Origin: Halogranum amylolyticum
GTDB lineage: Archaea; Halobacteriota; Halobacteria; Halobacteriales; Haloferacaceae
Reading direction: 5' to 3'
DNA length: 64,000 nucleotides
NCBI RefSeq assembly: GCF_900110465.1
Contig: NZ_FODV01000010.1
Coordinates: 62,001-126,000 of the forward strand
Position numbers and translations under genes: made by a program. The notes under the pieces are model-generated. The model saw nothing but the letters and a program-made list of their open reading frames with translations, had not been told where the DNA came from and ran no database searches. Positions 1 through 64,000 of the stretch are shown in pieces (positions within the stretch are counted from its first letter, which is position 1; every line of letters starts with the position of its first letter).

Positions 1-49
1 GCGTGACGCATCGGAAGGGTTTATGAGTCCTGGCGTGTGTTGTTCTCAC

Positions 50-1204
50 ATGGCGCTCATAGAGAACTCTCTCTCCGAAGAGAACCGAGAGGTACGTGAC
101 CAGGCTGCCGCGTTCGTCTCAGACGTCGTCGAACCCCGAGCCGAAGCGATCGAGTCGTCCAACGAGTTCCCGCGAGACGTGATGGAGGCTGCCGCAGAGT
201 ACGACCTGCTCGGCATCCTCCTCCCCGAGGAGTACGGCGGGCTCGACTCCGACTTCGTCTCCTACTGTCTCGCGGTCGAACAGATCGCACAAGCGAGCGG
301 CGCGGTCGCAGAGAGCATCCAGGGGCATACCTTCGCCGCACTCCCTGTCGCACAGTTCGGTACGGAAGCGCAGTGCGAGCAGTATCTCGAGCCCATGATC
401 GCCGGCGAGCAGATCGGGTCGATGCTGCTCACGGAACCCGGTGCGGGGAGTTCGCCGACCGAGTTGGAGACGCGTGCCGAACACCGAGACGGTGGGTACG
501 TTCTTTCGGGCGAGAAGTCGTTCGGGACGAACGCGGGGGTCGCAGACGTCCATCTGGTCGTCGCTCGCGTCGACCCGACGCCGGAGGACTCTCACGGAGT
601 AAGCGTCCTGCTGGCGCCGAGCGCGGACGATGTCGACGGGTTCGAGTTCGAGCGACGGGACTTCATGGGAATGCGTGGACACGTCACCGGCGACTCGACG
701 ATGGATAGTGTGACCGTCGGCGAGGACGCTCTGCTCGGCGAGGTGGGGCAAGGATTCCGTATCGCGATGGGGACGATTGACATGGCGCGGACGGGGCTGG
801 CTGCCATCGGAACCGGAATCGCGCAGGCGGCATTCGACCGCGCCGCCGACTACGCGGGGCAACGAGAGCAGGGTGGCCAAGCCGTCGGGAACTACCAGGC
901 CGTACAGGTACTCGTCGCGGAGATGGACGCAAAACTCGACAGTGCCCGGCATTTGACGTTTAACTCGGCGGCGTCGATTGCGGCCGGCGAGGGTAACACC
1001 CGCCGGTCCAGCAAGGCAAAGTTCGTCGCAAGTCACACCGCTGAGTTCGTCACGCGGAACGCGATGCAGATCTACGGTGGCAAAGGCTATCAGAAGGATC
1101 TACCGCTCGAACGCTACTACCGAGACGCGAAGATCCTGAGTATCATCGGTGGCACCTCGGAGATTCAGAAGACCACGGTCGCTCGCGAAGCGCTCGGCCT
1201 CTAA
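50..1204 (+). CDS. Acyl-CoA dehydrogenase
   Basis: FAD-dependent acyl-CoA dehydrogenase of 384 aa, the usual family length. It oxidises an acyl-CoA to a 2-enoyl-CoA and passes electrons to ETF in the cytoplasm. The family pattern is visible: an N-terminal helical domain, a middle beta domain with LLTEPGAGS and the FGTNAG stretch, and the C-terminal signature MQIYGGKGYQKDLPLERYYRD followed by GGTSEIQ, where the glutamate is at the usual catalytic-base position. A start at 23 is possible, but ATG 50 gives the normal N-terminus and sits about 27 nt after a TTTATG box, so a leaderless transcript is likely. It lies beside enoyl-CoA hydratase and paa genes, which suggests a beta-oxidation step on the aromatic-derived chain. 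The exact substrate cannot be read from sequence. Confidence 0.93.
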   Translation: MALIENSLSEENREVRDQAAAFVSDVVEPRAEAIESSNEFPRDVMEAAAEYDLLGILLPEEYGGLDSDFVSYCLAVEQIAQASGAVAESIQGHTFAALPVAQFGTEAQCEQYLEPMIAGEQIGSMLLTEPGAGSSPTELETRAEHRDGGYVLSGEKSFGTNAGVADVHLVVARVDPTPEDSHGVSVLLAPSADDVDGFEFERRDFMGMRGHVTGDSTMDSVTVGEDALLGEVGQGFRIAMGTIDMARTGLAAIGTGIAQAAFDRAADYAGQREQGGQAVGNYQAVQVLVAEMDAKLDSARHLTFNSAASIAAGEGNTRRSSKAKFVASHTAEFVTRNAMQIYGGKGYQKDLPLERYYRDAKILSIIGGTSEIQKTTVAREALGL

Positions 1205-1421
1205 GACACGCGGCGTCCAGGTATAGTCCGGTACACGCTCAGTCGTTTCTTGCTCGTTTCTCGTTCGCTTCTCGCATGTCTCTCGGTTGATTTCTTCCTC
1301 GATGGTCACGACGTCTGGAGTCACGACTGGTCGTTGGTGAGTGCCGATGTTGCTGTCACTGACGGGACTTGCAGCTGGAAAAAAGGTTAGGCGGTCGCGT
1401 CTGTGCGTCTCCGGTGGTGAA

Positions 1422-2267
1422 TCAGTCGTCTGCGGTGACGTCTTCGACTTCCTTGTCGCCGAGTTCGGCCGCGATGAAGTCGGGCTCGCGCTTCTCGAGG
1501 AACGCCGAGATACCTTCCTTCGCGCCGTCCGTCTCGAAGAGCTGGTTCTGGAGTTCGCGCTCGTGGGCGAGTGCGTCCCAGAGTGGGAGCTCCATCCCCT
1601 CGTTGACGGCGAGTTTGTCGAAGCCGACCGCGCGGTTCGGAAGTTCGGCCACCTGGTGGGCGAACTCGAGGGCCTTCTCTTCGACCTCCTCCGGCGGGTG
1701 GATCTCGTCGAACAGGCCGACGTCGAGCGCCTCCTGCGGGTTGAGCGTCTCGCCGGTCACCATCATCTTCAGGGCTTTCGAGCGGCCGATGTAGCGCGGG
1801 AGCAGCTGAGTACCGGCCTCTCCGGGGATGAGACCGAGTTCGACTTCCGGGACACCGACGTTGTACGAGTCGTCGTCACCGATGTATCGGAAGTCACAGG
1901 CGAGTGCGAACTCGAGACCGCCGCCCATACAGTGACCGTCCACTGCGGCGATGAACAGCGTGTCTGTCGTCCGCATCTTCATGATCGTCTCCTTGCTCGT
2001 CTGGCTGGCTTTCCCGATGTGACGACCGGTCTCGTCCTGCAGTGCCTGGATGTCGTACCCTGACGAGAAGAACTTCTCGTTCCCACTCGCGAGTACGACC
2101 ACACGAACCTCCTCGTCGAAGCGGATGCTCTCCACTGCCGACTGGAGCTCGATGATCATGTCGAGATCGTGTGCGTTCGCCGGCGGGCGGTCGATCCGAA
2201 GGATGCCCACGTGGCCGTCCATCTCGGTCGTAAAGTTCTCTAGCTCGAGGTCGCTAAACGCGTCCAT
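1422..2267 (-). CDS. Enoyl-CoA hydratase/isomerase family protein
   Basis: Crotonase-fold protein of 281 aa acting on a CoA thioester. The oxyanion-hole segments are visible: SSGYDIQ early in the fold, then DGHCMGGGLEFALACDFRY. VPEVELGLIPGEAGTQLL carries the first family glutamate. The reading frame stays open to 2375, but the ATG at 2267 is preferred because a TTATAT box lies about 30 nt upstream and the family N-terminus then begins correctly. It is convergent with the acyl-CoA dehydrogenase. It is one of four crotonase paralogues in the first 20 kb, presumably specialised for different intermediates of the ring-derived chain. Confidence 0.9.
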   Translation of the reverse strand: MDAFSDLELENFTTEMDGHVGILRIDRPPANAHDLDMIIELQSAVESIRFDEEVRVVVLASGNEKFFSSGYDIQALQDETGRHIGKASQTSKETIMKMRTTDTLFIAAVDGHCMGGGLEFALACDFRYIGDDDSYNVGVPEVELGLIPGEAGTQLLPRYIGRSKALKMMVTGETLNPQEALDVGLFDEIHPPEEVEEKALEFAHQVAELPNRAVGFDKLAVNEGMELPLWDALAHERELQNQLFETDGAKEGISAFLEKREPDFIAAELGDKEVEDVTADD

Positions 2268-2347
2268 TACATGCATGTCATCACGACCCACCCACATATA
2301 AGTTTCCATAGAGTAAGAATCATGTTGGACTTCCCCCAACAGAGAGT

Positions 2348-2782
2348 GTGCCTCGAGATTACGACAAGATCGCACTTAGCGACCAGAAGCGAGCAGAGCT
2401 CCTCGAAGAAGTGCCAGTCATGCGCTTTGCGACCGTTGACGCTGACGGACTCCCGCACGTGGTTCCGGTCCAGTTCGCCGAGGTAGAGGGGGCGATCTGC
2501 TTCGAGACCGACGACGACTCGATCAAGACACAGAATGTCAGAGCGACCGGGAAGGCTGCGGCGGTCGTCGACGCCGGCGGCCACGACTACATCCAACATC
2601 GGGGAATCATGTGGCGCGGCGACGCACGCGTCGTCGATGACAGAGAGACAATAGAAAAGATCGAGCGGGCGCTGTTTGGGACGGTGAAATCAATAGATGG
2701 AGCGGACGGACACGATCGAGTGAAGATCGCGTTAGATCCACGGACCGAGGTCACGTGGGACTTCAGGCAGCTCGCACCTTAG
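2348..2782 (+). CDS. Pyridoxamine 5'-phosphate oxidase-like split-barrel protein
   Basis: A 144 aa protein with a split beta-barrel flavin-binding pattern: MRFATVDADGLPHVVPVQF near residue 25, then CFETDDDSIKTQNVR, then VDDRETIEKIERALF. Such proteins bind FMN or F420 and reduce or oxidise small molecules; many have no known substrate. GTG is the start codon. It is divergent from the enoyl-CoA hydratase and convergent with the paa operon, so its role in aromatic degradation is only suggested by position. The family is clear and the function is unknown. Confidence 0.75.
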   Translation: MPRDYDKIALSDQKRAELLEEVPVMRFATVDADGLPHVVPVQFAEVEGAICFETDDDSIKTQNVRATGKAAAVVDAGGHDYIQHRGIMWRGDARVVDDRETIEKIERALFGTVKSIDGADGHDRVKIALDPRTEVTWDFRQLAP

Positions 2783-2970
2783 CGACCGGTGTCGGGCCGT
2801 TCACCGTCGTACTTGAGTCGCTCAAACATCGTGTGACAGCCGTTGCAGTAGTACTGGCTCTTCGAGATCTCCGACCCGAACGCTGACTCTAGTTCGACGT
2901 CCTGTGACCCACAGTAGGGGCACGTCGGGACGAACTGTTCTGCGTCGGACTCGTCGTTCATGGCGCTCAT
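2779..2970 (-). CDS. PaaD C-terminal zinc-ribbon protein (split PaaD)
   Basis: A 63 aa protein with two Cys pairs (CPYCGS and CNGCHT) separated by a FGSE-x-SKSQYY segment. This is the layout of the C-terminal zinc ribbon of bacterial PaaD. In E. coli this ribbon is fused to a DUF59/MIP18 domain in one polypeptide. Here the two parts are separate genes, and this is the last of the five-gene paa operon. It overlaps paaC by 4 nt (ATGA), so translation is probably coupled. It presumably serves Fe insertion or maturation of the epoxidase together with the upstream MIP18-type protein. The role is inferred from family and context. Confidence 0.8.
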   Translation of the reverse strand: MSAMNDESDAEQFVPTCPYCGSQDVELESAFGSEISKSQYYCNGCHTMFERLKYDGERPDTGR

Positions 2971-3731
2971 TCCGCCGCGAACTGCTTGTTCTTGACTCCG
3001 ACGAGCGAGTCGACGACCGACTGGCTGATTGTGTCGGTACTGACCCGTCGGCGCCTACTGTCCCACTTGTCAGCCGTCGGTCCCTCGGTGTCGACGCCAT
3101 CGAGTGAGACGTCAGTCCCATCGAGCAGCGTCTCGTAGTGGGCGATGAGTGCGGAACGGAGTTCCACCGCGGAGCGATCGGTGAATCCATCCTGGACGAC
3201 TGGATCGGAGTCGGCATCGTACTCCGCGGGACCGATGAACGCTAGCGTCTGTGGCAGCACCGCTTCGAGCGCCGCCTGCAATTCCTCGGGGCTCTCGTCG
3301 GCGAGCGTCTCTAGTCGAGCATCCTGATACTCGAGGTGGAAGAACTCGTCTTCACCGATCTTCTCGGTCAGTCCGCGGAAGTCCTCAGAAGTGATCGAGT
3401 CGAGCATGTACCAGGTCGCTCTGTCGACGGCGGAGATTGTTGCGACGTACTCGACCCATGTGTCGGGAGCGTCATCGAGCGGTTCCGCGTTACAGAACTC
3501 GTCGGGACTGCGGTTTCCTGCTAACCACTCGGAGTCGCGCCCCTGCTGCTCGAGGAGGCGGAACAGCTGACGGACATGGCCGACCTCGTCCTGAGCGGCG
3601 CTCGCGCCACCGATGTCGTCTTCGAGAGTTGGGCCGCCGAGCATCCACTCGGCGTAGCGGTGGGATAGCACCAGCTTCGTGTCGGCGATAGCCTGAACGT
3701 AGTTGACCGCCTCCGTCGGCCACTCGCTCAT
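2967..3731 (-). CDS. paaC: Phenylacetyl-CoA epoxidase structural subunit PaaC
   Basis: A 254 aa ferritin-like four-helix protein. Residues 46-60 (AAQDEVGHVRQLFRLL) and the later EDEFFHLEY stretch match the PaaC/PaaA helices that in PaaA bind iron. In the known complex PaaC does not catalyse but scaffolds PaaA. The frame stays open to 4019, but ATG 3731 gives the correct N-terminus (MSEWPTEAVNYV) and a 4-nt ATGA overlap with paaB. It is fourth in the operon paaA-paaD'-paaB-paaC-zinc ribbon. Confidence 0.9.
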   Translation of the reverse strand: MSEWPTEAVNYVQAIADTKLVLSHRYAEWMLGGPTLEDDIGGASAAQDEVGHVRQLFRLLEQQGRDSEWLAGNRSPDEFCNAEPLDDAPDTWVEYVATISAVDRATWYMLDSITSEDFRGLTEKIGEDEFFHLEYQDARLETLADESPEELQAALEAVLPQTLAFIGPAEYDADSDPVVQDGFTDRSAVELRSALIAHYETLLDGTDVSLDGVDTEGPTADKWDSRRRRVSTDTISQSVVDSLVGVKNKQFAAE

Positions 3732-3937
3732 ACATCCACCTCCGGCGACGGTACCGCGTGTTCGCCCGTCACTTCGACGATGTGCTCCCGTCTCACGACA
3801 ATCATGTAATCCCAGCTCTCTTCGTCGAACGTGGTCCGCGCGTACGACTTCGCCAGCGTGTCGCTGTCCGCCTCGACACGGCCCACGTGGATGGTTTCGT
3901 CTCCCGCGTTGAGTCGGGCAAAGACTTCGTACTTCAT
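3728..3937 (-). CDS. paaB: Phenylacetyl-CoA epoxidase subunit PaaB
   Basis: A small 69 aa protein beginning MKYEVFARLNAGDETIHVG, with the later SYARTTFDEESWDYMIVVRREHIVEV region typical of PaaB. PaaB is a small structural subunit of the multicomponent epoxidase that helps the reductase dock. The longer open frame to 4108 is an artefact: ATG 3937 overlaps the preceding gene by 4 nt, like every other junction in this operon. The length is slightly shorter than the bacterial protein (about 95 aa). Confidence 0.88.
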   Translation of the reverse strand: MKYEVFARLNAGDETIHVGRVEADSDTLAKSYARTTFDEESWDYMIVVRREHIVEVTGEHAVPSPEVDV

Positions 3938-4308
3938 AGACTGATACCTGCTTCGCGCATCTTTTCGCGCACCTCGGGAGTGAGCATGTCTTTCGTCCAG
4001 ACCGGGTCCCAGACGACATCGACCGTCACGGAATCGACGCCCGACACCGGACGGAGGATACTCCTGATATCCGACTTGATGAACTCGTAGGCGGGACATC
4101 CCATACACGGGAACGTCATCTCGACAGTTACGTCGCCGTCGTCAACCTGCACGTCGTAGATCATTGCCATCTCCACGAGGCTGACGGGGATGTGCGGGTC
4201 GGGGATCTCGTCGATGAGGTCCCACAGTTCGCGCTCGAACGCTGTCGTCTCATCGTCGGGACCAAGTTCAACCGTACTGTTCTCGTTGGCAGCCGCGTTT
4301 ACACTCAT
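3934..4308 (-). CDS. paaD: PaaD N-terminal (MIP18/DUF59) protein
   Basis: A 124 aa protein of the MIP18/DUF59 fold. The early segment DEIPDPHIPVSLVEMAMIYDV and the conserved TFPCMGCPA cysteine motif are diagnostic, as is the later VDVVWDPVWTKDMLTPEVREKM. This family helps mature Fe or Fe-S proteins, and PaaD is needed for an active PaaABC complex. The normal C-terminal zinc ribbon is missing from this protein and is found as a separate gene at the end of the operon. It overlaps paaA and paaB by 4 nt each. Confidence 0.9.
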   Translation of the reverse strand: MSVNAAANENSTVELGPDDETTAFERELWDLIDEIPDPHIPVSLVEMAMIYDVQVDDGDVTVEMTFPCMGCPAYEFIKSDIRSILRPVSGVDSVTVDVVWDPVWTKDMLTPEVREKMREAGISL

Positions 4309-5225
4309 GCCTTAACCTCCAGCTTGCCGGATTGGAGCATGTTCACGTACTTCTCGTTCGCCGGACCGCGCGAGCGCCAACGGTCGATGACGTCGGACCA
4401 GGAGATGGGCTGGTCGTACAACCACTCCTTGTTGTCCTCGTCGAACGCGATCGGCATGTCGTACTCAAGGACGTACTCCTCTTTTTCCTCGTCGTAGTGC
4501 GCGGGGATGTCCAGTCCGAGTTCGTTACAGAGCGGGACGGTGCTGTCCATCCAGTCTTGTCGGAGTTCGTCGTTCGACTTCCCCTTGATGCGGTACTCCA
4601 ACTGGTCGTCGTGCTTCTTCTGGTCGTCCGGGAGGCCAAACCACTCGATGCCGATGGGGAACATCCAGTCGACCGCTTCCTGTAGCTTCTGTTTCGTCTT
4701 GTCGTTCTTCCGGGCGAGCCGACGCATCCACGTCTCGCCGTGACGGAGGTGGAACTGTTCCTCCTTGCTCACCTTCGTCAGCGCGCGCTTCCACGGCGCG
4801 TAGGAGGTGTTCTCGTGGATATCACCGAGGAGGACGATACCCGCTCGGTCGAACATCCCATGTGCGGAGACCAGTTCGGCGAAGTTGTCGATGGGCTGGT
4901 CGAACCCGTACGTGTTCCGCCACTCGTGGGGTTCTCGCTCGTAGATCAGCTCTTCGCGGCTGACACCGAGGTCCTCCAGTAGCCGGTAGGCGATGTGTCC
5001 GTGGCCGAGTTCGTCCTGAATGACGCTTACACACGACGTGCGGGCGTCCAGACTGGGTGCGTTGAGCGACTGTTCGTAGTACGCGGGTGCGCTCATGAGT
5101 TCAGTGTCGCCAGACACCTTCAGGATGGTTTTCAGTGCCTCCAGATAGCCGTCGGTCATCTCGTCGGTCGATTCGATCATCCGTCCGTTCTGCAGCTCCT
5201 TCTTGAACTGCTTCTCGCTGACCAT
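4305..5225 (-). CDS. paaA: Phenylacetyl-CoA 1,2-epoxidase catalytic subunit PaaA
   Basis: The diiron catalytic subunit of the ring-epoxidising complex, 306 aa, which uses O2 and two electrons to form the 1,2-epoxide of an aromatic acyl-CoA. All expected carboxylate/His ligand positions are present: E42, E72 and H75 (DELGHGH), D126 (MFDRAG), E156 and H159 (EEQFHLRH). The C-terminal part (WFGLPDD, EYRIKGKSNDELRQDW) is also family-typical. It is the first gene of a five-gene operon. A GAGG sequence lies about 10 nt before the ATG, and a TTATTAA box about 35-40 nt upstream, so this mRNA probably has a short leader, unlike many neighbours. Confidence 0.95.
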   Translation of the reverse strand: MVSEKQFKKELQNGRMIESTDEMTDGYLEALKTILKVSGDTELMSAPAYYEQSLNAPSLDARTSCVSVIQDELGHGHIAYRLLEDLGVSREELIYEREPHEWRNTYGFDQPIDNFAELVSAHGMFDRAGIVLLGDIHENTSYAPWKRALTKVSKEEQFHLRHGETWMRRLARKNDKTKQKLQEAVDWMFPIGIEWFGLPDDQKKHDDQLEYRIKGKSNDELRQDWMDSTVPLCNELGLDIPAHYDEEKEEYVLEYDMPIAFDEDNKEWLYDQPISWSDVIDRWRSRGPANEKYVNMLQSGKLEVKA

Positions 5226-5342
5226 AGGGATTGCCTCGACTAATCATGTGGAGTCATCGTTAATAACTCTTTCTAGCATAATAGAACTGTCAGGAGTGCC
5301 TGGGGACAAGGGTTTATTATCCAGATGGAGAGACAAGATACC
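5226..5342. promoter_or_regulatory. Divergent promoter region of paaA and the amidohydrolase operon
   Basis: This 117 nt gap separates two oppositely transcribed operons. On the plus strand a TTTATTA box lies about 30 nt before the amidohydrolase ATG. On the minus strand an ATTATGC/TTATTAA region lies about 40 nt before paaA. A shared regulator site here would control ring activation, but no clear operator was identified. Confidence 0.55.
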
Positions 5343-6230
5343 ATGGCAGACAGAGACAGAACACCACCGGATGGTGTCATCGATACGCACGTCCACATGA
5401 ACCCGTTCTGGAGACTGAATGACGACGCTCGGTCGACGCTCCAGTCACACTCGGCAAACTTCGAGGAGAAACGCGCACTCGCCAAGAATCCCGACGAGTT
5501 CGTCGCCTACCTTGACTCACAGGGCGTCGCCATGGCAGCGATCATCAACTACGTCACGGCAAGTATGGGGTACACGCACGACACGAACGAGTGGGCAGCC
5601 GAATTCCGCGACTCACATCCGGACCGAATCATGGCGTTCGGCGGGTTCGACCCGCGTCTCACCGACGACCCCGAAGGCGTCGTCGAACGCGCGGTCGATG
5701 ATCTTCAATTGGACGGTATCAAGATTCACCCACCCCATCAGGGACTCAACGCGAACGACTACCGCGACGACCCCGATACACGTGGACTAGACGGGTTGCG
5801 CATCCTCTACGAGCGGTGTGAGAGCGCGGGCGTTCCCGTCATGGTCCATACGGGAACGAGTATCTTTCCCAGTGCACGCTCACGGTATGCCGACCCAATG
5901 CCGCTCGACGACGTCGCCGTCGACTTCCCGGACCTGCCGCTCATCATGGCTCACGGTGGTCGGCCGATGTACACCGACGAAGCGTGGTTCCTGCTGTTCC
6001 GACACGACAACGTCTACCTCGACATCTCGTCGTTTCCGCCGCAGAACTTGCTCGACTACTTCCCGGACATCGAACAGGTGTCCGGACGAGTCTTGTTCGG
6101 CAGTGACTGGCCAGGCCCAATGGTGCCCGACATCGGGGACAACGTTGAGGCAGTGAAACAACTCGACCTTCCCGACGACGTCGTCGACTCGATTCTCCGT
6201 GGTACGGCTGAAGAATTGTATAATCTCTGA
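5343..6230 (+). CDS. Amidohydrolase family 2 metal-dependent hydrolase/decarboxylase
   Basis: A 295 aa TIM-barrel protein of the ACMSD/uracil-5-carboxylate decarboxylase-like group. Visible metal motifs are DTHVHMNP near the N-terminus, the strand-end segment GIKIHPPHQG, MVHTGT, LIMAHGG and the late FGSDWPG aspartate. Such enzymes hydrolyse or decarboxylate ring-derived acids. ATG 5343 is preferred over the in-frame ATG 5325 because of the TTTATTA box spacing. It heads an apparent operon with a GNAT protein and a ferredoxin. The family is certain; the substrate is unknown but probably an aromatic-pathway metabolite. Confidence 0.87.
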   Translation: MADRDRTPPDGVIDTHVHMNPFWRLNDDARSTLQSHSANFEEKRALAKNPDEFVAYLDSQGVAMAAIINYVTASMGYTHDTNEWAAEFRDSHPDRIMAFGGFDPRLTDDPEGVVERAVDDLQLDGIKIHPPHQGLNANDYRDDPDTRGLDGLRILYERCESAGVPVMVHTGTSIFPSARSRYADPMPLDDVAVDFPDLPLIMAHGGRPMYTDEAWFLLFRHDNVYLDISSFPPQNLLDYFPDIEQVSGRVLFGSDWPGPMVPDIGDNVEAVKQLDLPDDVVDSILRGTAEELYNL

Positions 6231-6270
6231 GAGGGAGAACATATTTATTGTAGGTTGCCGACCATCTGAT

Positions 6271-6753
6271 ATGGAATTCACTGTCAGACAAGCCCGTCCC
6301 AGCGACGGAGATGAGTTACTCAAGTTGTGGCATGGCTTCACGTCACATCTCTCGGAGTACGACGAGCGGTACCGTCACAAAGAGAGCGCGAACGATCGGT
6401 GGCTGTCGTACTTCGAGAACCAACTCGTCGACTCAAAGTACGGCACCGTGTTCGTGGCCGAACACGAGGACGAACTCGTCGGTATCGCCGAAGCACGGGT
6501 GATGGGAAATCACCCGATCTTCCGACTCGAAAATCACGGCTACATCAACGGCCACTTCGTCGCCGAGTCCCACCGCGGACACGGAATCGGCGAAGCTCTC
6601 CTCAACGCCGCAGCAGAGTGGTTCACGAGTCCGCCACGCGACGTCGACTTCTATAGGATCGATACGATCGAAGGCGACGACACCGCAGAGGATGTCTACG
6701 AAGCACTCGGACTCCGCCCAGTCGAACATGTCTACGAAAAGCGCCTCGAGTAA
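6271..6753 (+). CDS. GNAT family N-acetyltransferase
   Basis: A 160 aa acyltransferase. The acetyl-CoA pyrophosphate-binding motif is RGHGIGEALL, preceded by HFVAESH and followed by a YEALGLRPVEHVYEKRL terminus typical of GNAT proteins. ATG 6271 is chosen over the upstream frame because an ATATTTATT box lies about 30 nt before it and overlaps the end of the preceding gene closely. It is followed one base later by the ferredoxin gene, so the two are co-transcribed. The acceptor substrate is unknown. Confidence 0.85.
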   Translation: MEFTVRQARPSDGDELLKLWHGFTSHLSEYDERYRHKESANDRWLSYFENQLVDSKYGTVFVAEHEDELVGIAEARVMGNHPIFRLENHGYINGHFVAESHRGHGIGEALLNAAAEWFTSPPRDVDFYRIDTIEGDDTAEDVYEALGLRPVEHVYEKRLE

Positions 6754-6754
6754 C

Positions 6755-7036
6755 ATGGTGGAAACGTACGAAGTCGAGTTCGTTGATGAAGGAATCACCC
6801 TCGAGGTTCCGGCCAACAAACCGTTGCTCGAAGCAGCAGAGGAGGCCGGCCTTGACCTCAACTACCAGTGTCGAATGGGCGTCTGTGGTGTCTGCTCGGG
6901 GATGGTCCTCGAGGGCGAAGTCGATCAGACAGAGGGAATGTTCCTCTCAGACAGCGAACGAGAGGAAGGATACGTACTGACGTGTATCGCCAAACCTCGC
7001 TCTGATCTGCGAATCGAGACCAACACTGGTCCGTAG
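6755..7036 (+). CDS. 2Fe-2S plant-type ferredoxin
   Basis: A 93 aa ferredoxin with cluster ligands C39, C44, C47 (QCRMGVCGVC) and C77 (LTCIAKP). It starts one base after the GNAT stop. No PaaE-type reductase is present near the epoxidase genes, so this ferredoxin is a good candidate electron carrier for PaaABC, paired with an unlinked reductase. It could instead serve an unrelated oxygenase. The fold is certain; the partner is inferred. Confidence 0.92.
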   Translation: MVETYEVEFVDEGITLEVPANKPLLEAAEEAGLDLNYQCRMGVCGVCSGMVLEGEVDQTEGMFLSDSEREEGYVLTCIAKPRSDLRIETNTGP

Positions 7037-7474
7037 TCGAACTGGGTCCGAATCACCCTTCCTTCTGACTCCATCCTCGAACCGGCGAGTAACGACGACG
7101 TCAGTCAACGTCCATGTTTGCTGTTTACACCTAGTGTTTACAGCCTGATTAGCAAGTCATTACACCACTACTATTGTAACGCCCTATTTGCGTTAGAGAG
7201 GAGGGTTGTAGCGAGAAGAGCACCCGTCAGACAATCACCGATTACAACGATGGTGCGAGACGTCGACTACCGACTGTCGGAAAAAAACAACCGAGATCGC
7301 AGAGAAAACGATGACTCAACGGGCGTAAACACGTCTGTATACATCATTCGTTAACGTTCGGCAGAATCGGGACCGAAAATCACGAGACGGACAGGGCAAC
7401 AACTACCAACCAGTTGTCGCGAAACGAGTGTCTCCACGGAAGGAGGGCGTCGACGTACGAGCGGGAACGTCCAA
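7037..7474. other. Non-coding gap after the ferredoxin gene
   Basis: A 438 nt stretch between convergent operons. It contains a weak open frame of 78 codons with a basic, haloarchaea-atypical composition and no recognisable domain. I see no convincing gene or RNA; T-rich spots may end transcription from either side. Confidence 0.4.
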
Positions 7475-9121
7475 TCAGACCACTTGTCGCTCGCGCTCTC
7501 GGAGTTCTGTCCGTCGGATCTTACCGGTCTCCGTCCGTGGGAGTGTCTCCACGAACTCGACCTCGCGCGGATACTTGTACGGTGCGAGCGTGTTCTTTAC
7601 CAGGTTCTGCAGCTCTTCGACCAGCCCGTCACCCGTCTCGACATCGGGTGTCCCGACAACGAACGCTTTGACGATCTGGCCTCGTTCCTCGTCTGGGACG
7701 CCGACGACGGCCACCTCGGCGACCGATTCGTGTCCCTCCAACACCGTCTCGACCTCGGGGCCGGGAATGTTGTAACCGCTGGAGATGATGAGGTCGTCGC
7801 GGCGTGATTTGTACTCGAAGCGACCGTCCTCGCGCTGGACGAAGATGTCGCCCGGGAGTGACCAGCCGTCAAGAACGACCTCCTGCTGCTTGTCCGGACG
7901 GTTCCAGTAGGTCATCCCAGTCGGACCGCGGACGGCGAGGAGACCCGGCGTTCCCCGGGGGACCTCTTCCTCTGTGTCCGGGTCGACGATCTTCGCCTCG
8001 TACCCAGGCACCGGAAACCCGGTCGCACTCGGATCGATCTGGCCGTCGTGTCGGTGACTGACGAAGATGTGGAGCATCTCTGTTGTCCCAATGCCGTCAA
8101 GCAGCGGGATACCGTACTCGTCTTGGAACTCCTCGAACGTGGTCGGCGTGAGCGGTTCGCCCGCGCTCATTCCCACTCGGAGCGACGAGACGTCGTACTG
8201 TTCGGGACCGTCGGGATGCTTCGCGAGAATCTGGTTGTACCCCGTGGGAATCGAACAGAAGACGGTGATGCCGTGGGATTCGACGGCCTCAAGCAGCGAC
8301 TCAGGCGTCGCATCCTCAACGAGAGCCGTGCTCGCCCCGAACCGGAGCGGGAACGTGACTAGACCGCCGTAACCGTACGCGAAAGGCAACGGTGGGTTCC
8401 CGCCGAAGACGTCGTCCTCAGTCGGTTCAAGGCAGTATCGCGCGTAGCTGTCGGCGGTCGCGAGCAGTTGGCGGTGCGTGTGGAACGTCCCCTTCGGACG
8501 GCCTGTCGTCCCGCTAGTGTACAGCATCAACGCGAGGTCGTCACGCTCCGTCTCGTGTGGTTCGAGGTCCGGAGAGGCCGCCTCAAGAAGGTCGTCGAAA
8601 TCACGGTGATCGTGATCGTGGCCAGTCCCGTCTCGGTCGACGACGATTACCTCTTCAAGCGTCTCCAAATCGTTGAGTGCGGCGTCAAGTTCATCAAACA
8701 GTTTGTCGTAGACGATGGCGGCCGTCGCCTCAGCGTCGTTGATAATGTATGTCAACTCCTTCGCTCGGAGCAGTTTCATCGACGGGAGTGCGACGCCACC
8801 GATCTTCTGTACCGCCAGACAGGAGATTATGGCTTCAGGTCGGTTCGAGAACCGGACCAGCACGCGATCGCCCGACTCGACACCCAGTTCCCGAAGCGCG
8901 TTGCCGAGTCGGTTCACTCGATCTTCTAACTCGGCGTACGTCAGTTCCATCTCTTCAAACTTGATGGCGACATTCTCACCACGACCTTCGTCGACGTGGG
9001 TATCGACGAGTTCTGCGGCGACGTTGATCTGATGTGGGTAGTGTAGCTCGGGGAGTGGGTGAACGAAGTCCGGAGTGGTATCCTGGTCGGGGAGATACCC
9101 CTGTGGGATATTCTCTTGCAT
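7475..9121 (-). CDS. Benzoate-CoA ligase-like AMP-forming acyl-CoA synthetase
   Basis: A 548 aa ANL-superfamily ligase that activates a carboxylic acid to its CoA ester with ATP. The P-loop is LMLYTSGTTGRPKG (about residue 200), followed by DGIGTTEMLHIFVSH, the A5 motif shape of the benzoate/2-aminobenzoate-CoA ligase group. SRRDDLIISSGYNI and the C-terminal lysine in ETGKIRR are present. It is not of the PaaK family. It lies directly upstream (in transcription) of nothing else on this strand, and beside the Liv importer that could bring in the aromatic acid. Likely substrates are benzoate, aminobenzoate or arylacetates, which sequence cannot separate. Confidence 0.85.
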   Translation of the reverse strand: MQENIPQGYLPDQDTTPDFVHPLPELHYPHQINVAAELVDTHVDEGRGENVAIKFEEMELTYAELEDRVNRLGNALRELGVESGDRVLVRFSNRPEAIISCLAVQKIGGVALPSMKLLRAKELTYIINDAEATAAIVYDKLFDELDAALNDLETLEEVIVVDRDGTGHDHDHRDFDDLLEAASPDLEPHETERDDLALMLYTSGTTGRPKGTFHTHRQLLATADSYARYCLEPTEDDVFGGNPPLPFAYGYGGLVTFPLRFGASTALVEDATPESLLEAVESHGITVFCSIPTGYNQILAKHPDGPEQYDVSSLRVGMSAGEPLTPTTFEEFQDEYGIPLLDGIGTTEMLHIFVSHRHDGQIDPSATGFPVPGYEAKIVDPDTEEEVPRGTPGLLAVRGPTGMTYWNRPDKQQEVVLDGWSLPGDIFVQREDGRFEYKSRRDDLIISSGYNIPGPEVETVLEGHESVAEVAVVGVPDEERGQIVKAFVVGTPDVETGDGLVEELQNLVKNTLAPYKYPREVEFVETLPRTETGKIRRTELRERERQVV

Positions 9122-9222
9122 AGCCGGTTAGACCATACTGGTTTACCAAGAAATAGCTTGCGGTGAAAACAGCGAGCGGACAGTGAAAGCGAGAACGACG
9201 AGAAGAGGGGCCCGCGACCAAC

Positions 9223-10302
9223 CTATCCGCGGACCTTCTCAACGTAGTCGCGGAGGACCGTCGGGACGTTCGCGACCGCCGCCCGCGGATCTTGTTTAAG
9301 GGACTTGACGGCACCGGCGATACCGGTCGGCGCGAAGATGACCATGAGCGCGTAGATAGAGCCGAGGATGATCTCCCAGTTACCGACACTGGAGAGAACG
9401 TCCTCCAGGAAGATGACCGTCGCCGCGCCGACCATCGGTCCCCAGAGCGTCCCCATCCCGCCGAGCAGCGTCATGACGATGAGTTCCCCGCTCATCATCC
9501 AGTGGAGCATCTCGGGGTGGGCGGTGCTCTGGAAGGGGACGAACAGCCCACCTGCGAGACCGGCGAACCCGCCGCTGATTGCGAACGCGACGATCTTGTA
9601 GCGGCGGACGTTGTAACCCACGAACGCCATGCGCTCTTCGTTCTCTCGGACGCCCTCCAGCGCCCGCCCGAACGGGGAGTTCGCGAGACGGAGGATCGCG
9701 ACGAACGAGAGCGCGACGATGACAAGCGCGAGATAGTAGTACGTCATCAACGAGTCGACGGTGAATGTCGCCAGTTCGTACGACGGGATGCCGACGAGTC
9801 CGTCGTCGCCGGCGGTCACCTCGCTCACGCCGAACACGGTCGCGAGGATATCGTTGAACGCCGTCGTGTAGAGCAGTTGGGCGAACGCGAGCGTCAGCAT
9901 CGCGAAGTAGATACCCTTCGTCCGGACGCTTAGCCACCCGATCAACGCTGCGACGACGACGCCGGCCACCACGGCGAGCGGGAGGACGACCAGCGCGCTC
10001 TGGGTTACGTGTTCGAGGAGGAGGGCGACCGCGTACCCGCCGGCCCCGAACATCGCCGCGTGCCCGAACGAGAGCAACCCGGCGTAGCCGAAGACGAAGT
10101 CGAGACTGAGCGCGAAGAGCGCGAAGATGAGCGCCGTTGTCATGAGGTTCATCCAAAACGGCTGGACCATCTGTGCGACCGGTGCGAAGAGCGCGAGGAC
10201 GACGCCCACGACGACGAGCGCGACTCGGCCGGTTCGACCCACGATCTTGACGTCCTCGCTCTCCATCGCAGAATGCCGATCGACGACGTCTTTCGTCGCC
10301 AT
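9223..10302 (-). CDS. livM: Branched-chain/aromatic acid ABC transporter permease LivM
   Basis: A 359 aa polytopic membrane protein of the LivM family, with about eight to ten hydrophobic helices. The cytoplasmic coupling segment NSPFGRALEGVRENEERMAFVGYNVRRYK is diagnostic. It starts where livH stops (TGATG overlap), so translation is coupled. It forms the transmembrane pore with LivH and is powered by LivG/LivF encoded divergently. In this setting the importer probably carries an aromatic or other organic acid rather than leucine. Confidence 0.92.
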   Translation of the reverse strand: MATKDVVDRHSAMESEDVKIVGRTGRVALVVVGVVLALFAPVAQMVQPFWMNLMTTALIFALFALSLDFVFGYAGLLSFGHAAMFGAGGYAVALLLEHVTQSALVVLPLAVVAGVVVAALIGWLSVRTKGIYFAMLTLAFAQLLYTTAFNDILATVFGVSEVTAGDDGLVGIPSYELATFTVDSLMTYYYLALVIVALSFVAILRLANSPFGRALEGVRENEERMAFVGYNVRRYKIVAFAISGGFAGLAGGLFVPFQSTAHPEMLHWMMSGELIVMTLLGGMGTLWGPMVGAATVIFLEDVLSSVGNWEIILGSIYALMVIFAPTGIAGAVKSLKQDPRAAVANVPTVLRDYVEKVRG

Positions 10303-11177
10303 CAGCTACCCTCCGGTTGGCCGTAGAGACCAGTCGGTTTGATCAGAAGCACCACTGCCATCAGGACGAAGATGAGCGTATCCGTCAGCGACGAGGCGAA
10401 CATCGGTCCGTAGGCGTTGAGCAGTCCGACGACGAGTGCGCCGACGACGGCCCCCCGGAAGCTTCCGAGACCGCCGATGACGACGATGGCGAACGCCTGG
10501 ATGATAATTCCGACGCCCATCGAAGGATCGACCGCGCGGGCGGCCCCGAGAAGGACGCCAGCGAGTCCCGCGAGCGCCGACCCGAGGACGAACACTGCCG
10601 TGAAGACCTTCGCGACGTCGATGCCGAGCGCGTCGACCATCTCCGAGTCGTGGGCGCTAGCTCGCATGAGCACGCCGAAGTTGGAGCGAGTAATCGCGAC
10701 CCAGAACGCGAACACGACGAGCGTACTCGTGACGAGCAGGAACACACGATAGGTCGGGTAGGTGAGGAACCCCAGATCGAGCGTTCCGCTCAGGAGCGCC
10801 GGCGTCTCGATGTTTCTGACCTGCCCGCCCCACATCTCGGTCACCAACCCTTGGACGACGATGGCGAGGCCGAAGGTGAGGAGGATGTGGTACAACGGGT
10901 TTCGTCCGTAGAGCGGCCGAATCGTGAACACTTCGACGAGAGCGCCGACGAGAGCGACGGCGACGGGAGCGACGAGCAGCGCGAGCCAGAAGCTCCCGAG
11001 TTCAGTCGCCGCTGCGAACCCGAAGTACGCGCCGAGCATGTACAGCGACCCGTGTGCGAAGTTGATGACGTCCATCATTCCGAAGATGAGGGTCAGTCCG
11101 ACGGTGATGAGGATGAGCGTCATCCCCATCTCGACCCCGAGGAGCGTCGCCTTCGCGAATGCGTCGAGTCCGATCAT
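10302..11177 (-). CDS. livH: Branched-chain/aromatic acid ABC transporter permease LivH
   Basis: A 291 aa LivH-type permease. Typical features are LIFGMMDVINFAHGSLYMLGAYF near the N-terminus, the RPLYGRNPLYHILLTFGLAI stretch and ANSR-like MRASAHDSEMVDALGIDV coupling loop. ATG 11177 is used rather than an upstream frame extension into the binding-protein gene; it lies one base beyond that gene's stop. It is the second gene of the minus-strand livJ-livH-livM operon. Confidence 0.92.
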   Translation of the reverse strand: MIGLDAFAKATLLGVEMGMTLILITVGLTLIFGMMDVINFAHGSLYMLGAYFGFAAATELGSFWLALLVAPVAVALVGALVEVFTIRPLYGRNPLYHILLTFGLAIVVQGLVTEMWGGQVRNIETPALLSGTLDLGFLTYPTYRVFLLVTSTLVVFAFWVAITRSNFGVLMRASAHDSEMVDALGIDVAKVFTAVFVLGSALAGLAGVLLGAARAVDPSMGVGIIIQAFAIVVIGGLGSFRGAVVGALVVGLLNAYGPMFASSLTDTLIFVLMAVVLLIKPTGLYGQPEGS

Positions 11178-11178
11178 C

Positions 11179-12435
11179 TCAGAGGCTGCAACCCCACGTC
11201 GGTCCTTCGACGCCCTCGATCGTCTCAACGACTTCGTTCGTGACACCGCCGTCGTCGCCCTCGACCACCTGCCGCACGTCGAGGTCGTGGATCGGATCGT
11301 GTGTCTGCTGGCTGAACGTGAAGCTGCCCCGGGGACTGTCGATACTGGCCCCTGAGAGTGAGCTCACGAGCGAGTCGACGTCGGTGCCGCCGGCCTCCGC
11401 CACGGCCTTCTCGGCGGCCAACGCGGAGTCGTACCCCTGGCAGGCGTACACGTTTGGCGCCGTGTCGTGGGTGCCGCGGTACGCCTCCACGAACGCCGTG
11501 TTCCGGTCGGTCTGCTTCGTCGGCGTGTAGTGCAACAGCGAGTACATGCCGAGTGCGTCCTCACCCTGTGCGCTGAGGGTGTCCGCAGACAGCAGGAAGC
11601 CGCTACCCGTCTGGGTCATCTTCTCTCGCAGTCCGAACTCCGAGAACTGTTTGACGTAGTTGACGGCGTCGCCTCCGGCGAAGAACGAGTAGACCGCGTC
11701 GGCGCCACTGTTGTCGATCTTCTGCAGGAACGACGAGTAGTCCGACGTGCCGAGCGGCGCACCCACCTCGCCGACGACAGTGCCGCCAGCCTCCTCGAAC
11801 GCCTCCTTGAAGAACGTCTTCGACTGCTGGCCGAAGGCGTAGTCGGCGTACGCGAGGAACACGTTGTCCGCGACGTTGTCGTGCACGTACTGGGCGAGCG
11901 GGGCGCTCGTCTGCCAAGAGTTGAACCCGGTCCGGAAGTGGTACTCGCTACATCCCTCGGAGACGAGTTTGTAGTTCCCAGAGTTGGCGTTCAGCCAGAC
12001 CGCAGATCCCTGCTTCTGTACCTCGGGGAGCATCGCCGCGGCGACGGCGCTCGAGACGGGGCCGACGAGGAAGTCGACCTGCTCTTTCTGCATGAACTCC
12101 CGCGTGATGGAGACGCCGGTGCCGGTGTCCGCGCTCGTGTCCTTCTGGACGTACTCGACCTCGGAACCGCCGATTTCGCCATCGAGTTGGTCGACGCGCA
12201 GTTTGAACCCGTTTCGGATGCTCTCGCCTAAGAGGGAGTACGTCCCCGAGAACGGGAGCACGAACCCCACCTTGACCGTCTCCGAACCGGAGCCGGGACC
12301 GCCGCCGGTACAGCCGGCGACGGAGACCGAAGCGGCAGAACCGACCCCGGCGAGGAACTGTCGGCGAGAGATCGGAACGGTCCGTCGGTCGGCCGTTGCA
12401 CTCGACTCACTGGATGGTATGCTTTCGCGAACCAT
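11179..12435 (-). CDS. livJ: ABC transporter substrate-binding lipoprotein, LivJ type
   Basis: A 418 aa extracytoplasmic binding protein. The N-terminus has a Tat motif (SRRQF, about residues 23-27), a hydrophobic stretch and a lipobox ending AGC, so it is predicted to be a folded Tat-exported lipoprotein, as is common in haloarchaea. The mature part is a type I periplasmic binding fold: VGFVLPFSGTYSLLGESIRNG, VGPVSSAVAAAMLPEV, and a late YDSALAAEKAV. A TTTATAAG box lies about 27 nt before the ATG. First gene of the transporter operon; the ligand is not known. Confidence 0.92.
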   Translation of the reverse strand: MVRESIPSSESSATADRRTVPISRRQFLAGVGSAASVSVAGCTGGGPGSGSETVKVGFVLPFSGTYSLLGESIRNGFKLRVDQLDGEIGGSEVEYVQKDTSADTGTGVSITREFMQKEQVDFLVGPVSSAVAAAMLPEVQKQGSAVWLNANSGNYKLVSEGCSEYHFRTGFNSWQTSAPLAQYVHDNVADNVFLAYADYAFGQQSKTFFKEAFEEAGGTVVGEVGAPLGTSDYSSFLQKIDNSGADAVYSFFAGGDAVNYVKQFSEFGLREKMTQTGSGFLLSADTLSAQGEDALGMYSLLHYTPTKQTDRNTAFVEAYRGTHDTAPNVYACQGYDSALAAEKAVAEAGGTDVDSLVSSLSGASIDSPRGSFTFSQQTHDPIHDLDVRQVVEGDDGGVTNEVVETIEGVEGPTWGCSL

Positions 12436-12559
12436 AGTCTCTCATTCCGACAACCATACTTATAAATTGTGATATTCCAGGGTCGAATAGCGTTAATTAA
12501 ACAATCCGTCGAGAGAGGTCGGGAAAAGAATATATGTATGAGAACATCAAACAAGGCCC
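12436..12559. promoter_or_regulatory. Divergent promoter between livJHM and livGF
   Basis: A 124 nt AT-rich gap. It holds a TTTATAAG box for livJ on the minus strand and an AATATAT box (about 12529-12535) 25-30 nt before the livG ATG on the plus strand. The split of one transporter over two divergent operons makes this the likely control point for uptake. Confidence 0.65.
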
Positions 12560-13318
12560 ATGGTTGAGCCGTTCCTCGAACTCGATAGCGTCGACAAAGA
12601 CTTCGGATCCATCAGAGCAATCCACGATCTCTCACTCCAAATCCCGGCGGGAGAGGTGACAGCGATCATCGGCCCGAACGGGGCCGGCAAGACGACGCTG
12701 TTCAACCTCCTGACGGGGAAGTTCGGTCCCACGGCGGGGCAGATCTCCTTCCGCGGAGAACGGATAGATGGCCGTCCACCCCACGAGATCGTCGAGATGG
12801 GTCTCGCCCGGTCGTACCAGATTACCAACTTCTTCCCCGAGTTGACCGCACTAGAGAATGTCCGGTTGGCCGCGCAAGCACGGTACTCGGGATTCGCACC
12901 GCAGAACTTCGTCTCGCACTACACCGACCTGGACGAACCGCTCGAGATTGCCTACGACGTGCTCCAGCGACTGGAGCTCGAGAGTATCGCCAACGAGGTC
13001 GCTAGTACGTTGTCACACGGTCAGCAGCGACATCTCGAGATCGGCATCGCGCTCGCCGTCGCACCCGACGTGTTGCTGATGGACGAGCCGACTGCCGGGA
13101 TGAGTCCCGACGAGACCGGCGAGACGAAGGAGTTGATTCAGGAACTCGCCGACGACCTGACGTTGGTCATCGTCGAACACGACATGGAAGTCGTGATGGA
13201 GGTCGCGGACAACATCGCCGTGATAAATCGCGGGTCGCTCCTCGCAACCGGGTCTCCACAGGATATCCAGTCGAACGAAGCGGTGCAGAAGGCCTACCTC
13301 GGTGGAGGGGCACGATGA
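12560..13318 (+). CDS. livG: ABC transporter ATP-binding protein LivG
   Basis: A 252 aa ATPase with Walker A GPNGAGKTT (about residues 38-46), Q-loop YQITNFFPELTALENV, signature LSHGQQRHLEIGIAL, Walker B VLLMDEP and the switch histidine in IVEHDMEVV. The long Y-Q-I-T-N-F insert and AGMSPDET are LivG-type. It drives the LivHM permease. Its stop overlaps the livF start by 4 nt (ATGA). The start is supported by a TATA box at -27. Confidence 0.94.
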   Translation: MVEPFLELDSVDKDFGSIRAIHDLSLQIPAGEVTAIIGPNGAGKTTLFNLLTGKFGPTAGQISFRGERIDGRPPHEIVEMGLARSYQITNFFPELTALENVRLAAQARYSGFAPQNFVSHYTDLDEPLEIAYDVLQRLELESIANEVASTLSHGQQRHLEIGIALAVAPDVLLMDEPTAGMSPDETGETKELIQELADDLTLVIVEHDMEVVMEVADNIAVINRGSLLATGSPQDIQSNEAVQKAYLGGGAR

Positions 13319-14022
13319 GCCGACCGATTCTCAAGGTCGACAGTGTCGACACCCACTACGGACCGAGTCACATTCTCTACGACGTCTCACTCGAGGTGAA
13401 CGAGGGCGACGTCGTCGCGCTAGTCGGCCGCAACGGAGCCGGGAAAACGACGACGCTTCGGAGCATCATGAGTCTCACACCACCGACGAACGGGACGGTC
13501 CGGTTCCGCGACAGCGAGATGCAGGGTCTCACTCCGCACGAAGTCCGGCGCAAGGGCGTCTCGTGGGTCCCCGAAGACCGACGCGTCTTCCCGAACCTCA
13601 CCGTCGAGGAGAACATCGCACTCGCCGCCAACGTCGAGGAGACGAAGTTCCACGACGACGTGTTCGACCGCTTCCCCCGACTCGACGAACGGCGAGAACA
13701 ACTCGCCGGCACCATGAGTGGCGGTGAGCAACAGATGCTCGCCATCGCCCGAGCGATGGTCGGGCCGACGCCAGATCTCCTCATGCTTGACGAACCGTCC
13801 GAGGGGCTTGCCCCGCAGATTGTCGACGATGTGATGGACACGGTGCGGGAACTCAACGAAGACGGAACCACGATACTGCTCGTCGAGCAGAATGCCGAGA
13901 TGGCACTTGATATCGCAGACTACGCATACGTATTGGAGACGGGCCGTATCGTCCACGAGTCGCCGGCAGCGGAACTGCTCGCGGAGCGCGAGATTATGGA
14001 GTCGTACCTCGGAGTCCACTGA
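13315..14022 (+). CDS. livF: ABC transporter ATP-binding protein LivF
   Basis: A 235 aa ATPase with Walker A GRNGAGKTT, the LivF-type GVSWVPEDRRVFPNLTVEENI, signature MSGGEQQMLAIARAMV, Walker B LLMLDEPSEGLAP and switch LLVEQNAEMAL. It overlaps livG by 4 nt. It is the second ATPase of the heterodimer that powers LivHM. Confidence 0.94.
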   Translation: MSRPILKVDSVDTHYGPSHILYDVSLEVNEGDVVALVGRNGAGKTTTLRSIMSLTPPTNGTVRFRDSEMQGLTPHEVRRKGVSWVPEDRRVFPNLTVEENIALAANVEETKFHDDVFDRFPRLDERREQLAGTMSGGEQQMLAIARAMVGPTPDLLMLDEPSEGLAPQIVDDVMDTVRELNEDGTTILLVEQNAEMALDIADYAYVLETGRIVHESPAAELLAEREIMESYLGVH

Positions 14023-14082
14023 TGCCCGAACTATTAACTCGGTCGGCGAAGAGAATCCGAGTGATGATCGAGAGGATCAGCA

Positions 14083-14898
14083 ATGAGTCTGGAAAGTGAC
14101 CGGTACCACGAACGGGTCGTAAGGCACGTCGAGTCGATAGACGACACGCGGGTCGGAAAGTTGGTGATGGAGCGCGGAGACGAGACAGCGAACTCGTTTA
14201 CGCCCTCGATGGTCGATGCGATGACCGAGGCGGTCGAAGAAACGATCGGAGACGTTCGCTCGCTGGTGCTGACCGGCGAGGGAGAATTCTCTGTCGGTGC
14301 CGATCTTCGTAGCTTCGAAGAGACGCCGCGCGAGATGCGACCATCGATGATCGATCAGACGGCCGCGGCTTCGAATCGTTTCATCCGAGCGCTCCGCACC
14401 GCAGAGATACCGGTCATCGCCGCAGTCGGAGGAACGGCCGCAGGGGGTGGACTCGGATTCGCACTCGCCTGTGACCTTATTGTCATGCACGAAGAGGCCG
14501 TACTGGACACGGCGTACGCCCGAATCGGTCTTACACCGGACAACGCGACCCCGTTCTTCCTGACGCAGACGATTGGTCCGTACCGCGCCCGAGAGCTACT
14601 GTTCTCCCCTCGTCCGGTCGAAGCGGACGAAGCGAAGGATCTCGGTCTCGCGAACATCATCTATGGGGGGTCGTCCACCGAGTTCGAAGACCGAGTGATG
14701 GAGTACGCGACGACGATGGTAACCGGGCCGAAGAGTATGCAAGCGGAGACGAAGACGCTCGTAGACACCGCATTCGTCGGTGATCTCGACCAACACCTCG
14801 AACGGGAGCGTGATACCATCAAACGAATTAGCGACTCCGAGTCCTTCGACGAAGGATTGACCGCGTTCTTCGAGAAGCGATCACCGGAGTGGACGTGA
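14083..14898 (+). CDS. Enoyl-CoA hydratase/isomerase family protein, PaaG-like candidate
   Basis: A 271 aa crotonase-fold protein. The oxyanion-hole segments are FSVGADLRSF and GGTAAGGGLGFALACDLIV. At the usual first-glutamate site it has YARIGLTPDNATPFFL instead of the PE motif, that is, an aspartate-bearing active site as in isomerase-type members. PaaG isomerises the epoxide to an oxepin-CoA and also lacks the hydratase glutamate, so this is the best PaaG candidate here. It starts 60 nt after livF and may be co-transcribed with the importer. The function is inferred. Confidence 0.8.
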   Translation: MSLESDRYHERVVRHVESIDDTRVGKLVMERGDETANSFTPSMVDAMTEAVEETIGDVRSLVLTGEGEFSVGADLRSFEETPREMRPSMIDQTAAASNRFIRALRTAEIPVIAAVGGTAAGGGLGFALACDLIVMHEEAVLDTAYARIGLTPDNATPFFLTQTIGPYRARELLFSPRPVEADEAKDLGLANIIYGGSSTEFEDRVMEYATTMVTGPKSMQAETKTLVDTAFVGDLDQHLERERDTIKRISDSESFDEGLTAFFEKRSPEWT

Positions 14899-14977
14899 GA
14901 CCCTAACCTCCCCAAATCGGCCTGATACACCGTTTTAACCGAAAAAATGATTATAGTAGCCATACTCGATGTGAGTA

Positions 14978-15754
14978 ATGAGTTACGAGACGCTTGACGT
15001 AACGATCGAGAACGGAATCGCGACGATTCGGCTCGACAACGAACCAGTCAATGCCATTAGTCAGGACGTCCGATACGAACTCGCCGATGCGGTCGAAGAA
15101 CTCCGCGACGACAGCGTCCGCGTCGGTGTATTCGCCGGCGCGGACGAGGTATTCTCTGTCGGTGCGGATATTAGCCTGTTCGAGGAGGCTCAAGACTGGA
15201 CGACACAGGAGTTCCGCTCGAACTCGCGAGTACTGGGACGGGTGTTCACCGGAATTGAGGACCTGGAAAAGCCGGTAATCGCTGCAATCGATGGTACCTG
15301 TGTCGGCGGCGGCCTCGAACTCGCCCTCGCGTGTGACGTTCGAATCGCGAGCCCGGATGCGACGCTCGGCTTCCCGGAACACAACATCGGTCTCATCCCT
15401 GGACTCGGTGGCTGTTCTCGATTCGTCCAGATGGTCGGTGCGGGGAAGGCGAAAGACCTCATCTTTACCGGTGAACTATTCGACGGAGAGACGGCCCGTA
15501 CCCTCGGCGTCGTTGAGCGACTAGCAGACCACCCCGCGGCGGCGGCGCAGGAATACGCCGAGAACCTGCTTGACCAGCCACCACAGGCACTCGGCCTCGC
15601 AAAGCGCGTGATAAACACGGCTCGAGACACCGACACTCGGACGGCAGGAGTTGTCGAGTCGCTCGCCCAGAGTACACTCATCAAGACGCAAGATCACGCA
15701 GAAGGACTCCAGGCGTTTCGCGAGAAGCGTGACGCTGAGTTCGAAGGGAAGTAG
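14978..15754 (+). CDS. Enoyl-CoA hydratase/isomerase family protein
   Basis: A 258 aa crotonase-fold protein. Oxyanion segments FSVGADISLF and DGTCVGGGLELALACDVRI are present. The first hydratase glutamate is kept in GFPEHNIGLIPGLGG. The second position has aspartate (GAGKAKDLIFTGELF) where classical hydratases have glutamate. It has its own AT-rich upstream region with a TTTTAACC box. Probably a 2-enoyl-CoA hydratase or a Delta-isomerase of the aromatic pathway. Confidence 0.86.
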   Translation: MSYETLDVTIENGIATIRLDNEPVNAISQDVRYELADAVEELRDDSVRVGVFAGADEVFSVGADISLFEEAQDWTTQEFRSNSRVLGRVFTGIEDLEKPVIAAIDGTCVGGGLELALACDVRIASPDATLGFPEHNIGLIPGLGGCSRFVQMVGAGKAKDLIFTGELFDGETARTLGVVERLADHPAAAAQEYAENLLDQPPQALGLAKRVINTARDTDTRTAGVVESLAQSTLIKTQDHAEGLQAFREKRDAEFEGK

Positions 15755-16188
15755 CGGTCGCTCGCACAAACGGTTTTCTCGACATAGATGACGTTACCCG
15801 AGCGTAAGCCAGCGTCTCACCAGGTGTGACTCGACAAGCTTCCCAACAAATCGTGCAACCGAGATTCACCGTTTACGTATTCCGAAATCGAAGTTGTGTA
15901 CGGGCACCCGTTGTTACGGCAAGCGTACTCCCACCGGTGACAGAGTCAGTCGACCACGAGTCCAACGCGGTACCCCTTGGGCGCGCTGCGAGCCGAGATG
16001 GAGGTACGGTCGAGAAGAACAAGTCTAGAACTGTCACACTGACCACTCGAGCATCCGAAGGTGGAAGCGAAAGAGCGCCGCCTACAGCCGTCAGAATGCA
16101 GTTTACAAATGATGAAAACGAGAGGCTAGAGGAAGAAAAGTAGAGAAATCCAAAAATGAACCATGTCTACACCAAAAAGAACGGCGTC
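15755..16188. other. Non-coding gap between convergent genes
   Basis: A 434 nt stretch between the enoyl-CoA hydratase and the convergent metallo-beta-lactamase-fold gene. A 105-codon open frame lies inside it, but its composition is basic, it has no recognisable motif and no matching promoter, so I do not call it. Confidence 0.4.
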
Positions 16189-17151
16189 TCAGAAGCGCGT
16201 GGACAGTTTCACCGCGTCAGCTGACTCTACCGTCGCTCGATAGGAAAGTGGACGGGTACCGACTCGTTTGACGAGATCAATCGTCTCTGCGTACGCGAGG
16301 TGAGCGGCGGCCTCACCTGCACCCATCTTCGCATGGATGCCGGACATCTCTCCGAACAGCGTCCGAGCAACGTCCCACGGCGTCGCGACGCCTTCTACAG
16401 GCGTCGCTTCGGCAACAGCGCGAACGCGCTCTCGATGGTGTTGTCTCGTCGTCTCGATACGCTTGGGGAGGTGAACCGACGGGCCGTGGCCGGGGTGTGC
16501 ATGAGGGTCGACATCTAACGTCGTGAGACTGTCAAGGGTGTCGAGGTACATCGCCAGCGGGTTCTCACCGTCGGTACGGGTGTCGCTTCCACCGACGTTC
16601 GGCGTGTACATCGGAAGGACCGCGTCACCGGTGTAGAGGGTTTGGTCCGCCTGAACGGCGACGTGACCGCACGTGTGGCCCGGTGTGTGTCGAAGCGTGA
16701 GACCGGCGACACGATCCCCGTCCTCGTGTTCGGTGACTGGAATGGACTCGGGCATCGACGACGGCGTATCACGCTCACGAACGTCGGAGACAATCCAGTC
16801 TGGGGCTCCCCACCGGTCAAGCGTTTCCACGTCTCGCGTGAGTCGACGTTCCCGTTCACTCGCGTAGTCGCGAATCAGCGGAGCGTCCCGGGCGTGCAAG
16901 TGGAGAGTCGCATCGGCGGCCGTCGCCAGACGTGGTGCGAGACCCGCGTGGTCGGAGTGCCAGTGAGTGACGATTACGTCGTCGATATTGGAGAGATCGA
17001 CTCCACGATCGGCGAACCCGGCGCGGAGCGTCTCGTACGGTGCATCACCCGGTGGTCCGGGGTCGACGACAACCCCGTGTTCGGGAAACACGTACGTACT
17101 GTTCTTACCTTCGGGACTGCCGTGCTCGTGAGCGATACGGAATACAGTCAT
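16189..17151 (-). CDS. Metallo-beta-lactamase-fold hydrolase
   Basis: A 320 aa MBL-fold protein. The metal site THWHSDHAG, the HTPGHTCGH segment, YTGDAV and the late HPGHGP histidine are all visible. Such proteins often hydrolyse thioesters (glyoxalase II or LACTB2-like). ATG 17151 is chosen as the likely start; an ATG at 17181 in frame is also possible. It lies 55 nt downstream of the PaaY-like gene and is probably co-transcribed with it. A CoA-thioester hydrolase role would suit the neighbourhood but is unproven. Confidence 0.85.
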   Translation of the reverse strand: MTVFRIAHEHGSPEGKNSTYVFPEHGVVVDPGPPGDAPYETLRAGFADRGVDLSNIDDVIVTHWHSDHAGLAPRLATAADATLHLHARDAPLIRDYASERERRLTRDVETLDRWGAPDWIVSDVRERDTPSSMPESIPVTEHEDGDRVAGLTLRHTPGHTCGHVAVQADQTLYTGDAVLPMYTPNVGGSDTRTDGENPLAMYLDTLDSLTTLDVDPHAHPGHGPSVHLPKRIETTRQHHRERVRAVAEATPVEGVATPWDVARTLFGEMSGIHAKMGAGEAAAHLAYAETIDLVKRVGTRPLSYRATVESADAVKLSTRF

Positions 17152-17206
17152 GGTCGCGTGAACACGCTTGGATCGGTGCACCGTTCGGTCTTTGCTGTTC
17201 TCCTAG

Positions 17207-17719
17207 TCATTCGAATCTCCCGGTCTGTTTGTACTCCTGCCCGTACTCTAGGTAGTGTTCGTGTACCAGTTCGATCTCTGCTCGCTGGGCGTCGCTCAAT
17301 GGACGTGTTTCTGCTGGAACCCCGTAGGCGAGGTGTCCTTCCGGCACGGTCTGATCCTGTCTGACGAGACTCCCTGCTGCAACGAGAGAGTTCGCTTCGA
17401 CTGTCGCACCCTGAAGTACCGCACTGTTGATTCCGACGAGCGAGTGTTCCTCGATAGTCGCGTAGTCGACCACGACACTGTGACCGACGGATACTTTGTC
17501 TTTGAGGGTAGCTCCGTGGAGCATCGTGAACTCTTGGACGTTACACTCGTCGCCGACAGTCGTGGGAACGTCGTCCTCGTCTCCCCGAAGACAGACGAAC
17601 GGCCAGATACTCGACTCCTCGCCCACAGTGACGTCCCCGATGAGGTAGGCCATCTTGGAAACAAACGCTGAGTCTGCCACTGTAGGTGACGCTCCGAATA
17701 TCGATTCTTGCATGCCCAT
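17207..17719 (-). CDS. PaaY-like / gamma-carbonic anhydrase-type hexapeptide protein
   Basis: A 170 aa left-handed beta-helix protein with hexapeptide repeats and the gamma-class metal histidines: VQEFTMLHGATLKD and VGHSVVVDYATI, close to the pattern in PaaY. PaaY is a thioesterase in phenylacetate gene sets that removes toxic pathway intermediates from CoA. The C-terminal helix (AEIELVHEHYLEYGQEYK) is also like PaaY. Its location among paa-type genes supports that role over carbonic anhydrase. Confidence 0.85.
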   Translation of the reverse strand: MGMQESIFGASPTVADSAFVSKMAYLIGDVTVGEESSIWPFVCLRGDEDDVPTTVGDECNVQEFTMLHGATLKDKVSVGHSVVVDYATIEEHSLVGINSAVLQGATVEANSLVAAGSLVRQDQTVPEGHLAYGVPAETRPLSDAQRAEIELVHEHYLEYGQEYKQTGRFE

Positions 17720-17858
17720 ACACTTGTTGACTACCTACATGATTCTTGCGCTGGGAGATGACGGATTGCATTATACTCCGAATCGTTGTCGGCACTGAAG
17801 ACAAATCATCTACTGTCTAACACAAAAAGTTAAGTTAGCCGCTGTGTCGTTTAGACGT

Positions 17859-18743
17859 ATGCGAGTTACCGTGCTAGGAGCAGGTACGATGGGCCATGGC
17901 ATCGCACAGGTTAGTGCAATGGCGGGTCACGAAGTGGTACTCCGTGACCTCGAAGAGGAGTTGGTCTCTGACGGGATCAACGCCATCCGGACAAATCTGG
18001 AAGGTGGGGTAGAACGAGATAAAGTGTCCCGAGAGGAGATGACAGCGACGCTCCAACGTATCTCCGGCGAGACGGACTTAGAGACGGCAATCGACGGGAG
18101 TGACCTCGTGGTCGAGGCGGTGCCGGAGAAACTCGACCTGAAGAAGAGCGTCCTGTCGGAGGCGGAGGAATTCCTCGACGAGAGTGCCGTGCTCGCGACG
18201 AACACCTCGTCTCTCTCCGTGACCGATCTGGCAAGCACGCTTGAACGCCCCGGTCAGTTCGTCGGATTGCATTTCTTCAACCCCGTCCACATCATGCCAC
18301 TCGTCGAGGTCATCATCGCCGAGCGAACGACCGCCAAGACACGCAAGTTCGCCACCGACTACGTCGACAGTATCGAGAAGACTCCGGTTGTGGTGCGTGA
18401 CGCGCCTGGGTTCGCCTCCTCCCGACTCGGCGTCGCGCTCAGCGTCGAGGCGATTCGGATGGTCGAAGAGGGTGTCGCGTCACCGCGAGACATCGACAAC
18501 GCGATGGAACTCGGTTACAACCATCCGATGGGACCGCTCGAACTGACAGACGTCGTTGGACTGGACGTCCGTCTCGATATTCTCGAGTACCTTCGAGAAG
18601 AACTCGGCGAACGGTTCAGGCCGCCGCAGTTACTCAAACGGAAAGTACGGGCTGGAAAGGAAGGGAAAAAGTCCGGCGAAGGGTTCTACGTCTGGGAGGA
18701 CGGTGAGCCTATTGGGATGAGCGGCGAGTGGAGTGAACAATGA
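17859..18743 (+). CDS. 3-hydroxyacyl-CoA dehydrogenase
   Basis: A 294 aa NAD-dependent dehydrogenase, the PaaH/Hbd type. The Rossmann motif VLGAGTMGHGIA begins at residue 5. The catalytic histidine lies in GLHFFNPVHIMPLVEV and the second domain has AMELGYNHPMGPLELTDVVGLD. ATG 17859 is preferred over 17844 because it places the Rossmann strand at the N-terminus and follows an AAAAAGTTAA region by about 30 nt. It overlaps the next enoyl-CoA hydratase by 4 nt, so hydration and oxidation are made as a unit. Confidence 0.93.
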   Translation: MRVTVLGAGTMGHGIAQVSAMAGHEVVLRDLEEELVSDGINAIRTNLEGGVERDKVSREEMTATLQRISGETDLETAIDGSDLVVEAVPEKLDLKKSVLSEAEEFLDESAVLATNTSSLSVTDLASTLERPGQFVGLHFFNPVHIMPLVEVIIAERTTAKTRKFATDYVDSIEKTPVVVRDAPGFASSRLGVALSVEAIRMVEEGVASPRDIDNAMELGYNHPMGPLELTDVVGLDVRLDILEYLREELGERFRPPQLLKRKVRAGKEGKKSGEGFYVWEDGEPIGMSGEWSEQ

Positions 18744-19552
18744 CCGATGACCCGAACGCCGTGCTGGAGGCCAGCTACGAATCAATTCATGTCAAACGCA
18801 ACAGCAACGGCGTCGCCACCATCACCATCGACCGACCGGACGCTCGCAACGCACTGAACGGAACCGTTCGTGAAGAACTCTCGACTGTACTGCCGGCCGT
18901 TGAAGCATCTGACAGTCGCGTCGCCGTTATAACCGGTTCAGCAGAATGTGGCGCCTTCGTCGCCGGTGCCGATGTTAGTGAACTCCGCGAACGAGGCATG
19001 ATTGAACAACGGCGTGCAAGCGAGCGTCCTCGGGTGTACGAAGTCGTCGCGGAACTCAAGACGCCAGTTGTCGCCCACATCAACGGTCACGCACTTGGGG
19101 GAGGGTTGGAGTTAGCAACCGCCTGTGACATCCGCATCGCCCAGTCCGGAGCGAAACTTGGACAACCCGAGATTAACCTCGGTCTCATTCCCGGTGGCGG
19201 TGGGACACAGCGGTTGCCTCGACTCGTCGGCGAGGGACAGGCGATGAAACTGATTCTTTCGGGTGAACTCATCGACACCGAGGAGGCAGCCGACATCGGA
19301 CTCGTCGACGAAGTCTGTGCACCCGAGGACATCGATAAACGTGTCGCCACACTCACCGAGTCGATCGCAAATAAGAGCCCCTTTGCGCTTGAGCACGCCA
19401 AAGAGAGCATCCGGGCAGCCTCGCGAATGAGTCTCGACGAGGGTATCGACTACGAGGCAGAGTTGTTCGTCCAACTGTTCGCCACCGAGGACAAGAACGA
19501 GGGTATTGACGCCTTCTTTGAGGGGCGTGACCCGCAGTGGAAAGGCCGGTGA
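18740..19552 (+). CDS. Enoyl-CoA hydratase
   Basis: A 270 aa crotonase-fold protein with FVAGADVSEL, NGHALGGGLELATACDIRI and GQPEINLGLIPGGGGTQRL, which is the closest of the four paralogues to a true enoyl-CoA hydratase (PaaF-like). The second catalytic position has lysine (GQAMKLILSGE) rather than glutamate, which is found in many family members. It overlaps the hydroxyacyl-CoA dehydrogenase by 4 nt. Together they would carry out two successive beta-oxidation steps. Confidence 0.9.
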   Translation: MTDDPNAVLEASYESIHVKRNSNGVATITIDRPDARNALNGTVREELSTVLPAVEASDSRVAVITGSAECGAFVAGADVSELRERGMIEQRRASERPRVYEVVAELKTPVVAHINGHALGGGLELATACDIRIAQSGAKLGQPEINLGLIPGGGGTQRLPRLVGEGQAMKLILSGELIDTEEAADIGLVDEVCAPEDIDKRVATLTESIANKSPFALEHAKESIRAASRMSLDEGIDYEAELFVQLFATEDKNEGIDAFFEGRDPQWKGR

Positions 19553-20009
19553 GGCACGTCTTCCGCTCGGTAAGGAGATGATTCTCGGTGGAGAGTCCAC
19601 GGGCACATCTGCGAACGACGGTACGAGCTTCTTTCAGTCCGAGCGGCCAGCGATAGCGATGATGGCTCACCGACGAAGTACTGAGGCAAAGCTGAGTGAA
19701 AGAGCCTCTTCGACCACTGGTAGACGAAAACAGGTTTGTTTACACTCAAGTCGACACCATCTCTCCTGTCAGAATTGAAAACTTGGCGAGTGCCTCAGCA
19801 AGTTTCTCACTCGTCGAGGTAGTCGGAGGAGAAAGCCACTATCACCTTGTCCGAGGCCAGAGAGTGCAGATACTCGTGTTATCGGAGACATTGGTGGGTC
19901 TTAATGGACGCTCACTTAATTCCTCCGCGATATACAGCGCTTTGCTCCACTACTAGCCACACTGAAGCACCGCTTTCGTCGGCCGACTGTTTGGGGGGTC
20001 TTCTCGACT
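19553..20009. other. Gap before the IclR relic, no clear gene
   Basis: A 457 nt stretch where the GC-rich island ends and AT-rich DNA begins. It has an 86-codon open frame (19696-19956) with no recognisable motif or promoter. I see no supportable gene. Confidence 0.35.
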
Positions 20010-20240
20010 TCAGATATATCGAACCTCACTTTGAGCAGCCATATCGTGATCCAAGAACCGAAGCGTAAGTGTATACTTACCGTTATCCTTGACAAGGTAC
20101 CCCAGATGGACGAGTGTCGTTAGATAGTCGTACAGCGTACTTTCTGCCATATCTATATGGTCGGATAGTTTGGCTAACGCTGCTTCGACCAACTACTGAA
20201 CGATATCAACCGTGCGAATATTGGGACCACTGTTTTTGTT
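20010..20240 (-). pseudogene. IclR-type regulator relic (N-terminal HTH only)
   Basis: The minus strand encodes a winged-helix fragment: ALAKLSDHIDMAESTLYDYL, then TTLVHLGYLV, then KYTLTLRFLDHD. This is the haloarchaeal IclR N-terminus. It is preceded in the same frame by an IRTVDIVQ segment and an in-frame TAG at about 20193-20195. After residue 60 a stop follows, and no ligand-binding domain remains. It is a dead remnant, lying about 450 nt past the aromatic island, which it may once have regulated. Confidence 0.65.
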
Positions 20241-21290
20241 GCTGCAGGTCAGACAGTCTGTCTGTCCCACACATCTGCAATGTAAAGGTAATCATGGAGG
20301 GGGTTGCTCATCTATGCATCATCGCAACCCTCCCCACAGGAGATTACAATTCTAGTTCTGTAACGATTCGGCCAGTCAAGTTGAAATGTGAGTTCGATAT
20401 TTCGGAAGTACTCGATGGCGCTCCTGTGGGAAAAGAGGGGTAGAACGACACAGGTTCGGATACGTAGAAGTAGCCAGAGGATGGTTCAATGGACCATCGA
20501 AGCAATAATTCCGGTACTAGCAGACCCTCAAGAGTTGTCGAGAGAGAGTCACAGTTGGATCCCGAACAAGATACGGAGTCACGGTGTACCGCTAGGAAAG
20601 ACGGCAGACCACACTGGAAAGACTTCGGGGATATCGAAGTGAGGAAATCAGGTAAGTTGAATACAAGCGAGGGACCGCGACCACGTGTAGGTGGAAATAA
20701 ATCCTGAGTACACAGATAACGTTTGTACTCAACTCACTCCTTCCTCTCTCCCGTTTATCGCACACATGAGACGGAGTGGTCACGTACACAGATAGAACTA
20801 CTATTAGACTTGCTGATGTACCACATACTGTTACACATATAATACATACTGAACTCCTATCCAGCAATATAGTGTCAAGACTTTCTGAGATGATAATATT
20901 GATACTGCCAGGGAGGCCTAATCTAATTCGTAGGCGGGATCGGACCTTAGTCAACCACACAAAAGCCCCTACTCCATCCCTCTGTCTCCCGTCTACGTAC
21001 ACCACTAGTACTGACTGGTTTAATCAAGATTACTCACGTCGGGTAGTCAGTCAAGTTACCTCGGCTTCCGACCGCGCAGACCCAGAAAAGGAGTGGAACG
21101 CAGACGCTAGTGTTACTTGAATTGAGAACCCATATCTGTAGGGAGTTCCGAATGTGCACGAGATTGGGTCAAATTCGACTTTATTCAGCACGCTCAGAGC
21201 GTGAGTCCATTGGGGAGAGCCGCCCGCTGTCGCTCCAAATCCGGTAAGTGAACGACAGGTGTCAGATCACTCTGAAAAATCGGACGTTTG
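20241..21290. other. AT-rich gap up to the insertion sequence
   Basis: About 1 kb with no gene I can support. Several open frames (up to 137 codons) have no family features and low-quality composition. A 6-bp stem with a 3-nt loop is at 21189-21203. The stretch looks like decayed DNA next to the insertion sequence. Confidence 0.4.
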
Positions 21291-21310
21291 GTGAGTGCTG
21301 CGGCTATCGA
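21291..21310 (+). repeat. Putative left terminal inverted repeat of the IS
   Basis: About 17 of 20 positions match the complement of 23056-23075 when single-base gaps are allowed. It lies about 30 nt beyond the transposase stop. Confidence 0.45.
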
Positions 21311-21338
21311 CCGGGCGAACGCGCCGGTCTGAGGCTGC

Positions 21339-23003
21339 CTAGTCGACGCCGACCTCCTCTATCGCTACGTTCAGGAAGCGCTTCGCAGTCATCCTTGGTT
21401 TTCGACGATACTCCTCAGGGTTGTCTAGGCTCACCTGAACCAAGAAATCAACCAACAGCCACATATTGTACAGCAGCACGGCGAACGCGAAGTAGAACAA
21501 CCGCACCGAGTATTCCTTCGAGGTCGTCCATGCGAGGAACTGCTTGATTGACCTGTAGGAGTTCTCTATTCCCCAACGCCGCCGATACCGGTCTACGATT
21601 CCCTTCGCTTCTACACGGTCAAGGCGAATCTCGTCGTCGACGTCTTTGTTCGTGACGAACCCAATCGTCTCCTCGACTTTGTCGTCATCCTCATTCGCGT
21701 TCCTCTTCGGCACTGCCACAAAATTCGTCTCTGCCCGCGCATTCGTTGCGTCACCGTCGATATCTCCGTATATCGCGTAGTTCTGTTCGACTTCAACCTC
21801 GTGCTCCATCTGCCGGATGAAGTTCTTCACCCGGCTCGTCTTCCGTCGAGGAATCACGTAATCCACGCCAGCCTCGTTTAGTGACCGAATCACGTCGGCA
21901 GCGTCGAATCCTCGATCCGCATACACCGTGTCGATGCTGACGTGCTTTTTGGCTTTCCAGATGAGCGACCGGACGATTTTGCCCATCGAGTGCCCGAGTG
22001 GTACTGGTTCTACTCCTAGAGTGAATTTGACGTTCTCACCGACGATGCAGCACGTCGCAATCTTGTAACACAGCTCGTACTCTTTCGAGTCCGGCGTCCC
22101 TTGGACCATCTCCTCGTCTTCCTCGGTGAAGAGGACGACTTCGTCCTTGTCTGGATAGTACGCGAGATAGGTGATGTCGATAGCTACGTCAGCGGGGCGA
22201 GTGAATTCGAGATGGCGCTTTGCAGGCTTGATCATTCGCCCTATACAGTCGTCGACGAAGCCGACGATTTTCTTGCGCTTGAGTTGTTTGAACCAGTGCA
22301 GCACCGTATCACCATCGGGAGACCCATTCTCTCGGGTCGTCGTATCACCGTAGATTGTGGTTCCATCCTCTGCGGCGAGGTTCTGAAGGCTCATGAGAAC
22401 GCAAAGGTCGAGGAACGCGTTGTCGTGGTATCTGGTTTCTTCGTCGGGTCGCCCAAGTTCGATTGCTGGGTAGGCGAGCTGCTTCATCTCTTGGGTGACC
22501 TCACGGATCTTCTTGCGCGTGTACTGCTTCTCTCCTACTTCTGAGACGTCGCTCTTGTCCTCTGGTTCCAGCGAACGCATTCCGAGTGGATTGCCCTGCT
22601 CGTGAGCGAGTTCGAGTACCCACGTGGCCGTGTTCGAGATGTAACGTTTGAGTTCCGGGCCGAAGTACTCGTTCCATGCACGCGAGAGAGTCGTGCGAGC
22701 GGGTGCTGATTGGCCATTAGCGAACTTCTGTGGGTCAAATCCGAGTTTAATTGCTCGGCCATCTTCCGATATGTGATCGTGGAGCTTTTTCCACGGATAG
22801 CCAGTGAACTCTCGGACGTACATCACCCGGACGAGTGCTTCGAGAGAGTATTTGTGATGCCAGCCAGCTCGTCGATCCTCGTAGATATTCAATGAGCCTA
22901 ACTCGAACTGACTTGCGAGCGAAGTTGCGTCGTTGACAGTTTCGAGGAGGTCGAACGCCTGCTGTTCGATGCTCGTTCGAGCTTGTTCGAGTGTCCGATT
23001 CAT
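21339..23003 (-). CDS. IS4-family-like DDE transposase
   Basis: A 554 aa transposase that appears complete. The RNase H-like catalytic residues can be placed as D276 (DITYLAYYPD), D363 (ADRGFD) and E480. The last lies in an exact Y-(2)-R-(3)-E-(6)-K signature (Y473, R476, E480, K487), which is typical of IS4. The C-terminal RLFYFAFAVLLYNMWLLVDFLV stretch is the pattern of haloarchaeal ISH transposases. No frameshift is seen, so the element may still be active. I do not assign an ISH subgroup. Confidence 0.9.
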   Translation of the reverse strand: MNRTLEQARTSIEQQAFDLLETVNDATSLASQFELGSLNIYEDRRAGWHHKYSLEALVRVMYVREFTGYPWKKLHDHISEDGRAIKLGFDPQKFANGQSAPARTTLSRAWNEYFGPELKRYISNTATWVLELAHEQGNPLGMRSLEPEDKSDVSEVGEKQYTRKKIREVTQEMKQLAYPAIELGRPDEETRYHDNAFLDLCVLMSLQNLAAEDGTTIYGDTTTRENGSPDGDTVLHWFKQLKRKKIVGFVDDCIGRMIKPAKRHLEFTRPADVAIDITYLAYYPDKDEVVLFTEEDEEMVQGTPDSKEYELCYKIATCCIVGENVKFTLGVEPVPLGHSMGKIVRSLIWKAKKHVSIDTVYADRGFDAADVIRSLNEAGVDYVIPRRKTSRVKNFIRQMEHEVEVEQNYAIYGDIDGDATNARAETNFVAVPKRNANEDDDKVEETIGFVTNKDVDDEIRLDRVEAKGIVDRYRRRWGIENSYRSIKQFLAWTTSKEYSVRLFYFAFAVLLYNMWLLVDFLVQVSLDNPEEYRRKPRMTAKRFLNVAIEEVGVD

Positions 23004-23055
23004 CGAGATTATCTATTCACCAAAATTGAAACGTTGTGAGATGAGGTATTGTGCA

Positions 23056-23075
23056 TCGTTGAGCCGCACACTCAC
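23056..23075 (-). repeat. Putative right terminal inverted repeat of the IS
   Basis: The partner of 21291-21310, located about 53 nt upstream of the transposase start codon. Confidence 0.45.
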
Positions 23076-23507
23076 ATGCACGAATCGATTATAGGATATT
23101 CGACATCCCAATTGGTATTTCAATTTAGTAAGGGATTCCTCTGAGAGAGTTCGTAGTAAGGCTGTTATTTCTATACAGATATTTGAAATTTCTTTGTTGT
23201 ATTTCACTCAGTTCTAATTTAACTTGAAATCTTTTCGCCTCTTTTTCTATGTCTGATACCTTAGCTAATTGGAACAGTTTGGTTTTAGCTTGTACTCTCT
23301 AACGCTCGGGATTGCAAACGGCGCTCTTGGAACCATGATTTAACGAGAAAATTCACTTTACAACGACAACAAACGTTCCTTCTAAGAAGGCATTCGGACC
23401 CTTCTGTCATGGAGACTCAGCAGAAAAACACAGGAGCATCGGCCAGCGGACACAAGAAATAGAGATGCTGTTCGTCCAAGTGATTCTGCAAAAATAATTA
23501 TTTTGTA
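23076..23507. other. AT-rich gap right of the insertion sequence
   Basis: A 432 nt stretch with no open frame that resembles a gene. Its composition is clearly more AT-rich than the flanking islands. Confidence 0.4.
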
Positions 23508-24354
23508 TTATACGTCGCTGCCTTTGTTGTGGTATGCCACGTCCGTACACTCACTCTCCCAAATATCATCACTTTGATGCCACGTGTCATTCTCTACGTC
23601 TAGAATGATTTGGATAAGGGGATTCCATCCGTACTGATCAAACGAAGCAGTCCCGTACAGATGTTTATAATCTAGGTAGATGCGTCGCTCGGACGGCGAC
23701 AAATTGTTATTAGGATCGACGGGGACTCCAAACCACGATTTCACTCCCTGAGTACTTGTGTCTCGGTTTTTCCAATGGTCGTGGTCCCGATAGGTAGCAC
23801 CGACTCCTCCAGGCCCTGTGCTATCAACACTTATGTCATTCTCACAGTATGGCCCAAAGTATCGATCTCCGGCTTTTGTGTAATGATCGTTGTTGTACCC
23901 TATACCTACTCGATCCGCGGGGCCGGAACCAGTGTCTGGATCAAAATCATAAGCATGATGTTTCCAAGTGAAATCAATTGAATGCTGCCCCCGAATAATC
24001 TGTAACGTAAGTTACAATAAATTCGAAATCTGCATAATTGTATTTTTGAATGGTAGGACCGGAGCTTTGCGACTGGAGAGGAACCTTCCTCACCTCCTTA
24101 TTGTATTTCACATCAAACCCTCGTTTTTCTAGGTATTTGTACCATTTCTCATTATTCCATGAGGCCCGTTCGCGAAGTCTGAGTGATTTCTCATAGACTT
24201 CACGAGAGGAAGGTTTGCCAGCAGCTACAACTCCACTCGCTAATGGGGCTGTTGCGAGGCCGAATCCTACTCCCTTAAGAAGACTACGTCGAGATTTCAA
24301 ACGACTATCTTCTTTGAACTTGCCTATATTCGATTTAGTCTTGTCTTCTTTCAT
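23508..24354 (-). pseudogene. Tat-exported protein of unknown function, split by a one-base frameshift
   Basis: Read with one base removed from the five-base C run at 23988-23992 (plus strand), this region gives one continuous 281 aa protein; as written it is two frames (24354-23974 and 23744-23508). The N-terminus has a Tat motif (SRRSLLKG, about residues 21-28), a hydrophobic core and an alanine-rich cleavage region near VVAAG. The mature part is rich in aromatic residues, Asp and Gly, has one late Cys pair at most and no membrane helix, suggesting a secreted beta-rich protein. A CATATAAATG box lies about 27 nt before ATG 24354. The family was not recognised. The break may be a real mutation, a sequencing error or a programmed shift. 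Confidence 0.7.
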
Positions 24355-24542
24355 CTACAATTTTACATTTATATGTTTCATATTAAACCTATTCATTGCA
24401 GACATATTTTCTGAATAGTAACTCTATCTGAGTGCCATATTGCCAAACGGTTTTGTTAATTGAATAAAAAGACAGTGACTCTCAGAATCACATAATGTAG
24501 CAGTACAATACTGAGTCAGCAACTACACCCCTGCTCAACTCG

Positions 24543-24833
24543 CTATCTGTGACGTGAACGTATCCATCGATAGATGTTACCGAGGATGATTGCGATACCG
24601 TAGAGGTACATACTGAAAAATAACAGATATGCCCAACCGGTAAACTGAGGAAGGAGAGGGCTTTGTATAAGTTCAGATCCTTGAATAATCAGATATCCTG
24701 GGAGATAAACAAATGGTATCTTAGATATCGTAGTAGTGATACTGACTAACCCGAGTACAATTACAAATGAGACGATTATCTCCTTTCCAAGTACCCAGGT
24801 TAGGGCCGAGCGTTGACGATTATTTAGGACCAT
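24543..24833 (-). CDS. Small membrane protein, unknown function
   Basis: A 96 aa protein with two or three hydrophobic segments (about residues 17-36, 40-55 and 62-85) and a basic C-terminus (YRWIRSRHR). A CTATATTA box lies about 30 nt before its ATG. It is encoded just upstream of the Tat-exported protein on the same strand, with a 188 nt gap, and might be its partner. No family was recognised. Its AT-rich codons differ from the flanking islands, a sign of transfer. Confidence 0.5.
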   Translation of the reverse strand: MVLNNRQRSALTWVLGKEIIVSFVIVLGLVSITTTISKIPFVYLPGYLIIQGSELIQSPLLPQFTGWAYLLFFSMYLYGIAIILGNIYRWIRSRHR

Positions 24834-25335
24834 ATCAGTCTGTTTGTGATCCGGTAATATAGTTTTTATTGTTGGGAATACCCAGGGTAAGAAAAACGCG
24901 AATCTAATTACAAATAAATTTATGCAGATATTTTTTTTTTTTCGGTTGAATGATGTCTGATATTGCTAGGTTTGAAATTGTTCTTACTACCTATCAGATA
25001 TTCTCATCGGACCACTAACAGTCGAAACAGACCACCGAGAAGATCTCTTGCAGGTAGACAGACTAATGCACAGAGACCAGTGTTCGGGACTACTGATCTG
25101 TGATAAGCCGGAGTTACAGTCTGCTCATACGCGGGCACTCCTGTATGATACAGGCAGCAGTGAATTCCATCATCGCCCCAGGTTTAGGAATCTGGAACAA
25201 ATGACAGGTGTGAGTGCCGTCGAAGAGAGCTGTCGTAGTATGTGAGATCCCACATCGACAGCTCTGAAACAGGGGAACATCGCCATCTGGATTAGATTTC
25301 GCAACGTAGAAACGGTGACACAAAACCTAGTACGT
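24834..25335. other. Gap upstream of the glycerol-1-phosphate dehydrogenase gene
   Basis: About 500 nt without a supportable gene. It holds a run of 12 T at 24931-24942 and a strong hairpin at 25226-25265 (listed separately). Open frames of 60-70 codons on both strands here overlap the hairpin and look accidental. Confidence 0.4.
25226..25265. promoter_or_regulatory. Long imperfect inverted repeat / hairpin
   Basis: Ten outer bases (AGAGCTGTCG) pair perfectly with 25256-25265 (CGACAGCTCT). Inside, ATGTG pairs with CACAT around a 6-nt loop, with a 4-nt bulge on the left arm. It ends about 70 nt before the ATG of the next gene. It could be an operator, an RNA stem in a leader, or the end of an old mobile element. 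Confidence 0.6.
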
Positions 25336-26397
25336 ATGTTCAACGCAGTCAATCAGACGCGACTCCCGCGGGAGATAGTCGTCGGCAGTGATGTTCTCTC
25401 GGAAGCTGTCAATCTCATCAATGGTCTCTCGCTCCGTGGGCAACCGTTACTCGTTACCAGTCCGATTCAGCAAAAGTTAGCTGCGGAGCGCCTTGTAGAT
25501 GATTTAGAGACCGCGAATCACGACCCGATTACTGTCATCGTCGAAGAGGCTAGTTTCAATGCCGTAGCGGAGGTTCGGGATACAGCCAGAACAGAAGACA
25601 TCGACTATCTGATCGGCGTTGGGGACCGGAAGGTACTCGACGTAGCCAAGATGGTGAGCGACAGCCAGGGGAAAGGGTTCGTCTCAGTACCTACCAACTT
25701 GAGCCACGACGGGATTGCCAGTGACCGAAGCTTACTCATCGACGGTGAGGAACGTCACAGTCTCCTAACCAAATCCCCACTCGCAGTTGTCGCAGATACA
25801 GAAATCCTTGCGGACGCCTCCAGTGACCACATGAGTGCTGGTTACGCCGACGTCATCTCGAACTATACAGCGGTGATGGATTGGAGAGTCGCCCATCGAA
25901 CTTGGGATGTCCCGTTCTCAAAATACGCAGCAGCGCTGTCGGAGATGACTGCTGAGATGGTCGCCTCCAACGTCGATTTGCTCCATCAGGGGATCGAACA
26001 ATCAGCGTGGATTGTCGCGAAGGCCCTCATCTCGACGGGAGTTGCGACGTCCATCGCGGGAACCTCGCGACCAGCATGTGGAGCGGAACACCTCTTCTCG
26101 TTCCGACTTGACCAGCTTGCCGCCGAACCCGCACTCCACGGCCACCAGGTCGGCGTTGGTTCTATCATGACCGCCTACCTTCACGATGGTGACCGTGGAT
26201 CTTGGACGAACATACGGAACGCACTCGTTAGCATCGATGCCCCGACAACAGCTGCAGAGTTAGGCATCGACGATGGAACAGTAATCGAGGCACTAAATAG
26301 TTGTCACGAGATTTGGAACCGGTACACGATTCTCGGAGACGGTATCGATGAGCAGGCCGCTTGGGAGATTGCGTCCCACACGGGTGTTATCTCCTAA
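25336..26397 (+). CDS. egsA: Glycerol-1-phosphate dehydrogenase family protein
   Basis: A 353 aa NAD(P)-dependent dehydrogenase of the family that makes sn-glycerol-1-phosphate, the archaeal lipid backbone. Cofactor motif GVGDRKVLDVAK (93-104), substrate loop SVPTNLSHDGIASD (117-130), and metal residues D172, H252 and H268/H270 (ALHGHQVGVGS) are in place. ATG 25336 is chosen over GTG 25315 because it gives the usual N-terminus. It stands outside any lipid gene context, in an AT-rich zone beside convergent folP and trpD genes, so it may be a second copy or a paralogue with a different substrate. Confidence 0.8.
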   Translation: MFNAVNQTRLPREIVVGSDVLSEAVNLINGLSLRGQPLLVTSPIQQKLAAERLVDDLETANHDPITVIVEEASFNAVAEVRDTARTEDIDYLIGVGDRKVLDVAKMVSDSQGKGFVSVPTNLSHDGIASDRSLLIDGEERHSLLTKSPLAVVADTEILADASSDHMSAGYADVISNYTAVMDWRVAHRTWDVPFSKYAAALSEMTAEMVASNVDLLHQGIEQSAWIVAKALISTGVATSIAGTSRPACGAEHLFSFRLDQLAAEPALHGHQVGVGSIMTAYLHDGDRGSWTNIRNALVSIDAPTTAAELGIDDGTVIEALNSCHEIWNRYTILGDGIDEQAAWEIASHTGVIS

Positions 26398-26547
26398 TGG
26401 GAGAGGTCAACGGTTAGTGGGTGGGCGGGCGACAACGACGAGAGGCAGAACAGTTCTTCTGTCGACCGGAGCCAGAAAATGCCTGCTCGGTGACCCAATC
26501 GACGAACGTATCCGTTTTCCGGAGTGGAGAAGAAAAGAGTCTGTGTA

Positions 26548-27387
26548 CTACTGCGTGCGTTGGCGACTCCACAGCGCCTCTGCGGTACGAAGCGCAGCCA
26601 CGGTTTCGGCGACATCGTGAACCCGCACAATATTCGCACCATTCTCCGCAGCGACAAGGTGAGCGGCGAGACTTGGCGCAACTCGCTCGTTCGGTTGGAG
26701 GTCGACGAACTCCGTGGTGAAGGACTTACGCGACGCGCCGACGAGCACTGGAAACCCGAGGTCAACGAATTCACCAGTTCGCGCAAGTAACTCGAGGTCG
26801 TCCTCTGCTCCGGTTGCAAAGCCGATTCCGGGATCGATGATGAGTTGGTCGTCGGAGACGCCTGCAACGCGAGCGCGTTCGACACGGTCTTGCAGACGCT
26901 CGTAGACATCAACGACGATGTCGTCCGACTTCGGATTGTATCCGGCGTCGACAGGAAGGTTAACTGCGTCCATGAGCACTGCTTTGCAACCGTGGGTGGC
27001 GACGAGTGACTGCATCTCGGGGTTATCAAGCCCGTTCTGGTCGTTAACGATATCAGCCCCAGCAGCGAGGGCCGCTTCGGCAACGTCCGGTTCGTACGTA
27101 TCGATAGAAACTAGCGCGTCGATATCTGGGTCGGCGGTAATCTGCTCGATGACGGGAAGAACGCGCTCCAGTTCCTCCTGCACTGAAACGGGGTCTGCTC
27201 CGGGCCGCGTGCTCTCTCCGCCAACGTCGATGATGTCTGCGCCCACTTCATCGATTGCACCTGCCCGTGCGACGGCCTCCTCAAGTGTCGTATAGCGGCC
27301 GCCATCAGAAAAAGAGTCTGGAGTGACATTCAGAATACCCATCACTTGCGTATAGTCCGTGGTCCCAAGCGTCTGCATCCTGCTCAT
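26548..27387 (-). CDS. folP: Dihydropteroate synthase
   Basis: A 279 aa TIM-barrel enzyme joining a pterin pyrophosphate to p-aminobenzoate in folate synthesis. All signature blocks are present: GILNVTPDSFSDGG, DVGGESTRPGA, SIDTY, NDQNGLD, IDPGIGF, GASRKSF and the C-terminal VRVHDVAET. It stands alone here, not fused to another folate enzyme. It follows trpD by 47 nt on the same strand, so they form an operon. Tetrahydrofolate is needed by the glycine cleavage and GlyA enzymes encoded further along. Confidence 0.92.
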   Translation of the reverse strand: MSRMQTLGTTDYTQVMGILNVTPDSFSDGGRYTTLEEAVARAGAIDEVGADIIDVGGESTRPGADPVSVQEELERVLPVIEQITADPDIDALVSIDTYEPDVAEAALAAGADIVNDQNGLDNPEMQSLVATHGCKAVLMDAVNLPVDAGYNPKSDDIVVDVYERLQDRVERARVAGVSDDQLIIDPGIGFATGAEDDLELLARTGEFVDLGFPVLVGASRKSFTTEFVDLQPNERVAPSLAAHLVAAENGANIVRVHDVAETVAALRTAEALWSRQRTQ

Positions 27388-27434
27388 ATTCGTATCTCGA
27401 CCGCTGGTAGAAATAAGCGTGGTGACTTTGAAGG

Positions 27435-28436
27435 CTACGCGCGCAGGTCTTCGAGTTTGGCGGCGGCGGCACCCGACTCGATTGCCTTGCGTGCGTGGTT
27501 AACTCCTTCTTCGAGCGTCTTTGCAAGGCCGGCGACGTAGACTGTCGCACCGGCGTTCGCGAGCACGATGTCACGCTTCGCACCAGTGATTGATCCAGTG
27601 AGTATCCCGCGCATATCGGCCGCATTCTCTTCCGGTGTCCCACCGGAGACTGATTCGATGGTGTGAGTCTTCAACCCGAGGTCGTGTGGAGTGATTGTAT
27701 ACTCTTCAATTGAACTGGAAGTTACTTCAGCAACGGCCGTCTCACCGTGAATTGCAATCTCGTCTATGCCGGACCCGTACACTACGAGTCCATGCTTGAC
27801 GTCTAACCTAGACAGCGCTTCGGCCACCATTGGTACCAGCTCTTGATCATAGACGCCAACTACCTGTGCATCGGCACCAGCGGGATTAGTCAACGGGCCG
27901 ATAATATTAAAAATGGATCGTATTCCAAGTTCCTTCCGTGGCCCGATAACTCGCTCCATTGCTGGGTTGAAGACTGGTGCAAGTAAGAACCCAATTCCGG
28001 TGTCTTCGATTGCAGCTTTGATATTCGGTGGTTCTGCCTCGGTTTGTACGCCTGTTGCATCGAGTACGTCAGCACTTCCAGAAGAAGAAGAGACAGAATA
28101 GTTCCCATGCTTTGCGACTGATACCCCTGCTCCTGCTGCAACTATCGCGCTGGTTGTGGAGACGTTGATTGTATCGAAATCGTCACCACCAGTACCACAG
28201 ATGTCGACGAGTGGAGACACCTCAGGAGCGATTGTTCGCATCGTATCACGCATTCCTTTTGCGAATCCAGCAATCTCGGCTTCCGACTCTCCTTTTGTTC
28301 GGAGGGCTGCTAGTACTGCGCCGATCTGAGTTCCTGTGGCATCTTCGAATAGCATGTGAGAGACTTCACGTGCCTCGTCCACGCTGAGTGTTTCTCCGTT
28401 GACCACTAGCTCCAAATATTGTTCAATAGTGCTCAT
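27435..28436 (-). CDS. trpD: Anthranilate phosphoribosyltransferase family protein
   Basis: A 333 aa class IV phosphoribosyltransferase that transfers phosphoribosyl from PRPP to an aminobenzoate. The PRPP site CGTGGDDFDTINVST and the KHGNYSVSSSSGSADVLDATGV segment are typical, as is NIIGPLTNPAG. No other trp gene is near; it is paired with folP instead. It may be a normal tryptophan enzyme, a second copy, or an enzyme acting on p-aminobenzoate. Sequence alone does not separate these. Confidence 0.88.
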   Translation of the reverse strand: MSTIEQYLELVVNGETLSVDEAREVSHMLFEDATGTQIGAVLAALRTKGESEAEIAGFAKGMRDTMRTIAPEVSPLVDICGTGGDDFDTINVSTTSAIVAAGAGVSVAKHGNYSVSSSSGSADVLDATGVQTEAEPPNIKAAIEDTGIGFLLAPVFNPAMERVIGPRKELGIRSIFNIIGPLTNPAGADAQVVGVYDQELVPMVAEALSRLDVKHGLVVYGSGIDEIAIHGETAVAEVTSSSIEEYTITPHDLGLKTHTIESVSGGTPEENAADMRGILTGSITGAKRDIVLANAGATVYVAGLAKTLEEGVNHARKAIESGAAAAKLEDLRA

Positions 28437-28764
28437 TGATGTCTACTATAGTATACTACTTGGCATAAGAGCTGATTAATGTGTCGTTCTCAACAGAGAC
28501 TGAATGTGAGGATGAACAGTGTAATCCGATGGAATGCAGCCAATCTGAGGTTGTATACCGAGTGAGAAGTTCGTTGAAAAGAGGTTCTGCATGATCCACG
28601 GACTAACGTCACTACGAAACCATGAACTCGCCACCTCAACAATCCATCTACACCGTCAGTACAGATTATCCATTGTCCGAACCAGACACAATAAGGCAAT
28701 TAACAATGAAGGCAAGAGCAACAATACGTAGCGCTCAAGAGACTCAACATCATTACGGAAAAGC
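28437..28764. other. Divergent gap between trpD and the UPF0126 gene
   Basis: A 328 nt stretch with a TATA-like TATAGTATAC region close to the trpD start. No gene is supported; a 69-codon minus-strand frame has no features. Confidence 0.4.
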
Positions 28765-29436
28765 ATGGGTCTAGATTTCGTCACGGTACTGTTCGATAGC
28801 CCATTTGCTGTTATGAATACGATTGGCTTGATTGCATTCGCACTCGTTGGATCAGCCAAGGCGATCCGTGAGGAGTTCGACCTCTTCGGGATTACTGTCG
28901 TTGGACTGGCAATGGCATTTGCTGGTGGGGCTACACGAGACCTCCTCGTAAATCGAGTTCCATTAGTACTTCAGTCGCCAGTCGAAGTAAGCTTAGGACT
29001 GCTTGGAGTCGGCTTAGCAGTTGCGTTGAGTGTCGTATTGAGATCTCCAGAGAATCATCCAATTACTCTTGTCGCAGATGCTATCGGTCTCGCTGCCTTC
29101 ACTACAGCCGGTGCCATCGTAGCAACCGAGGCCACTGTGTCAGTATTTGGAGTCGTTGTTATCGGGACAATCAATGCCGTAGGTGGTGGGGCGTTTGCAG
29201 ATATTCTTCTTGATCGATCTCCGTTCATCCTCTTTGATGATTTCTATGCGAGTTGTGCAGTGTTAGGTGGAAGTGCATATTGGATAATGGGAAGTGTAGG
29301 AGCAACTGGAAGTACCGCTGCCGGGGTATGTGCAGCAGTGACCGTTGTGGCGCGGTTAGTCGCAGTTACTTACAGCTGGAATCTCCCAACAGTACAGACA
29401 TTAGGAGTCTTGAGCGAGCGAATGGATGACCAATAA
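28765..29436 (+). CDS. UPF0126/TRIC-type membrane protein (glycine transporter domain family)
   Basis: A 223 aa protein with about seven membrane helices and the twofold repeat of the UPF0126 family: GLIAFALVGSAKAI and FAGGATRDLL in the first half, GLAAFTTAGA and VGGGAFADILLDRSPFIL in the second. The domain is named glycine transporter in Pfam and is related to TRIC cation channels. The presence of a full glycine cleavage system 20 kb away makes a glycine link interesting, though unproven. Confidence 0.85.
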   Translation: MGLDFVTVLFDSPFAVMNTIGLIAFALVGSAKAIREEFDLFGITVVGLAMAFAGGATRDLLVNRVPLVLQSPVEVSLGLLGVGLAVALSVVLRSPENHPITLVADAIGLAAFTTAGAIVATEATVSVFGVVVIGTINAVGGGAFADILLDRSPFILFDDFYASCAVLGGSAYWIMGSVGATGSTAAGVCAAVTVVARLVAVTYSWNLPTVQTLGVLSERMDDQ

Positions 29437-29578
29437 CTGCGTTGACTTTCTCATGTCGGTAGTAATCCATAAGCCAAAACAATCACGACAGGAAGTCATC
29501 TCTACTGTATACGACCGTACCTCTTTTTTGGACGAATTCGTGCTCGATACCAAGATCACTCACAAATCAGCTGCGAGC

Positions 29579-29935
29579 CTATTCAAGCCAGTTCCCACCC
29601 CAGTCGTCCAATGCGTCGAATACGGGACAGAGCGCACCGCCTTTGTTAGTCAGGGAATAGTAGCTCGCGACCGGTGATTCGAACTCCTTTCGGTTCTCGA
29701 CGAACCCTTGCTTCTCTAAGTCATCGAGCACACGGGAAAGCGTGTAGGAGCTCGCGCCCGTCGAGCGCTTGAGTTCGTTGAACCGCTTCTCGCCGTCGCG
29801 CAGGTCGTTGATAATGATGAGCTTCCACTTCGAACCAATCTCCTCAATCGATCCAACGACATTGCAAAGGTCCGCATTTCGCTGTTCAATCTCGGTGTCT
29901 TCGTTAGTATCGGCCGTTGGTGGTTGGGTTGCCAT
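29579..29935 (-). CDS. HxlR-family winged-helix transcriptional regulator
   Basis: A 118 aa regulator. The HxlR pattern is clear: a single Cys early (NADLCNVVGSIEEIGSKWKLII), then FNELKRSTGASSYTLSRVLDDLEKQGFVENR with the recognition helix, and a wing ending YYSLTNKG. ATG 29935 is preferred because it sits about 30 nt from a shared TATA box. It is divergent from the SDR-DoxX operon and very probably controls it. HxlR proteins often respond to electrophiles or redox stress. Confidence 0.88.
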   Translation of the reverse strand: MATQPPTADTNEDTEIEQRNADLCNVVGSIEEIGSKWKLIIINDLRDGEKRFNELKRSTGASSYTLSRVLDDLEKQGFVENRKEFESPVASYYSLTNKGGALCPVFDALDDWGGNWLE

Positions 29936-29994
29936 TACTTGGTTACACAATTATTGCCTGAGCTATATATGGGTTTGGGACCAAACTAGGTACT
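29936..29994. promoter_or_regulatory. Symmetric bidirectional promoter of hxlR and SDR genes
   Basis: One TATA element, AGCTATATAT (29961-29970), lies almost midway between the two divergent start codons: about 29 nt from GTG 29995 and about 31 nt from ATG 29935. Read on either strand it gives a TATA-like box at the right distance for a leaderless transcript. A 17-nt block (29932-29948) next to the hxlR start is repeated exactly at 31995-32011 and may be the operator. Confidence 0.65.
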
Positions 29995-30699
29995 GTGATA
30001 GAACTACAGAATGCGACGGTGCTCGTTACCGGCGCTACCGGTAACATGGGTCCATACATGACCGACCAGCTCGTCAACAGCGGTGCCGACGTTGTCGGTA
30101 CTTATGTCACTGAAGCGTCAAGAAAGGACATCGAGAACCGCGCTAAGCATGCCGACGCGGTGTCGTACTACCAAGTCGATCTGACCGACCAAGCAGCAGT
30201 CGAAGCCTTCGCCGAGATGGTTATCGACGACCACGGAGCGGTCGATCATATCGTCGGTCTCGCTGGGGGCTTCTCAATGGGCGGCGTCAGCGATACCGAC
30301 GGTGCGGCGTTCCAAGCCGCACTGAATCGTCACGCGGTGACGGCGTTCCTGACCGTCAAGGTCTTCGCGGATCACCTCAGTGAGCACAGCGGCGTCGTCC
30401 TGTTCAGTTCCGACCGCGCCATCGAGCCCGTCGGCGGTACGCTCGCGTACGACGTTGGCAAGGGCGCGGTTCGCACGTTGACTGAGTCGCTCGATGTCGA
30501 ACTTGAGGCTCGGATCAATGCGATTGCCCCATTCCTCATCGATGTGCCCGCTAACCGTGAGGCGATGCCCGATGCCGACTTCTCGGAGTGGACAGCTCCT
30601 GAAGCCATCGCCGACGAAGTGCTTCACCTGCTCTCGAACGAAGGTGTCACGGGACAGATCGTCCAGATGACTGGTGGCCAACCGGACGTGGGTGTGTAA
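29995..30699 (+). CDS. Short-chain dehydrogenase/reductase
   Basis: A 234 aa Rossmann-fold oxidoreductase. The cofactor motif is TGATGNMG (about 12-19), DLTD follows, and the active site has LFSSDRA and the Y-x-x-x-K pair in AYDVGKGA. GTG is the start, supported by the TATA box 29 nt upstream. Its stop overlaps the DoxX start (TAATG). SDR and DoxX under HxlR control is a recurring arrangement that suggests handling of a quinone-like or reactive carbonyl compound; the substrate is unknown. Confidence 0.88.
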   Translation: MIELQNATVLVTGATGNMGPYMTDQLVNSGADVVGTYVTEASRKDIENRAKHADAVSYYQVDLTDQAAVEAFAEMVIDDHGAVDHIVGLAGGFSMGGVSDTDGAAFQAALNRHAVTAFLTVKVFADHLSEHSGVVLFSSDRAIEPVGGTLAYDVGKGAVRTLTESLDVELEARINAIAPFLIDVPANREAMPDADFSEWTAPEAIADEVLHLLSNEGVTGQIVQMTGGQPDVGV

Positions 30700-31190
30700 T
30701 GTCACAGACCGCATCACGTCAACGGCTGCCCGCGACGTCTAGCCGGTGGAGTCTGGTATTCGTCCGCCTCGCGCTGGGGATTCCGATGCTTATCTCGGGC
30801 GTCGGCAAAGTCTTGGCAATCGGGCCGAAATCGATGGGCATCGCGGGATTCGCAGGCTTCCTCGCCAGCCTTGGCGTTCCACTTCCCACGATTGCTGCGT
30901 GGGGTGTCGGTCTCCTCGAACTCGTTGGCGGCATCTTGCTGCTGGTCGGCTTGGCTGTTCGAGTCACGAGTGCGTTGGTTGCCATCAACATGCTCGTCGC
31001 GACGGTTCTGGTTCACCTTCCGAACGGGTACCCGGCCACAAGCGGCGGTATCGAATTGACGCTTGCGCTGACCTTGGTCGCAGTCGCGCTCGTCGTGAGT
31101 GGCCCCGGTGCGCTCTCGGTTGAATACGCGCTTCGCGACCAGGATGACCTCTCCTCTGACTCTTCGCAGTCGAGAAGTACGGAGGGATAA
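30699..31190 (+). CDS. DoxX family membrane protein
   Basis: A 163 aa protein with four hydrophobic helices. The DoxX pattern is SLVFVRLALGIPMLISGVGKVL, then FAGFLASLGVPLPTIAAWGVGLLELVGGILLLVG, then AINMLVATVLVHLPNG. It is translated with the SDR (one-base overlap). DoxX-type proteins are related to quinone-linked oxidases and stress-response complexes. Role here unknown. Confidence 0.87.
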   Translation: MSQTASRQRLPATSSRWSLVFVRLALGIPMLISGVGKVLAIGPKSMGIAGFAGFLASLGVPLPTIAAWGVGLLELVGGILLLVGLAVRVTSALVAINMLVATVLVHLPNGYPATSGGIELTLALTLVAVALVVSGPGALSVEYALRDQDDLSSDSSQSRSTEG

Positions 31191-31269
31191 TCCACGCGGA
31201 GAACTAATCGAAAACTGGGGGTCGGCTGTCGGCAGTCTCCTCCTGGCCTGCAACGTTCGTTACCTCGTA

Positions 31270-31684
31270 CCTCCGGAGGGCTGAAGCCTTTCGAGAGCCG
31301 GAGTTGGCCGTGCTTATCGTCGTGTTTGATAGCTCCTTTTTCCACGTGACGGTGGAGCGCGGGTGATTGTCGCCGTGTTTCCGGTAGTCTGGTGGGTTGT
31401 TGCCGTCGTCGGAGTTGTACCAACCGGTGAACGCCTCAGCAAGTTCTTCGAGAACTCGCTGATTTGACTGCGAGTGCAGGTCACTGTAGCGTTCGTGGCC
31501 TTTTAACTCCAACTTCAGCCCGAATTCATCCGAGATTTCACTGTCGTCGTTTCACCGTTGTTGGATGTAGTAGCGTCTGACATTCCAACAGTTTGGGTAC
31601 AGAGAACCCGTACTGGTCAAGATTGCCACGAACCTGACTGTAGTTCGTGCTGCGTGCGACGGAGGTGCGAGCTGTCTCCAGCAT
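31270..31684 (-). pseudogene. tnpB: IS200/IS605-type tnpB relic
   Basis: The minus strand carries the N-terminal third of a haloarchaeal TnpB broken into three frames. MLETARTSVARSTNYSQV begins at 31684. A frameshift is followed by WNVRRYYIQQR and an in-frame TGA. Then come HERYSDLHSQSNQRVLEELAEAF and HPRSTVTWKK. Another shift at the T run 31337-31341 leads to IKHDDKHGQLRLSKGF, where homology ends. The RuvC nuclease part is gone. It is inserted between the two DoxX modules. Confidence 0.75.
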
Positions 31685-31695
31685 CGAACTATCTT

Positions 31696-31707
31696 ATAAC
31701 TAGTTAT
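31696..31707. promoter_or_regulatory. Perfect 12-bp palindrome
   Basis: ATAACTAGTTAT, just outside the start of the tnpB relic, in an AT-rich stretch. It may be an operator or part of the old element end. Confidence 0.35.
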
Positions 31708-31843
31708 GAGTAACTATGTATTAGAAGTGATATTCGACGTGGAATATCCAAACGGGCGATAGATCGGTGGAGTGTAGAATTGGATATCGGATTCATCCCG
31801 CACCTAAAGGCATGGAATTCTCCTTACTTTTTATAAACGCTGG

Positions 31844-31998
31844 GACTCGCGAAGCGACGCCCACACAAGTTGTTGAAGGTGATAACTGTCTCCCTCAGCG
31901 CTCTCCCCTCGACAGTTCAACGACATCGCAACAGTCTGTATTCAACCGTTCACTTTCAGAGACATTTCGAGATCTGTCTTCGGTGGTTAGGTCACCAT
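31844..31998 (-). pseudogene. HxlR-type regulator relic (second copy)
   Basis: The start codon region aligns base for base with the intact hxlR at 29935: the same 17-nt block, then ATG, but the fourth codon CAA has become TAA. Further matches follow (TGTCGTTG near the Cys-Asn-Val-Val region and a CATCATTATCAA-like block), with frameshifts between them. Homology fades by about 31844. It is the dead regulator of the duplicated module. Confidence 0.65.
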
Positions 31999-32060
31999 TA
32001 CTTGGTTACACTCGTGTTGCCAGAGCTATATATAGGTTTGAGAACAAACTAGGTATTGTA
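31999..32060. promoter_or_regulatory. Second copy of the bidirectional promoter
   Basis: It repeats the arrangement at 29936-29994: the 17-nt block (31995-32011), AGCTATATAT (32024-32033) and the CAAACTAGGTA segment before the start codon. The regulator side is dead, but the right side could still drive the DoxX and VOC genes. Confidence 0.6.
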
Positions 32061-32225
32061 ATGGAACTAAAGCGGTCAGCTGCACCCATAACTGGTGCAG
32101 CCGGAAACATTAGCCCGGAGATAGCGGATGAGTTCGTCGGCGAAGAGAGCCATGTACGTTCGCACGCAGACCTGGCGGGACAGACCGTGCAGACGGTCGG
32201 CGGCCAGCCGGAGGTGAAGAACTGA
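32061..32225 (+). pseudogene. SDR gene with internal deletion
   Basis: A 54-codon open frame that fuses the N-terminus of the SDR (PITGAAGNISPEIADEFV, compare the intact gene's LVTGATGNMGPYMTDQLV) directly to its last residues (GQTVQTVGGQPEV, compare GQIVQMTGGQPDV). About 185 codons between them have been lost, including the catalytic Tyr and Lys. The frame is intact and overlaps the DoxX start by one base (TGATG), so it may survive only as a translated leader for DoxX. Confidence 0.75.
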
Positions 32226-32644
32226 TGGCGCTGGAGACTACGGTCGGCGGCCTCGCCTTCCTGGTGGGCCGCGTCGTCTTCGGTGTCCTGCTTGGGTTCA
32301 TGGGACTCAATCACTTCACGGGCCTCGACGGGATGAGCGGCTACGCCGAAGCCAAAGGCATTCCCGCTCCGCGGCTCGCCGTCATCGTGTCCGGTCTCAT
32401 GCTCATCCTGGGCGGGCTTGCCATCGCGCTCGGTGTCTACCCACTGGTTGGTGCAGCGGTGATTGCGCTGTTCTTCCTCGGTGTTACGCCTGTCATGCAC
32501 GACTTCTGGACAGTCGATGACCCAGAGCAGCGACAGGCCGAGATGACGAACTTTCTAAAGAACGCCACGCTCTTCGGCGCGGCGCTCGTATTGGTCGCAA
32601 TTGGTGGAACTGCCTGGCCGTACGCGCTCAACATCAGCCTCTAG
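32225..32644 (+). CDS. DoxX-like membrane protein (second type)
   Basis: A 139 aa protein with four hydrophobic helices: RVVFGVLLGFMGLNHF, then LAVIVSGLMLILGGLAIALG, VIALFFLGVTPVMHDFW, and a final helix near ALVLVAIGGTAW. The GLNHF and HDFW motifs belong to a different DoxX subgroup from the protein at 30699, so this module is not a simple tandem copy of the first. It is followed 10 nt later by the VOC gene. Confidence 0.85.
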   Translation: MALETTVGGLAFLVGRVVFGVLLGFMGLNHFTGLDGMSGYAEAKGIPAPRLAVIVSGLMLILGGLAIALGVYPLVGAAVIALFFLGVTPVMHDFWTVDDPEQRQAEMTNFLKNATLFGAALVLVAIGGTAWPYALNISL

Positions 32645-32654
32645 AATCTCACCT

Positions 32655-33515
32655 ATGACTACCCAACCAAACCCAGACATGATTCCGCAAGAAACCCATA
32701 TCGGACAGACCGCACTCCGCGTCAACGATCTCGAAGAGATAACCAAATTCTACCGCGATGTCGTTGGACTCAGCGTACAACGTCGGTCCGACACCAGTTC
32801 CGTTCTGGGTGCCGGAGAAACCCCGCTGCTCGTCCTCGAGAATGATGAAGATGCGCTCGAACGACACCGTTCGGGAGCAGGACTCTTTCACAACGCCTTC
32901 AGAGTCCCCTCGCGTGAGGCGTTGGGCGACGCGTTAGCGCGCATTCGGGATCTCTGGCAGCTCGGCGGCGCATCCGACCATGGCGTCAGTGAGGCGCTGT
33001 ACCTGACTGATCCCGAAGGCAACGGTATCGAAATCTATCGTGACTACCCACGTGAAGACTGGCCTCGCCGCGACGACGGCCGCATCCGAATGGGTACGTA
33101 TCCCCTCGATCTTGACCCGGTTGAAGCTGCTGCCGCAGGTGACTCAGGACTTCCTGCTGGAACGAACATGGGGCACCTTCACCTCGAAATGTCCTCACTG
33201 GAGGCGTTCAGCGACTTCTACGTGGACACCCTCGGGTTTGAAGTCCAAACAGAAGCACCAGCCGCGCTCTTCGTCGGTGCTGGTGGCTACCACCACCATA
33301 TCGCTGCGAACACGTGGAACCACAGAACGGGTCCAATCAGTGGGCGCGGACTGTCGTGGTTCGAGGTGCTCGTCCCAGACGAAGAATCACTTGACGCCGT
33401 TCGGGGGCGTCTCATTGCCAGTGACATTCCGCTCACCGAGTCAGATGATGGTTTCGTGGTTCACGACCCCGATGAAATCGAGATTCGCATTCGAGTCGAC
33501 TCGTCGACTCAATAG
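32655..33515 (+). CDS. Two-domain VOC protein, catechol 2,3-dioxygenase-like
   Basis: A 286 aa protein with two vicinal-oxygen-chelate repeats. The first begins IGQTALRVNDLEEITKFYRDVVGL and ends GNGIEIYRDYP. The second begins MGHLHLEMSSLEAFSDFYVDTLGF and ends DEIEIRI. Candidate metal ligands are the histidines in THIGQ and GHLHL and the glutamate in EIYRD. This layout is found in CatE-type ring-cleaving dioxygenases and related lyases. ATG 32655 is used rather than the upstream frame inside DoxX. It probably acts with the DoxX module on aromatic compounds. Confidence 0.87.
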   Translation: MTTQPNPDMIPQETHIGQTALRVNDLEEITKFYRDVVGLSVQRRSDTSSVLGAGETPLLVLENDEDALERHRSGAGLFHNAFRVPSREALGDALARIRDLWQLGGASDHGVSEALYLTDPEGNGIEIYRDYPREDWPRRDDGRIRMGTYPLDLDPVEAAAAGDSGLPAGTNMGHLHLEMSSLEAFSDFYVDTLGFEVQTEAPAALFVGAGGYHHHIAANTWNHRTGPISGRGLSWFEVLVPDEESLDAVRGRLIASDIPLTESDDGFVVHDPDEIEIRIRVDSSTQ

Positions 33516-33540
33516 GCCAGACAGCACGGTCTAGGTTACC

Positions 33541-33936
33541 ATGTTAGGAGACGAGTTGATCGTTAAATTTCGACCTAGAGGTACCCTGAACCCGCAGCGA
33601 ATGCCCAGGGTTCATTCAGAAGGTGGTATACTCACGTTAATCTTTAGCGTGTACGCACTCCCAATCGTTCCTGGGCATCTCATCTTTGGTCAGGTATCAG
33701 ATTAGTTTGGTCGCCGAAGCGTTGTGTTTCTTGGCCTCCTCGTCATGGCACTAGGGGTCTGGGGTGTTCGCTGTCGCGAATGGACTAATAGAATTATGGC
33801 TGTCGTTCGCCGTCTCGAACGCCGCGGGGGCAATAATCACCTTCGTCTGGTACCGACGTGGCACGAGAGTAATCTGGCCGAATCCAAAGTTGACCTAGGC
33901 GAAACCGTTGTTAGGACAATAGCTGGCGATGACTGA
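33541..33936 (+). pseudogene. MFS transporter relic
   Basis: One frame running from ATG 33541 reads LIFSVYALPIVPGHLIFGQVSD, an in-frame TAG (33703-33705), then FGRRSVVFLGLLVMALGVWG. That is the second helix, motif A (D-x-F-G-R-R) and third helix of a major facilitator protein. After about 33800 the sequence is no longer MFS-like. It lies just before an intact but unrelated MFS gene. Confidence 0.65.
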
Positions 33937-34087
33937 TTCAGAGATTGAAGCTACCGTATCTGAATTCTCGGCTGTCACTGAGGAGATTATTTCAACAATC
34001 CTAAATCGCTACGATGAATTCGTTGAGTTAGTAATACCGACGGCGGTACTACTGCTCGAGAGCCAGTTCGACTACAACAGACTGTAG
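33929..34087 (+). CDS. Small ORF, 52 aa, unknown
   Basis: Begins MTDSEIEATVSEFSAVTEE and ends LLLESQFDYNRL. It is acidic with an amphipathic middle part. It overlaps the end of the MFS relic frame by 8 nt. No family or clear promoter; it could be chance. Listed because the acidic composition is haloarchaeal-like. Confidence 0.2.
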   Translation: MTDSEIEATVSEFSAVTEEIISTILNRYDEFVELVIPTAVLLLESQFDYNRL

Positions 34088-34227
34088 TTGCAATAAAATG
34101 GTTACTAAAGGAATGATTCAGTTGTTAACTTGGCACAAGTTTCCGACTCGGACGAACAACTCTCTCGAAGAATGATCGAACTTTACAGACTTACGGCGGG
34201 CCGCTACCTCAGTGAGAGGTGTGGAGA

Positions 34228-35442
34228 GTGACGACAACCGAAGTATCCAGCGCGCGCGAGGAGGCTCTCGATTCCACGCAAGGGTGGCTGATCGTCGGGC
34301 TCGGAATCTGTATCCTCACGATGATCTGGGGGGCTGTCTTTACCTTCACTGTCTATGCCGACCGCCTCGCTGCAACCTTCAGCCTCTCTTCGTTGCAGGT
34401 CTCGTCTGTATTCTCAATTACGACTGCATTCTTCCTTATGGGCGGTGGACTTTTCGGTGTGTTCGCAACCCGGTTCTCCCTCCGGCCCGTCCTCGCAATG
34501 GTTGGCATCGGACTCGCCATTGCCACCGCACTTCTTCAAATCGTCAACTCGTATATCGGGGTCGTTGTAGCGTTTGCACTTCTCGGCACGGCAGGAGGCA
34601 CCGCGTTTACGATCGTCGTTTCACTCGCGCCGCAATGGTTCGATGTCTATCAAGGGCTTGCGACGAGTATCACGATGACGGGGATTGGTCTCGGCCCGCT
34701 GGTGCTGCCATTCGTGTGGCTCTGGCTGTTCAACCAGATCAACCTCCGACCCGCCTTCGCTGTCGTCATTGGGGTAACTGCCCTTCTTGTGTTCGTATCG
34801 AGCCTCGTCTACCATCGACCGCCGAGAGGTTCGCAGAATTCAACCACCGTTGACGCTGCATGGATCCGCGCAAGGATTAGCGACTCGCGGTTTCTCAGCA
34901 CGGCGATTGGGTTCGCTCTCACATTTAGCTGGTATTACGTACTCTCTGCCCACCTCGTCGGGATTCTCACAGCGAATGGGATCGATAGCCAGATCGCCGC
35001 TACTGGACTCAGTATCATCGGTGGTGTTAGCGTTTTTACCCGTATCGGAGGAGGAGTTATTGGAGACCGTGTAGGTCAGCGTGAGACTTTCGTGACAAGT
35101 GTGGTTCTCGCTAGCCTATGCGCGTTTGTATTCCCATTTGCACACTCAAATCTCCTAGTCTATATCGTCCTCTTCGGGTTTGGTATCGCCCTCGGACCTC
35201 TCGCCTCGCTCTGGTCACCGATTGTCCTCACTCGTTTCGGCTCCGAGAATGCAACTGCGACGGTCGGCTTGATGAATATTGCCGTGGCTGGCTCCGCGTT
35301 CCTCGCACCGCTCATCGTAAGTGCACTCCACCGCGTGACCGACGAATCTATCTTTCCTTTCGTCGTGCTGGGTGCCATTGTCGGTCTCGGAGCTGCCCTC
35401 TTTTACTGGGGTACAAACTCGGCGAGCAGTGATGAAGATTAA
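34228..35442 (+). CDS. MFS transporter, oxalate/formate antiporter-like
   Basis: A 404 aa twelve-helix transporter. The first half has WGAVFTFTVYADRLAATF and VFATRFSLRPVLAMVGIGLAIAT, with a tryptophan-rich SLAPQWFDVYQGLATSITMTGIGLGPL stretch typical of the monocarboxylate/OFA branch of MFS. The second half has IGGGVIGDRVGQRETF. GTG 34219 is an alternative start. It probably exchanges a small organic acid. It sits apart from any operon, with a relic of another MFS gene just upstream. Confidence 0.85.
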   Translation: MTTTEVSSAREEALDSTQGWLIVGLGICILTMIWGAVFTFTVYADRLAATFSLSSLQVSSVFSITTAFFLMGGGLFGVFATRFSLRPVLAMVGIGLAIATALLQIVNSYIGVVVAFALLGTAGGTAFTIVVSLAPQWFDVYQGLATSITMTGIGLGPLVLPFVWLWLFNQINLRPAFAVVIGVTALLVFVSSLVYHRPPRGSQNSTTVDAAWIRARISDSRFLSTAIGFALTFSWYYVLSAHLVGILTANGIDSQIAATGLSIIGGVSVFTRIGGGVIGDRVGQRETFVTSVVLASLCAFVFPFAHSNLLVYIVLFGFGIALGPLASLWSPIVLTRFGSENATATVGLMNIAVAGSAFLAPLIVSALHRVTDESIFPFVVLGAIVGLGAALFYWGTNSASSDED

Positions 35443-35590
35443 ACCATTCATATTAATCGCCGCTCAGCATATTCATGTTCTCTCATACGCATACAACAAG
35501 GAATCTCTTGATCCGTGCGTAACCGCAGTCGGAGACCGGCAAATAACCACCTGCGGTACGAGAAGCCCCGAATTTACACCGAGGAGGATA

Positions 35591-36847
35591 TTACATCATC
35601 CGCGTCGTTCGAACGACAAGCGTGCCAGCAACCGCACCGAGAACTGCAACAACGAACAGCGAACTCGAGTAGAAGAGGGCCACAGACCCAGCGATTATCA
35701 GTGGTCGAGGCAATTCGCCGGTCGGCACCCCTGCCATCGTTGCGGTTAATCCGACTATAGTACCAATGCCAGGGAGTACCTGAGCGAGTGCTGCGCCGAT
35801 GGCAGCACCTCCGGCCAAGAGCGGGAAGATTGGACCGCCTTTCCAGCCCGTCTCCAGCATCACACTCACCATCATGATTTTGGTGAGACCGGCTACGAGC
35901 AATGCCTCTGTTGGAAGTGGGAGTCCAGTAAAGAGCGCATTGATGGCGTTCTGGCCGGAGAAAAGAATACCCGGCGCGACAGCTCCAGCGAATCCCAATG
36001 TAAAACCTCCTACTGCCGATCGAACGAGGCGATTCTCGTTTCCTCGACGGTCTTGTAACTGATGTCGAAATCGGAGGTATAACACCGAAACGAGACCACC
36101 GATTGCCCCAAAGAGAATTGCCCCTCCTAGATGCCACATCAGATTCGCCGATTGGAATTCCGGGACAGCGTATCCGAACTTCAGTCCGTTTCCAGCAGCT
36201 ACTTTAAGAGCCACGAGCCCGAGGACGATAGCCGCGAGCCCCGGAATCCATCGCCACCATCGTGGGATGGGTGGGATGTCACTCTTTCCAATGGGTTGGG
36301 CAGATCGGTCGGTCGCAGGATAGAACAGATCTCGAAGTGACACACTCGTATTTGCCACTGTCGCAGACCACGCTGTACGAATCGCGGTGTTCAGCCTCGC
36401 GAGAGCGTGTGAACTCAATCCACCTCCGATGGCCACTAACGCAAGTTCAGGACCGAGACTCGCACCGAAGACGAGTGATATCAGAGAATTGACTGCTCCT
36501 TTTGAGATTTCGTCGTGATCGATGGTACGGCCACCGCGGATTTCCGACAGTAGCTTCTCGACGTCGCCTGGATGGTCGCCGAGATGGATGCGCCCCAGCC
36601 CGAGCGTGACACCTCCGACAGTACAGACAAGAATCGTATATAATGGGTGACCCGGCAACACTGTGATTGCCTCCGGAATCGTTTCCCAGAGGATAGTCAT
36701 CAGCCAATAGAGAGCTCGAAGGAATATTCCCGTAACGAGACCAACGGGTATAGCGAGACATATCACCACAACAAGAACGCGAGAGAGGTTACGAACAGCG
36801 AGCGGTATGGCGATTCCTTGGCGGTGGTGTTTCGATTCACCTACCAT
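35591..36847 (-). CDS. ClC-type chloride channel/transporter
   Basis: A 418 aa multi-helix protein of the ClC family. The selectivity-filter segment GASLGPELALVAIGGGLS corresponds to GREGP of classical ClC proteins but has Ser-Leu before GPE. GWKGGPIFPLLAGGAAIGAAL and the preceding SGQNAINALF are the other family marks. The residues at the external gate therefore differ from a typical antiporter. ATG 36847 is chosen over 36883. It is convergent with the MFS gene. Confidence 0.86.
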   Translation of the reverse strand: MVGESKHHRQGIAIPLAVRNLSRVLVVVICLAIPVGLVTGIFLRALYWLMTILWETIPEAITVLPGHPLYTILVCTVGGVTLGLGRIHLGDHPGDVEKLLSEIRGGRTIDHDEISKGAVNSLISLVFGASLGPELALVAIGGGLSSHALARLNTAIRTAWSATVANTSVSLRDLFYPATDRSAQPIGKSDIPPIPRWWRWIPGLAAIVLGLVALKVAAGNGLKFGYAVPEFQSANLMWHLGGAILFGAIGGLVSVLYLRFRHQLQDRRGNENRLVRSAVGGFTLGFAGAVAPGILFSGQNAINALFTGLPLPTEALLVAGLTKIMMVSVMLETGWKGGPIFPLLAGGAAIGAALAQVLPGIGTIVGLTATMAGVPTGELPRPLIIAGSVALFYSSSLFVVAVLGAVAGTLVVRTTRMM

Positions 36848-37171
36848 CGTTTTGCACTCTAGACGAACGGGATATGGGGGCAAATCAGTTCCGTTTTAGA
36901 CAACGTAGAATGATATCTCTGAACAGTGGATGAACAGCTGCTGCTGAAAAAGAGAGGGTCAAATTCAGGTCACTGTCTGAATACTGTGCGGTGGTTTCAG
37001 ATCTGCACAGAGCACACGCTTCTGGAAACCTTGTTGAATCACCTTTTTTTCGTCCTCTACTGCATTCGGGGAAGAACGATGTTGCCGGCGGCGTCCATCT
37101 GTAATCGGTGTACTTGAGCGAACAAGTTTCGAATATACAGATAGACCGTGGTTATATCCGAACTATGTGAC
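36848..37171. other. AT-rich gap, no gene seen
   Basis: A 324 nt stretch including a T7 run near 37041-37048. No supportable open frame. A GGTTATATCC box (about 37147-37156) belongs to the next small frame. Confidence 0.35.
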
Positions 37172-37420
37172 ATGGAGAAAGTTTCCATTGACAACGTAGA
37201 CGACAACACGCGAGCGGTGCCTGGTGACGACGGGTTTCGCCCGTCTGCCAGGATTGCGGTGCCAAACGCGACGCTGAGTAGGCGGTCACCCCAGGTCGAC
37301 AAGAGTCTGAGTGTCCGAAGATGCGAGAAGTGTCTCGGAAACCTCCGGGTTTCGTCTTCAGTGTATTCCGCCTTATTTTCATCCTTCCTGTGGGCGGGAG
37401 AAGAGTTTCTGTACAATTAA
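37172..37420 (+). pseudogene. Small ORF or truncated gene, unknown
   Basis: An 82-codon frame beginning MEKVSIDNVDDNTRAVPG. The first eight to ten residues are like those of haloarchaeal cupin-domain proteins, and a TATA box lies about 25 nt before the ATG. The rest, rich in Arg and Ser, does not resemble a cupin, so this is probably a gene broken by a frameshift near codon 15-20. It ends just before btpA. Confidence 0.3.
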
Positions 37421-37444
37421 GCCACTAGGCGATTATGGAGTCAT

Positions 37445-38239
37445 ATGGACGTCTTCAGTAGCGAAACGCCGATTATCGGAATGGTTCACTTGCCGGCACT
37501 TCCGGGCGCACCCGGTTACGATGAGGATCGAAGCGCGATTCGTGAGCGTCTTTTACAAGACGCTACTGCACTCGAAGCAGGCGGTGTCGACGGTATCATG
37601 CTCGAGAACTTCGGTGACACTCCGTTCTATCCAGACCGTGTTCCTCGACACGTCGTTGCCGATATTACTGCACTTGCTGAAACACTCAGCAATCAAGTAT
37701 CGGTCCCCTTTGGAGTAAACATCCTTAGAAACGACGTGCAGAGCGCACTCGGTATCGCCGCTGCGACGGGGGGTACGTTCGTCCGTGTGAACGTACATAC
37801 AGGTGCGCGTCTCACCGATCAGGGGATCATCGAGGGAATGGCCCACGAGACGCTGCGGCTTCGCGATCGACTGGATACCGATGTTGCCATCCTCGCCGAT
37901 ATCGACGTGAAACACTCCGCTGCGCTTGCTGAACGTACTCTCGAGGAAACCTTCGGCGATTTAATCGAGCGTGGCGGTGCCGACGCCGTCGTCGTGAGCG
38001 GGACGGGCACCGGCGCGACCGTTGATACGACGGTTCTCGATCGAGTAGTCGAGTGTCGTGATGACCACGGGTTTGACGTCCCAGTCTTGATTGGGAGCGG
38101 GGTCACACCGGAGACGGCATCCGATCTGCTCTCGGTCGCCGACGGCGCGATTGTCGGAACGGCACTGAAACGCGACAGAAGAACGACCGCTCCAGTCGAC
38201 GAAGCGGCGGTCGAACGCCTCGTCGCGTCTATCCATTAG
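37445..38239 (+). CDS. BtpA/SgcQ family TIM-barrel protein
   Basis: A 264 aa protein of the BtpA family. IIGMVHLPALPGAPGY at the N-terminus, then GVDGIMLENFGDTPF, FGVNILRNDVQSALGIAAATGGTFVRVNVHTGA, and SGTGTGA with a late VLIGSGVTPET phosphate-binding loop are diagnostic. The barrel loops suggest a phosphorylated sugar or nucleotide ligand. Bacterial relatives affect photosystem I or sit in sugar operons; haloarchaeal function is not known. It is tail to tail with a PfkB kinase and its last 4 nt overlap that gene's end, suggesting a functional pair. Confidence 0.88.
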   Translation: MDVFSSETPIIGMVHLPALPGAPGYDEDRSAIRERLLQDATALEAGGVDGIMLENFGDTPFYPDRVPRHVVADITALAETLSNQVSVPFGVNILRNDVQSALGIAAATGGTFVRVNVHTGARLTDQGIIEGMAHETLRLRDRLDTDVAILADIDVKHSAALAERTLEETFGDLIERGGADAVVVSGTGTGATVDTTVLDRVVECRDDHGFDVPVLIGSGVTPETASDLLSVADGAIVGTALKRDRRTTAPVDEAAVERLVASIH

Positions 38240-39165
38240 TACTCGTCAATGAGTGCTTGAACGCTGGTTTCATCGGGAAGACAGCCGCAAGCACCCTCAG
38301 CACTGCAATTAAGCGCAGCGACGCCAGCAGCGAACCGTCCCGCATCTGCTGGAGAAGCCTCACCAAGTACCCATGCATGGATGAGTCCTGCAGTGAATGC
38401 ATCGCCCGCGCCCGTCGTGTCCGCAACTGGGACAGGAATAGCTGAGATATCGACTGTTGTATCACCATCGAGAAGAACTGCTCCCTCGTCCCCACGAGTG
38501 ACGGCCGCACGCGGGAGAGATCGCTGTCTGAGAGCGGCGATAGTATCTTCGAAATCCTCACCAAAATATGAGCGAGCAGCCACCTCACCGACTACGAACA
38601 GGTCAGCAACTGAGAGCACTCGGTCGATAGTTTCCGGAGTTGTGCCACGTCCCTCGAGTTCCGAGAGTGGTCCTGCGAGGTCGAACACGAGGTGTGCAAT
38701 CTCACCACGCTCCCGAGCCGCCACGAGCTCGGTGACGACTGCGTCAGGAGCATAAGCGCTGCTGAAAACGACGTTCGCGTCGGTGAGATATTCTCCGTCG
38801 GTGGTATCAAGCTGAAGTTGTGGCACACTCTGCCCGCCAGCAACGATCATCTTTTCTCCGGTAGGGCCCCGCAAGATTAGCGTATACGAGGACTCTTCCG
38901 AACCGGAGCGAACCTGGGTGACGTCCAGACCGCGCGTTCGCAACGTGGTTTTGATTTCTTCGGTGGCATCCTCTCCGAGACGCGTGACAATCCCGACGTC
39001 ACGGTCGAGCGCGGCGAGTCCAGAGCCAACGTTTGCTGCGACGCCACCGACAGTAGTGGTATAGTCGTGGACGAACGCCCCGCCATCTGGTTTCGGTAGG
39101 TTTGAAAGCGTGTAAACATGGTCGATAAGAGCGCTTCCAACCGTAACGACATCCAGTGAAGCCAT
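38236..39165 (-). CDS. PfkB/ribokinase family sugar kinase
   Basis: A 309 aa kinase. Substrate side: GSALIDHVYTLSNLPKPDGG and the GGVAANVGSGLAALD glycine motif. Catalytic side: DTTGAGDAFTAGLIHAW with the catalytic aspartate. Members phosphorylate ribose, nucleosides, fructose or related sugars. Its pairing with the BtpA gene suggests it makes the phosphorylated ligand of that protein. Substrate unknown. Confidence 0.9.
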   Translation of the reverse strand: MASLDVVTVGSALIDHVYTLSNLPKPDGGAFVHDYTTTVGGVAANVGSGLAALDRDVGIVTRLGEDATEEIKTTLRTRGLDVTQVRSGSEESSYTLILRGPTGEKMIVAGGQSVPQLQLDTTDGEYLTDANVVFSSAYAPDAVVTELVAARERGEIAHLVFDLAGPLSELEGRGTTPETIDRVLSVADLFVVGEVAARSYFGEDFEDTIAALRQRSLPRAAVTRGDEGAVLLDGDTTVDISAIPVPVADTTGAGDAFTAGLIHAWVLGEASPADAGRFAAGVAALNCSAEGACGCLPDETSVQALIDEY

Positions 39166-39519
39166 GACACCTACTCGTTCCGCTGTCTGCTTGAATATGT
39201 GGTTCTTCTCTCTGCGGGTTGTCCGACACAGCGTGGGAGTCGGTTGCTGACTATCCGCTTTCTCACAGTAGAGGCAGATGAATTATCGAACAGCATCTCC
39301 ATTGAGACCAAGGATATTAGATACTAACATAGATTTGGGCTATGTACATTCCTACTGTTCACACCGACAAATCGGTATTTGACCGTATCTGTAGCGAACC
39401 ACTCTCAAAGCTCGGGACGAGAGGCTCAGAGTATAAAGAAAATTGACACTAGTGAACCGATAGACAGCGGTTGAGTTCACTGTTTCGCGGCACACTTGAT
39501 GTGGTGAACGACACATATC
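39166..39519. other. AT-rich gap, no gene seen
   Basis: A 354 nt stretch upstream of the kinase gene. It should hold that gene's promoter; no other feature could be supported. Confidence 0.35.
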
Positions 39520-39690
39520 CTACCGGCTCTCTGCTACCGAGTCGGAATCAGTGTAGTGATCCAGCGGGCCGAACTCCGTTGCGAAGTCGATGACTTCCTG
39601 TTCCGAAACTATCGTTGACCCACACGATACTACGGTCCTTTTCGATATCCTCGAAGTAGACGGTCTCGTTATCCTTCTCGTTCACAGGGA
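39520..39690 (-). pseudogene. MaoC-type dehydratase relic (candidate)
   Basis: The minus strand reads YFEDIEKDRSIVWVND and then, after a one-base shift, SEQEVIDFATEFGPLDHYTD before a stop at 39520-39522. This order, an Y-E-D-I start and an E-E-I-x-x-F-A-x-x-x-D-P-x-x-x-H-T-D segment, is the N-terminal part of MaoC-like hydratases. The hot-dog helix and the rest are missing. Only a fragment is present, so the call is tentative. Confidence 0.45.
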
Positions 39691-40125
39691 GGTTTCTGGT
39701 ACCGATAGAGGCTTTTTACTATTTCACTGTGGAAGAGAGAAACAGATGTTGCTCTCTTCCTGATGATGTGGCATCGGGTTTGCTGGCAATCTAAGCATCG
39801 GTCAGCGATAGATAAAGGCGATCTGCTTAGAATCATCCTCGTTGTGCCAACCAGTACGGAGGTGTTAACTCAACCACACTCATCACAGAGACTGAATCAA
39901 AAAATAACGTTTCGATATATCCTAGAATATTTGTCTAATACGTGGGTTATAACGTAACAGGCGTACTGAAAGTAAGTCTGAGCCAAGTCCGAGAATTCAG
40001 TTTGGTCGATATACAGCTAGAAGTTGAGACAAAAATGACACGGGGACCATGATAACCGCATCGTACGGTATCTCAAAACCCGAGGGTGTGTCACGTTAGC
40101 GACGAGAAATGGTGTCGCAGTGTAG
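39691..40125. other. AT-rich gap before the amidohydrolase gene
   Basis: A 435 nt stretch between a relic and the convergent end of the amidohydrolase operon. A 64-codon frame at 39763 shows no motif. Nothing further can be supported. Confidence 0.35.
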
Positions 40126-41391
40126 TTAGGAGAGCAGTTCGAGTGCTGTCTGGGAAAGTACCGACACTCCGATTGAAAGGCTTTCTTCGTCGATATCGAA
40201 CGTGGGGGTGTGGTGTCCACTGGGGTTACTGCCACCGATACCGATGTACGTTCCTTTTCCTCCATTTTCAACGACTGCTTTCAGTAGATACGTAACATCC
40301 TCACTGGCTCCTAAGTTATCACGTCGGAGAACTGTGGAAGTACTATCAATACTCTCTGCGACGTCACTCACGAGACTGACCAACTCTTCATCGCAATCTT
40401 GCCGAATCGATTCTCCGATAAGCGAGGCCTCCACAGTACATTCGTGGAGATCCGCAGCCGAATTAAGGCACCGATAGACGGCATCACGCATATACTCCAT
40501 CAGTTCGGTCGATTCCCCACGAACCTCCGCATTGGCGGTCGCTCGATGGGCAATCACATTAGCGGGATTCTCGGAGTGGATGTTCCCGACGTTCACCCGC
40601 GTTGAACCCTCTTTGTGCCGAGGAATCCCATACATGTCATTCGCAGCGGTCACTAACGCTTGTACTGCGTTCCGACCATCGTTAGGTGCGAACCCAGCAT
40701 GCGCAGACTCTCCTTCGAAAATAATATCGAACCGAGATAGAGCGAGTGCCCCGTCGAGTCCCGCAACAACGGTCCCTGTTGGGTAATCAAGTCCAATATG
40801 AGCACCGATCAGATACTCTACGTCGTCAATATGTGGTCCTGCAGCCATCGGTTTTCCGCCGCCGAGGAGTTCCTCAGAAGGTTGGAAGAATACCTTGAAC
40901 GTTCCGCTAAAATCACTTTCCAAAACCGCCCTAAGCGTACCTAGACCAAATGTGATATGCGCATCGTGCCCACAAGCATGCATGAACCCGACGTTATTTG
41001 ACCGGAATCCCTTGGCCGCCGGTGTATGTTTGCTGTCACGTGACTCTTCAATCGGAAGTGCATCGATATCAACGCGAAGCCCGATAGTAGGTCCCTCACC
41101 GCGATCGACGACTGCAACGGCACCCGTATTTCCTCCTTCGATGTGCGTTAAAATATCCATCCGGTCGGTTTCGGATTTCGCTTTTTCGAACCACTGTGAG
41201 AGTTCCTCCTCGTCCGGAACGCCTAATCGCTCGGTGGTTTCCAACGCGTCGGGGCCTACGTGTATCTCATCCACTCCGAGACGTTCAAGTTCTTCGACGA
41301 TGCTCACCGTGGTTAGGAATTCACACCATCCCGGCTCCGGGTACTGATGGAACTGTCGTCGCAGCTCAACCAAATCCATCTCCTCTGGCAT
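40126..41391 (-). CDS. M20-family amidohydrolase, AbgA-like (p-aminobenzoyl-glutamate hydrolase type)
   Basis: A 421 aa dizinc amidohydrolase. Metal motifs are MHACGHDAH (137-145) and PSEE (171-174), with HHTPTFDIDEE near the C-terminus. The N-terminal half follows AbgA closely: YPEPGWCEF, the RLGVPDEEEL segment and an acidic-Lys stretch before IEGGNTGAVAVV. These parts separate AbgA from ordinary hippurate or acyl-amino acid hydrolases. AbgA releases p-aminobenzoate and glutamate from a folate breakdown product. A TATA box lies about 30 nt before ATG 41391, though the two transport genes lie just upstream on the same strand. Confidence 0.82.
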   Translation of the reverse strand: MPEEMDLVELRRQFHQYPEPGWCEFLTTVSIVEELERLGVDEIHVGPDALETTERLGVPDEEELSQWFEKAKSETDRMDILTHIEGGNTGAVAVVDRGEGPTIGLRVDIDALPIEESRDSKHTPAAKGFRSNNVGFMHACGHDAHITFGLGTLRAVLESDFSGTFKVFFQPSEELLGGGKPMAAGPHIDDVEYLIGAHIGLDYPTGTVVAGLDGALALSRFDIIFEGESAHAGFAPNDGRNAVQALVTAANDMYGIPRHKEGSTRVNVGNIHSENPANVIAHRATANAEVRGESTELMEYMRDAVYRCLNSAADLHECTVEASLIGESIRQDCDEELVSLVSDVAESIDSTSTVLRRDNLGASEDVTYLLKAVVENGGKGTYIGIGGSNPSGHHTPTFDIDEESLSIGVSVLSQTALELLS

Positions 41392-41477
41392 ATCTAAACT
41401 AATATCGATATCCCATATATTAGTTATCGATGTAATCGGATATATTCTAATTGAAAGATATCACAACATGGATTCCT

Positions 41478-42245
41478 TTACTCGTCTGACGAACTGATCA
41501 TACCTCTCTCCCACATCGCCCGCGCAACGTACATCGTTCCGAATACAGAGGCTATTATTACGGCGTACAGCGGAAGGCCCGGAAGGAACGAGAGCAGGCC
41601 GAAGTCCATCAACAGCGTCATGACCAGTGCAATTGTAAACCCTACACCCGCGAGCTTTGGATAATCTCTTCCGAACTGTGCGAATATCGCACCGAATACG
41701 GAGGGGACGAGATAGGAGTCGAGTGCATTTTGCCACAGCTCTGGAAGTGCTTGGAAGACGGAGACGAGGGCAACTGCGCCCACTGCTAATATCGTGATAT
41801 TCACAGCTATCGATGCAGAGATCGCTATTGTCGAAATCAAACTACCCTGTGGCGTGCCGGGTTCTACGTCGGCACTCTCTTGGGCAGCGGCGGCACATGG
41901 CAGCCGAAGGTTCGAGATGTTCCCAGACAAGAAAGCCATGTACGTACCCGGAATCCCCAAAACGGGGTAGTAAGATACCGGTTCGACGATCCAAAAGATC
42001 CCGAATGTGGCGACTACCGATACAAACGCCCCAGTGATCGCTCCCACTGGAGGAACGATCTCGAAAACTGTGAGCAAGACTAGCGCAGGTCCCAAAGATA
42101 GTGCTACCGCAAGCAGGTTGGTCCGTCGTCCCCACTTATTGATATACGGGATGAACCGATTTTGGTAGATGCTTTTGTCCTGTGCTGCCTCCTCTACTAC
42201 TTCGCTGGCGTCAATCGTATCGTGCTGTTGTTGTTGTTCAGACAT
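41478..42245 (-). CDS. Membrane protein, partner of the DUF5058-like transporter
   Basis: A 255 aa protein with about six hydrophobic helices after a hydrophilic N-terminus rich in Gln. The loop GIPGTYMAFLSGNISNLRLPCAAAAQ between helices and the GTPQGSLISTIAISASIAVNITIL segment look like a substrate-binding pair of re-entrant loops. It starts one base after the stop of the preceding membrane gene and ends 86 nt before the AbgA-like gene. The two membrane proteins probably form one transporter for the amidohydrolase substrate. The family function is unknown. Confidence 0.75.
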   Translation of the reverse strand: MSEQQQQHDTIDASEVVEEAAQDKSIYQNRFIPYINKWGRRTNLLAVALSLGPALVLLTVFEIVPPVGAITGAFVSVVATFGIFWIVEPVSYYPVLGIPGTYMAFLSGNISNLRLPCAAAAQESADVEPGTPQGSLISTIAISASIAVNITILAVGAVALVSVFQALPELWQNALDSYLVPSVFGAIFAQFGRDYPKLAGVGFTIALVMTLLMDFGLLSFLPGLPLYAVIIASVFGTMYVARAMWERGMISSSDE

Positions 42246-42246
42246 A

Positions 42247-42996
42247 CTACCACAAACTTCCAATCGATAATTGAATAATGATTCCGACGGCTAAACCAAC
42301 TACCATTGCAATTCCTAACGCCCACTCTCTGATCCACTGTACATCTTTTTTATCTGCGACTTGTAACAGCCCAAGCATCGCCAAACCACCAGCGGCTACA
42401 GATCCAGTTTCCGGGGTACCGGCCGTCACCTCTCCTGTGAGGAAATAAGCGAAGGCCCCGAGCATAGCCGCCGAACTGATAATCGGGATGAGTTTTTCTT
42501 TCCCGCCCCCGATCCTTTGTCTCACCTTCTCCATGTGCGGGGTGCCTAGTGCCGAGACCAATAGCCAGCCTGTTCCACCAAGAGTCATTGACCATACTGC
42601 GGTTGCGTACGCTTGTTCGGAGATGCCGTCATCACCCAAACTGTAGCCGAATTGAGAGACACCGAGTTCGGCAGCCGGTAACTCGAATGCTACTGATCCA
42701 ATCACAGAGAGTCGCATCCACGCGACTGGACCACCTACGGTTGCAATCAGAGCGAGCATACCGGCTAAAACAGCTACAGCAGGGCCAATAGCCGAGATCA
42801 CTCCCGTTTTGAGCCCGGTTTTTAACTGTTCATCTGACAGTCCCATCTCGTTCCCGTTTTTCCACGCACGCTGGAGGAACAGCCCAGCTTGTAATAGGAC
42901 AACTAGTACTACCGGTACCGTTGCAAGCCATAGCCAAGTGCTATTGGCAATGTCCATATAAATCGGCACCGTCGCTATTGTTTGGTATCCGACCAT
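42247..42996 (-). CDS. DUF5058-like membrane protein
   Basis: A 249 aa protein with about six to seven membrane helices: NSTWLWLATVPVVLVVLLQAGLFL, ISAIGPAVAVLAGMLALIATVGGPVAWMRLSVIGSV, and a C-terminal pair. From memory this matches the DUF5058 family, of unknown function, often placed next to a second membrane protein and a peptidase. ATG 42996 is chosen over 43020 because a TTTATAG box lies 26-32 nt upstream. It is first in the operon that ends with the AbgA-like amidohydrolase. Confidence 0.75.
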   Translation of the reverse strand: MVGYQTIATVPIYMDIANSTWLWLATVPVVLVVLLQAGLFLQRAWKNGNEMGLSDEQLKTGLKTGVISAIGPAVAVLAGMLALIATVGGPVAWMRLSVIGSVAFELPAAELGVSQFGYSLGDDGISEQAYATAVWSMTLGGTGWLLVSALGTPHMEKVRQRIGGGKEKLIPIISSAAMLGAFAYFLTGEVTAGTPETGSVAAGGLAMLGLLQVADKKDVQWIREWALGIAMVVGLAVGIIIQLSIGSLW

Positions 42997-43761
42997 GCTA
43001 AATAGTCCCATTCGACCCAATCTATAAATAATTATTGGTGAGATTCAGCCATTTTCTGTCGCATCTCAGTAACAGCTAATCAAGCGGCAGGACGTCATCG
43101 ATGCTGATCAGAGGGAGGCACCAACCGTCAACATTGATAAGCTTCACATATACGACCCCCACAAGGGTTCGTGCGACTGGTCACTTACCCGACCGCATGC
43201 ATGCGACTGAATGAGTGATGACTTTCACTCAGCACTCTGGGTAACGATCTTACTGGAAGTAGAGCATTCCCGATAATCTGAGTACACATGTAAACGTCTA
43301 CCGTAAACTCGTCAGGGAGTACATGACTTGGTGAGAAGAACCGTGTAGGCACCTGTTTCGGCTGTTGGGAAATACACGGAGGAAGGTCTGTGTGTCATCT
43401 ACTCGGATCGTGGCCGTTCGATTCTGATGGCAGCTCAGTACGGATAGGATTACAGCACTAGCGGTGTCATCTTTATCCATAGCTCAAATACGAGCCCGTT
43501 GTACCAGAATGATTTACTCAAATAGATTGCAGATTTTCAGAACCAGCAGAGAGTAATTTCCCAGTGTGGGAAATTCTAATGTGTAAATAGCGATAGCGAG
43601 ATTGGCCAGACGACGCGACTCGCCTATGATCGTCCCCTGACTACTTTGAACCTGACCGTATGACGAACACGTTCTATGAGAACGCCAGGTAGAGTGGTGC
43701 GGGAATCAGATTACAGAGGTCTATTCGAAAAACAGGACCTTACCGAGTCAAAAAGAGTGTC
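42997..43761. other. Large gap with hairpin-forming sequences
   Basis: A 765 nt stretch. It holds the transporter promoter near 43025-43040, a 12-bp palindrome CGCATGCATGCG at 43194-43205, and a 7-bp hairpin (TGAGTGA at 43212-43218 with TCACTCA at 43225-43231). A 60-codon minus-strand frame contains a TATIRVDD segment like an antitoxin N-terminus, but too little to call. No gene is supported. Confidence 0.4.
43194..43231. repeat. Adjacent palindrome and hairpin
   Basis: A perfect 12-bp palindrome (43194-43205) is followed after 6 nt by a 7-bp perfect stem with a 6-nt loop. Such a pair can be a regulator site or a transcript end. No gene nearby explains it. Confidence 0.45.
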
Positions 43762-44139
43762 TCAGAGACTCGCTATGGCCTCAATCTCGATGTCAACGCC
43801 TTTCGGGAGATTAGCGACTTCGACAGCGCTTCGGGCAGGTGGAGAATCGTCGAAGAAACCACTATAGACTTCGTTCATCTCATCGAAATCATCGATATCG
43901 TTGAGATAGACTGTCATTTTAAGTACATCTTCGAGTGTGCCCCCTTCCGAATCGAGTATGGCCACGATGTTGTCAAAAACTTGTTCGGTCTGTTCGGCGA
44001 TACTCGCTTCGGCCAGTAATTCCCCATCTGCCGTCATCGGGATTTGACCCGATGTAAACAGAATCTCTTCGTTCGTCGTCGCTTGACTGTAGGCTCCGAC
44101 TGCAGAGGGTGCTTCGGCTGTTTGGATAACGCGCATCAT
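43762..44139 (-). CDS. ridA: RidA family reactive-imine deaminase
   Basis: A 125 aa YjgF/RidA protein with the family marks AVGAYSQA (13-20), FTSGQIP (28-34), R103 in PPARSAVEV and the final glutamates E118/E120. RidA hydrolyses 2-aminoacrylate and related imines formed by PLP enzymes such as threonine/serine ammonia-lyase. Such an enzyme (ilvA) is encoded 4 kb away, and glycine/serine enzymes follow, so this gene fits the amino acid island. It is divergent from lipA. Confidence 0.92.
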   Translation of the reverse strand: MMRVIQTAEAPSAVGAYSQATTNEEILFTSGQIPMTADGELLAEASIAEQTEQVFDNIVAILDSEGGTLEDVLKMTVYLNDIDDFDEMNEVYSGFFDDSPPARSAVEVANLPKGVDIEIEAIASL

Positions 44140-44264
44140 TTGGTCCAGTTGCTCGAATACACATAAAATTTCCTGCAGATGTCGATTCAGATGCAGAAAA
44201 AGAAAAGCTAGGAACCGATTGAGCCCACCCGCAAGCTTATCACGATTCGACGATAGATTCCGGT

Positions 44265-45197
44265 ATGACCGGTAGGCGAAAGCCCGACTGGCTCAAGATG
44301 CGTCCGCCATCTGGTCAGCGCTTCACCGAAATAAAGCAGAATCTTCGGAGTCGTAATCTCCATACAGTCTGTGAGGAGGCTAACTGCCCGAATCTTGGGG
44401 AGTGCTGGAGTGGACGCGAGGGGCCGGGAACGGCGACGTTCATGCTGATGGGAAATCGTTGTTCAAGAGGTTGCAACTTCTGTGACGTCCAGACTGGAGG
44501 CATGGAACCACTTGATCCGAACGAACCCGCGAACGTGGCAGAGGCGGTCTCCGAGATTGGCTTGGATTACGTCGTCTTGACCTCCGTTGACCGAGATGAT
44601 TTAGCTGACGGGGGGTCGGCTCACTTCGCCGAGACAATTCGAGAGATTAAAACACGTGATTCCAGTATCCTCGTCGAGGTACTTACCCCGGATTTCCAAG
44701 GGTCCCCGGATGCAGTTCAGCGGATTCTCGACGCGGGCCCTGATGTATTTGCTCATAACATAGAGACAGTAGAGCGTCTTCAATGGCCGGTTCGAGACCG
44801 TCGCGCGGGTTACGAACAGACTCTCGACGTTCTTCAGCAAGCAAGTGAAGAGTCCGACGTATACACGAAAACGAGCCTCATGCTCGGTCTCGGCGAGTAC
44901 CATCACGAGGTCTATCAGACGCTCTCTGACCTGCGCGAAGTCGGCGTCGATATCGTCACGTTCGGTCAGTATCTTCAACCCTCACGTTCACACATAGATG
45001 TGTTCGAGTATGTCCACCCCGACGCATTCGAAACATGGCGCGAGGTCGCAGAAAAAGAAATGAACTTTCTGTACTGTGCCTCGGGGCCAATGGTTCGCTC
45101 GTCCTACAGAGCGGGTGAACTCTTCGTTGATGCACTGCTCCGAGACGGCAGGAGTGTCGAACAAGCACGAAAGCAGGCACGTGTCAGCAGCGATTGA
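44265..45197 (+). CDS. lipA: Lipoyl synthase
   Basis: A 310 aa radical SAM enzyme that inserts two sulfurs into an octanoyl-lysine of lipoyl domains such as GcvH. Both iron-sulfur sites are in place: C36, C41 and C47 for the auxiliary cluster, C66, C70 and C73 for the SAM cluster (CSRGCNFC). The C-terminal RSSYRAGE serine ligand motif is also present. It lies in a glycine cleavage island, so it very likely serves GcvH. No LipB is seen in the window; the lipoate ligase nearby may supply the octanoyl or lipoyl group. Confidence 0.95.
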   Translation: MTGRRKPDWLKMRPPSGQRFTEIKQNLRSRNLHTVCEEANCPNLGECWSGREGPGTATFMLMGNRCSRGCNFCDVQTGGMEPLDPNEPANVAEAVSEIGLDYVVLTSVDRDDLADGGSAHFAETIREIKTRDSSILVEVLTPDFQGSPDAVQRILDAGPDVFAHNIETVERLQWPVRDRRAGYEQTLDVLQQASEESDVYTKTSLMLGLGEYHHEVYQTLSDLREVGVDIVTFGQYLQPSRSHIDVFEYVHPDAFETWREVAEKEMNFLYCASGPMVRSSYRAGELFVDALLRDGRSVEQARKQARVSSD

Positions 45198-45514
45198 TGC
45201 CGCTATCCAACGAGATTGAATAGAACCACGATCATGTCCGAGTGGTAAACGAAAGAAGAGGAGAGAGGTACGGAGCGTCAGCAGAGTATCGTTGGTGTCT
45301 ACCGAAATGTACAAGATGGACCAAGTACAGCCACTCAGTATCTGTCGTGAAAGAGCCATCATAACGACTGATGTGTCCACAGACAAGGGGCATGCAGCAC
45401 GACAGATACTCGGAAGCGAAGTGGCCGAAAGATCAAAGCTAGCGAAAACCCACCAAACCTCACGTTTGCAGACCTCAGACAGAGCGTTCAACTAATTCAA
45501 GATAATGTCAAAAA
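45198..45514. other. Gap between lipA and the dihydrolipoamide dehydrogenase gene
   Basis: A 317 nt stretch on the same strand as both neighbours. A 67-codon frame overlaps most of it but shows no family features. It probably carries the promoter of the next gene. Confidence 0.35.
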
Positions 45515-46939
45515 ATGACAGCTGAAAATGATTCAATCGAAACAGATGTACTGGTTATCGGCGCAGGACCCGGAGGTTACGTCGCTGCTATTCGCGCCGC
45601 ACAACACGGTCTCGACGTAACTCTGGTCGAAAAAGACGCGTACGGCGGCGTCTGCCTCAATCATGGTTGTATTCCTTCGAAGGCCTATATCAGTGCCACA
45701 GACCTTGCGTACGAGGCGAGAGGAGCGTCGGAGATGGGGATTTTTGCAGACCCGACAATCGACATGGCGAAGATGCAAGAGTGGAAGTCGAACGTAACTA
45801 ACAAACTCACTGGTGCCGTCGAAAAACTCTGCAAGGCAAACGGGGTTACCCTCGTCGAAGGTCTGGCGTCGTTCGTCGACGAGAATGAAATACAAGTTAC
45901 GTCTGAGGGCAAAAAGTCGGGGCAGAGTTCGATCACGTTCGACCGCTGCGTTATCTCGACAGGGTCACGCCCAATTCAGATTCCAGGGTTCGACTTTGCA
46001 GACAGCAAAGTGTGGTCTTCACGGGATGCACTCGCGGCAGAATCGGTTCCAGACCGTCTCGTAGTTGTCGGAGCGGGCTACATCGGAATGGAACTCTCAA
46101 CCGTGTTTGCAAAGCTTGGAGCGGAAGTCGATGTCGTCGAGATGCTCGACGACGCCCTTCCTGCATATGAAGACGACATCACACGTGTCGTACGAAAACG
46201 TGCGAGCGAATTGGATATCGACTTCCACTTCGGTGAAGGTGCAACTGAATGGCGCGATACTGACGACGGTATGGAAGTCGTTACCGAAACCAAGGATGGA
46301 GAGGAATCAATCTATTCGGCGGATAGGGTCTTAGTCGCAGTCGGTCGTCAGCCTGTAACCGATACTCTCGGATTGAAGAATACCGGAGTAGAACTGAACG
46401 AGCAGGGGTTCATAGAGACCGATCGTCATGGGCGTACGTCCCTCGAACACGTCTTCGCTGTGGGTGACGTGGCTGGGGAGCCGATGCTTGCACATAAGGC
46501 CAGCAACGAAGGAATCATTGCAGCCACTGCCCTGGCAGAGAACTCACCCTCCAGTGGCACTCGGTCAATTCCTGCTGCGGTGTTCACGGACCCCGAGATA
46601 GGAACTGTCGGACTAACAGAACATGAAGCGGAACAGGAAGGCTACAATCCCATTGTTGGGAAGTTCCCCTTCAGAGCATCGGGGCGTGCACTAACGACCA
46701 GTGACACGGCCGGATTCGCCCGTCTTGTCGCTGATGGTGAGAGTGGAGCTATCCTCGGCGCACAAATCGTGGGCTCGGAAGCCTCAGAACTTGTTGCTGA
46801 AGTGGCGTTGGCTATCGATATGGAAGCGACGCTGAAGGACATCGCAACGACGGTTCACACACACCCGACGCTTTCAGAAGCAGTCATGGAGGCTGCCGAG
46901 AACGCACAGGGACACGCGATTCATACGCTGAATCGATAA
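45515..46939 (+). CDS. lpd: Dihydrolipoamide dehydrogenase
   Basis: A 474 aa FAD-disulfide oxidoreductase, the usual length. FAD motif GAGPGG (16-21), redox pair C47/C52 (GGVCLNHGCIPSKAYI), NAD motif VVGAGYIGMEL, and C-terminal HTHPTLSEA with the active-site His-Glu pair. It reoxidises dihydrolipoyl groups on GcvH (L-protein of glycine cleavage) and may serve other lipoyl complexes. It is next to lipA and convergent with the lipoate ligase gene. Confidence 0.95.
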   Translation: MTAENDSIETDVLVIGAGPGGYVAAIRAAQHGLDVTLVEKDAYGGVCLNHGCIPSKAYISATDLAYEARGASEMGIFADPTIDMAKMQEWKSNVTNKLTGAVEKLCKANGVTLVEGLASFVDENEIQVTSEGKKSGQSSITFDRCVISTGSRPIQIPGFDFADSKVWSSRDALAAESVPDRLVVVGAGYIGMELSTVFAKLGAEVDVVEMLDDALPAYEDDITRVVRKRASELDIDFHFGEGATEWRDTDDGMEVVTETKDGEESIYSADRVLVAVGRQPVTDTLGLKNTGVELNEQGFIETDRHGRTSLEHVFAVGDVAGEPMLAHKASNEGIIAATALAENSPSSGTRSIPAAVFTDPEIGTVGLTEHEAEQEGYNPIVGKFPFRASGRALTTSDTAGFARLVADGESGAILGAQIVGSEASELVAEVALAIDMEATLKDIATTVHTHPTLSEAVMEAAENAQGHAIHTLNR

Positions 46940-47067
46940 TTCGAACTTCGGTGAGAGAGCCGGAGCGAACTACGGCACACGACCGATAGTGTGAGAAAGC
47001 GTGAATATCAGAGACGAGTCCAGTGAACCCTTCGAATGAAACCTTCACGCCGTACGCGTAGACTCTG

Positions 47068-47880
47068 TCAGGGTTCGGGTGAACTCTTGTGAACCCACTC
47101 GTCGGCCTCATATTTTGCTGTACTGCGCTCTCGGGCCTGCTCCAGTTCACCGTCGGTCCAAGAACCCTCGGTCGCATCAACGAACGCTGCGAGTTCGGAT
47201 TCAAGTTCTGAAACGGCCTGCCCCCGACGTATGTCCACGAATTCGTCGATACCGACTACTCGTTTGTCGAATCTCTCATCCACCACATCTGGCTCGGAGA
47301 ACACCGCTAGGTGGTCTTCTGGGAGCGACGAGAAGGTGATCGAACCGTGTTGAATCACTGCATCGTTCTGTCGATATTGGGCATTGCCGGATATTTTCCG
47401 TCCCTGAGCGAGAATATCGTGGGCCGGATGGAGGTCCCGCAGATAGCACGCCGGGTGATAGATCGCTGGACGGGGTTCATCGGCGTAACCGGCGGGTATT
47501 CCGAGGTTTCTGAACATTTTGAGGACGGGTTTACAGAGCAAATGGTAACACTCCAAGAGGTCACCCGGGAGTTCGTCCTTCGGGGCGGTAATCGAGTAGG
47601 AGATGTCACCGACGTGATCGTGATAGATTCCACCACCACCGGTTTGACGTCGCGTCACGTCGATTTTTTCGCGTGAGCAGTAGTCCCAATCGACGGTAGT
47701 CGGATCTTGTCCATAACCCAACGAGAGACAGCTCGGCTCCCACTGATAGACTCGTACCGTCCTCGGCCCCCCTGATGCAGCTGTCTCTGCAGCAATCTCA
47801 TCAAGTGCCATATTCATCGGGCCCGACCGGGGCTCTTCTCGAATGAGTCGCCACTCGTACTCGGCCATGTCTGGCATCAC
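47068..47880 (-). CDS. Lipoate-protein ligase family protein
   Basis: A 270 aa member of the lipoate ligase/octanoyltransferase superfamily. RRQTGGGGIYHD (77-88) is the nucleotide-binding stretch and K162 in GRKISGNAQYR is the conserved lysine. The C-terminal domain of full-length ligases is absent or reduced. It attaches lipoate or octanoate to apo-GcvH. An AATTTTACC box about 27 nt upstream supports ATG 47880, with a later in-frame ATG at 47868 as alternative. Last of a run of minus-strand glycine metabolism genes. Confidence 0.88.
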   Translation of the reverse strand: MMPDMAEYEWRLIREEPRSGPMNMALDEIAAETAASGGPRTVRVYQWEPSCLSLGYGQDPTTVDWDYCSREKIDVTRRQTGGGGIYHDHVGDISYSITAPKDELPGDLLECYHLLCKPVLKMFRNLGIPAGYADEPRPAIYHPACYLRDLHPAHDILAQGRKISGNAQYRQNDAVIQHGSITFSSLPEDHLAVFSEPDVVDERFDKRVVGIDEFVDIRRGQAVSELESELAAFVDATEGSWTDGELEQARERSTAKYEADEWVHKSSPEP

Positions 47881-47992
47881 GCTTACTCCATGTCGGTAGG
47901 GTAAAATTGTTTGGTCAGTGTCGTCGTCAATACGGTGACAATAACAGTGGAATCAATGGGAAATCGGAAGAGAATCCTTCGCTGAATCGACG

Positions 47993-49240
47993 TTAGATAT
48001 CGTGACTCCCGACTGATTCCGGAGTGGGAACAACCCGCTTGATGGTATACCCGGCCTCCTTGATATCGGAGACGACTTGTCTCATCGCATTCTCACCAGG
48101 AGTCGTCGTTCGAATGACCAGGTCTGCCTTGCCGACGGGGAGTCCCTCCTCAGAGCGATCGTGGCGTACGCTCCGGATATTTGTATCGTGGCGACCGATA
48201 ATGTCCGCGATTTCCCCAAGAACTCCGGGGTGGTCGTCGATACGAACGTAAAGCGTAACGAACTGACGTCGATCGACGAGAGCTCGCGTGAGCATATCTT
48301 GAAGCGTTGCAATGTCTATGTTACCGCCACAGAGGAGCGGAACGACCGTTTCACTTCGGCAGTCGATCGCCCCCGAGAGAAGTGGCGCAACGGACGTCGC
48401 AGCGGCCCCTTCGACCATCTGTTTCGTGCGTTCCAACAGCCACAATGTTGCCTGCGCAATTTCGGTATCCGTAACCGTGACTACGTCGTCAACGTGGTTC
48501 TGAATGATCCCGAATGTGAGGTCTGAGATACCCCCCGTGGCGATTCCGTCGGCAATCGTGTCGGGAGTCTCATTCTCGACTGGGTGCCCTTTGTCGAGGC
48601 TTTGAGGGACCGTAGCAGCGGATTCGGCTTGAACACCGACAACGCGAATTGACTCGTCGTACGACTTCACCGCCGTTGCGATACCACTGATCAAGCCCCC
48701 ACCACCGATTGGGACGGTGAGAACGCTTAGGTCCGGCACTTGTTCGGTCAATTCGAGCCCAATCGTACCCTGACCAGCGACAACAGCGGGGTCATCATAT
48801 GCGTGAACGAACTCCGTGTTAGAATCGTTAGCGTACGACCGTGCAGCGTCCATCGCCTCGGCAAACGTCTTCCCTGTGAGCTCGACAGTTGCCCCGTACC
48901 CTTCCGTTGCATCCACTTTTGCCTGCGGAGCAGTCTCCGGCATAACGATGAGCGACTCGAGTCCGAGTTCGGTTGCAGCGAATGCGACACCCTGTGCATG
49001 GTTCCCTGCACTCGCGGCGACCACCCGGGTCGCGTCTCCTTGCGCTACTTGCGAAATTTTGTTGAATGCCCCACGGGGTTTAAACGACCCTGTTTTCTGG
49101 AAGTGTTCGTACTTGAACCAGACGTCAGCGTTCACTGCTCTGCCAAGCGTCGAACTCTCTTCGACAGGAGTCTGACGAATATCCGCTGATTGATCGAGAC
49201 GCTTTCTCGCACGCTCTATGTCTTCAATTGAGACGGTCAT
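47993..49240 (-). CDS. ilvA: Threonine ammonia-lyase with ACT domain
   Basis: A 415 aa PLP enzyme deaminating threonine (or serine) to 2-oxobutyrate (pyruvate). PLP lysine K54 lies in GSFKPRGA; SAGNHAQGVAFAA and VGGGGLISGIATA-like IGGGGLISGIA are the phosphate and glycine loops. The last about 85 residues form an ACT domain (VTLYVRIDDHPGVLGEIADIIG). That layout is the catabolic/biodegradative TdcB-like or short IlvA type. With RidA it would handle reactive imines. Located between glyA and lipoate ligase. Confidence 0.93.
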   Translation of the reverse strand: MTVSIEDIERARKRLDQSADIRQTPVEESSTLGRAVNADVWFKYEHFQKTGSFKPRGAFNKISQVAQGDATRVVAASAGNHAQGVAFAATELGLESLIVMPETAPQAKVDATEGYGATVELTGKTFAEAMDAARSYANDSNTEFVHAYDDPAVVAGQGTIGLELTEQVPDLSVLTVPIGGGGLISGIATAVKSYDESIRVVGVQAESAATVPQSLDKGHPVENETPDTIADGIATGGISDLTFGIIQNHVDDVVTVTDTEIAQATLWLLERTKQMVEGAAATSVAPLLSGAIDCRSETVVPLLCGGNIDIATLQDMLTRALVDRRQFVTLYVRIDDHPGVLGEIADIIGRHDTNIRSVRHDRSEEGLPVGKADLVIRTTTPGENAMRQVVSDIKEAGYTIKRVVPTPESVGSHDI

Positions 49241-49341
49241 CGGTGGTCTGGATTGGAACTTTTGAAACGGACTCAGTCGTTACGCGATTAACGGTGAGTT
49301 TGATATCACCGTGGCAGCTCCGTAGGATGTGACGCTGTCGG

Positions 49342-50592
49342 TCAATCATAGATTGGATACTCTTCACATAGGCGATCAACTAACGATGAGACATCCTCGA
49401 TCACGTCTTGGTCCTCAGGGTGTTCGATGACGTCGACGATCGCGTGCCCGACAGTTTCCATCTCTGATTGCGTGAACCCACGAGTTGTGAGCGACGGTGT
49501 CCCAACTCGGATACCGCTGGTGGTGAAAGGCGATCGGGTCTCACCGGGAACAGTGTTCTTGTTGACAGTGATTCCTACGTTTTGAAGGTATTCTTCGGCG
49601 TCACTTCCAGTCACGTTTGGATGAGAGTCTCGCAGATCCGCGAGGACGTAGTGTTTGTCAGTACCTCCGCTCACGAGGGACAGCCCGTGTTCGGAAAAGG
49701 TGGTAGCTAAGGTTTCTGCGTTCGCTACTACCTGCTTAGCGTACTCAGTGAACTCGGGCGTCAGTGCTTCTTGGAATCCCACCGCTTTTCCAGCGATGTT
49801 GTGCATGAGCGGTCCACCCTGACTTCCGGGGAAGATAGATTTGTCAATCTGTTCAGAAAATTCATCCGACGTGAGAATTAATCCTCCTCGGCCTGCTCGG
49901 ATCGTCTTGTGAGTGCTTGCAGTGACGAAGTCTGCGTTGCTAATCGGATTCGTGTGTACACCGGCCGCGATGAGACCAGTAACGTGAGCAATATCCGCGA
50001 GGTGATACGCGTCGACGTCAGATGCGATTTCGTGGATACGCTCGTAGTCGAACTCCCGCGGATACGCCGACGCTCCACTGACGACGAGGTCGGGATCAAA
50101 TTCTGTAGCGTGTTCAGCCACCGACTCGTAATTTATGTATCCACTGTCAGGGTCAACGCCATACTGCTCAATATCGTAGAGTTGGCCGGAGAAGTTGACG
50201 TCGTGCCCGTGTGAGAGGTGTCCACCGTGAGTAAGGTCCAAGGACAGAATTCGGTCACCGGGATCGAGCATCGCGAAGTAGACACCCATATTCGCTTGCG
50301 TGCCACTGTGAGGTTGAACATTCGCGTGCTCTGCATCGAAGAGTTCTTTCGCACGGTCGATCGCCAACTGTTCGACAGTGTCGGCGTGCTCACAACCACC
50401 ATAGTATCGAGAGCCGGGATATCCTTCGGCGTACTTGTTCGTCAACACCGAACCCTGTGCTTCGAGAACCGCCTCCGAAACATGATTTTCCGACGCGATC
50501 AGCCCGAGACTCTCTTCCTGACGACGTCTCTCGTCTTGAACGGCAGCATAGACCGCTGGGTCAGTCTCCTCAAGGTGGTTACTACGAACCAT
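49342..50592 (-). CDS. glyA: Serine hydroxymethyltransferase
   Basis: A 416 aa PLP enzyme interconverting glycine and serine with methylene-tetrahydrofolate. The PLP lysine is K229 in TASTHKTIRAGRGG; LIASENHVS, YAEGYPGSRYYGG and HSGTQAN are diagnostic. ATG 50592 is chosen over 50607 for a normal N-terminus. It is 227 nt downstream of gcvPB, so probably has its own promoter while sharing the island. It turns the methylene group released by glycine cleavage into serine. Confidence 0.95.
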   Translation of the reverse strand: MVRSNHLEETDPAVYAAVQDERRRQEESLGLIASENHVSEAVLEAQGSVLTNKYAEGYPGSRYYGGCEHADTVEQLAIDRAKELFDAEHANVQPHSGTQANMGVYFAMLDPGDRILSLDLTHGGHLSHGHDVNFSGQLYDIEQYGVDPDSGYINYESVAEHATEFDPDLVVSGASAYPREFDYERIHEIASDVDAYHLADIAHVTGLIAAGVHTNPISNADFVTASTHKTIRAGRGGLILTSDEFSEQIDKSIFPGSQGGPLMHNIAGKAVGFQEALTPEFTEYAKQVVANAETLATTFSEHGLSLVSGGTDKHYVLADLRDSHPNVTGSDAEEYLQNVGITVNKNTVPGETRSPFTTSGIRVGTPSLTTRGFTQSEMETVGHAIVDVIEHPEDQDVIEDVSSLVDRLCEEYPIYD

Positions 50593-50819
50593 AGAACTCA
50601 CTTTCAATCGATACTATACAAATCGTTGTGAATAGGCAGTATTACCCTCTAAATTTGAATACAAACGTTACTCTCGCCGGCTACGCTCTACGGGACCCCA
50701 TTCGGTAGATGTCACGGAAAGACGCGAATCGACGGGAAGTCCCAACCGTATCTTACCGACCTCTAGGACGCGGATTTTATTCAGATAGCGGGGACGAGTA
50801 GAAGTTCAGAAACGGGAGA

Positions 50820-52247
50820 TCAATCCGAGATCTGGTGCCAGGACAGGACCGGATCTCGTGCGGCTTGCGTTTGATCTATGCGTTTCGCAGTGGTTTCGTT
50901 TGGTGCTGCCTCGATTGCGTCGTCACTCTGATCGAGTACCGCGTTGAAGGCCTCTGCCAATCGGTCCAACGTCGTTTTACTCTCGGCCTCTGTAGGCTCT
51001 GTCATCAGAGCTTCGTCGACGATGTCGGGCCACTTTGTTGTCGGAGGATGTACTCCATAATCTAACATTTTCTTCGCAAAGTCTGCAGCGTCCTTCTCAC
51101 CGGCACTTGCTACGAACTCGTGGTGGAACGGTTCGAACGGGACGTCCAACTCGAGCTGAGAGGCGAGATAGTTCGCGTTGAGGACTGCTTTCGCGCTCGT
51201 ATCGGACAAGCCTGAGTCACCGAGCCGAGAAATGTAAGCGTGTGTCTTGAGAAGAACGAGCCAGTTACCCATTCCTCCGTGGACCTTTCCGATAGATTCC
51301 TCGGGGGTTGTGAGAACATACTCTCCCTCCTCCTTTCTCACGTGGGGGTTCGGGAGAAACTTGTCAAGGCCTTCACGAACACCGATCGGTCCCGCCCCCG
51401 GACCTCCGCCGCCGTGGGGTGTGGCGAACGTTTTGTGAACGTTGTAGTGCATGATGTCGAACCCCATGTCACCTGGTCGAGCACGACCGAGAAGCGCGTT
51501 CAGGTTGGCACCATCGTAGTACAGGAGCCCTCCAGCCTCGTGGACCAGGTCCGCGATCTCCTCGATCTCTCGTTCGAACAGTCCGAGTGTGTTCGGATTG
51601 GTCAACATCAATGCTGCCGTCGACTCGCCTACTGCTGCAGAGAGGACATCGAGATCGACTCGTCCATCCTCGTCTGCCGGAAGCTCGACGATGTCGTACC
51701 CGGCCATCGCAGCGCTGGCAAAGTTCGTCCCGTGAGCACTAGAAGGAACGATGATTTCGTTTCGCTGTGCTGCTTCGCCGTTGTATTCGTGGTACGCTTT
51801 AGCGACCAAGATGCCAGTCAGCTCACCGGCTGCTCCAGCAGGAGGTTGGAGCGTTACTGCACTCATGCCCCCGATCTCTCCGAGATACTCTTGTAGCTCG
51901 TAGTAGATTTGTAGTGTCCCTTGGGCTGTTTCGGACGGACGGTCCAAGTGAACCGAGGCTGATGGAAGCGCAGCGATATCCTCGGTGAACTTCGGGTTGT
52001 ATTTCATCGTACAGGAGCCGAGTGGATACGGACCGCTGTCGACTCCGTAGTTCATCTGTGAGAGCCGCGTGTAGTGGCGTGCGATCTCTGGTTCTGAGAG
52101 GGAGGGCAACTTGATACTCTCGCGAGTCAGCTCGTCGGGTAGATACGTGTCCTGCAACTCATAGCGGGTCAGATCTTTTTCAGACAAGAGCGGTTCGTGA
52201 CCTTCAGATTCTGCATCGTCCCACTTTGCCTGTCGATGTCGTTGCAT
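50820..52247 (-). CDS. gcvPB: Glycine dehydrogenase (decarboxylating) subunit 2
   Basis: A 475 aa PLP-binding half of glycine decarboxylase (P-protein). The PLP lysine is K272 in NVHKTFATPHGGGGPGAGP. MNYGVDSGPYPLGSCTMKYNPK and PPAGAAGELTG are typical. It overlaps gcvPA by one base (TAATG). Split P-protein is usual in archaea and many Gram-positive bacteria. Last gene of the gcvT-gcvH-gcvPA-gcvPB operon. Confidence 0.96.
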   Translation of the reverse strand: MQRHRQAKWDDAESEGHEPLLSEKDLTRYELQDTYLPDELTRESIKLPSLSEPEIARHYTRLSQMNYGVDSGPYPLGSCTMKYNPKFTEDIAALPSASVHLDRPSETAQGTLQIYYELQEYLGEIGGMSAVTLQPPAGAAGELTGILVAKAYHEYNGEAAQRNEIIVPSSAHGTNFASAAMAGYDIVELPADEDGRVDLDVLSAAVGESTAALMLTNPNTLGLFEREIEEIADLVHEAGGLLYYDGANLNALLGRARPGDMGFDIMHYNVHKTFATPHGGGGPGAGPIGVREGLDKFLPNPHVRKEEGEYVLTTPEESIGKVHGGMGNWLVLLKTHAYISRLGDSGLSDTSAKAVLNANYLASQLELDVPFEPFHHEFVASAGEKDAADFAKKMLDYGVHPPTTKWPDIVDEALMTEPTEAESKTTLDRLAEAFNAVLDQSDDAIEAAPNETTAKRIDQTQAARDPVLSWHQISD

Positions 52248-53623
52248 TACTCCATCACCTCGCGGAAGCCTTCGATGAGGTCGTCAGTCCGATGCTCGTT
52301 CGTCTCAGTCACACAGATCTGTACGGTCTCTTCGTCCAGTTCGTGGATCGCAAACCCTTCTTCTACCATATTCGATACTACGTCAGTCGCATCGTCTTCG
52401 ATTGCTGCCGTGAACTCTCTAAAGTGGTACGCGTCGTTGACGGGGGCAGAGATCCCCTCGATTTGATCGAGTTCGGAGGCAACCCGCGCTGGTAAACGTG
52501 TACACTCGTCTGCCAGTGAAGCGAGTCCGTCTGGCCCTAAACAAGTCGCGTGGATTGCCGACCGAAGTGCAACCCAAGCTTGATTGCTGCAGATATTACT
52601 CGTTGCTCGCTCTCGTCGGATATGCTGTTCACGTGTCTGGAGAGTCAGCGTATACGCTCGGTCACCTGCACTGTCTCTCGAAGCACCGACCAATCGACCA
52701 GGCATCTGCCGAAGGAAATCGTCACGACAAGCAAAGATACCGATTCCCATTCCGTAGACAGAGGGTAGCCCAAGAGTTCCAGCGCTACCGACCACGATGT
52801 CAGCACCGATCTGACCAGGACTTTGGAGGAGCGACAGCGCGACCAGGTCGGATCCGATACACAGCAATGAATCTTCCCCGTCTAGAATCGACCCAATCTC
52901 CGTCAGGTGCTCTTCGATCACTCCCTCGGATGTGGGATTTTCGACGTATACGAGGAGAGTATCGTCATCAAGATACGACCGAAGCGTTCCAGGGCGGACC
53001 ATACCACCTTCAGTCGGGAGCTCTCGAATCGAAAGCTCCGATCCAGCGGTATAGTTTTCGAGAACGTCACGGCGTTCGGACCGAAGATAGTCGGGAACCA
53101 GGATTGTTGACCCGTCTGCGTCACGTACTCTGTCTGCAAGAGTCGCGGCCTCACCGAGGGCTGTCGCAGCGTCGTACATCGAACAGTTTGCCACGTCCAT
53201 CCCGGTCAACTCTGTGACGAGAGATTGGAACTCGAACAACACCTGTAGAAACCCCTGTGAAACCTCCGGCTGATACTGGGTGTACGAGGTGATGAACTCA
53301 GATCGGAGAGAGAGATGATCGACGACTGACGGGACGTAATGGGAGTAATGACCTCGACCGAGGAATTCAGTAACATCTGCGTTGTTGCCGAGGATACGTT
53401 GGAGTCGTTGCTTCACTGCTTGTTCGGATAACCCTTCGATTCCGAACTCACCCTCGAAACGAACGGAACTCGGGATATCGAAGAGCTCTTCGATATCCGT
53501 TACCCCAATTGCAGTTAGCATCCGACTGATATCGTCCTCGTCGTGGGGGGTGAATGGGCTTTCGTGGTTATCTGAACTGCTGTGCGTGGACTGTATATCA
53601 CGAGATTCCAAGCTGTCTTGCAT
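52247..53623 (-). CDS. gcvPA: Glycine dehydrogenase (decarboxylating) subunit 1
   Basis: A 458 aa partner half of the P-protein. ELFDIPSSVRF, GRGHYSHYVPSVVDHL, TSYTQYQPEVSQGFLQVLFEFQSLV and MYDAATALGEAA are the family blocks. It starts 2 nt after gcvH. It forms a heterotetramer with GcvPB; both are needed for glycine decarboxylation. Confidence 0.96.
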   Translation of the reverse strand: MQDSLESRDIQSTHSSSDNHESPFTPHDEDDISRMLTAIGVTDIEELFDIPSSVRFEGEFGIEGLSEQAVKQRLQRILGNNADVTEFLGRGHYSHYVPSVVDHLSLRSEFITSYTQYQPEVSQGFLQVLFEFQSLVTELTGMDVANCSMYDAATALGEAATLADRVRDADGSTILVPDYLRSERRDVLENYTAGSELSIRELPTEGGMVRPGTLRSYLDDDTLLVYVENPTSEGVIEEHLTEIGSILDGEDSLLCIGSDLVALSLLQSPGQIGADIVVGSAGTLGLPSVYGMGIGIFACRDDFLRQMPGRLVGASRDSAGDRAYTLTLQTREQHIRRERATSNICSNQAWVALRSAIHATCLGPDGLASLADECTRLPARVASELDQIEGISAPVNDAYHFREFTAAIEDDATDVVSNMVEEGFAIHELDEETVQICVTETNEHRTDDLIEGFREVME

Positions 53624-53625
53624 CG

Positions 53626-54006
53626 TTAGATCTGGTCTTCGTATTCACTAGCAGTTAGCAGGTGATCGATACCCGACTTTGGGTTGATTTCCAGTAGCCA
53701 CCCAGATCCGTGAGGATCGTCGTTGATCAACTCGGGCTTGTCAGCAATCTCACTATTGAGGTTCTCAACAGTACCAGAGACAGGGGAATAAATATCTGAC
53801 ACTGCCTTGATACTCTCGATAACTCCGAACTGATCGCCTTCGTCGAGTTCGTCCCCTACATCTGGGAGTTCTACAAAGACAATATCTCCGAGTTCGTCCT
53901 GAGCAAAGTCAGAGATTCCGATTCTGACGAGACCACCAGAGTCGGTTTCCTTTGCCCATTCGTGCGATTCTGCATACCGTCGGTCGTTTGGGATTTCGAA
54001 TGTCAT
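53626..54006 (-). CDS. gcvH: Glycine cleavage system H protein
   Basis: A 126 aa lipoyl carrier protein. The lipoyl-lysine is K67 in [25 protein letters not shown] and [22 protein letters not shown] precede it. It shuttles the aminomethyl group between P-, T- and L-proteins. LipA and the lipoate ligase encoded nearby would modify K67. It follows gcvT by 6 nt. Confidence 0.96.
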
Positions 54007-54012
54007 GTTGGA

Positions 54013-55119
54013 TTATTCGTTGTCGTTTGTGAGTGAACTGAGGAAGCGGTGATTGACAATCGTCGCCGGTACTGCACGACCCCGTATTTGTACCTCGACC
54101 GACTGGTTCTCGTCTGCCTTGTCGGAATCAACGTACGCGAGGGCGATTGGTTCGTTCAACGTCGGACTCATGGTGCCGCTTGTGACATGCCCAATAGACT
54201 CCCCTTCGTCAGTTACTTCGTATCCGTTGCGTGGGATTCCCCGCTCGTTCAGGTGTAGTCCGACAAGTTTCTCTTCGACGCCGTTCTCTTCGAGAGCTTT
54301 CAAGGCATCTTGGCCGACAAAGCGCGGCTTCGAGAGATCAACGACGAAGCTGAGCTTTGCCTCCAAGGGTGTTCGAGGCTCAGATTTCGGGTCAAAGTCC
54401 TGACCGGAGAGCAAGAGACCTGCCTCGAGTCGGAGCGTATCACGGGCCCCCAACCCACAGGCCGGAACATCACTGAACGACTTCCACATCTCTTCGGAGT
54501 CAGTCGTATCAAAGAAGATCTCGACCCCGTCTTCGCCCGTATAACCAGTCCTCGCAATTAGACACTCCACTCCTTCGATAGCGGTCTGCGCCATCGAAAA
54601 TCGTCCGAGGTCTGTGATGGAATCGCGTGAGCGGTTTTCAACGATCTCGATGGCATCTGGACCTTGGACGGCAACCAAACCCATCTCTTCGGTTTTGTTT
54701 TCGACGCTGACCTGAAGCCCTAACTGACGGGAATATTTCGACCATCGGTCGACCATCTGCTCTCCATGCCCAGCATTCGGAACGAATAGATAGGCGTTCT
54801 CGTCTGGGTAGCTATACACGACGGTATCGTCGATGATGATTCCGTCTTCGTTCAAGATGCACGAGTACTGTGCGTCACCTCTATCGAGGTCTCTGACATC
54901 GTTACTCGTGAGACGGTTCATCAGCTCCGTGGCGTCAGTACCGCTCACTTTGACTTCGCTCATATGGCTTACGTCAAAGATTCCAACTGAATCACGCACA
55001 GCAGCATGTTCTGTACTAATTGTATCGTACTTCACAGGCATCTCCCAGCCACCGAAGTCGGTGAACTCGGCGCCAGCATCGAGATGTGCCTGATAGAGTG
55101 GCGGCTTGCGCAAGGACAC
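54013..55119 (-). CDS. gcvT: Aminomethyltransferase, glycine cleavage T protein
   Basis: A 368 aa protein that releases ammonia and moves the methylene group to tetrahydrofolate. EFTDFGGWEMPVKY, VRDSVGIFDVSHMSEVKVSG, ARTGYTGEDGVEIFF and GARDTLRLEAGLLLSGQD are typical blocks. GTG is the start. A TATA-like CTTATGATA lies about 28 nt upstream and overlaps a repeated AAGTACT motif. First gene of the gcv operon. Confidence 0.95.
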   Translation of the reverse strand: MSLRKPPLYQAHLDAGAEFTDFGGWEMPVKYDTISTEHAAVRDSVGIFDVSHMSEVKVSGTDATELMNRLTSNDVRDLDRGDAQYSCILNEDGIIIDDTVVYSYPDENAYLFVPNAGHGEQMVDRWSKYSRQLGLQVSVENKTEEMGLVAVQGPDAIEIVENRSRDSITDLGRFSMAQTAIEGVECLIARTGYTGEDGVEIFFDTTDSEEMWKSFSDVPACGLGARDTLRLEAGLLLSGQDFDPKSEPRTPLEAKLSFVVDLSKPRFVGQDALKALEENGVEEKLVGLHLNERGIPRNGYEVTDEGESIGHVTSGTMSPTLNEPIALAYVDSDKADENQSVEVQIRGRAVPATIVNHRFLSSLTNDNE

Positions 55120-55237
55120 AAGTACTGTGTTTGACTGATATCATAAGTACTTTTCTGTGGGGACAGTTGGAACCTCAAACACTCGTGAGCTACCATTCAA
55201 GGGTGACCTTTATTGTATCTCAATCGTGTTTTCCAGT
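55120..55237. promoter_or_regulatory. Divergent gcvT-iclR promoter with AAGTACT repeats
   Basis: A 118 nt gap. AAGTACT occurs at 55120-55126, right against the gcvT start codon, and again at 55145-55151, overlapping the gcvT TATA region. Each has the palindromic core AGTACT, and they are 25 nt apart. On the other side a CTTTATTG box lies about 28 nt before the iclR start. The repeats are a good candidate operator for the IclR protein. Confidence 0.55.
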
Positions 55238-55990
55238 ATGGGAAAAGAGTCTCGGAAGACATCTAAAACGTCGCTCCTTACCATTGAAGCCATTCAGGAA
55301 TTAGAGAGCGCATCGTTGTCAGAAATATCTAATCATACCAACATTCCAGTCAGTACCTTACATACCCATCTACAGACCCTAGAGGAGATGGAATACATCA
55401 TTCGTGAAGATGGTGACTACAAACTCGGAATGAAGCTATTCCACCTCGGCGAAAAAGCCCGATGGCGAGACGATCGATACCAATTAGTGAAAGAAAAGGC
55501 CTGGGACTTAGCGAATCGAGTGGGTGAAGAAGTCAGTTTTGCGGTAGAAGAGAACAATCGGATGGTGATTATATTCGACGAAACGGCTACCCCTTCAGAT
55601 GAGGGATTTCAGGTTGGACGATATTTTGGGATTCATAGTTCCGCCTGTGGCAAAGCAGCATTGGCAGAGTTTTCGGAGAAACGGATTAACGATTTTGTCG
55701 AACAGACCAAACTCCCGGCCTACACAGACAACACAATCACCGACAAAGATGAACTGCTCTCTGAACTTGAGACTATTCGGGAACAGGGCTATGCCGTAAA
55801 CACTCAAGAGGAGCTAGAAGGGTTACGAGCCGTCGCAATCGCAATCAACGGACCCGACGGAAGTTTGTTTGGAACTTTAGATATATCCGGACCTCCATAC
55901 CGGCTCCCTGATGAAGAAGAAATGGCAAAACGACTTCAATTGGTAGTCGACGATATCGAGTCATCTCTGGCATCAGAAGTCCAGAGTTAG
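55238..55990 (+). CDS. IclR-family transcriptional regulator
   Basis: A 250 aa regulator. The winged-helix part covers about residues 12-70 (ASLSEISNHTNIPVSTLHTHLQTLEEMEYI). The ligand-binding domain follows, with GRYFGIHSSACGKAALAEF and a final GSLFGTLDISGPPYRLPDE that mark the effector pocket. ATG 55238 is chosen over 55157 because a TTTATTG box sits about 28 nt upstream. It is divergent from gcvT and probably controls the glycine cleavage operon; a small carboxylate effector is expected. Confidence 0.9.
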   Translation: MGKESRKTSKTSLLTIEAIQELESASLSEISNHTNIPVSTLHTHLQTLEEMEYIIREDGDYKLGMKLFHLGEKARWRDDRYQLVKEKAWDLANRVGEEVSFAVEENNRMVIIFDETATPSDEGFQVGRYFGIHSSACGKAALAEFSEKRINDFVEQTKLPAYTDNTITDKDELLSELETIREQGYAVNTQEELEGLRAVAIAINGPDGSLFGTLDISGPPYRLPDEEEMAKRLQLVVDDIESSLASEVQS

Positions 55991-56860
55991 TCAGTTAGAC
56001 TGCTAGATTATTCGCAGACAAACTATCCAACGACAGTCAGGTAGTGGTGCGATCAGTCCTGCTTGTCCCTTCCCACCTGTAGTCCGATTTCCCAAAGTGG
56101 AAAACAGAAGTATAGATCCAAGCGGCAGTGATATCGCCACTTTTCGCTTAAAACCGGGTCGGTAGCGGCAACGAGTAACTCACACAGAGAAACACCGAGA
56201 ATGTGGGTCGCGTGCCGTTACAAAACTATTATTGTAATACACAGTAGTGCCTCGAATTTCTCATGATGCACTGTAGCCCACCCCTCTGCAGGAAGCACTC
56301 AGAAACGGCATAGGGGGTGAGTCCTGCGGCTGACTATCGTCGAATAACGGAGAACGAGGTCCCTCAACCACCTTCGTCGAGCGAGAGGCCGACGATCAGA
56401 ACGAACGTCTGGTTGACGGTTACGACACGCGGCAGGTGGATGTCTCAGTTCTTATTTGCAGAACCCTGTTCGAGTCTGATCGATGATTTCGATAAACTCG
56501 AAGAAAGTCAACGGTACATCGACGCCGCTCAATACAGCAATCGTCGTAACAGCTCTCGAAATCGGAGAAATGTCGTTTCCAAATGGGTCCGAACTGCGTC
56601 CGAAATGATTGAACCATAGACTACTAACCTCTCGCCAGTAGGTCTTATGTTCACAACGTCTGAACAAAGATCGTCTTTCGCTCGTAGCTAGTTCGGTATA
56701 CTCGAATTATTAGTTATAATTGCTTCCCGTCGCAGGAAGCGAGTGCCATTCTCAGGTCATCTGGAGGTCTTTTCATTCACGATAGAATGGAGCGTCACAT
56801 CTTGCATCGCATACCGGCTACCACTCCTGAGACCTAGATCGCGTCGTTAAGGGAGACAAT
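55991..56860. other. 870-nt gap, no supportable gene
   Basis: Transition between the intermediate-GC island and the GC-rich gentisate region. A 100-codon frame at 56317-56619 has no motif and its minus-strand counterpart is just as open, so I do not call it. A T-rich spot near 56700 may be a transcript end. Possibly decayed DNA. Confidence 0.4.
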
Positions 56861-58270
56861 TCAGAAGAAGAGAACGAACACGCCGATCTGTATCGGGACG
56901 AGGATCAGAAGCGTCGCGACGGCGATAGTGCTCGAGATACGCGTCAGCTCGACGCTACCGACGACGTCCATCCCGAGGATAGCGACGAGCACAGCCGACT
57001 GATACGGGAAGAAGTAGGTGTTGAGCGCCACGGCCTCCATCATTGCGACAGGGACTAGTGGGACACCAGCATTGCTCGAGAACGACGTGAGAATCGGCGT
57101 GAGCACACTGGCGACAGCAAGTCCCTCCATCACCAGTGTGAGTAGCTGTGAGACGACGACGACGAATCCGAGTACGACTGGTAGCGACGCGTCACTCGGT
57201 AACTGCGACAGGAGGGCTTCGGCGGCCAGGCGAGTGAACCCAGTCTGTTGAAGGCCCGCTGCGATGGCGAAAATCGCGCCGAAGAAGAAGAGGATCGAGA
57301 AATCAGCCTCGGCGACAGCATCCGAACCGACGACGCCAATCCGGGGGGCGAATGCTAAGAGTACGACCACGAGCGCACCGTACAACGGATGTAAGCCGTG
57401 GAGGAAGTCAGTCGCCCAGATGGCCACCCCAACGAGGAGAAAGCCGAACATCCGTAGCTGCTCGGCTGTCACGGTCACACTCTTGGTTCGCTCGGGAGCG
57501 ACGAGCGCATCCCTATCACGTGGGCGATAGAGCAGATAGGTAACACCGATGACGACCAGAACACGCCCAACGCCCATCACGGGCCCGAGCCAGCGCAGCC
57601 ACGCAGTCCACGAGAGAGAGAGCCCGGCAGTCGATTCGATTAACCCGGTTACGATGATGTTCGCAAGCGACCCCGTCAGGACGCCCGAAGAACCGTAGAA
57701 CGTCGCAAACAGCGGGCCAAGGAAGAGCCCGATCTTTGCCCGACGATCGGTGAAGAGATCCCCGACCGAAATCAGTATTGGTCCGAGAATGAGTACTCGT
57801 ACGAGTGAAGAGGGGATCAAGATGGCCAGCGCGAGGCTCGCGAAGCAGAACACGACGAGCAGATACCAGTACGCAGCCACGGCATCGGACATCGCACGGT
57901 CAGGCATCTGATTGCGAGCGAGTTCCTCGACCAATTCTGCCAGTCCACTTTGACGGGACGCTTCACCAACGAGGATGCCGACGGCGACGAGCCACGTTGC
58001 TGGCGACCGGAATCCGGTCAGTGCCAACTCCGACGAGAATAGAACACCGACTAATCCGATACCGACGAGCGCGGTGAACCACGGTTCTACCGGTGACCTG
58101 ACCCACAGCACAACACAAAACACTGTGATGGCGAGCATGAGTTTCGCGTCTGCCGCCATCGGAGCGAACTGGAGAATGGCCCCTGCCGCAAGGATACCGA
58201 CGGGAATCGATAGCCACGCAGGGTCGAAAGCAGCGATTTCGTCCGTGGGCCATCGCGATTCGTTCGACAT
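56861..58270 (-). CDS. SLC13/DASS-type anion permease
   Basis: A 469 aa protein with about eleven to twelve membrane helices in two repeated halves. FRSPATWLVAVGILVGEA, SSLVRVLILGPILISVGDLF and GSLANIIVTGLIE in the first half and FSILFFFGAIFAIAAGLQQTGF in the second are the pattern of divalent anion/dicarboxylate symporters. ATG 58270 is preferred over 58321, with an AAAATAAATG box about 30 nt upstream. Divergent from gentisate dioxygenase, so it may import an aromatic or dicarboxylic acid. Confidence 0.87.
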   Translation of the reverse strand: MSNESRWPTDEIAAFDPAWLSIPVGILAAGAILQFAPMAADAKLMLAITVFCVVLWVRSPVEPWFTALVGIGLVGVLFSSELALTGFRSPATWLVAVGILVGEASRQSGLAELVEELARNQMPDRAMSDAVAAYWYLLVVFCFASLALAILIPSSLVRVLILGPILISVGDLFTDRRAKIGLFLGPLFATFYGSSGVLTGSLANIIVTGLIESTAGLSLSWTAWLRWLGPVMGVGRVLVVIGVTYLLYRPRDRDALVAPERTKSVTVTAEQLRMFGFLLVGVAIWATDFLHGLHPLYGALVVVLLAFAPRIGVVGSDAVAEADFSILFFFGAIFAIAAGLQQTGFTRLAAEALLSQLPSDASLPVVLGFVVVVSQLLTLVMEGLAVASVLTPILTSFSSNAGVPLVPVAMMEAVALNTYFFPYQSAVLVAILGMDVVGSVELTRISSTIAVATLLILVPIQIGVFVLFF

Positions 58271-58406
58271 CGTAACTCGGTAGTAACGTCCCACCGCATT
58301 TATTTTACCGGAGAAGTCCACGTCGAGAGATGAGTTCGGGTGGTTCGTCTACTAGCGTAGATAGAACCCCCATAGACTTATTGCAAAACTGTACCAATGG
58401 GTTCCT
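58271..58406. promoter_or_regulatory. Divergent promoter of permease and gentisate dioxygenase
   Basis: A 136 nt gap. The minus-strand side has AAAATAAATG before the permease; the plus-strand side has GACTTATTG about 28 nt before the dioxygenase ATG. Co-control of uptake and ring cleavage is likely. No operator was recognised. Confidence 0.55.
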
Positions 58407-59483
58407 ATGGCACAGCAAGAGCCAGAGGAACTCCTAGAACTGAGTTCCGGTACACGGAGCATCCTCGAGGAGCACGACCTGCGTCCGCTCTGGGAGGTCG
58501 AAGACGACATGGGTACTGTCCTCGACGACCCCGAAGCGGATATCTGGAAGTGGGACGACATCCAGACTGCAATCGACAACATCGAACAGGACGTCCCCAT
58601 CGCCGACCTGCCACCGGGGTTCCAGCGACGAGTCGCCGTCCCGATCAACACGGCGAACGCCATCTCGAACTCGATTTACGTCGGCGTCCAAACAGTATCA
58701 CCGGGCGAGACCGCCCCTGCTCACCGCCACGCTGCGAACGCCCTCCGCTTCACCATCGACGGGCACGAAGATATGAAGACAGTGGTGGCAGGTGAAGAGT
58801 TCCCGATGGAGAACAACGACCTCATCACAACGCCACAGTGGGAGTGGCACGATCACGTCAACGATTCAGACGAGACAGCCGCCTGGCTCGACGTACTCGA
58901 TCTCCCGCTTGTCCTCGACTCCCTGAACGCGCGGAACGTCTTCGAGTACCACGAACTCGAACAGCAACCCGTTACCAAGACACAGGGCTATTGGGATTCC
59001 CAGTACGGTCGTGGGCGACCAGACGACGCATCGAAAGACAGCTCGATTCCGGGTCCGTTTGAGGGGATCCGCGAGGCGACACCGCCGTACCGCTTCGGGT
59101 GGGACGAGATGCTCGAAACGCTGCATCAGCGCGCCGAAAACGATGAACCGGACCCCAACAACGGCTACAGTCTCTCCTACGTCAACCCGGCGTCTGGGAA
59201 GCCACCGCTGTTTCCGACGATGTCGTTCCGAGCGCAACTGCTGAACGATGGGCCGACAGATCCGCACTTCCACAACGCGACAGAGGTGTACTTCGTCATC
59301 GAAGGCGACGGTGCAACCCACGTCGGCGACGAAGCCCTCGAGTGGAGTCAATGGGACATCTTCGTCGTCCCGCCGGATGCGACGCACCATCACGAACCAG
59401 ACGACGAGGCGATCCTCCTCGGGATGACCGACCGACCGGTGTTCGAGGCGTTCAATCTCTACGCCGAAGCGACGCCCTCGTAA
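58407..59483 (+). CDS. Gentisate 1,2-dioxygenase family protein
   Basis: A 358 aa bicupin. The N-terminal cupin has the iron histidines H106 and H108 (APAHRHAANALRF) and H148/H150 in the QWEWHDH motif, the same as gentisate 1,2-dioxygenase. The C-terminal cupin has DPHFHNATEVYFVIEGDG and THHHEPDD. It opens the ring of gentisate (2,5-dihydroxybenzoate) or a salicylate analogue to maleylpyruvate using Fe(II) and O2. The TATA box at about -28 supports the start. The FAH gene downstream would hydrolyse the ring-opening product. Confidence 0.92.
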   Translation: MAQQEPEELLELSSGTRSILEEHDLRPLWEVEDDMGTVLDDPEADIWKWDDIQTAIDNIEQDVPIADLPPGFQRRVAVPINTANAISNSIYVGVQTVSPGETAPAHRHAANALRFTIDGHEDMKTVVAGEEFPMENNDLITTPQWEWHDHVNDSDETAAWLDVLDLPLVLDSLNARNVFEYHELEQQPVTKTQGYWDSQYGRGRPDDASKDSSIPGPFEGIREATPPYRFGWDEMLETLHQRAENDEPDPNNGYSLSYVNPASGKPPLFPTMSFRAQLLNDGPTDPHFHNATEVYFVIEGDGATHVGDEALEWSQWDIFVVPPDATHHHEPDDEAILLGMTDRPVFEAFNLYAEATPS

Positions 59484-59609
59484 CGACTTTCGTCGGTGGG
59501 TCGTCTGGGGAGGACAGGAGAGCCACTACAAATTATTGCCTCGAAGCATTTTGTCCGTCGAATTACGGCAGGTGGTAGGCTTATGTACTACGCGCCACGA
59601 GTGGTTTGT

Positions 59610-59789
59610 ATGGCAGAGTTCGAGAATCCCTACGCACAGGCGAACCCATTGGTCCGAGCACATTTCGACTGTCTGAGCTGTGGCGGAAAGCTCTGGGAGT
59701 ACGCGATTCAAAACAGGATGGTGTGCGAAGACTGTGGCGAACTGTTCGACTCTTCGGACGTATTTGACGCATCACTCGAACATGAGTAA
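59610..59789 (+). CDS. Small zinc ribbon protein
   Basis: A 59 aa protein with two Cys pairs, CLSCGG and CEDCGE, about 19 residues apart. It is acidic, as expected. A GGCTTATGTA box lies about 28 nt before ATG 59610; the longer upstream frame is not needed. It overlaps the next gene by 8 nt, so the two are translated together. It may be a regulator or accessory of the oxidoreductase. No named family. Confidence 0.72.
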   Translation: MAEFENPYAQANPLVRAHFDCLSCGGKLWEYAIQNRMVCEDCGELFDSSDVFDASLEHE

Positions 59790-62700
59790 CCAACCAGTCC
59801 AACGCAGTACGTCGATCGACGATGCCGACGAAAGAACGAACTACGACCACACGTCGGACGCAATCGAGCACCCGAGACTCGTTTCAGAGCTCCGCACGCG
59901 GGTCGACGGGGATGTGCGGTTCGACACCTACACGCGCCAGTTGTATGCGACTGATGCTAGCGCCTACGAGGCGACACCGATCGGTGTCGTATTCCCGACG
60001 TCGACCGACGACGTTGCCGCGGTCGTCTCTTACTGTGCCGAGCGTGAGATTCCGGTGCTTCCACGCGGCGCCGGCACCAGTCTCGCCGGGCAGGCCGTCA
60101 ACGAAGCTGTCGTTCTCGACTTTACTCGACATATGGATGCTGTCGTCTCGGTCGACGTCGACGCTCGGCGTGCGCAGGTCCAATCCGGCGTCGTACTCGG
60201 GGAACTCAACCGCCAACTCGCCTCTCACGGGCTGAAGTTCGCGCCAGACCCGGCGGCGGGTGATCGAAGCGTGATCGGCGGTGCCATCGGCAACAACTCG
60301 ACCGGTGCGCACTCGCTCAAATATGGGAAGACCGACGCGTACGTCAAGGAGTGTGAGGCCGTCTTAGCAGACGGGACGGTCGTGACGCTGGGTGAGACCG
60401 ACCTCGACGAACTCCGAGAACAGGCCGACCCGGACGGAACGGTTCTGCAGCGCGTGTATGCCGAAGTCGCTCACATCCTCGACAACGAGACTGACGAAAT
60501 CGAAGAGCGGTTCCCCGACCTGAAACGGAACGTCTCTGGGTACAACCTCGATGTGCTCGTCGAAGAGGCTGAAACGGGGACCGTCAACCTCGCGCGTCTC
60601 CTCGCCGGGAGCGAAGGGACGCTGGCAGTTATCACCGAAGCCGAAGTGTCGCTGGAGCCGGTGCCGGAGACGAAGGCGGTGTCGTTACTCTTCTACGACA
60701 GCGTGCTCGACGCCGTGACCGACGTACAGCACGTCCTCAAACACGACCCTGCGGCGGTCGAGCTTATCGACGACGTCCTCATCGGGTTGGCCCGCGACAC
60801 AGCTGAATTCGAAGAGATTGCCGCACTCGTCCCGGAGGATGCACAGGCGGGACTACTCGTCGAGTTCTACGCCGAAGACGATACTCACGGGCGCGCACAG
60901 ACCGCCGGGTTGCTTACCGACCGCGTTCCCGACGTCGACGCTCGTGCGACATCACCGTCCGAGTTCCCCAATATCGAACAGACGTACTCGTTTGCCGGGT
61001 TGGAGGCCCACAGCGAGGCCGACCGTGAGCAGTTCTGGAAACTGCGGAAGGCCGGGCTTCCGATCCTTCTCTCGCGGACGTCCGACGAGAAACACATCAG
61101 TTTCATCGAGGACTGTGCGATTCCGCCCGAACATCTTCCCGAGTTCGTCGAACGCTTTCAGTCGCTGCTCACGGAGAAGAACCGCGACGTCGACGCAGCG
61201 TTCTACGCACATGCCGGTCCCGGTGTCCTACACGTTCGCCCGCTGGTGAACACGAAAGCCGCGGCCGACCACCGGGATATGGTCGACATCGCCGACGCAG
61301 TGACCGATATGGTCGTCGAGTTCGGCGGGTCAGTCTCGGGCGAACACGGCGACGGTCGCGCCCGAACCCAGTGGAATCGGAAACTGTACGGCGAGGACGT
61401 CTGGAATACGTTCCGCAACCTGAAGACCGCGTTCGACCCGGACTGGATACTCAATCCGGGGAACGTCTGCGGCGACCACGACATGACCGAGAACCTCCGG
61501 TACGACGACGAGTACGAATACGACGCCGGATTCGAACCGTCGCTCGACTGGGAGAACGAAAACGGGATGCAGGGGATGGTCGAACTCTGTCACGGCTGTG
61601 GTGGCTGTCGTGGGAGCCAACAGACGTCCGGCGGGGTGATGTGTCCGACGTACCGCGCTGCCGACGAAGAGATTACGACGACGCGAGGCCGCGCGAACCT
61701 GCTTCGGCAGGCAATGAGTGGTGATCTTCCCGACGACCCGACGGACGACGAGTTCGCCGAAGAAGTACTCGATCTCTGTATCGGCTGTAAGGGCTGTGCC
61801 CGCGACTGCCCGAGTGAGGTCGACATGGCGAAGCTGAAGACCGAGGTCATGCACGCACGTCACCAAGAACACGGTGCGTCCCTGCGTGACAAACTCTTCG
61901 CGAACTTCGATACGCTGGCGCCGGTCGGCAGTGCACTCGCACCGATTTCGAACCTCGCGCAGTCGATACCCGGTGCGAGAGCGATCGCGGAAAAGACACT
62001 CGGCATCGCACGCGAACAGACACTCCCGTCGTTCCGCAGCGAGACAGTGCAAGACTGGTTCGAGGCCCGTGGTGGATCGCATGTCTCGGAGTCTGATGCC
62101 GAACGGATGGCAATCTTCTTCGTGGATAGTTACACCAACTACAGCCACACTGAAGTCGGTAAAGCCACAGTTCGTGTACTCGAGGCAGCAGACGTCCACG
62201 TCCGACTGGCCGAGCGTACCGACAGCGGGAGACCGGCACTTTCGAAGGGATTCGTTGAAAAGTCGCGTGACGCGATTAAAAGCAACGTCGATGAGCTCTA
62301 TCCACACGTCCGAGATGGATGGGACGTCGTCCTCGCTGAACCGTCCGACGCCGTGATGTTCCAGTCCGACGCCCTCGACCTACTCTCTGGGAAGGCTGTC
62401 GAGTCTGTCGCGGCGAACACGTATGGAGTCTGCGAATACATCGACATATTCCGACTCGACGAGAACGTCGACTGGGCACCGGTAACGGAGTCGGTTGCAT
62501 ACCACGGCCACTGCCATCAGAAGGCAGTGAAGAAAGATCACCACGCGGTCGGCGTCCTCAGACGCGCCGGGTACAACGTCGACCCGCTGGACTCGGGGTG
62601 CTGCGGGATGGCTGGAAGTTTCGGATACGAAGCCGAGCACTACGCATTGAGCAAATCAATCGGTGAAATTCTGTTCGAGCAGATAGAGACGAGTGACGCG

Positions 62701-62856
62701 ACTGCCGTTACGGCACCGGGGACGTCCTGTCGAACCCAACTGGGAGACGAGCGTATTGACGCCGTTACTGCTAAGAGTTCGCTGACTGGAACCGACCTAG
62801 ATCGTGAGGAACCGCCGACGCCGGTCGAACTGCTTGACCACTGCCTCCCAACGTAG
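59782..62856 (+). CDS. Fused FAD-linked D-2-hydroxyacid oxidase / Fe-S / CCG-domain protein
   Basis: A 1024 aa fusion. Residues 1-550: FAD-binding type 4 and oxidase C-terminal domains, with LPRGAGTSLAGQ (about 93-104), GGAIGNNSTGAHSLKYG (176-192) and AFYAHAGPGVLHVRPL. Residues about 600-680: two 4Fe-4S motifs, CHGCGGC...CPTY and CIGCKGCARDCP. Residues about 900-950: CCG heterodisulfide-type cysteine motifs (YHGHCHQKA, DSGCCGMAGSFG). This joins GlcD-type and GlcF/GlpC-type parts and oxidises a 2-hydroxyacid, passing electrons to the membrane. ATG 59782 overlaps the zinc ribbon gene by 8 nt. Substrate (lactate, glycolate or 2-hydroxyglutarate) is unknown. Confidence 0.9.
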   Translation: MSNQPVQRSTSIDDADERTNYDHTSDAIEHPRLVSELRTRVDGDVRFDTYTRQLYATDASAYEATPIGVVFPTSTDDVAAVVSYCAEREIPVLPRGAGTSLAGQAVNEAVVLDFTRHMDAVVSVDVDARRAQVQSGVVLGELNRQLASHGLKFAPDPAAGDRSVIGGAIGNNSTGAHSLKYGKTDAYVKECEAVLADGTVVTLGETDLDELREQADPDGTVLQRVYAEVAHILDNETDEIEERFPDLKRNVSGYNLDVLVEEAETGTVNLARLLAGSEGTLAVITEAEVSLEPVPETKAVSLLFYDSVLDAVTDVQHVLKHDPAAVELIDDVLIGLARDTAEFEEIAALVPEDAQAGLLVEFYAEDDTHGRAQTAGLLTDRVPDVDARATSPSEFPNIEQTYSFAGLEAHSEADREQFWKLRKAGLPILLSRTSDEKHISFIEDCAIPPEHLPEFVERFQSLLTEKNRDVDAAFYAHAGPGVLHVRPLVNTKAAADHRDMVDIADAVTDMVVEFGGSVSGEHGDGRARTQWNRKLYGEDVWNTFRNLKTAFDPDWILNPGNVCGDHDMTENLRYDDEYEYDAGFEPSLDWENENGMQGMVELCHGCGGCRGSQQTSGGVMCPTYRAADEEITTTRGRANLLRQAMSGDLPDDPTDDEFAEEVLDLCIGCKGCARDCPSEVDMAKLKTEVMHARHQEHGASLRDKLFANFDTLAPVGSALAPISNLAQSIPGARAIAEKTLGIAREQTLPSFRSETVQDWFEARGGSHVSESDAERMAIFFVDSYTNYSHTEVGKATVRVLEAADVHVRLAERTDSGRPALSKGFVEKSRDAIKSNVDELYPHVRDGWDVVLAEPSDAVMFQSDALDLLSGKAVESVAANTYGVCEYIDIFRLDENVDWAPVTESVAYHGHCHQKAVKKDHHAVGVLRRAGYNVDPLDSGCCGMAGSFGYEAEHYALSKSIGEILFEQIETSDATAVTAPGTSCRTQLGDERIDAVTAKSSLTGTDLDREEPPTPVELLDHCLPT

Positions 62857-62985
62857 CGCTTAGAAGAATTCGACTCGACAACTAACTCGTTCTCGCCACG
62901 AGTGCTGTCGATACTATCACCTCGGAGCCAGTCCATATTTTCATGAATGGCATGATTTATATAGGCACTCGATGTAAACACTACC

Positions 62986-63858
62986 ATGCGATTCGTCAGA
63001 TTCAACCAGGGACACCTGGGGTTGCTGACTGATAACGGCGGCGTCATTGACCTTACAAATCGTCTCGGCATCGAGTCAGAGGACCCACTCGTCGAATACA
63101 TCAACGGCGACTACGACGCGTCTGATTACACCGACGCCGACCCAGACTACGACCGAAGCGAGGTCGAACTCGGCTCGCCAGTCAAGCGCCCCGGCAAAGT
63201 CATCGCCGCGCCGCTCAACTACGAGAACCACATCGAAGAAGCGATTGCCGACAAGGACATCACCACGGACGAGTGGTTCTCGATCAAGGACAAGGGCTAC
63301 TTCCTGAAGGCACCGTCGAGCGTCGTCGGTCCTGACCACGGTATCGAACTCCCCTTCGTCGACCGTCGCGTCGATCACGAAATCGAACTTGCGTTCGTGA
63401 TGGGGGAAGATACGAAAGACGTCGACGCCGACGAGGCGTGGGACAATATCTTCGGCTACACCATTCTGTTGGATATCTCGGTCCGCGGTGACCAGGACCG
63501 GTCGAACCGGAAATCCTACGACACGTTCACCGTCGTTGGTCCATGCGTCGTCACTGCAGACGAGATCGAGGACCCACAGGACCTGCAGATGGAACTACAG
63601 CTCAATGGCGAGCGGCGGCAGTACGAGAATACTGGCGATATGGTCTACACGTGTGCGGACATTGTCCAGTACGCGAGCATCGGTGCAACCATCGAAGCCG
63701 GCGACATCGTCACTACGGGTACGCCCGAAGGTGTCAGTGAACTCAACAACGGTGACACTGTCGATGCCGAAATCGAGTCCATCGGCTCGATGACGGTTGA
63801 CGTCACGCAGCGAGACCTATCCTTCGCTGATGTGAACGTCCAGAAAGGCGGCCAGTAA
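62986..63858 (+). CDS. Fumarylacetoacetate hydrolase family protein
   Basis: A 290 aa FAH-fold enzyme. The metal ligands are E132 and E134 (DHEIELAFVMGED) and D163; GYTILLDISVRGDQ and TGTPEGV are typical. Members hydrolyse C-C bonds or decarboxylate ring-cleavage products, for example fumarylpyruvate to fumarate and pyruvate after gentisate cleavage. A TTTATATA box (62956-62963) lies about 26 nt before the ATG, a textbook leaderless promoter, so it is its own transcription unit. The isomerase step between dioxygenase and hydrolase is not encoded in the window. Confidence 0.92.
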   Translation: MRFVRFNQGHLGLLTDNGGVIDLTNRLGIESEDPLVEYINGDYDASDYTDADPDYDRSEVELGSPVKRPGKVIAAPLNYENHIEEAIADKDITTDEWFSIKDKGYFLKAPSSVVGPDHGIELPFVDRRVDHEIELAFVMGEDTKDVDADEAWDNIFGYTILLDISVRGDQDRSNRKSYDTFTVVGPCVVTADEIEDPQDLQMELQLNGERRQYENTGDMVYTCADIVQYASIGATIEAGDIVTTGTPEGVSELNNGDTVDAEIESIGSMTVDVTQRDLSFADVNVQKGGQ

Positions 63859-63876
63859 CGCAACACCGAGCAGCCC

Positions 63877-63882
63877 TTTTTT
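63877..63882 (+). terminator. Possible T-rich terminator after the FAH gene
   Basis: A run of six T at 63877-63882, about 20 nt after the FAH stop codon. Archaeal transcription often ends in T runs without a hairpin. Weak evidence by eye only. Confidence 0.35.
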
Positions 63883-64000
63883 GACTGGGTACAACCCCTA
63901 CTGAGGGGCACAACGAGAGGTGCCTCGGTGGCACGAACTACCGTGCATCCACCATCTCTGATTCGCGTACCCATCTTCGTCAAAAAGGGGTTAATTTCCA

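Follow-up and report, generated by a model that had tools for sequence, protein, structure and literature searches.

Strict coupling of overlapping genes by termination-reinitiation is known in haloarchaea from Haloferax volcanii, where, according to Huber et al. (2019, PMC6728339), an early stop codon in the upstream ORF abolished translation of the downstream gene in 9/9 pairs, among them pairs that overlap by 1 or 4 nt and others with gaps of 1 nt and 10 nt; Shine-Dalgarno (SD) motifs did not work de novo. These pairs resemble the locus reported here with respect to the 1- or 4-nt overlap, the SD motif in the upstream ORF and a host with mostly leaderless mRNAs. The two differ in what is located upstream. 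In the H. volcanii pairs it is a working gene, whereas here a gene remnant or peptide-free leader takes that place, the body of the SDR gene having been lost repeatedly.

H. volcanii is also described as having uORFs, short ORFs of 15-31 aa that precede normal genes (PMC4983044). They are similar to the leaders discussed below but, unlike these, sit in 5'-UTRs of 150-250 nt. A DoxX gene is absent from Table 2 of that paper, and its uORF section contains neither an overlap rule nor a gene remnant. HxlR, DoxX and uORFs are also absent from the main text of a 2025 H. volcanii oxidative-stress profiling paper (PMC12482152). Open-access titles and abstract openings (subscription papers and preprints being outside this scope) contained no description of such a leader, and no open-access paper was found that joins DoxX with HxlR.

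With regard to regulation, the haloarchaeal module can be compared with the catDE operon of Bacillus subtilis, which, in contrast to the module, is not known to contain an SDR. We take CatD of B. subtilis to be a DoxX protein, and we know of no leader ORF associated with catDE. HxlR/DUF24 repressors likewise control the operon, in that CatR and YodB repress catDE, which includes a catechol dioxygenase (PMC6212828). By analogy, the haloarchaeal module operon is likely to serve redox- or electrophile-induced detoxification.

The window analysed is a stretch of 64,000 nt (G000:C32:62001-126000) from the haloarchaeal genome of Halogranum amylolyticum (5.19 Mb, 61 contigs; listed with 10.8% contamination). 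It appears to contain members of a haloarchaeal stress-module family in which hxlR is divergent from SDR-DoxX-VOC. Features are given in window coordinates:

29579-29935, minus strand: intact hxlR, 118 aa (PF01638, E 2e-20), candidate trans regulator of both promoters
29964-29987, plus strand: first promoter, TATA-like element (29964-29971) and dyad GGTTTGGGACCAAACT (29972-29987)
29995-30699, plus strand: intact SDR, 234 aa (PF13561/PF00106), GTG start; stop overlaps the DoxX-A start (TAATG)
30699-31190, plus strand: DoxX-A, 163 aa (PF07681, E 3e-18)
31862-31998, minus strand: second hxlR, decayed, its fourth codon being a stop (31989-31987)
32027-32050, plus strand: second promoter, TATATATA (32027-32034) and dyad GGTTTGAGAACAAACT (32035-32050), putative HxlR operator
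32061-32225, plus strand: SDR remnant, a leader ORF of 54 codons, of which the first ~26 and last ~15 are recognisable
32210-32217, plus strand: GGAGGTGA, SD-like, in the last codons of the remnant, 7 nt 5' of the DoxX ATG
32223-32227, plus strand: TGATG, remnant stop and DoxX-B start, 1-nt overlap
32225-32644, plus strand: DoxX-B, 139 aa (PF07681, E 2e-11)
32655-33515, plus strand: VOC protein, 286 aa (PF00903, E 2e-18)

The region 31862-32225 is a second copy of the hxlR/promoter/SDR start, with 71-76% identity to the first. Positions 29909-30075 and 31972-32138 form an ungapped repeat (71% over 167 nt), a further repeat segment lies inside hxlR (73% over 40 nt), and blastn of the two module starts yields 76% over 158 columns (E 2e-24). 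The duplication reported in the first-pass annotation is thus real, and similarity limited to a shared promoter motif is ruled out since the matches extend into both the hxlR and the SDR coding parts. Its description as a match almost base for base is appropriate for the promoter core, the most similar part (84% over 91 nt), and too strong for the rest of the repeat. Likewise, a second copy of the module is present only as far as hxlR, promoter and SDR are concerned. The DoxX and VOC behind them stem from a different branch of the module family: the DoxX of the first module has 163 aa, whereas in the second module a DoxX of 139 aa from another clade is followed by VOC. Plain tandem duplication of the first module was rejected because the DoxX clades differ in the tree; the DoxX-B and VOC of the second copy share 90-91% and 80-81% identity with modules from other genera, which also counts against it. 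Approximately 670 bases (31190-31860) separate the two modules and are unlike any module gene or other compared locus; the stretch 31190-31990 did not match module proteins and, among the loci compared, matches only itself. A look-alike tandem array is found in another genus (L081 and L016; G083:C1:571-575 kb), in which intact hxlR-SDR-DoxX-A and a fragment of VOC precede a decayed hxlR, an SDR remnant, DoxX-B and VOC. A common origin of the two arrays is unsupported, with their DoxX-B rows apart on the tree, where support is modest.

Decay of the second hxlR and SDR is clear. The second hxlR has its start codon at 31998-31996 (complement), followed by V, T and a stop at 31989-31987 (MVT*), so the earlier reading of a stop at codon 4 is correct, and another in-frame stop lies downstream. 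The SDR remnant retains 54 open codons, compared with 234 in the first module (29995-30699) or 233 in other copies; the earlier estimate of about 185 lost codons is to be replaced by 179-180, while its placement in frame and overlapping the DoxX start (TGATG) holds. The remnant TGA (32223-32225) gives its A to the DoxX ATG at 32225, an overlap as found in termination-reinitiation pairs, and GGAGGTGA lies inside the upstream ORF, where an SD motif is a frequent, not obligatory, trait of such pairs. DoxX-B and VOC are spaced by 10 nt. With 179-180 codons gone, the remnant does not have the complete Rossmann fold and catalytic residues of a classical SDR, and the 54-aa product showed no Pfam or NCBIfam match. 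Comparison of its codons 2-26 with 8 intact copies gave pN/pS values of 0.46-0.89, as against mostly 0.05-0.24 (one 0.46) in intact-intact SDR pairs. A functional small NAD-binding protein was rejected on both grounds, the missing domain match and the raised pN/pS. The first module is intact, as annotated, but its SDR begins with GTG at 29995. In this SDR (29995-30000), ATA replaces the ATG of most other copies and the GTG start is located one codon upstream; L025 looks alike.

In the consensus of promoter copies, TATATATA occupies positions 34-27 nt and the dyad positions 26-11 nt ahead of the leader ATG. With a complementarity of 0.87 (next 0.55, median 0.23), this dyad outranks all others in the region and, judged by its sequence, is a putative HxlR operator. 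At the pair -22/-15, SDR-type copies mostly have T-A and core copies mostly C-G; the two bases are complementary in 85/108 copies versus 45 if the columns were independent. The switch between T-A and C-G may be one old event. The distance between promoter and transcript start follows a spacing rule, and the promoter spacing suggests that the transcript starts at or near the leader ATG. Leaderless mRNAs make up 72% of the protein-coding transcripts of H. volcanii (PMC4983044).

The product of the intact hxlR contains the HxlR winged helix domain (PF01638, 72.7 bits, cut-off 20.8). Its nearest solved relatives are HypR and YodB, and its Cys24 aligns with Cys14 of HypR, which is a redox-sensing Cys according to PMC6943732. 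Cys24 would thus represent the N-terminal Cys characteristic of HxlR/DUF24 redox regulators (HypR, YodB, CatR). All three intact HxlR proteins of the genome contain the stretch RFNELKRSTGASSYTLSRVLDDLE, so one HxlR could serve all five promoters.

These five promoter copies comprise the two in the window, C15, C23 and C32:132097; no others were found in the genome up to E 1. The C15 copy (L006) has intact hxlR and SDR, a DoxX-B broken by an internal out-of-frame deletion (reverse complement 3858-4030) and an intact VOC, and C23 encodes hxlR-SDR-DoxX-A-VOC, all intact. At C32:132097, ~21 hxlR codons are left, and a 37-codon in-frame SDR remnant follows (C32:132222-132338; L007 3223-3339), with TAATG over the DoxX-A start, ~40 kb downstream of the window remnant on the same contig. 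One genome therefore contains two different in-frame SDR deletions (54- and 37-codon remnants).

The promoter DNA is present in 13/170 genomes of the family. At the level of the order, DoxX-A was found in 31/392 genomes and VOC in 239/392 (E <= 1e-40), many of the VOC rows being below 62% identity and the better ones having been examined. A promoter sequence profile, R1, built on 41 of 53 listed copies, matches 171/392 order genomes at E <= 1e-3. Regions were taken from the R1 list in two sets, 19 (plus one region from the own genome) and then 40, the latter being the listed matches with E 8e-8 to 2.5e-6 not fetched before, minus three ending before the start codon. R1 thereby reached a wider, widespread haloarchaeal promoter family (L143-L159, L244-L283), characterized by a promoter with the dyad GGTTCG..CGAACC, a mostly divergent hxlR and a leader ORF of ~15-33 codons, mostly 22-33, at the place of the SDR remnant, with the same stop/start overlap, followed by DoxX, NmrA-like or (once) nitroreductase-like genes, the latter two labels being a reading of the translations. 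The leader stop lies -1 to +7 nt from the next start in 37 of the set of 40; the other 3 are two direct fusions (L248, L254) and a 7-codon oddity (L249).

Altogether, 112 unique promoter copies include 20 full SDR genes, 82 shorter ORFs and 6 in-frame fusions to the downstream gene, the other 4 having been left out because the start codon is missing at the expected place. Three of the fusions (L037, L043, L084) run directly from the SDR start codons into DoxX, so that a single leaderless ORF with no separate leader results. Full SDR copies overlap the downstream start by 1 nt in 19/20 cases, the exception being C15 with its broken DoxX. SDR remnants also precede VOC (L038, 85 codons; L066, 97 codons) and a different SDR (L141, 40 codons), each with a 4-nt overlap. 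An 82-codon SDR piece on a Natrinema halophilum plasmid, annotated as hypothetical protein, has lost the 5' part of the SDR and overlaps DoxX by 1 nt. In L033 (G419), DoxX-B and VOC follow the last third of an SDR without a promoter match, and this copy was not counted as a leader. The laboratory species Haloferax mediterranei has, on pHME505, a leader of 27 codons with an SD motif and TAATG in front of DoxX (L284 1337-1420); the stretch examined shows no annotated hxlR next to it.

Within the order-level survey, a large SDR deletion is combined with a surviving SDR 3' end before DoxX in seven copies (the window copy, L022, L016, L035, L054, L065 and L025), and 7/7 are in frame to the SDR's own stop. 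Frame refers here to the retained 3' end in the SDR's own frame, the number of missing bases modulo 3 being uninformative as it is zero for any open frame. Six of these remnants show the 1-nt overlap with ATG; L065 has ATC instead. Two near-full SDR copies before DoxX, L034 and L020, contain small frameshifts, where either coupling is broken or a read error is hidden. On the DoxX tree, the remnant label requires 6 changes (bootstrap 5-7), at least 3 of them forced by well-supported branches; the remnant group includes L078, whose 24-codon leader is no longer SDR-like.

Of the 82 shorter ORFs, 64 have a stop codon that overlaps the downstream-frame start by 1 or 4 nt, and 75 have it between -4 and +16 nt of that start. 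Shifting the frame one base on left no overlaps and two bases on left 3, the second control being weak because 68/82 are then in the next gene's own frame. For 78 short leaders (the 82 minus L034, L020 and two without usable start), the 64 overlaps compare with 10.4 (SD 2.4) obtained with shuffled leader interiors, where the nearest start codon was picked on the data and kept unchanged for the shuffles, a choice somewhat favourable to the data. For most rows with DoxX downstream, the start coincides with the first aligned residue. Before VOC the arrangement is looser (11/17 leaders), and among core leaders, which are not SDR-like, 45/53 overlap by 1 or 4 nt. An SD match of at least 5 nt precedes the start in 44/53 core leaders versus 13% when shuffled, in 4/10 SDR-derived leaders and in 10/19 full SDR genes.

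The leaders drift unequally along their length. For 12 leaders of a single genus, each 22 codons long and compared in pairs that are not independent, pS is 0.023 in the four codons after ATG, 0.029 in the last four and 0.384 in the middle, where pN/pS is 0.72; DoxX of the same genomes has a pN/pS of 0.18. The leader end encodes E-V (GAGGTG).

We hypothesize that the remnant is a translated cis device for DoxX, combining a leaderless start, an SD motif and a stop/start overlap, with HxlR acting in trans, and assign this reading a probability of about 0.75. With its own regulator dead and the SDR cut by deletion to a short leader ORF, the module would most likely be controlled in trans through the retained dyad by an intact HxlR, encoded either in the first module or by one of the two intact copies elsewhere. 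The mRNA would begin at or a few bases from the remnant ATG. After reading 54 codons, ribosomes would terminate at TGA and re-initiate at the DoxX ATG that overlaps it, aided by GGAGGTGA, and selection would act on the two ends and the reading frame, not on the peptide. Should the strict coupling of H. volcanii apply at this locus, DoxX and VOC would be silenced by an SDR deletion that shifts the frame, and what would persist are remnants that stay in frame, fusions and short leaders. All three outcomes were seen in the survey, the exceptions being the frameshifted L034 and L020 and the ATC of L065. The SD match in only 4/10 SDR-derived leaders, the looser arrangement before VOC and the listed contamination of the genome also speak against the reading. 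It had been proposed initially that the remnant may be kept to couple DoxX translation, and this is supported by the recurrent in-frame remnants, the overlap statistics, the synonymous freezing and the coupling in H. volcanii.

Considering that the adjoining hxlR is plainly dead, that the peptide drifts, that L034 and L020 are frameshifted and that the C15 copy has lost its DoxX frame, the remnant might also be a pseudogene without a role, in frame by chance, with DoxX expressed from its own promoter or not made. This is unlikely in view of the in-frame recurrence in 7/7 large deletions with an SDR 3' end, an overlap far above the shuffled expectation, the near absence of synonymous change at either end of related leaders and the conserved promoter. 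Frame would further be uninformative on selection if an in-frame repeat within the SDR made in-frame deletions common. An imperfect repeat of this kind, VTDQLV/VTGQIV, exists: in 3/5 intact copies checked (L009, L026, L028), the coding stretches (V/M)TD(Q/S)LV and V(T/R)GQIV are 588 nt apart, a multiple of 3. The L022 and L016 deletions break there, and their frame needs no selection since a break at the repeat is itself in frame. The break points of the window remnant, L035, L054, L065 and L025 lie elsewhere, and the same overlap in core leaders that are not SDR-like also argues against such a deletion bias, which we regard as quite improbable.

The wide distribution of the leaders, and lengths that vary little within the core family (mostly 22-27 codons), would be compatible with a regulatory leader peptide, a short product that senses something or stalls the ribosome (attenuation). 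A conserved peptide is the criterion for such an attenuator, and the leader peptides differ widely, their middle being near neutral. Only the first codons and the terminal E-V are common to leaders, and remnants of 35-97 codons, whose middles are unrelated, would serve the same purpose, which renders a leader peptide highly improbable.

Extending the cis device reading to the wider family, we suggest, at slightly better than even odds, that haloarchaea possess a conserved and exchangeable start cassette consisting of an HxlR-type operator, a leaderless start and a peptide-independent mini-cistron. Such a cassette would pass ribosomes to any stress gene located behind it, be it DoxX, VOC, NmrA-like, nitroreductase or another SDR, and a full first gene could repeatedly wear down to the mini-cistron because loss of frame would silence the operon. 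The natural deletion variants from several lineages bear on whether downstream genes of haloarchaeal operons have an independent translation start, and make testable how much gene loss an operon tolerates while still working. The cassette would also explain short hypothetical stubs before DoxX genes, as on the Natrinema halophilum plasmid, and such stubs should stay in place when operons are annotated or moved.

Follow-up and report, generated by a model that had tools for sequence, protein, structure and literature searches.

A predicted two-subunit transporter and an AbgA-type amidohydrolase beside a glycine-cleavage island in Halogranum amylolyticum

Results

A three-gene unit on the minus strand

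We analysed a 64,000-nucleotide stretch of Halogranum amylolyticum contig NZ_FODV01000010.1 (hereafter the window), in which a DUF5058 gene, a second membrane protein gene and an M20 gene form one row on the minus strand. Coordinates bear out the layout described in an earlier note on this DNA: DUF5058 runs from an ATG at 42996 (alternative start at 43011) to a TAG stop at 42247, and the second membrane gene begins with an ATG at 42245, exactly 1 base past that stop, and ends with its own stop at 41478. An 86 bp gap separates the second membrane gene from the M20 gene, which may be transcribed separately from the membrane pair. The unit comprises:

42247..42996, minus strand: DUF5058 membrane protein, predicted first transporter subunit (PF16481; neighbour of the second-subunit gene at 87 of 91 loci)
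41478..42245, minus strand: unnamed membrane protein, predicted second transporter subunit (conserved core YYPVLGIPGTYMAFLSGNISNLRLP)
40126..41391, minus strand: AbgA-type M20D amidohydrolase, predicted cytoplasmic (PF01546, TIGR01891, 3io1, metal site, tree)

The DUF5058 protein matched PF16481 at 258 bits (cut-off 28.2) across the entire profile (1-222 of 222), and its AlphaFold2 model was all-helical with a helix break at approximately residues 87-102 (mean pLDDT 82). The second membrane protein had no family match in Pfam or NCBIfam; its conserved core was read from an alignment of 42 relatives, and its predicted model was again all-helical (mean pLDDT 86). Neither subunit had a solved relative by sequence, and a PDB fold search of both models returned nothing significant, a search that used each subunit modelled singly and that a joint fold of the pair may escape.

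The M20 enzyme exceeded the cut-offs for PF01546 and TIGR01891 (239.7 bits versus 153.75 for TIGR01891) and is AbgA-like, in agreement with the earlier note. Its closest solved structure was 3io1, an aminobenzoyl-glutamate utilization protein (281 bits versus 96 bits for the runner-up); it matched E. coli AbgA at 292 bits versus 20 bits for E. coli AbgB, and it grouped with E. coli AbgA in our tree with 84% support. The residues expected of an M20D metal site (C140, H142, E174, H198 and H394) and the base E173 are all intact. A hydrophobic stretch is absent from the N-terminus of the enzyme, whose substrate should therefore be intracellular. Two more AbgA-type enzymes are encoded in the source genome (L128, 6792-8066; L129, 6416-7717), one divergent from a Na+/H+-antiporter-family gene and the other overlapping a PLP-dependent gene that resembles threonine ammonia-lyase. 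This last paralogue is the nearest to the unit enzyme among relatives that do not belong to the unit's clade, and its neighbour keeps serine and threonine in play as products. The region just beyond the M20 gene (37445-39165) holds one gene of the BtpA family and one for a PfkB-family kinase, which are convergent with a 4 bp overlap.

A complete glycine-cleavage island

The unit adjoins a complete glycine-cleavage island (43762-55119) that starts no more than 1.3 kb away and that the earlier note overlooked. The island and associated genes in the window are:

43762..44139, minus strand: RidA-family protein (PF01042, TIGR00004; also in several haloarchaeal islands)
44265..45197, plus strand: lipoyl synthase lipA (Radical_SAM, LIAS_N)
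45515..46939, plus strand: dihydrolipoyl dehydrogenase lpdA (PF07992, PF02852)
47068..47880, minus strand: lipoate-protein ligase-like gene, lplA (PF21948)
47993..49240, minus strand: threonine ammonia-lyase, ilvA-type (TIGR01127, 433 bits, over cut-off)
49342..50601, minus strand: serine hydroxymethyltransferase glyA (PF00464, 513 bits)
50820..52247, minus strand: gcvPB, glycine dehydrogenase subunit 2 (GcvP2_C)
52247..53623, minus strand: gcvPA, glycine dehydrogenase subunit 1 (GDC-P, 360 bits)
53626..54006, minus strand: gcvH (GCV_H, 134 bits)
54013..55119, minus strand: gcvT (GCV_T, 260 bits)
55157..55990, plus strand: regulator of the IclR type adjoining gcvT, a candidate for control of the island (IclR_C, HTH_IclR)
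28765..29436, plus strand: TRIC-type channel gene, Pfam 'Gly_transporter' (PF03458)

This gcv set is a second glycine cleavage system in the 5.2 Mb assembly; given the assembly's contamination rating of 10.8%, the other copy might in principle be of outside origin. We found gcv genes within about 10 kb of the unit in 13 of 20 haloarchaeal loci (12 when one locus with gcvPB cut at its edge is left out), with varying gene order and strand; the other seven have no gcv gene within 10 kb. Because the haloarchaeal membrane pairs form one clade in our tree, this linkage counts as one line of evidence rather than thirteen. The TRIC-family 'Gly_transporter' gene often lies right beside the unit in other haloarchaea.

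Recurrence of the unit and its partner hydrolases

Using the second membrane protein alone as query, we scanned 84,980 bacterial and archaeal species genomes, obtained 198 relatives and kept the best 80, which together with plasmid loci and the window gave a set of 91 loci sampled by similarity, with the weakest relatives outside it. The three-gene order recurs in archaea and bacteria, indicating that the row is not due to chance: within this set 87 of the 91 loci have DUF5058 next to the second membrane gene, and 81 encode an M20D-type enzyme no farther than 4 kb away, which in 75 cases comes immediately after on the same strand. Each membrane protein had 12 matches among plasmid records, both in the same 12 records. 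DUF5058 is rare in this archaeal phylum, scoring over the cut-off in 4 of 393 sampled genomes, and our literature search found no paper naming it.

An AbgA-type enzyme lies directly downstream of the pair in 16 of the 20 haloarchaeal loci, and the bacterial partners are AbgB-type (47) or short M20D enzymes (10), the two types that prevail in Bacillota. The membrane pair of Natronococcus jeotgali nests among other Natronococcus pairs in our trees, yet its enzyme is AbgB-type: an enzyme swap. A second unit in this species (L043) looks broken: other sequence interrupts the second membrane gene, and the M20 gene is inverted. In C. difficile (L102-L105) the pair sits between an M19 dipeptidase gene and an amidohydrolase-superfamily gene that, by eye, resembles N-acyl-D-amino-acid deacylases, with a sigma-54-type activator nearby, and AstE/AspA-type and M28 genes occur near the pair in other loci. 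The M19 dipeptidase, amidohydrolase-superfamily, AstE/AspA-type and M28 families all cut amide or related C-N bonds, which speaks for amide-linked amino acids as the cargo of the membrane pair. The pairing of a transporter with a hydrolase is well supported.

Glycine riboswitches in bacterial relatives

Bacterial relatives provide a second, independent line of evidence for the glycine link. Of the 64 bacterial loci scanned, 8 have the glycine riboswitch RF00504 (50-61 bits, cut-off 32) immediately ahead of DUF5058. Among the 869 other genes of the scanned loci only 2 are preceded by one, gcvT being one of the two; near-identical loci count separately in this comparison. The riboswitch-bearing loci, from Lachnospiraceae and related Clostridia, fall into two groups in which DUF5058 is about 55% identical between groups and the downstream enzymes are of different types. 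Two of these loci also have neighbouring gcv genes, and in two Lachnospiraceae loci gcvT-H-PA-PB lies directly upstream of the unit. An Rfam search of window positions 24000-58000 gave no match and hence no RF00504. In Phascolarctobacterium (L047, 7933-8022) a glycine riboswitch precedes a binding-protein-like gene downstream of the unit. Taken with the haloarchaeal gcv linkage, we consider support for the glycine link of the unit to be good.

The DUF5058 leaders carry a terminator-like hairpin between the riboswitch and the DUF5058 ribosome-binding site, and in several of them the predicted minimum-energy structure has the aptamer region base-paired with the 5' arm of the terminator. These predicted folds suggest that glycine would turn the DUF5058 operon off, a response also reported for glycine importers (PMC11477304).

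Discussion

We propose, as a reading that is probably correct, that the unit is a scavenging module consisting of a two-subunit importer and a cytoplasmic M20D hydrolase that together release glycine, and possibly serine or threonine, for glycine cleavage. DUF5058 and the unnamed membrane protein would import a small amide-linked amino-acid compound, such as an N-acyl amino acid or a dipeptide, and the cytoplasmic AbgA-type enzyme is predicted to hydrolyse it. The freed amino acid would most likely be glycine, which the neighbouring glycine cleavage system would oxidise, with serine hydroxymethyltransferase and threonine ammonia-lyase at hand. We infer transport by the pair, its direction and the identity of its substrate. 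A carrier role, which the earlier note also suggested, is the natural reading because the pair is conserved with M20D hydrolases and the substrate is expected to be intracellular.

Alternatively, the pair could be a general importer that takes up dipeptides or N-acyl amino acids and owes its particular use to the adjacent hydrolase, with glycine one product of many. The diversity of partner hydrolases is consistent with this, as are the PucR-type regulators that stand in place of glycine riboswitches in many bacteria: most bacterial copies of the pair have no glycine riboswitch and 26 lie near a PucR-type regulator, so glycine is possibly not the product everywhere. However, no riboswitch class other than the glycine one turned up immediately ahead of DUF5058, and gcv genes accompany the majority of haloarchaeal copies. 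We regard a general importer as unlikely, although it merits serious consideration.

A narrower version of the scavenging module concerns aromatic conjugates. The window contains a predicted aromatic acid degradation cluster at 1422-19552, with PaaA/PaaC-like, PaaD-like, benzoate-CoA-ligase-family and enoyl-CoA hydratase genes and a branched-chain-amino-acid-type ABC transporter, as well as a cupin gene with a sub-cut-off resemblance to gentisate 1,2-dioxygenase (58407-59483) and a fumarylacetoacetate-hydrolase-family gene (62986-63858). Both the window and several other genomes have PaaA-type genes no more than about 40 kb from the unit. In Halorubrum salsamenti the unit is bordered on either side by homologous aromatic genes, and such genes occur within about 20 kb of it in two Halalkalicoccus, one Haloarcula and one Haloterrigena. 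One possible substrate is an aromatic acid conjugated to glycine, for instance hippurate. The pair might then be a new two-subunit transporter family that, in haloarchaea, imports glycine-conjugated aromatic acids (hippurate, phenylacetylglycine), which the M20 enzyme would split, passing glycine to glycine cleavage and the aromatic acid to the nearby benzoate-CoA-ligase/Paa-type cluster. Two unit-bearing genomes have no PaaA/PaaC match at all, so we put this link forward as a hypothesis, and a rather doubtful one.

The earlier note had suggested that the membrane proteins are a new carrier for p-aminobenzoyl-glutamate or a similar compound. Under this suggestion the pair would import p-aminobenzoyl-glutamate and the AbgA-type enzyme would cleave it, replacing AbgT and AbgB. 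The type of the enzyme fits, the same membrane pair precedes AbgB-type enzymes in Bacillota, and in the window a dihydropteroate synthase gene (folP) is located 13 kb from the unit. The matches of AbgB-type relatives extend to HmrA and Xaa-Arg dipeptidase, so an AbgB-type partner does not imply p-aminobenzoyl-glutamate. In E. coli the hydrolase is a heterotetramer of AbgA and AbgB (PMC5082436), whereas profile and sequence searches of this genome found neither AbgT nor AbgB, extending to the whole genome what the earlier note had seen locally: the best ABG_transport match scored 22.3 bits, below the cut-off of 27, on another contig, and AbgB matches were weak, reaching up to 28 bits at AbgA-type genes. 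Folate genes are not conserved neighbours, with folP near the unit in the window only, whereas the conserved signals are glycine genes and glycine riboswitches. The proposed carrier role is supported, whereas p-aminobenzoyl-glutamate as its cargo is not and seems improbable. Folate salvage was likewise rejected: although the window has folP and trpD close to the unit, and two Haloterrigena plasmids likewise have trpD there, neither gene is a generally conserved neighbour. These two genes share the interval 25315-28436 with a glycerol-1-phosphate dehydrogenase gene (25315-26397), which suggests that the contig belongs to the main chromosome.

Judged by its sequences, then, the unit is not an abg system. 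Like E. coli abgABT, it sets an M20D enzyme of the AbgA type alongside membrane genes dedicated to transport, but it differs in having no AbgT over cut-off, no AbgB, a transporter without detectable relation, and a glycine rather than a folate context. The Gate-family pair YjiH-YjiG offers a similar layout, in which the gene immediately after those for two small membrane proteins encodes a dipeptidase (IadA) or an M20/amidohydrolase, but has no detectable homology to the DUF5058 pair; despite the shared layout and a common LGIPG motif, hhalign probabilities were 0.1-5%, compared to 96% for YjiH versus YjiG as positive control, and we rejected this relationship. In C. difficile, a lysine riboswitch, a YfcC transporter and an M20D amidohydrolase form an operon (PMC11477304), which likewise unites an amino-acid riboswitch, a transporter and an M20D enzyme, although with lysine and a YfcC antiporter in place of glycine and the DUF5058 pair. 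Glycine riboswitches also govern membrane transport genes in the case of AGCS symporters (PMC11477304), which belong to another transporter family, whereas the DUF5058 pair is coupled to an amide hydrolase.

Finally, the pair could be an exporter beside glycine cleavage that eases an excess of glycine, or another amino acid, from peptide hydrolysis, and glycine riboswitches and glycine cleavage genes do also serve excess-glycine detoxification (PMC11477304), but this is very improbable, as the M20 substrate would then have no entry route in the unit, several predicted leader folds imply that glycine means off, as for importers, and the gcvT leaders in the same loci are laid out differently from the DUF5058 leaders.

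For haloarchaea, the scavenging module would mean that in several species a second glycine cleavage system sits with its own apparent glycine supply, and aromatic acyl-glycines, if they are the substrate, would supply both glycine cleavage and an aromatic pathway. DUF5058 and its partner are widespread, occurring in haloarchaea, gut Clostridia including C. difficile, Synergistota, Paracoccus and Arthrobacter, and are now annotated as 'DUF5058 family' and 'hypothetical protein'; the link to amide hydrolases and glycine would account for the pair.
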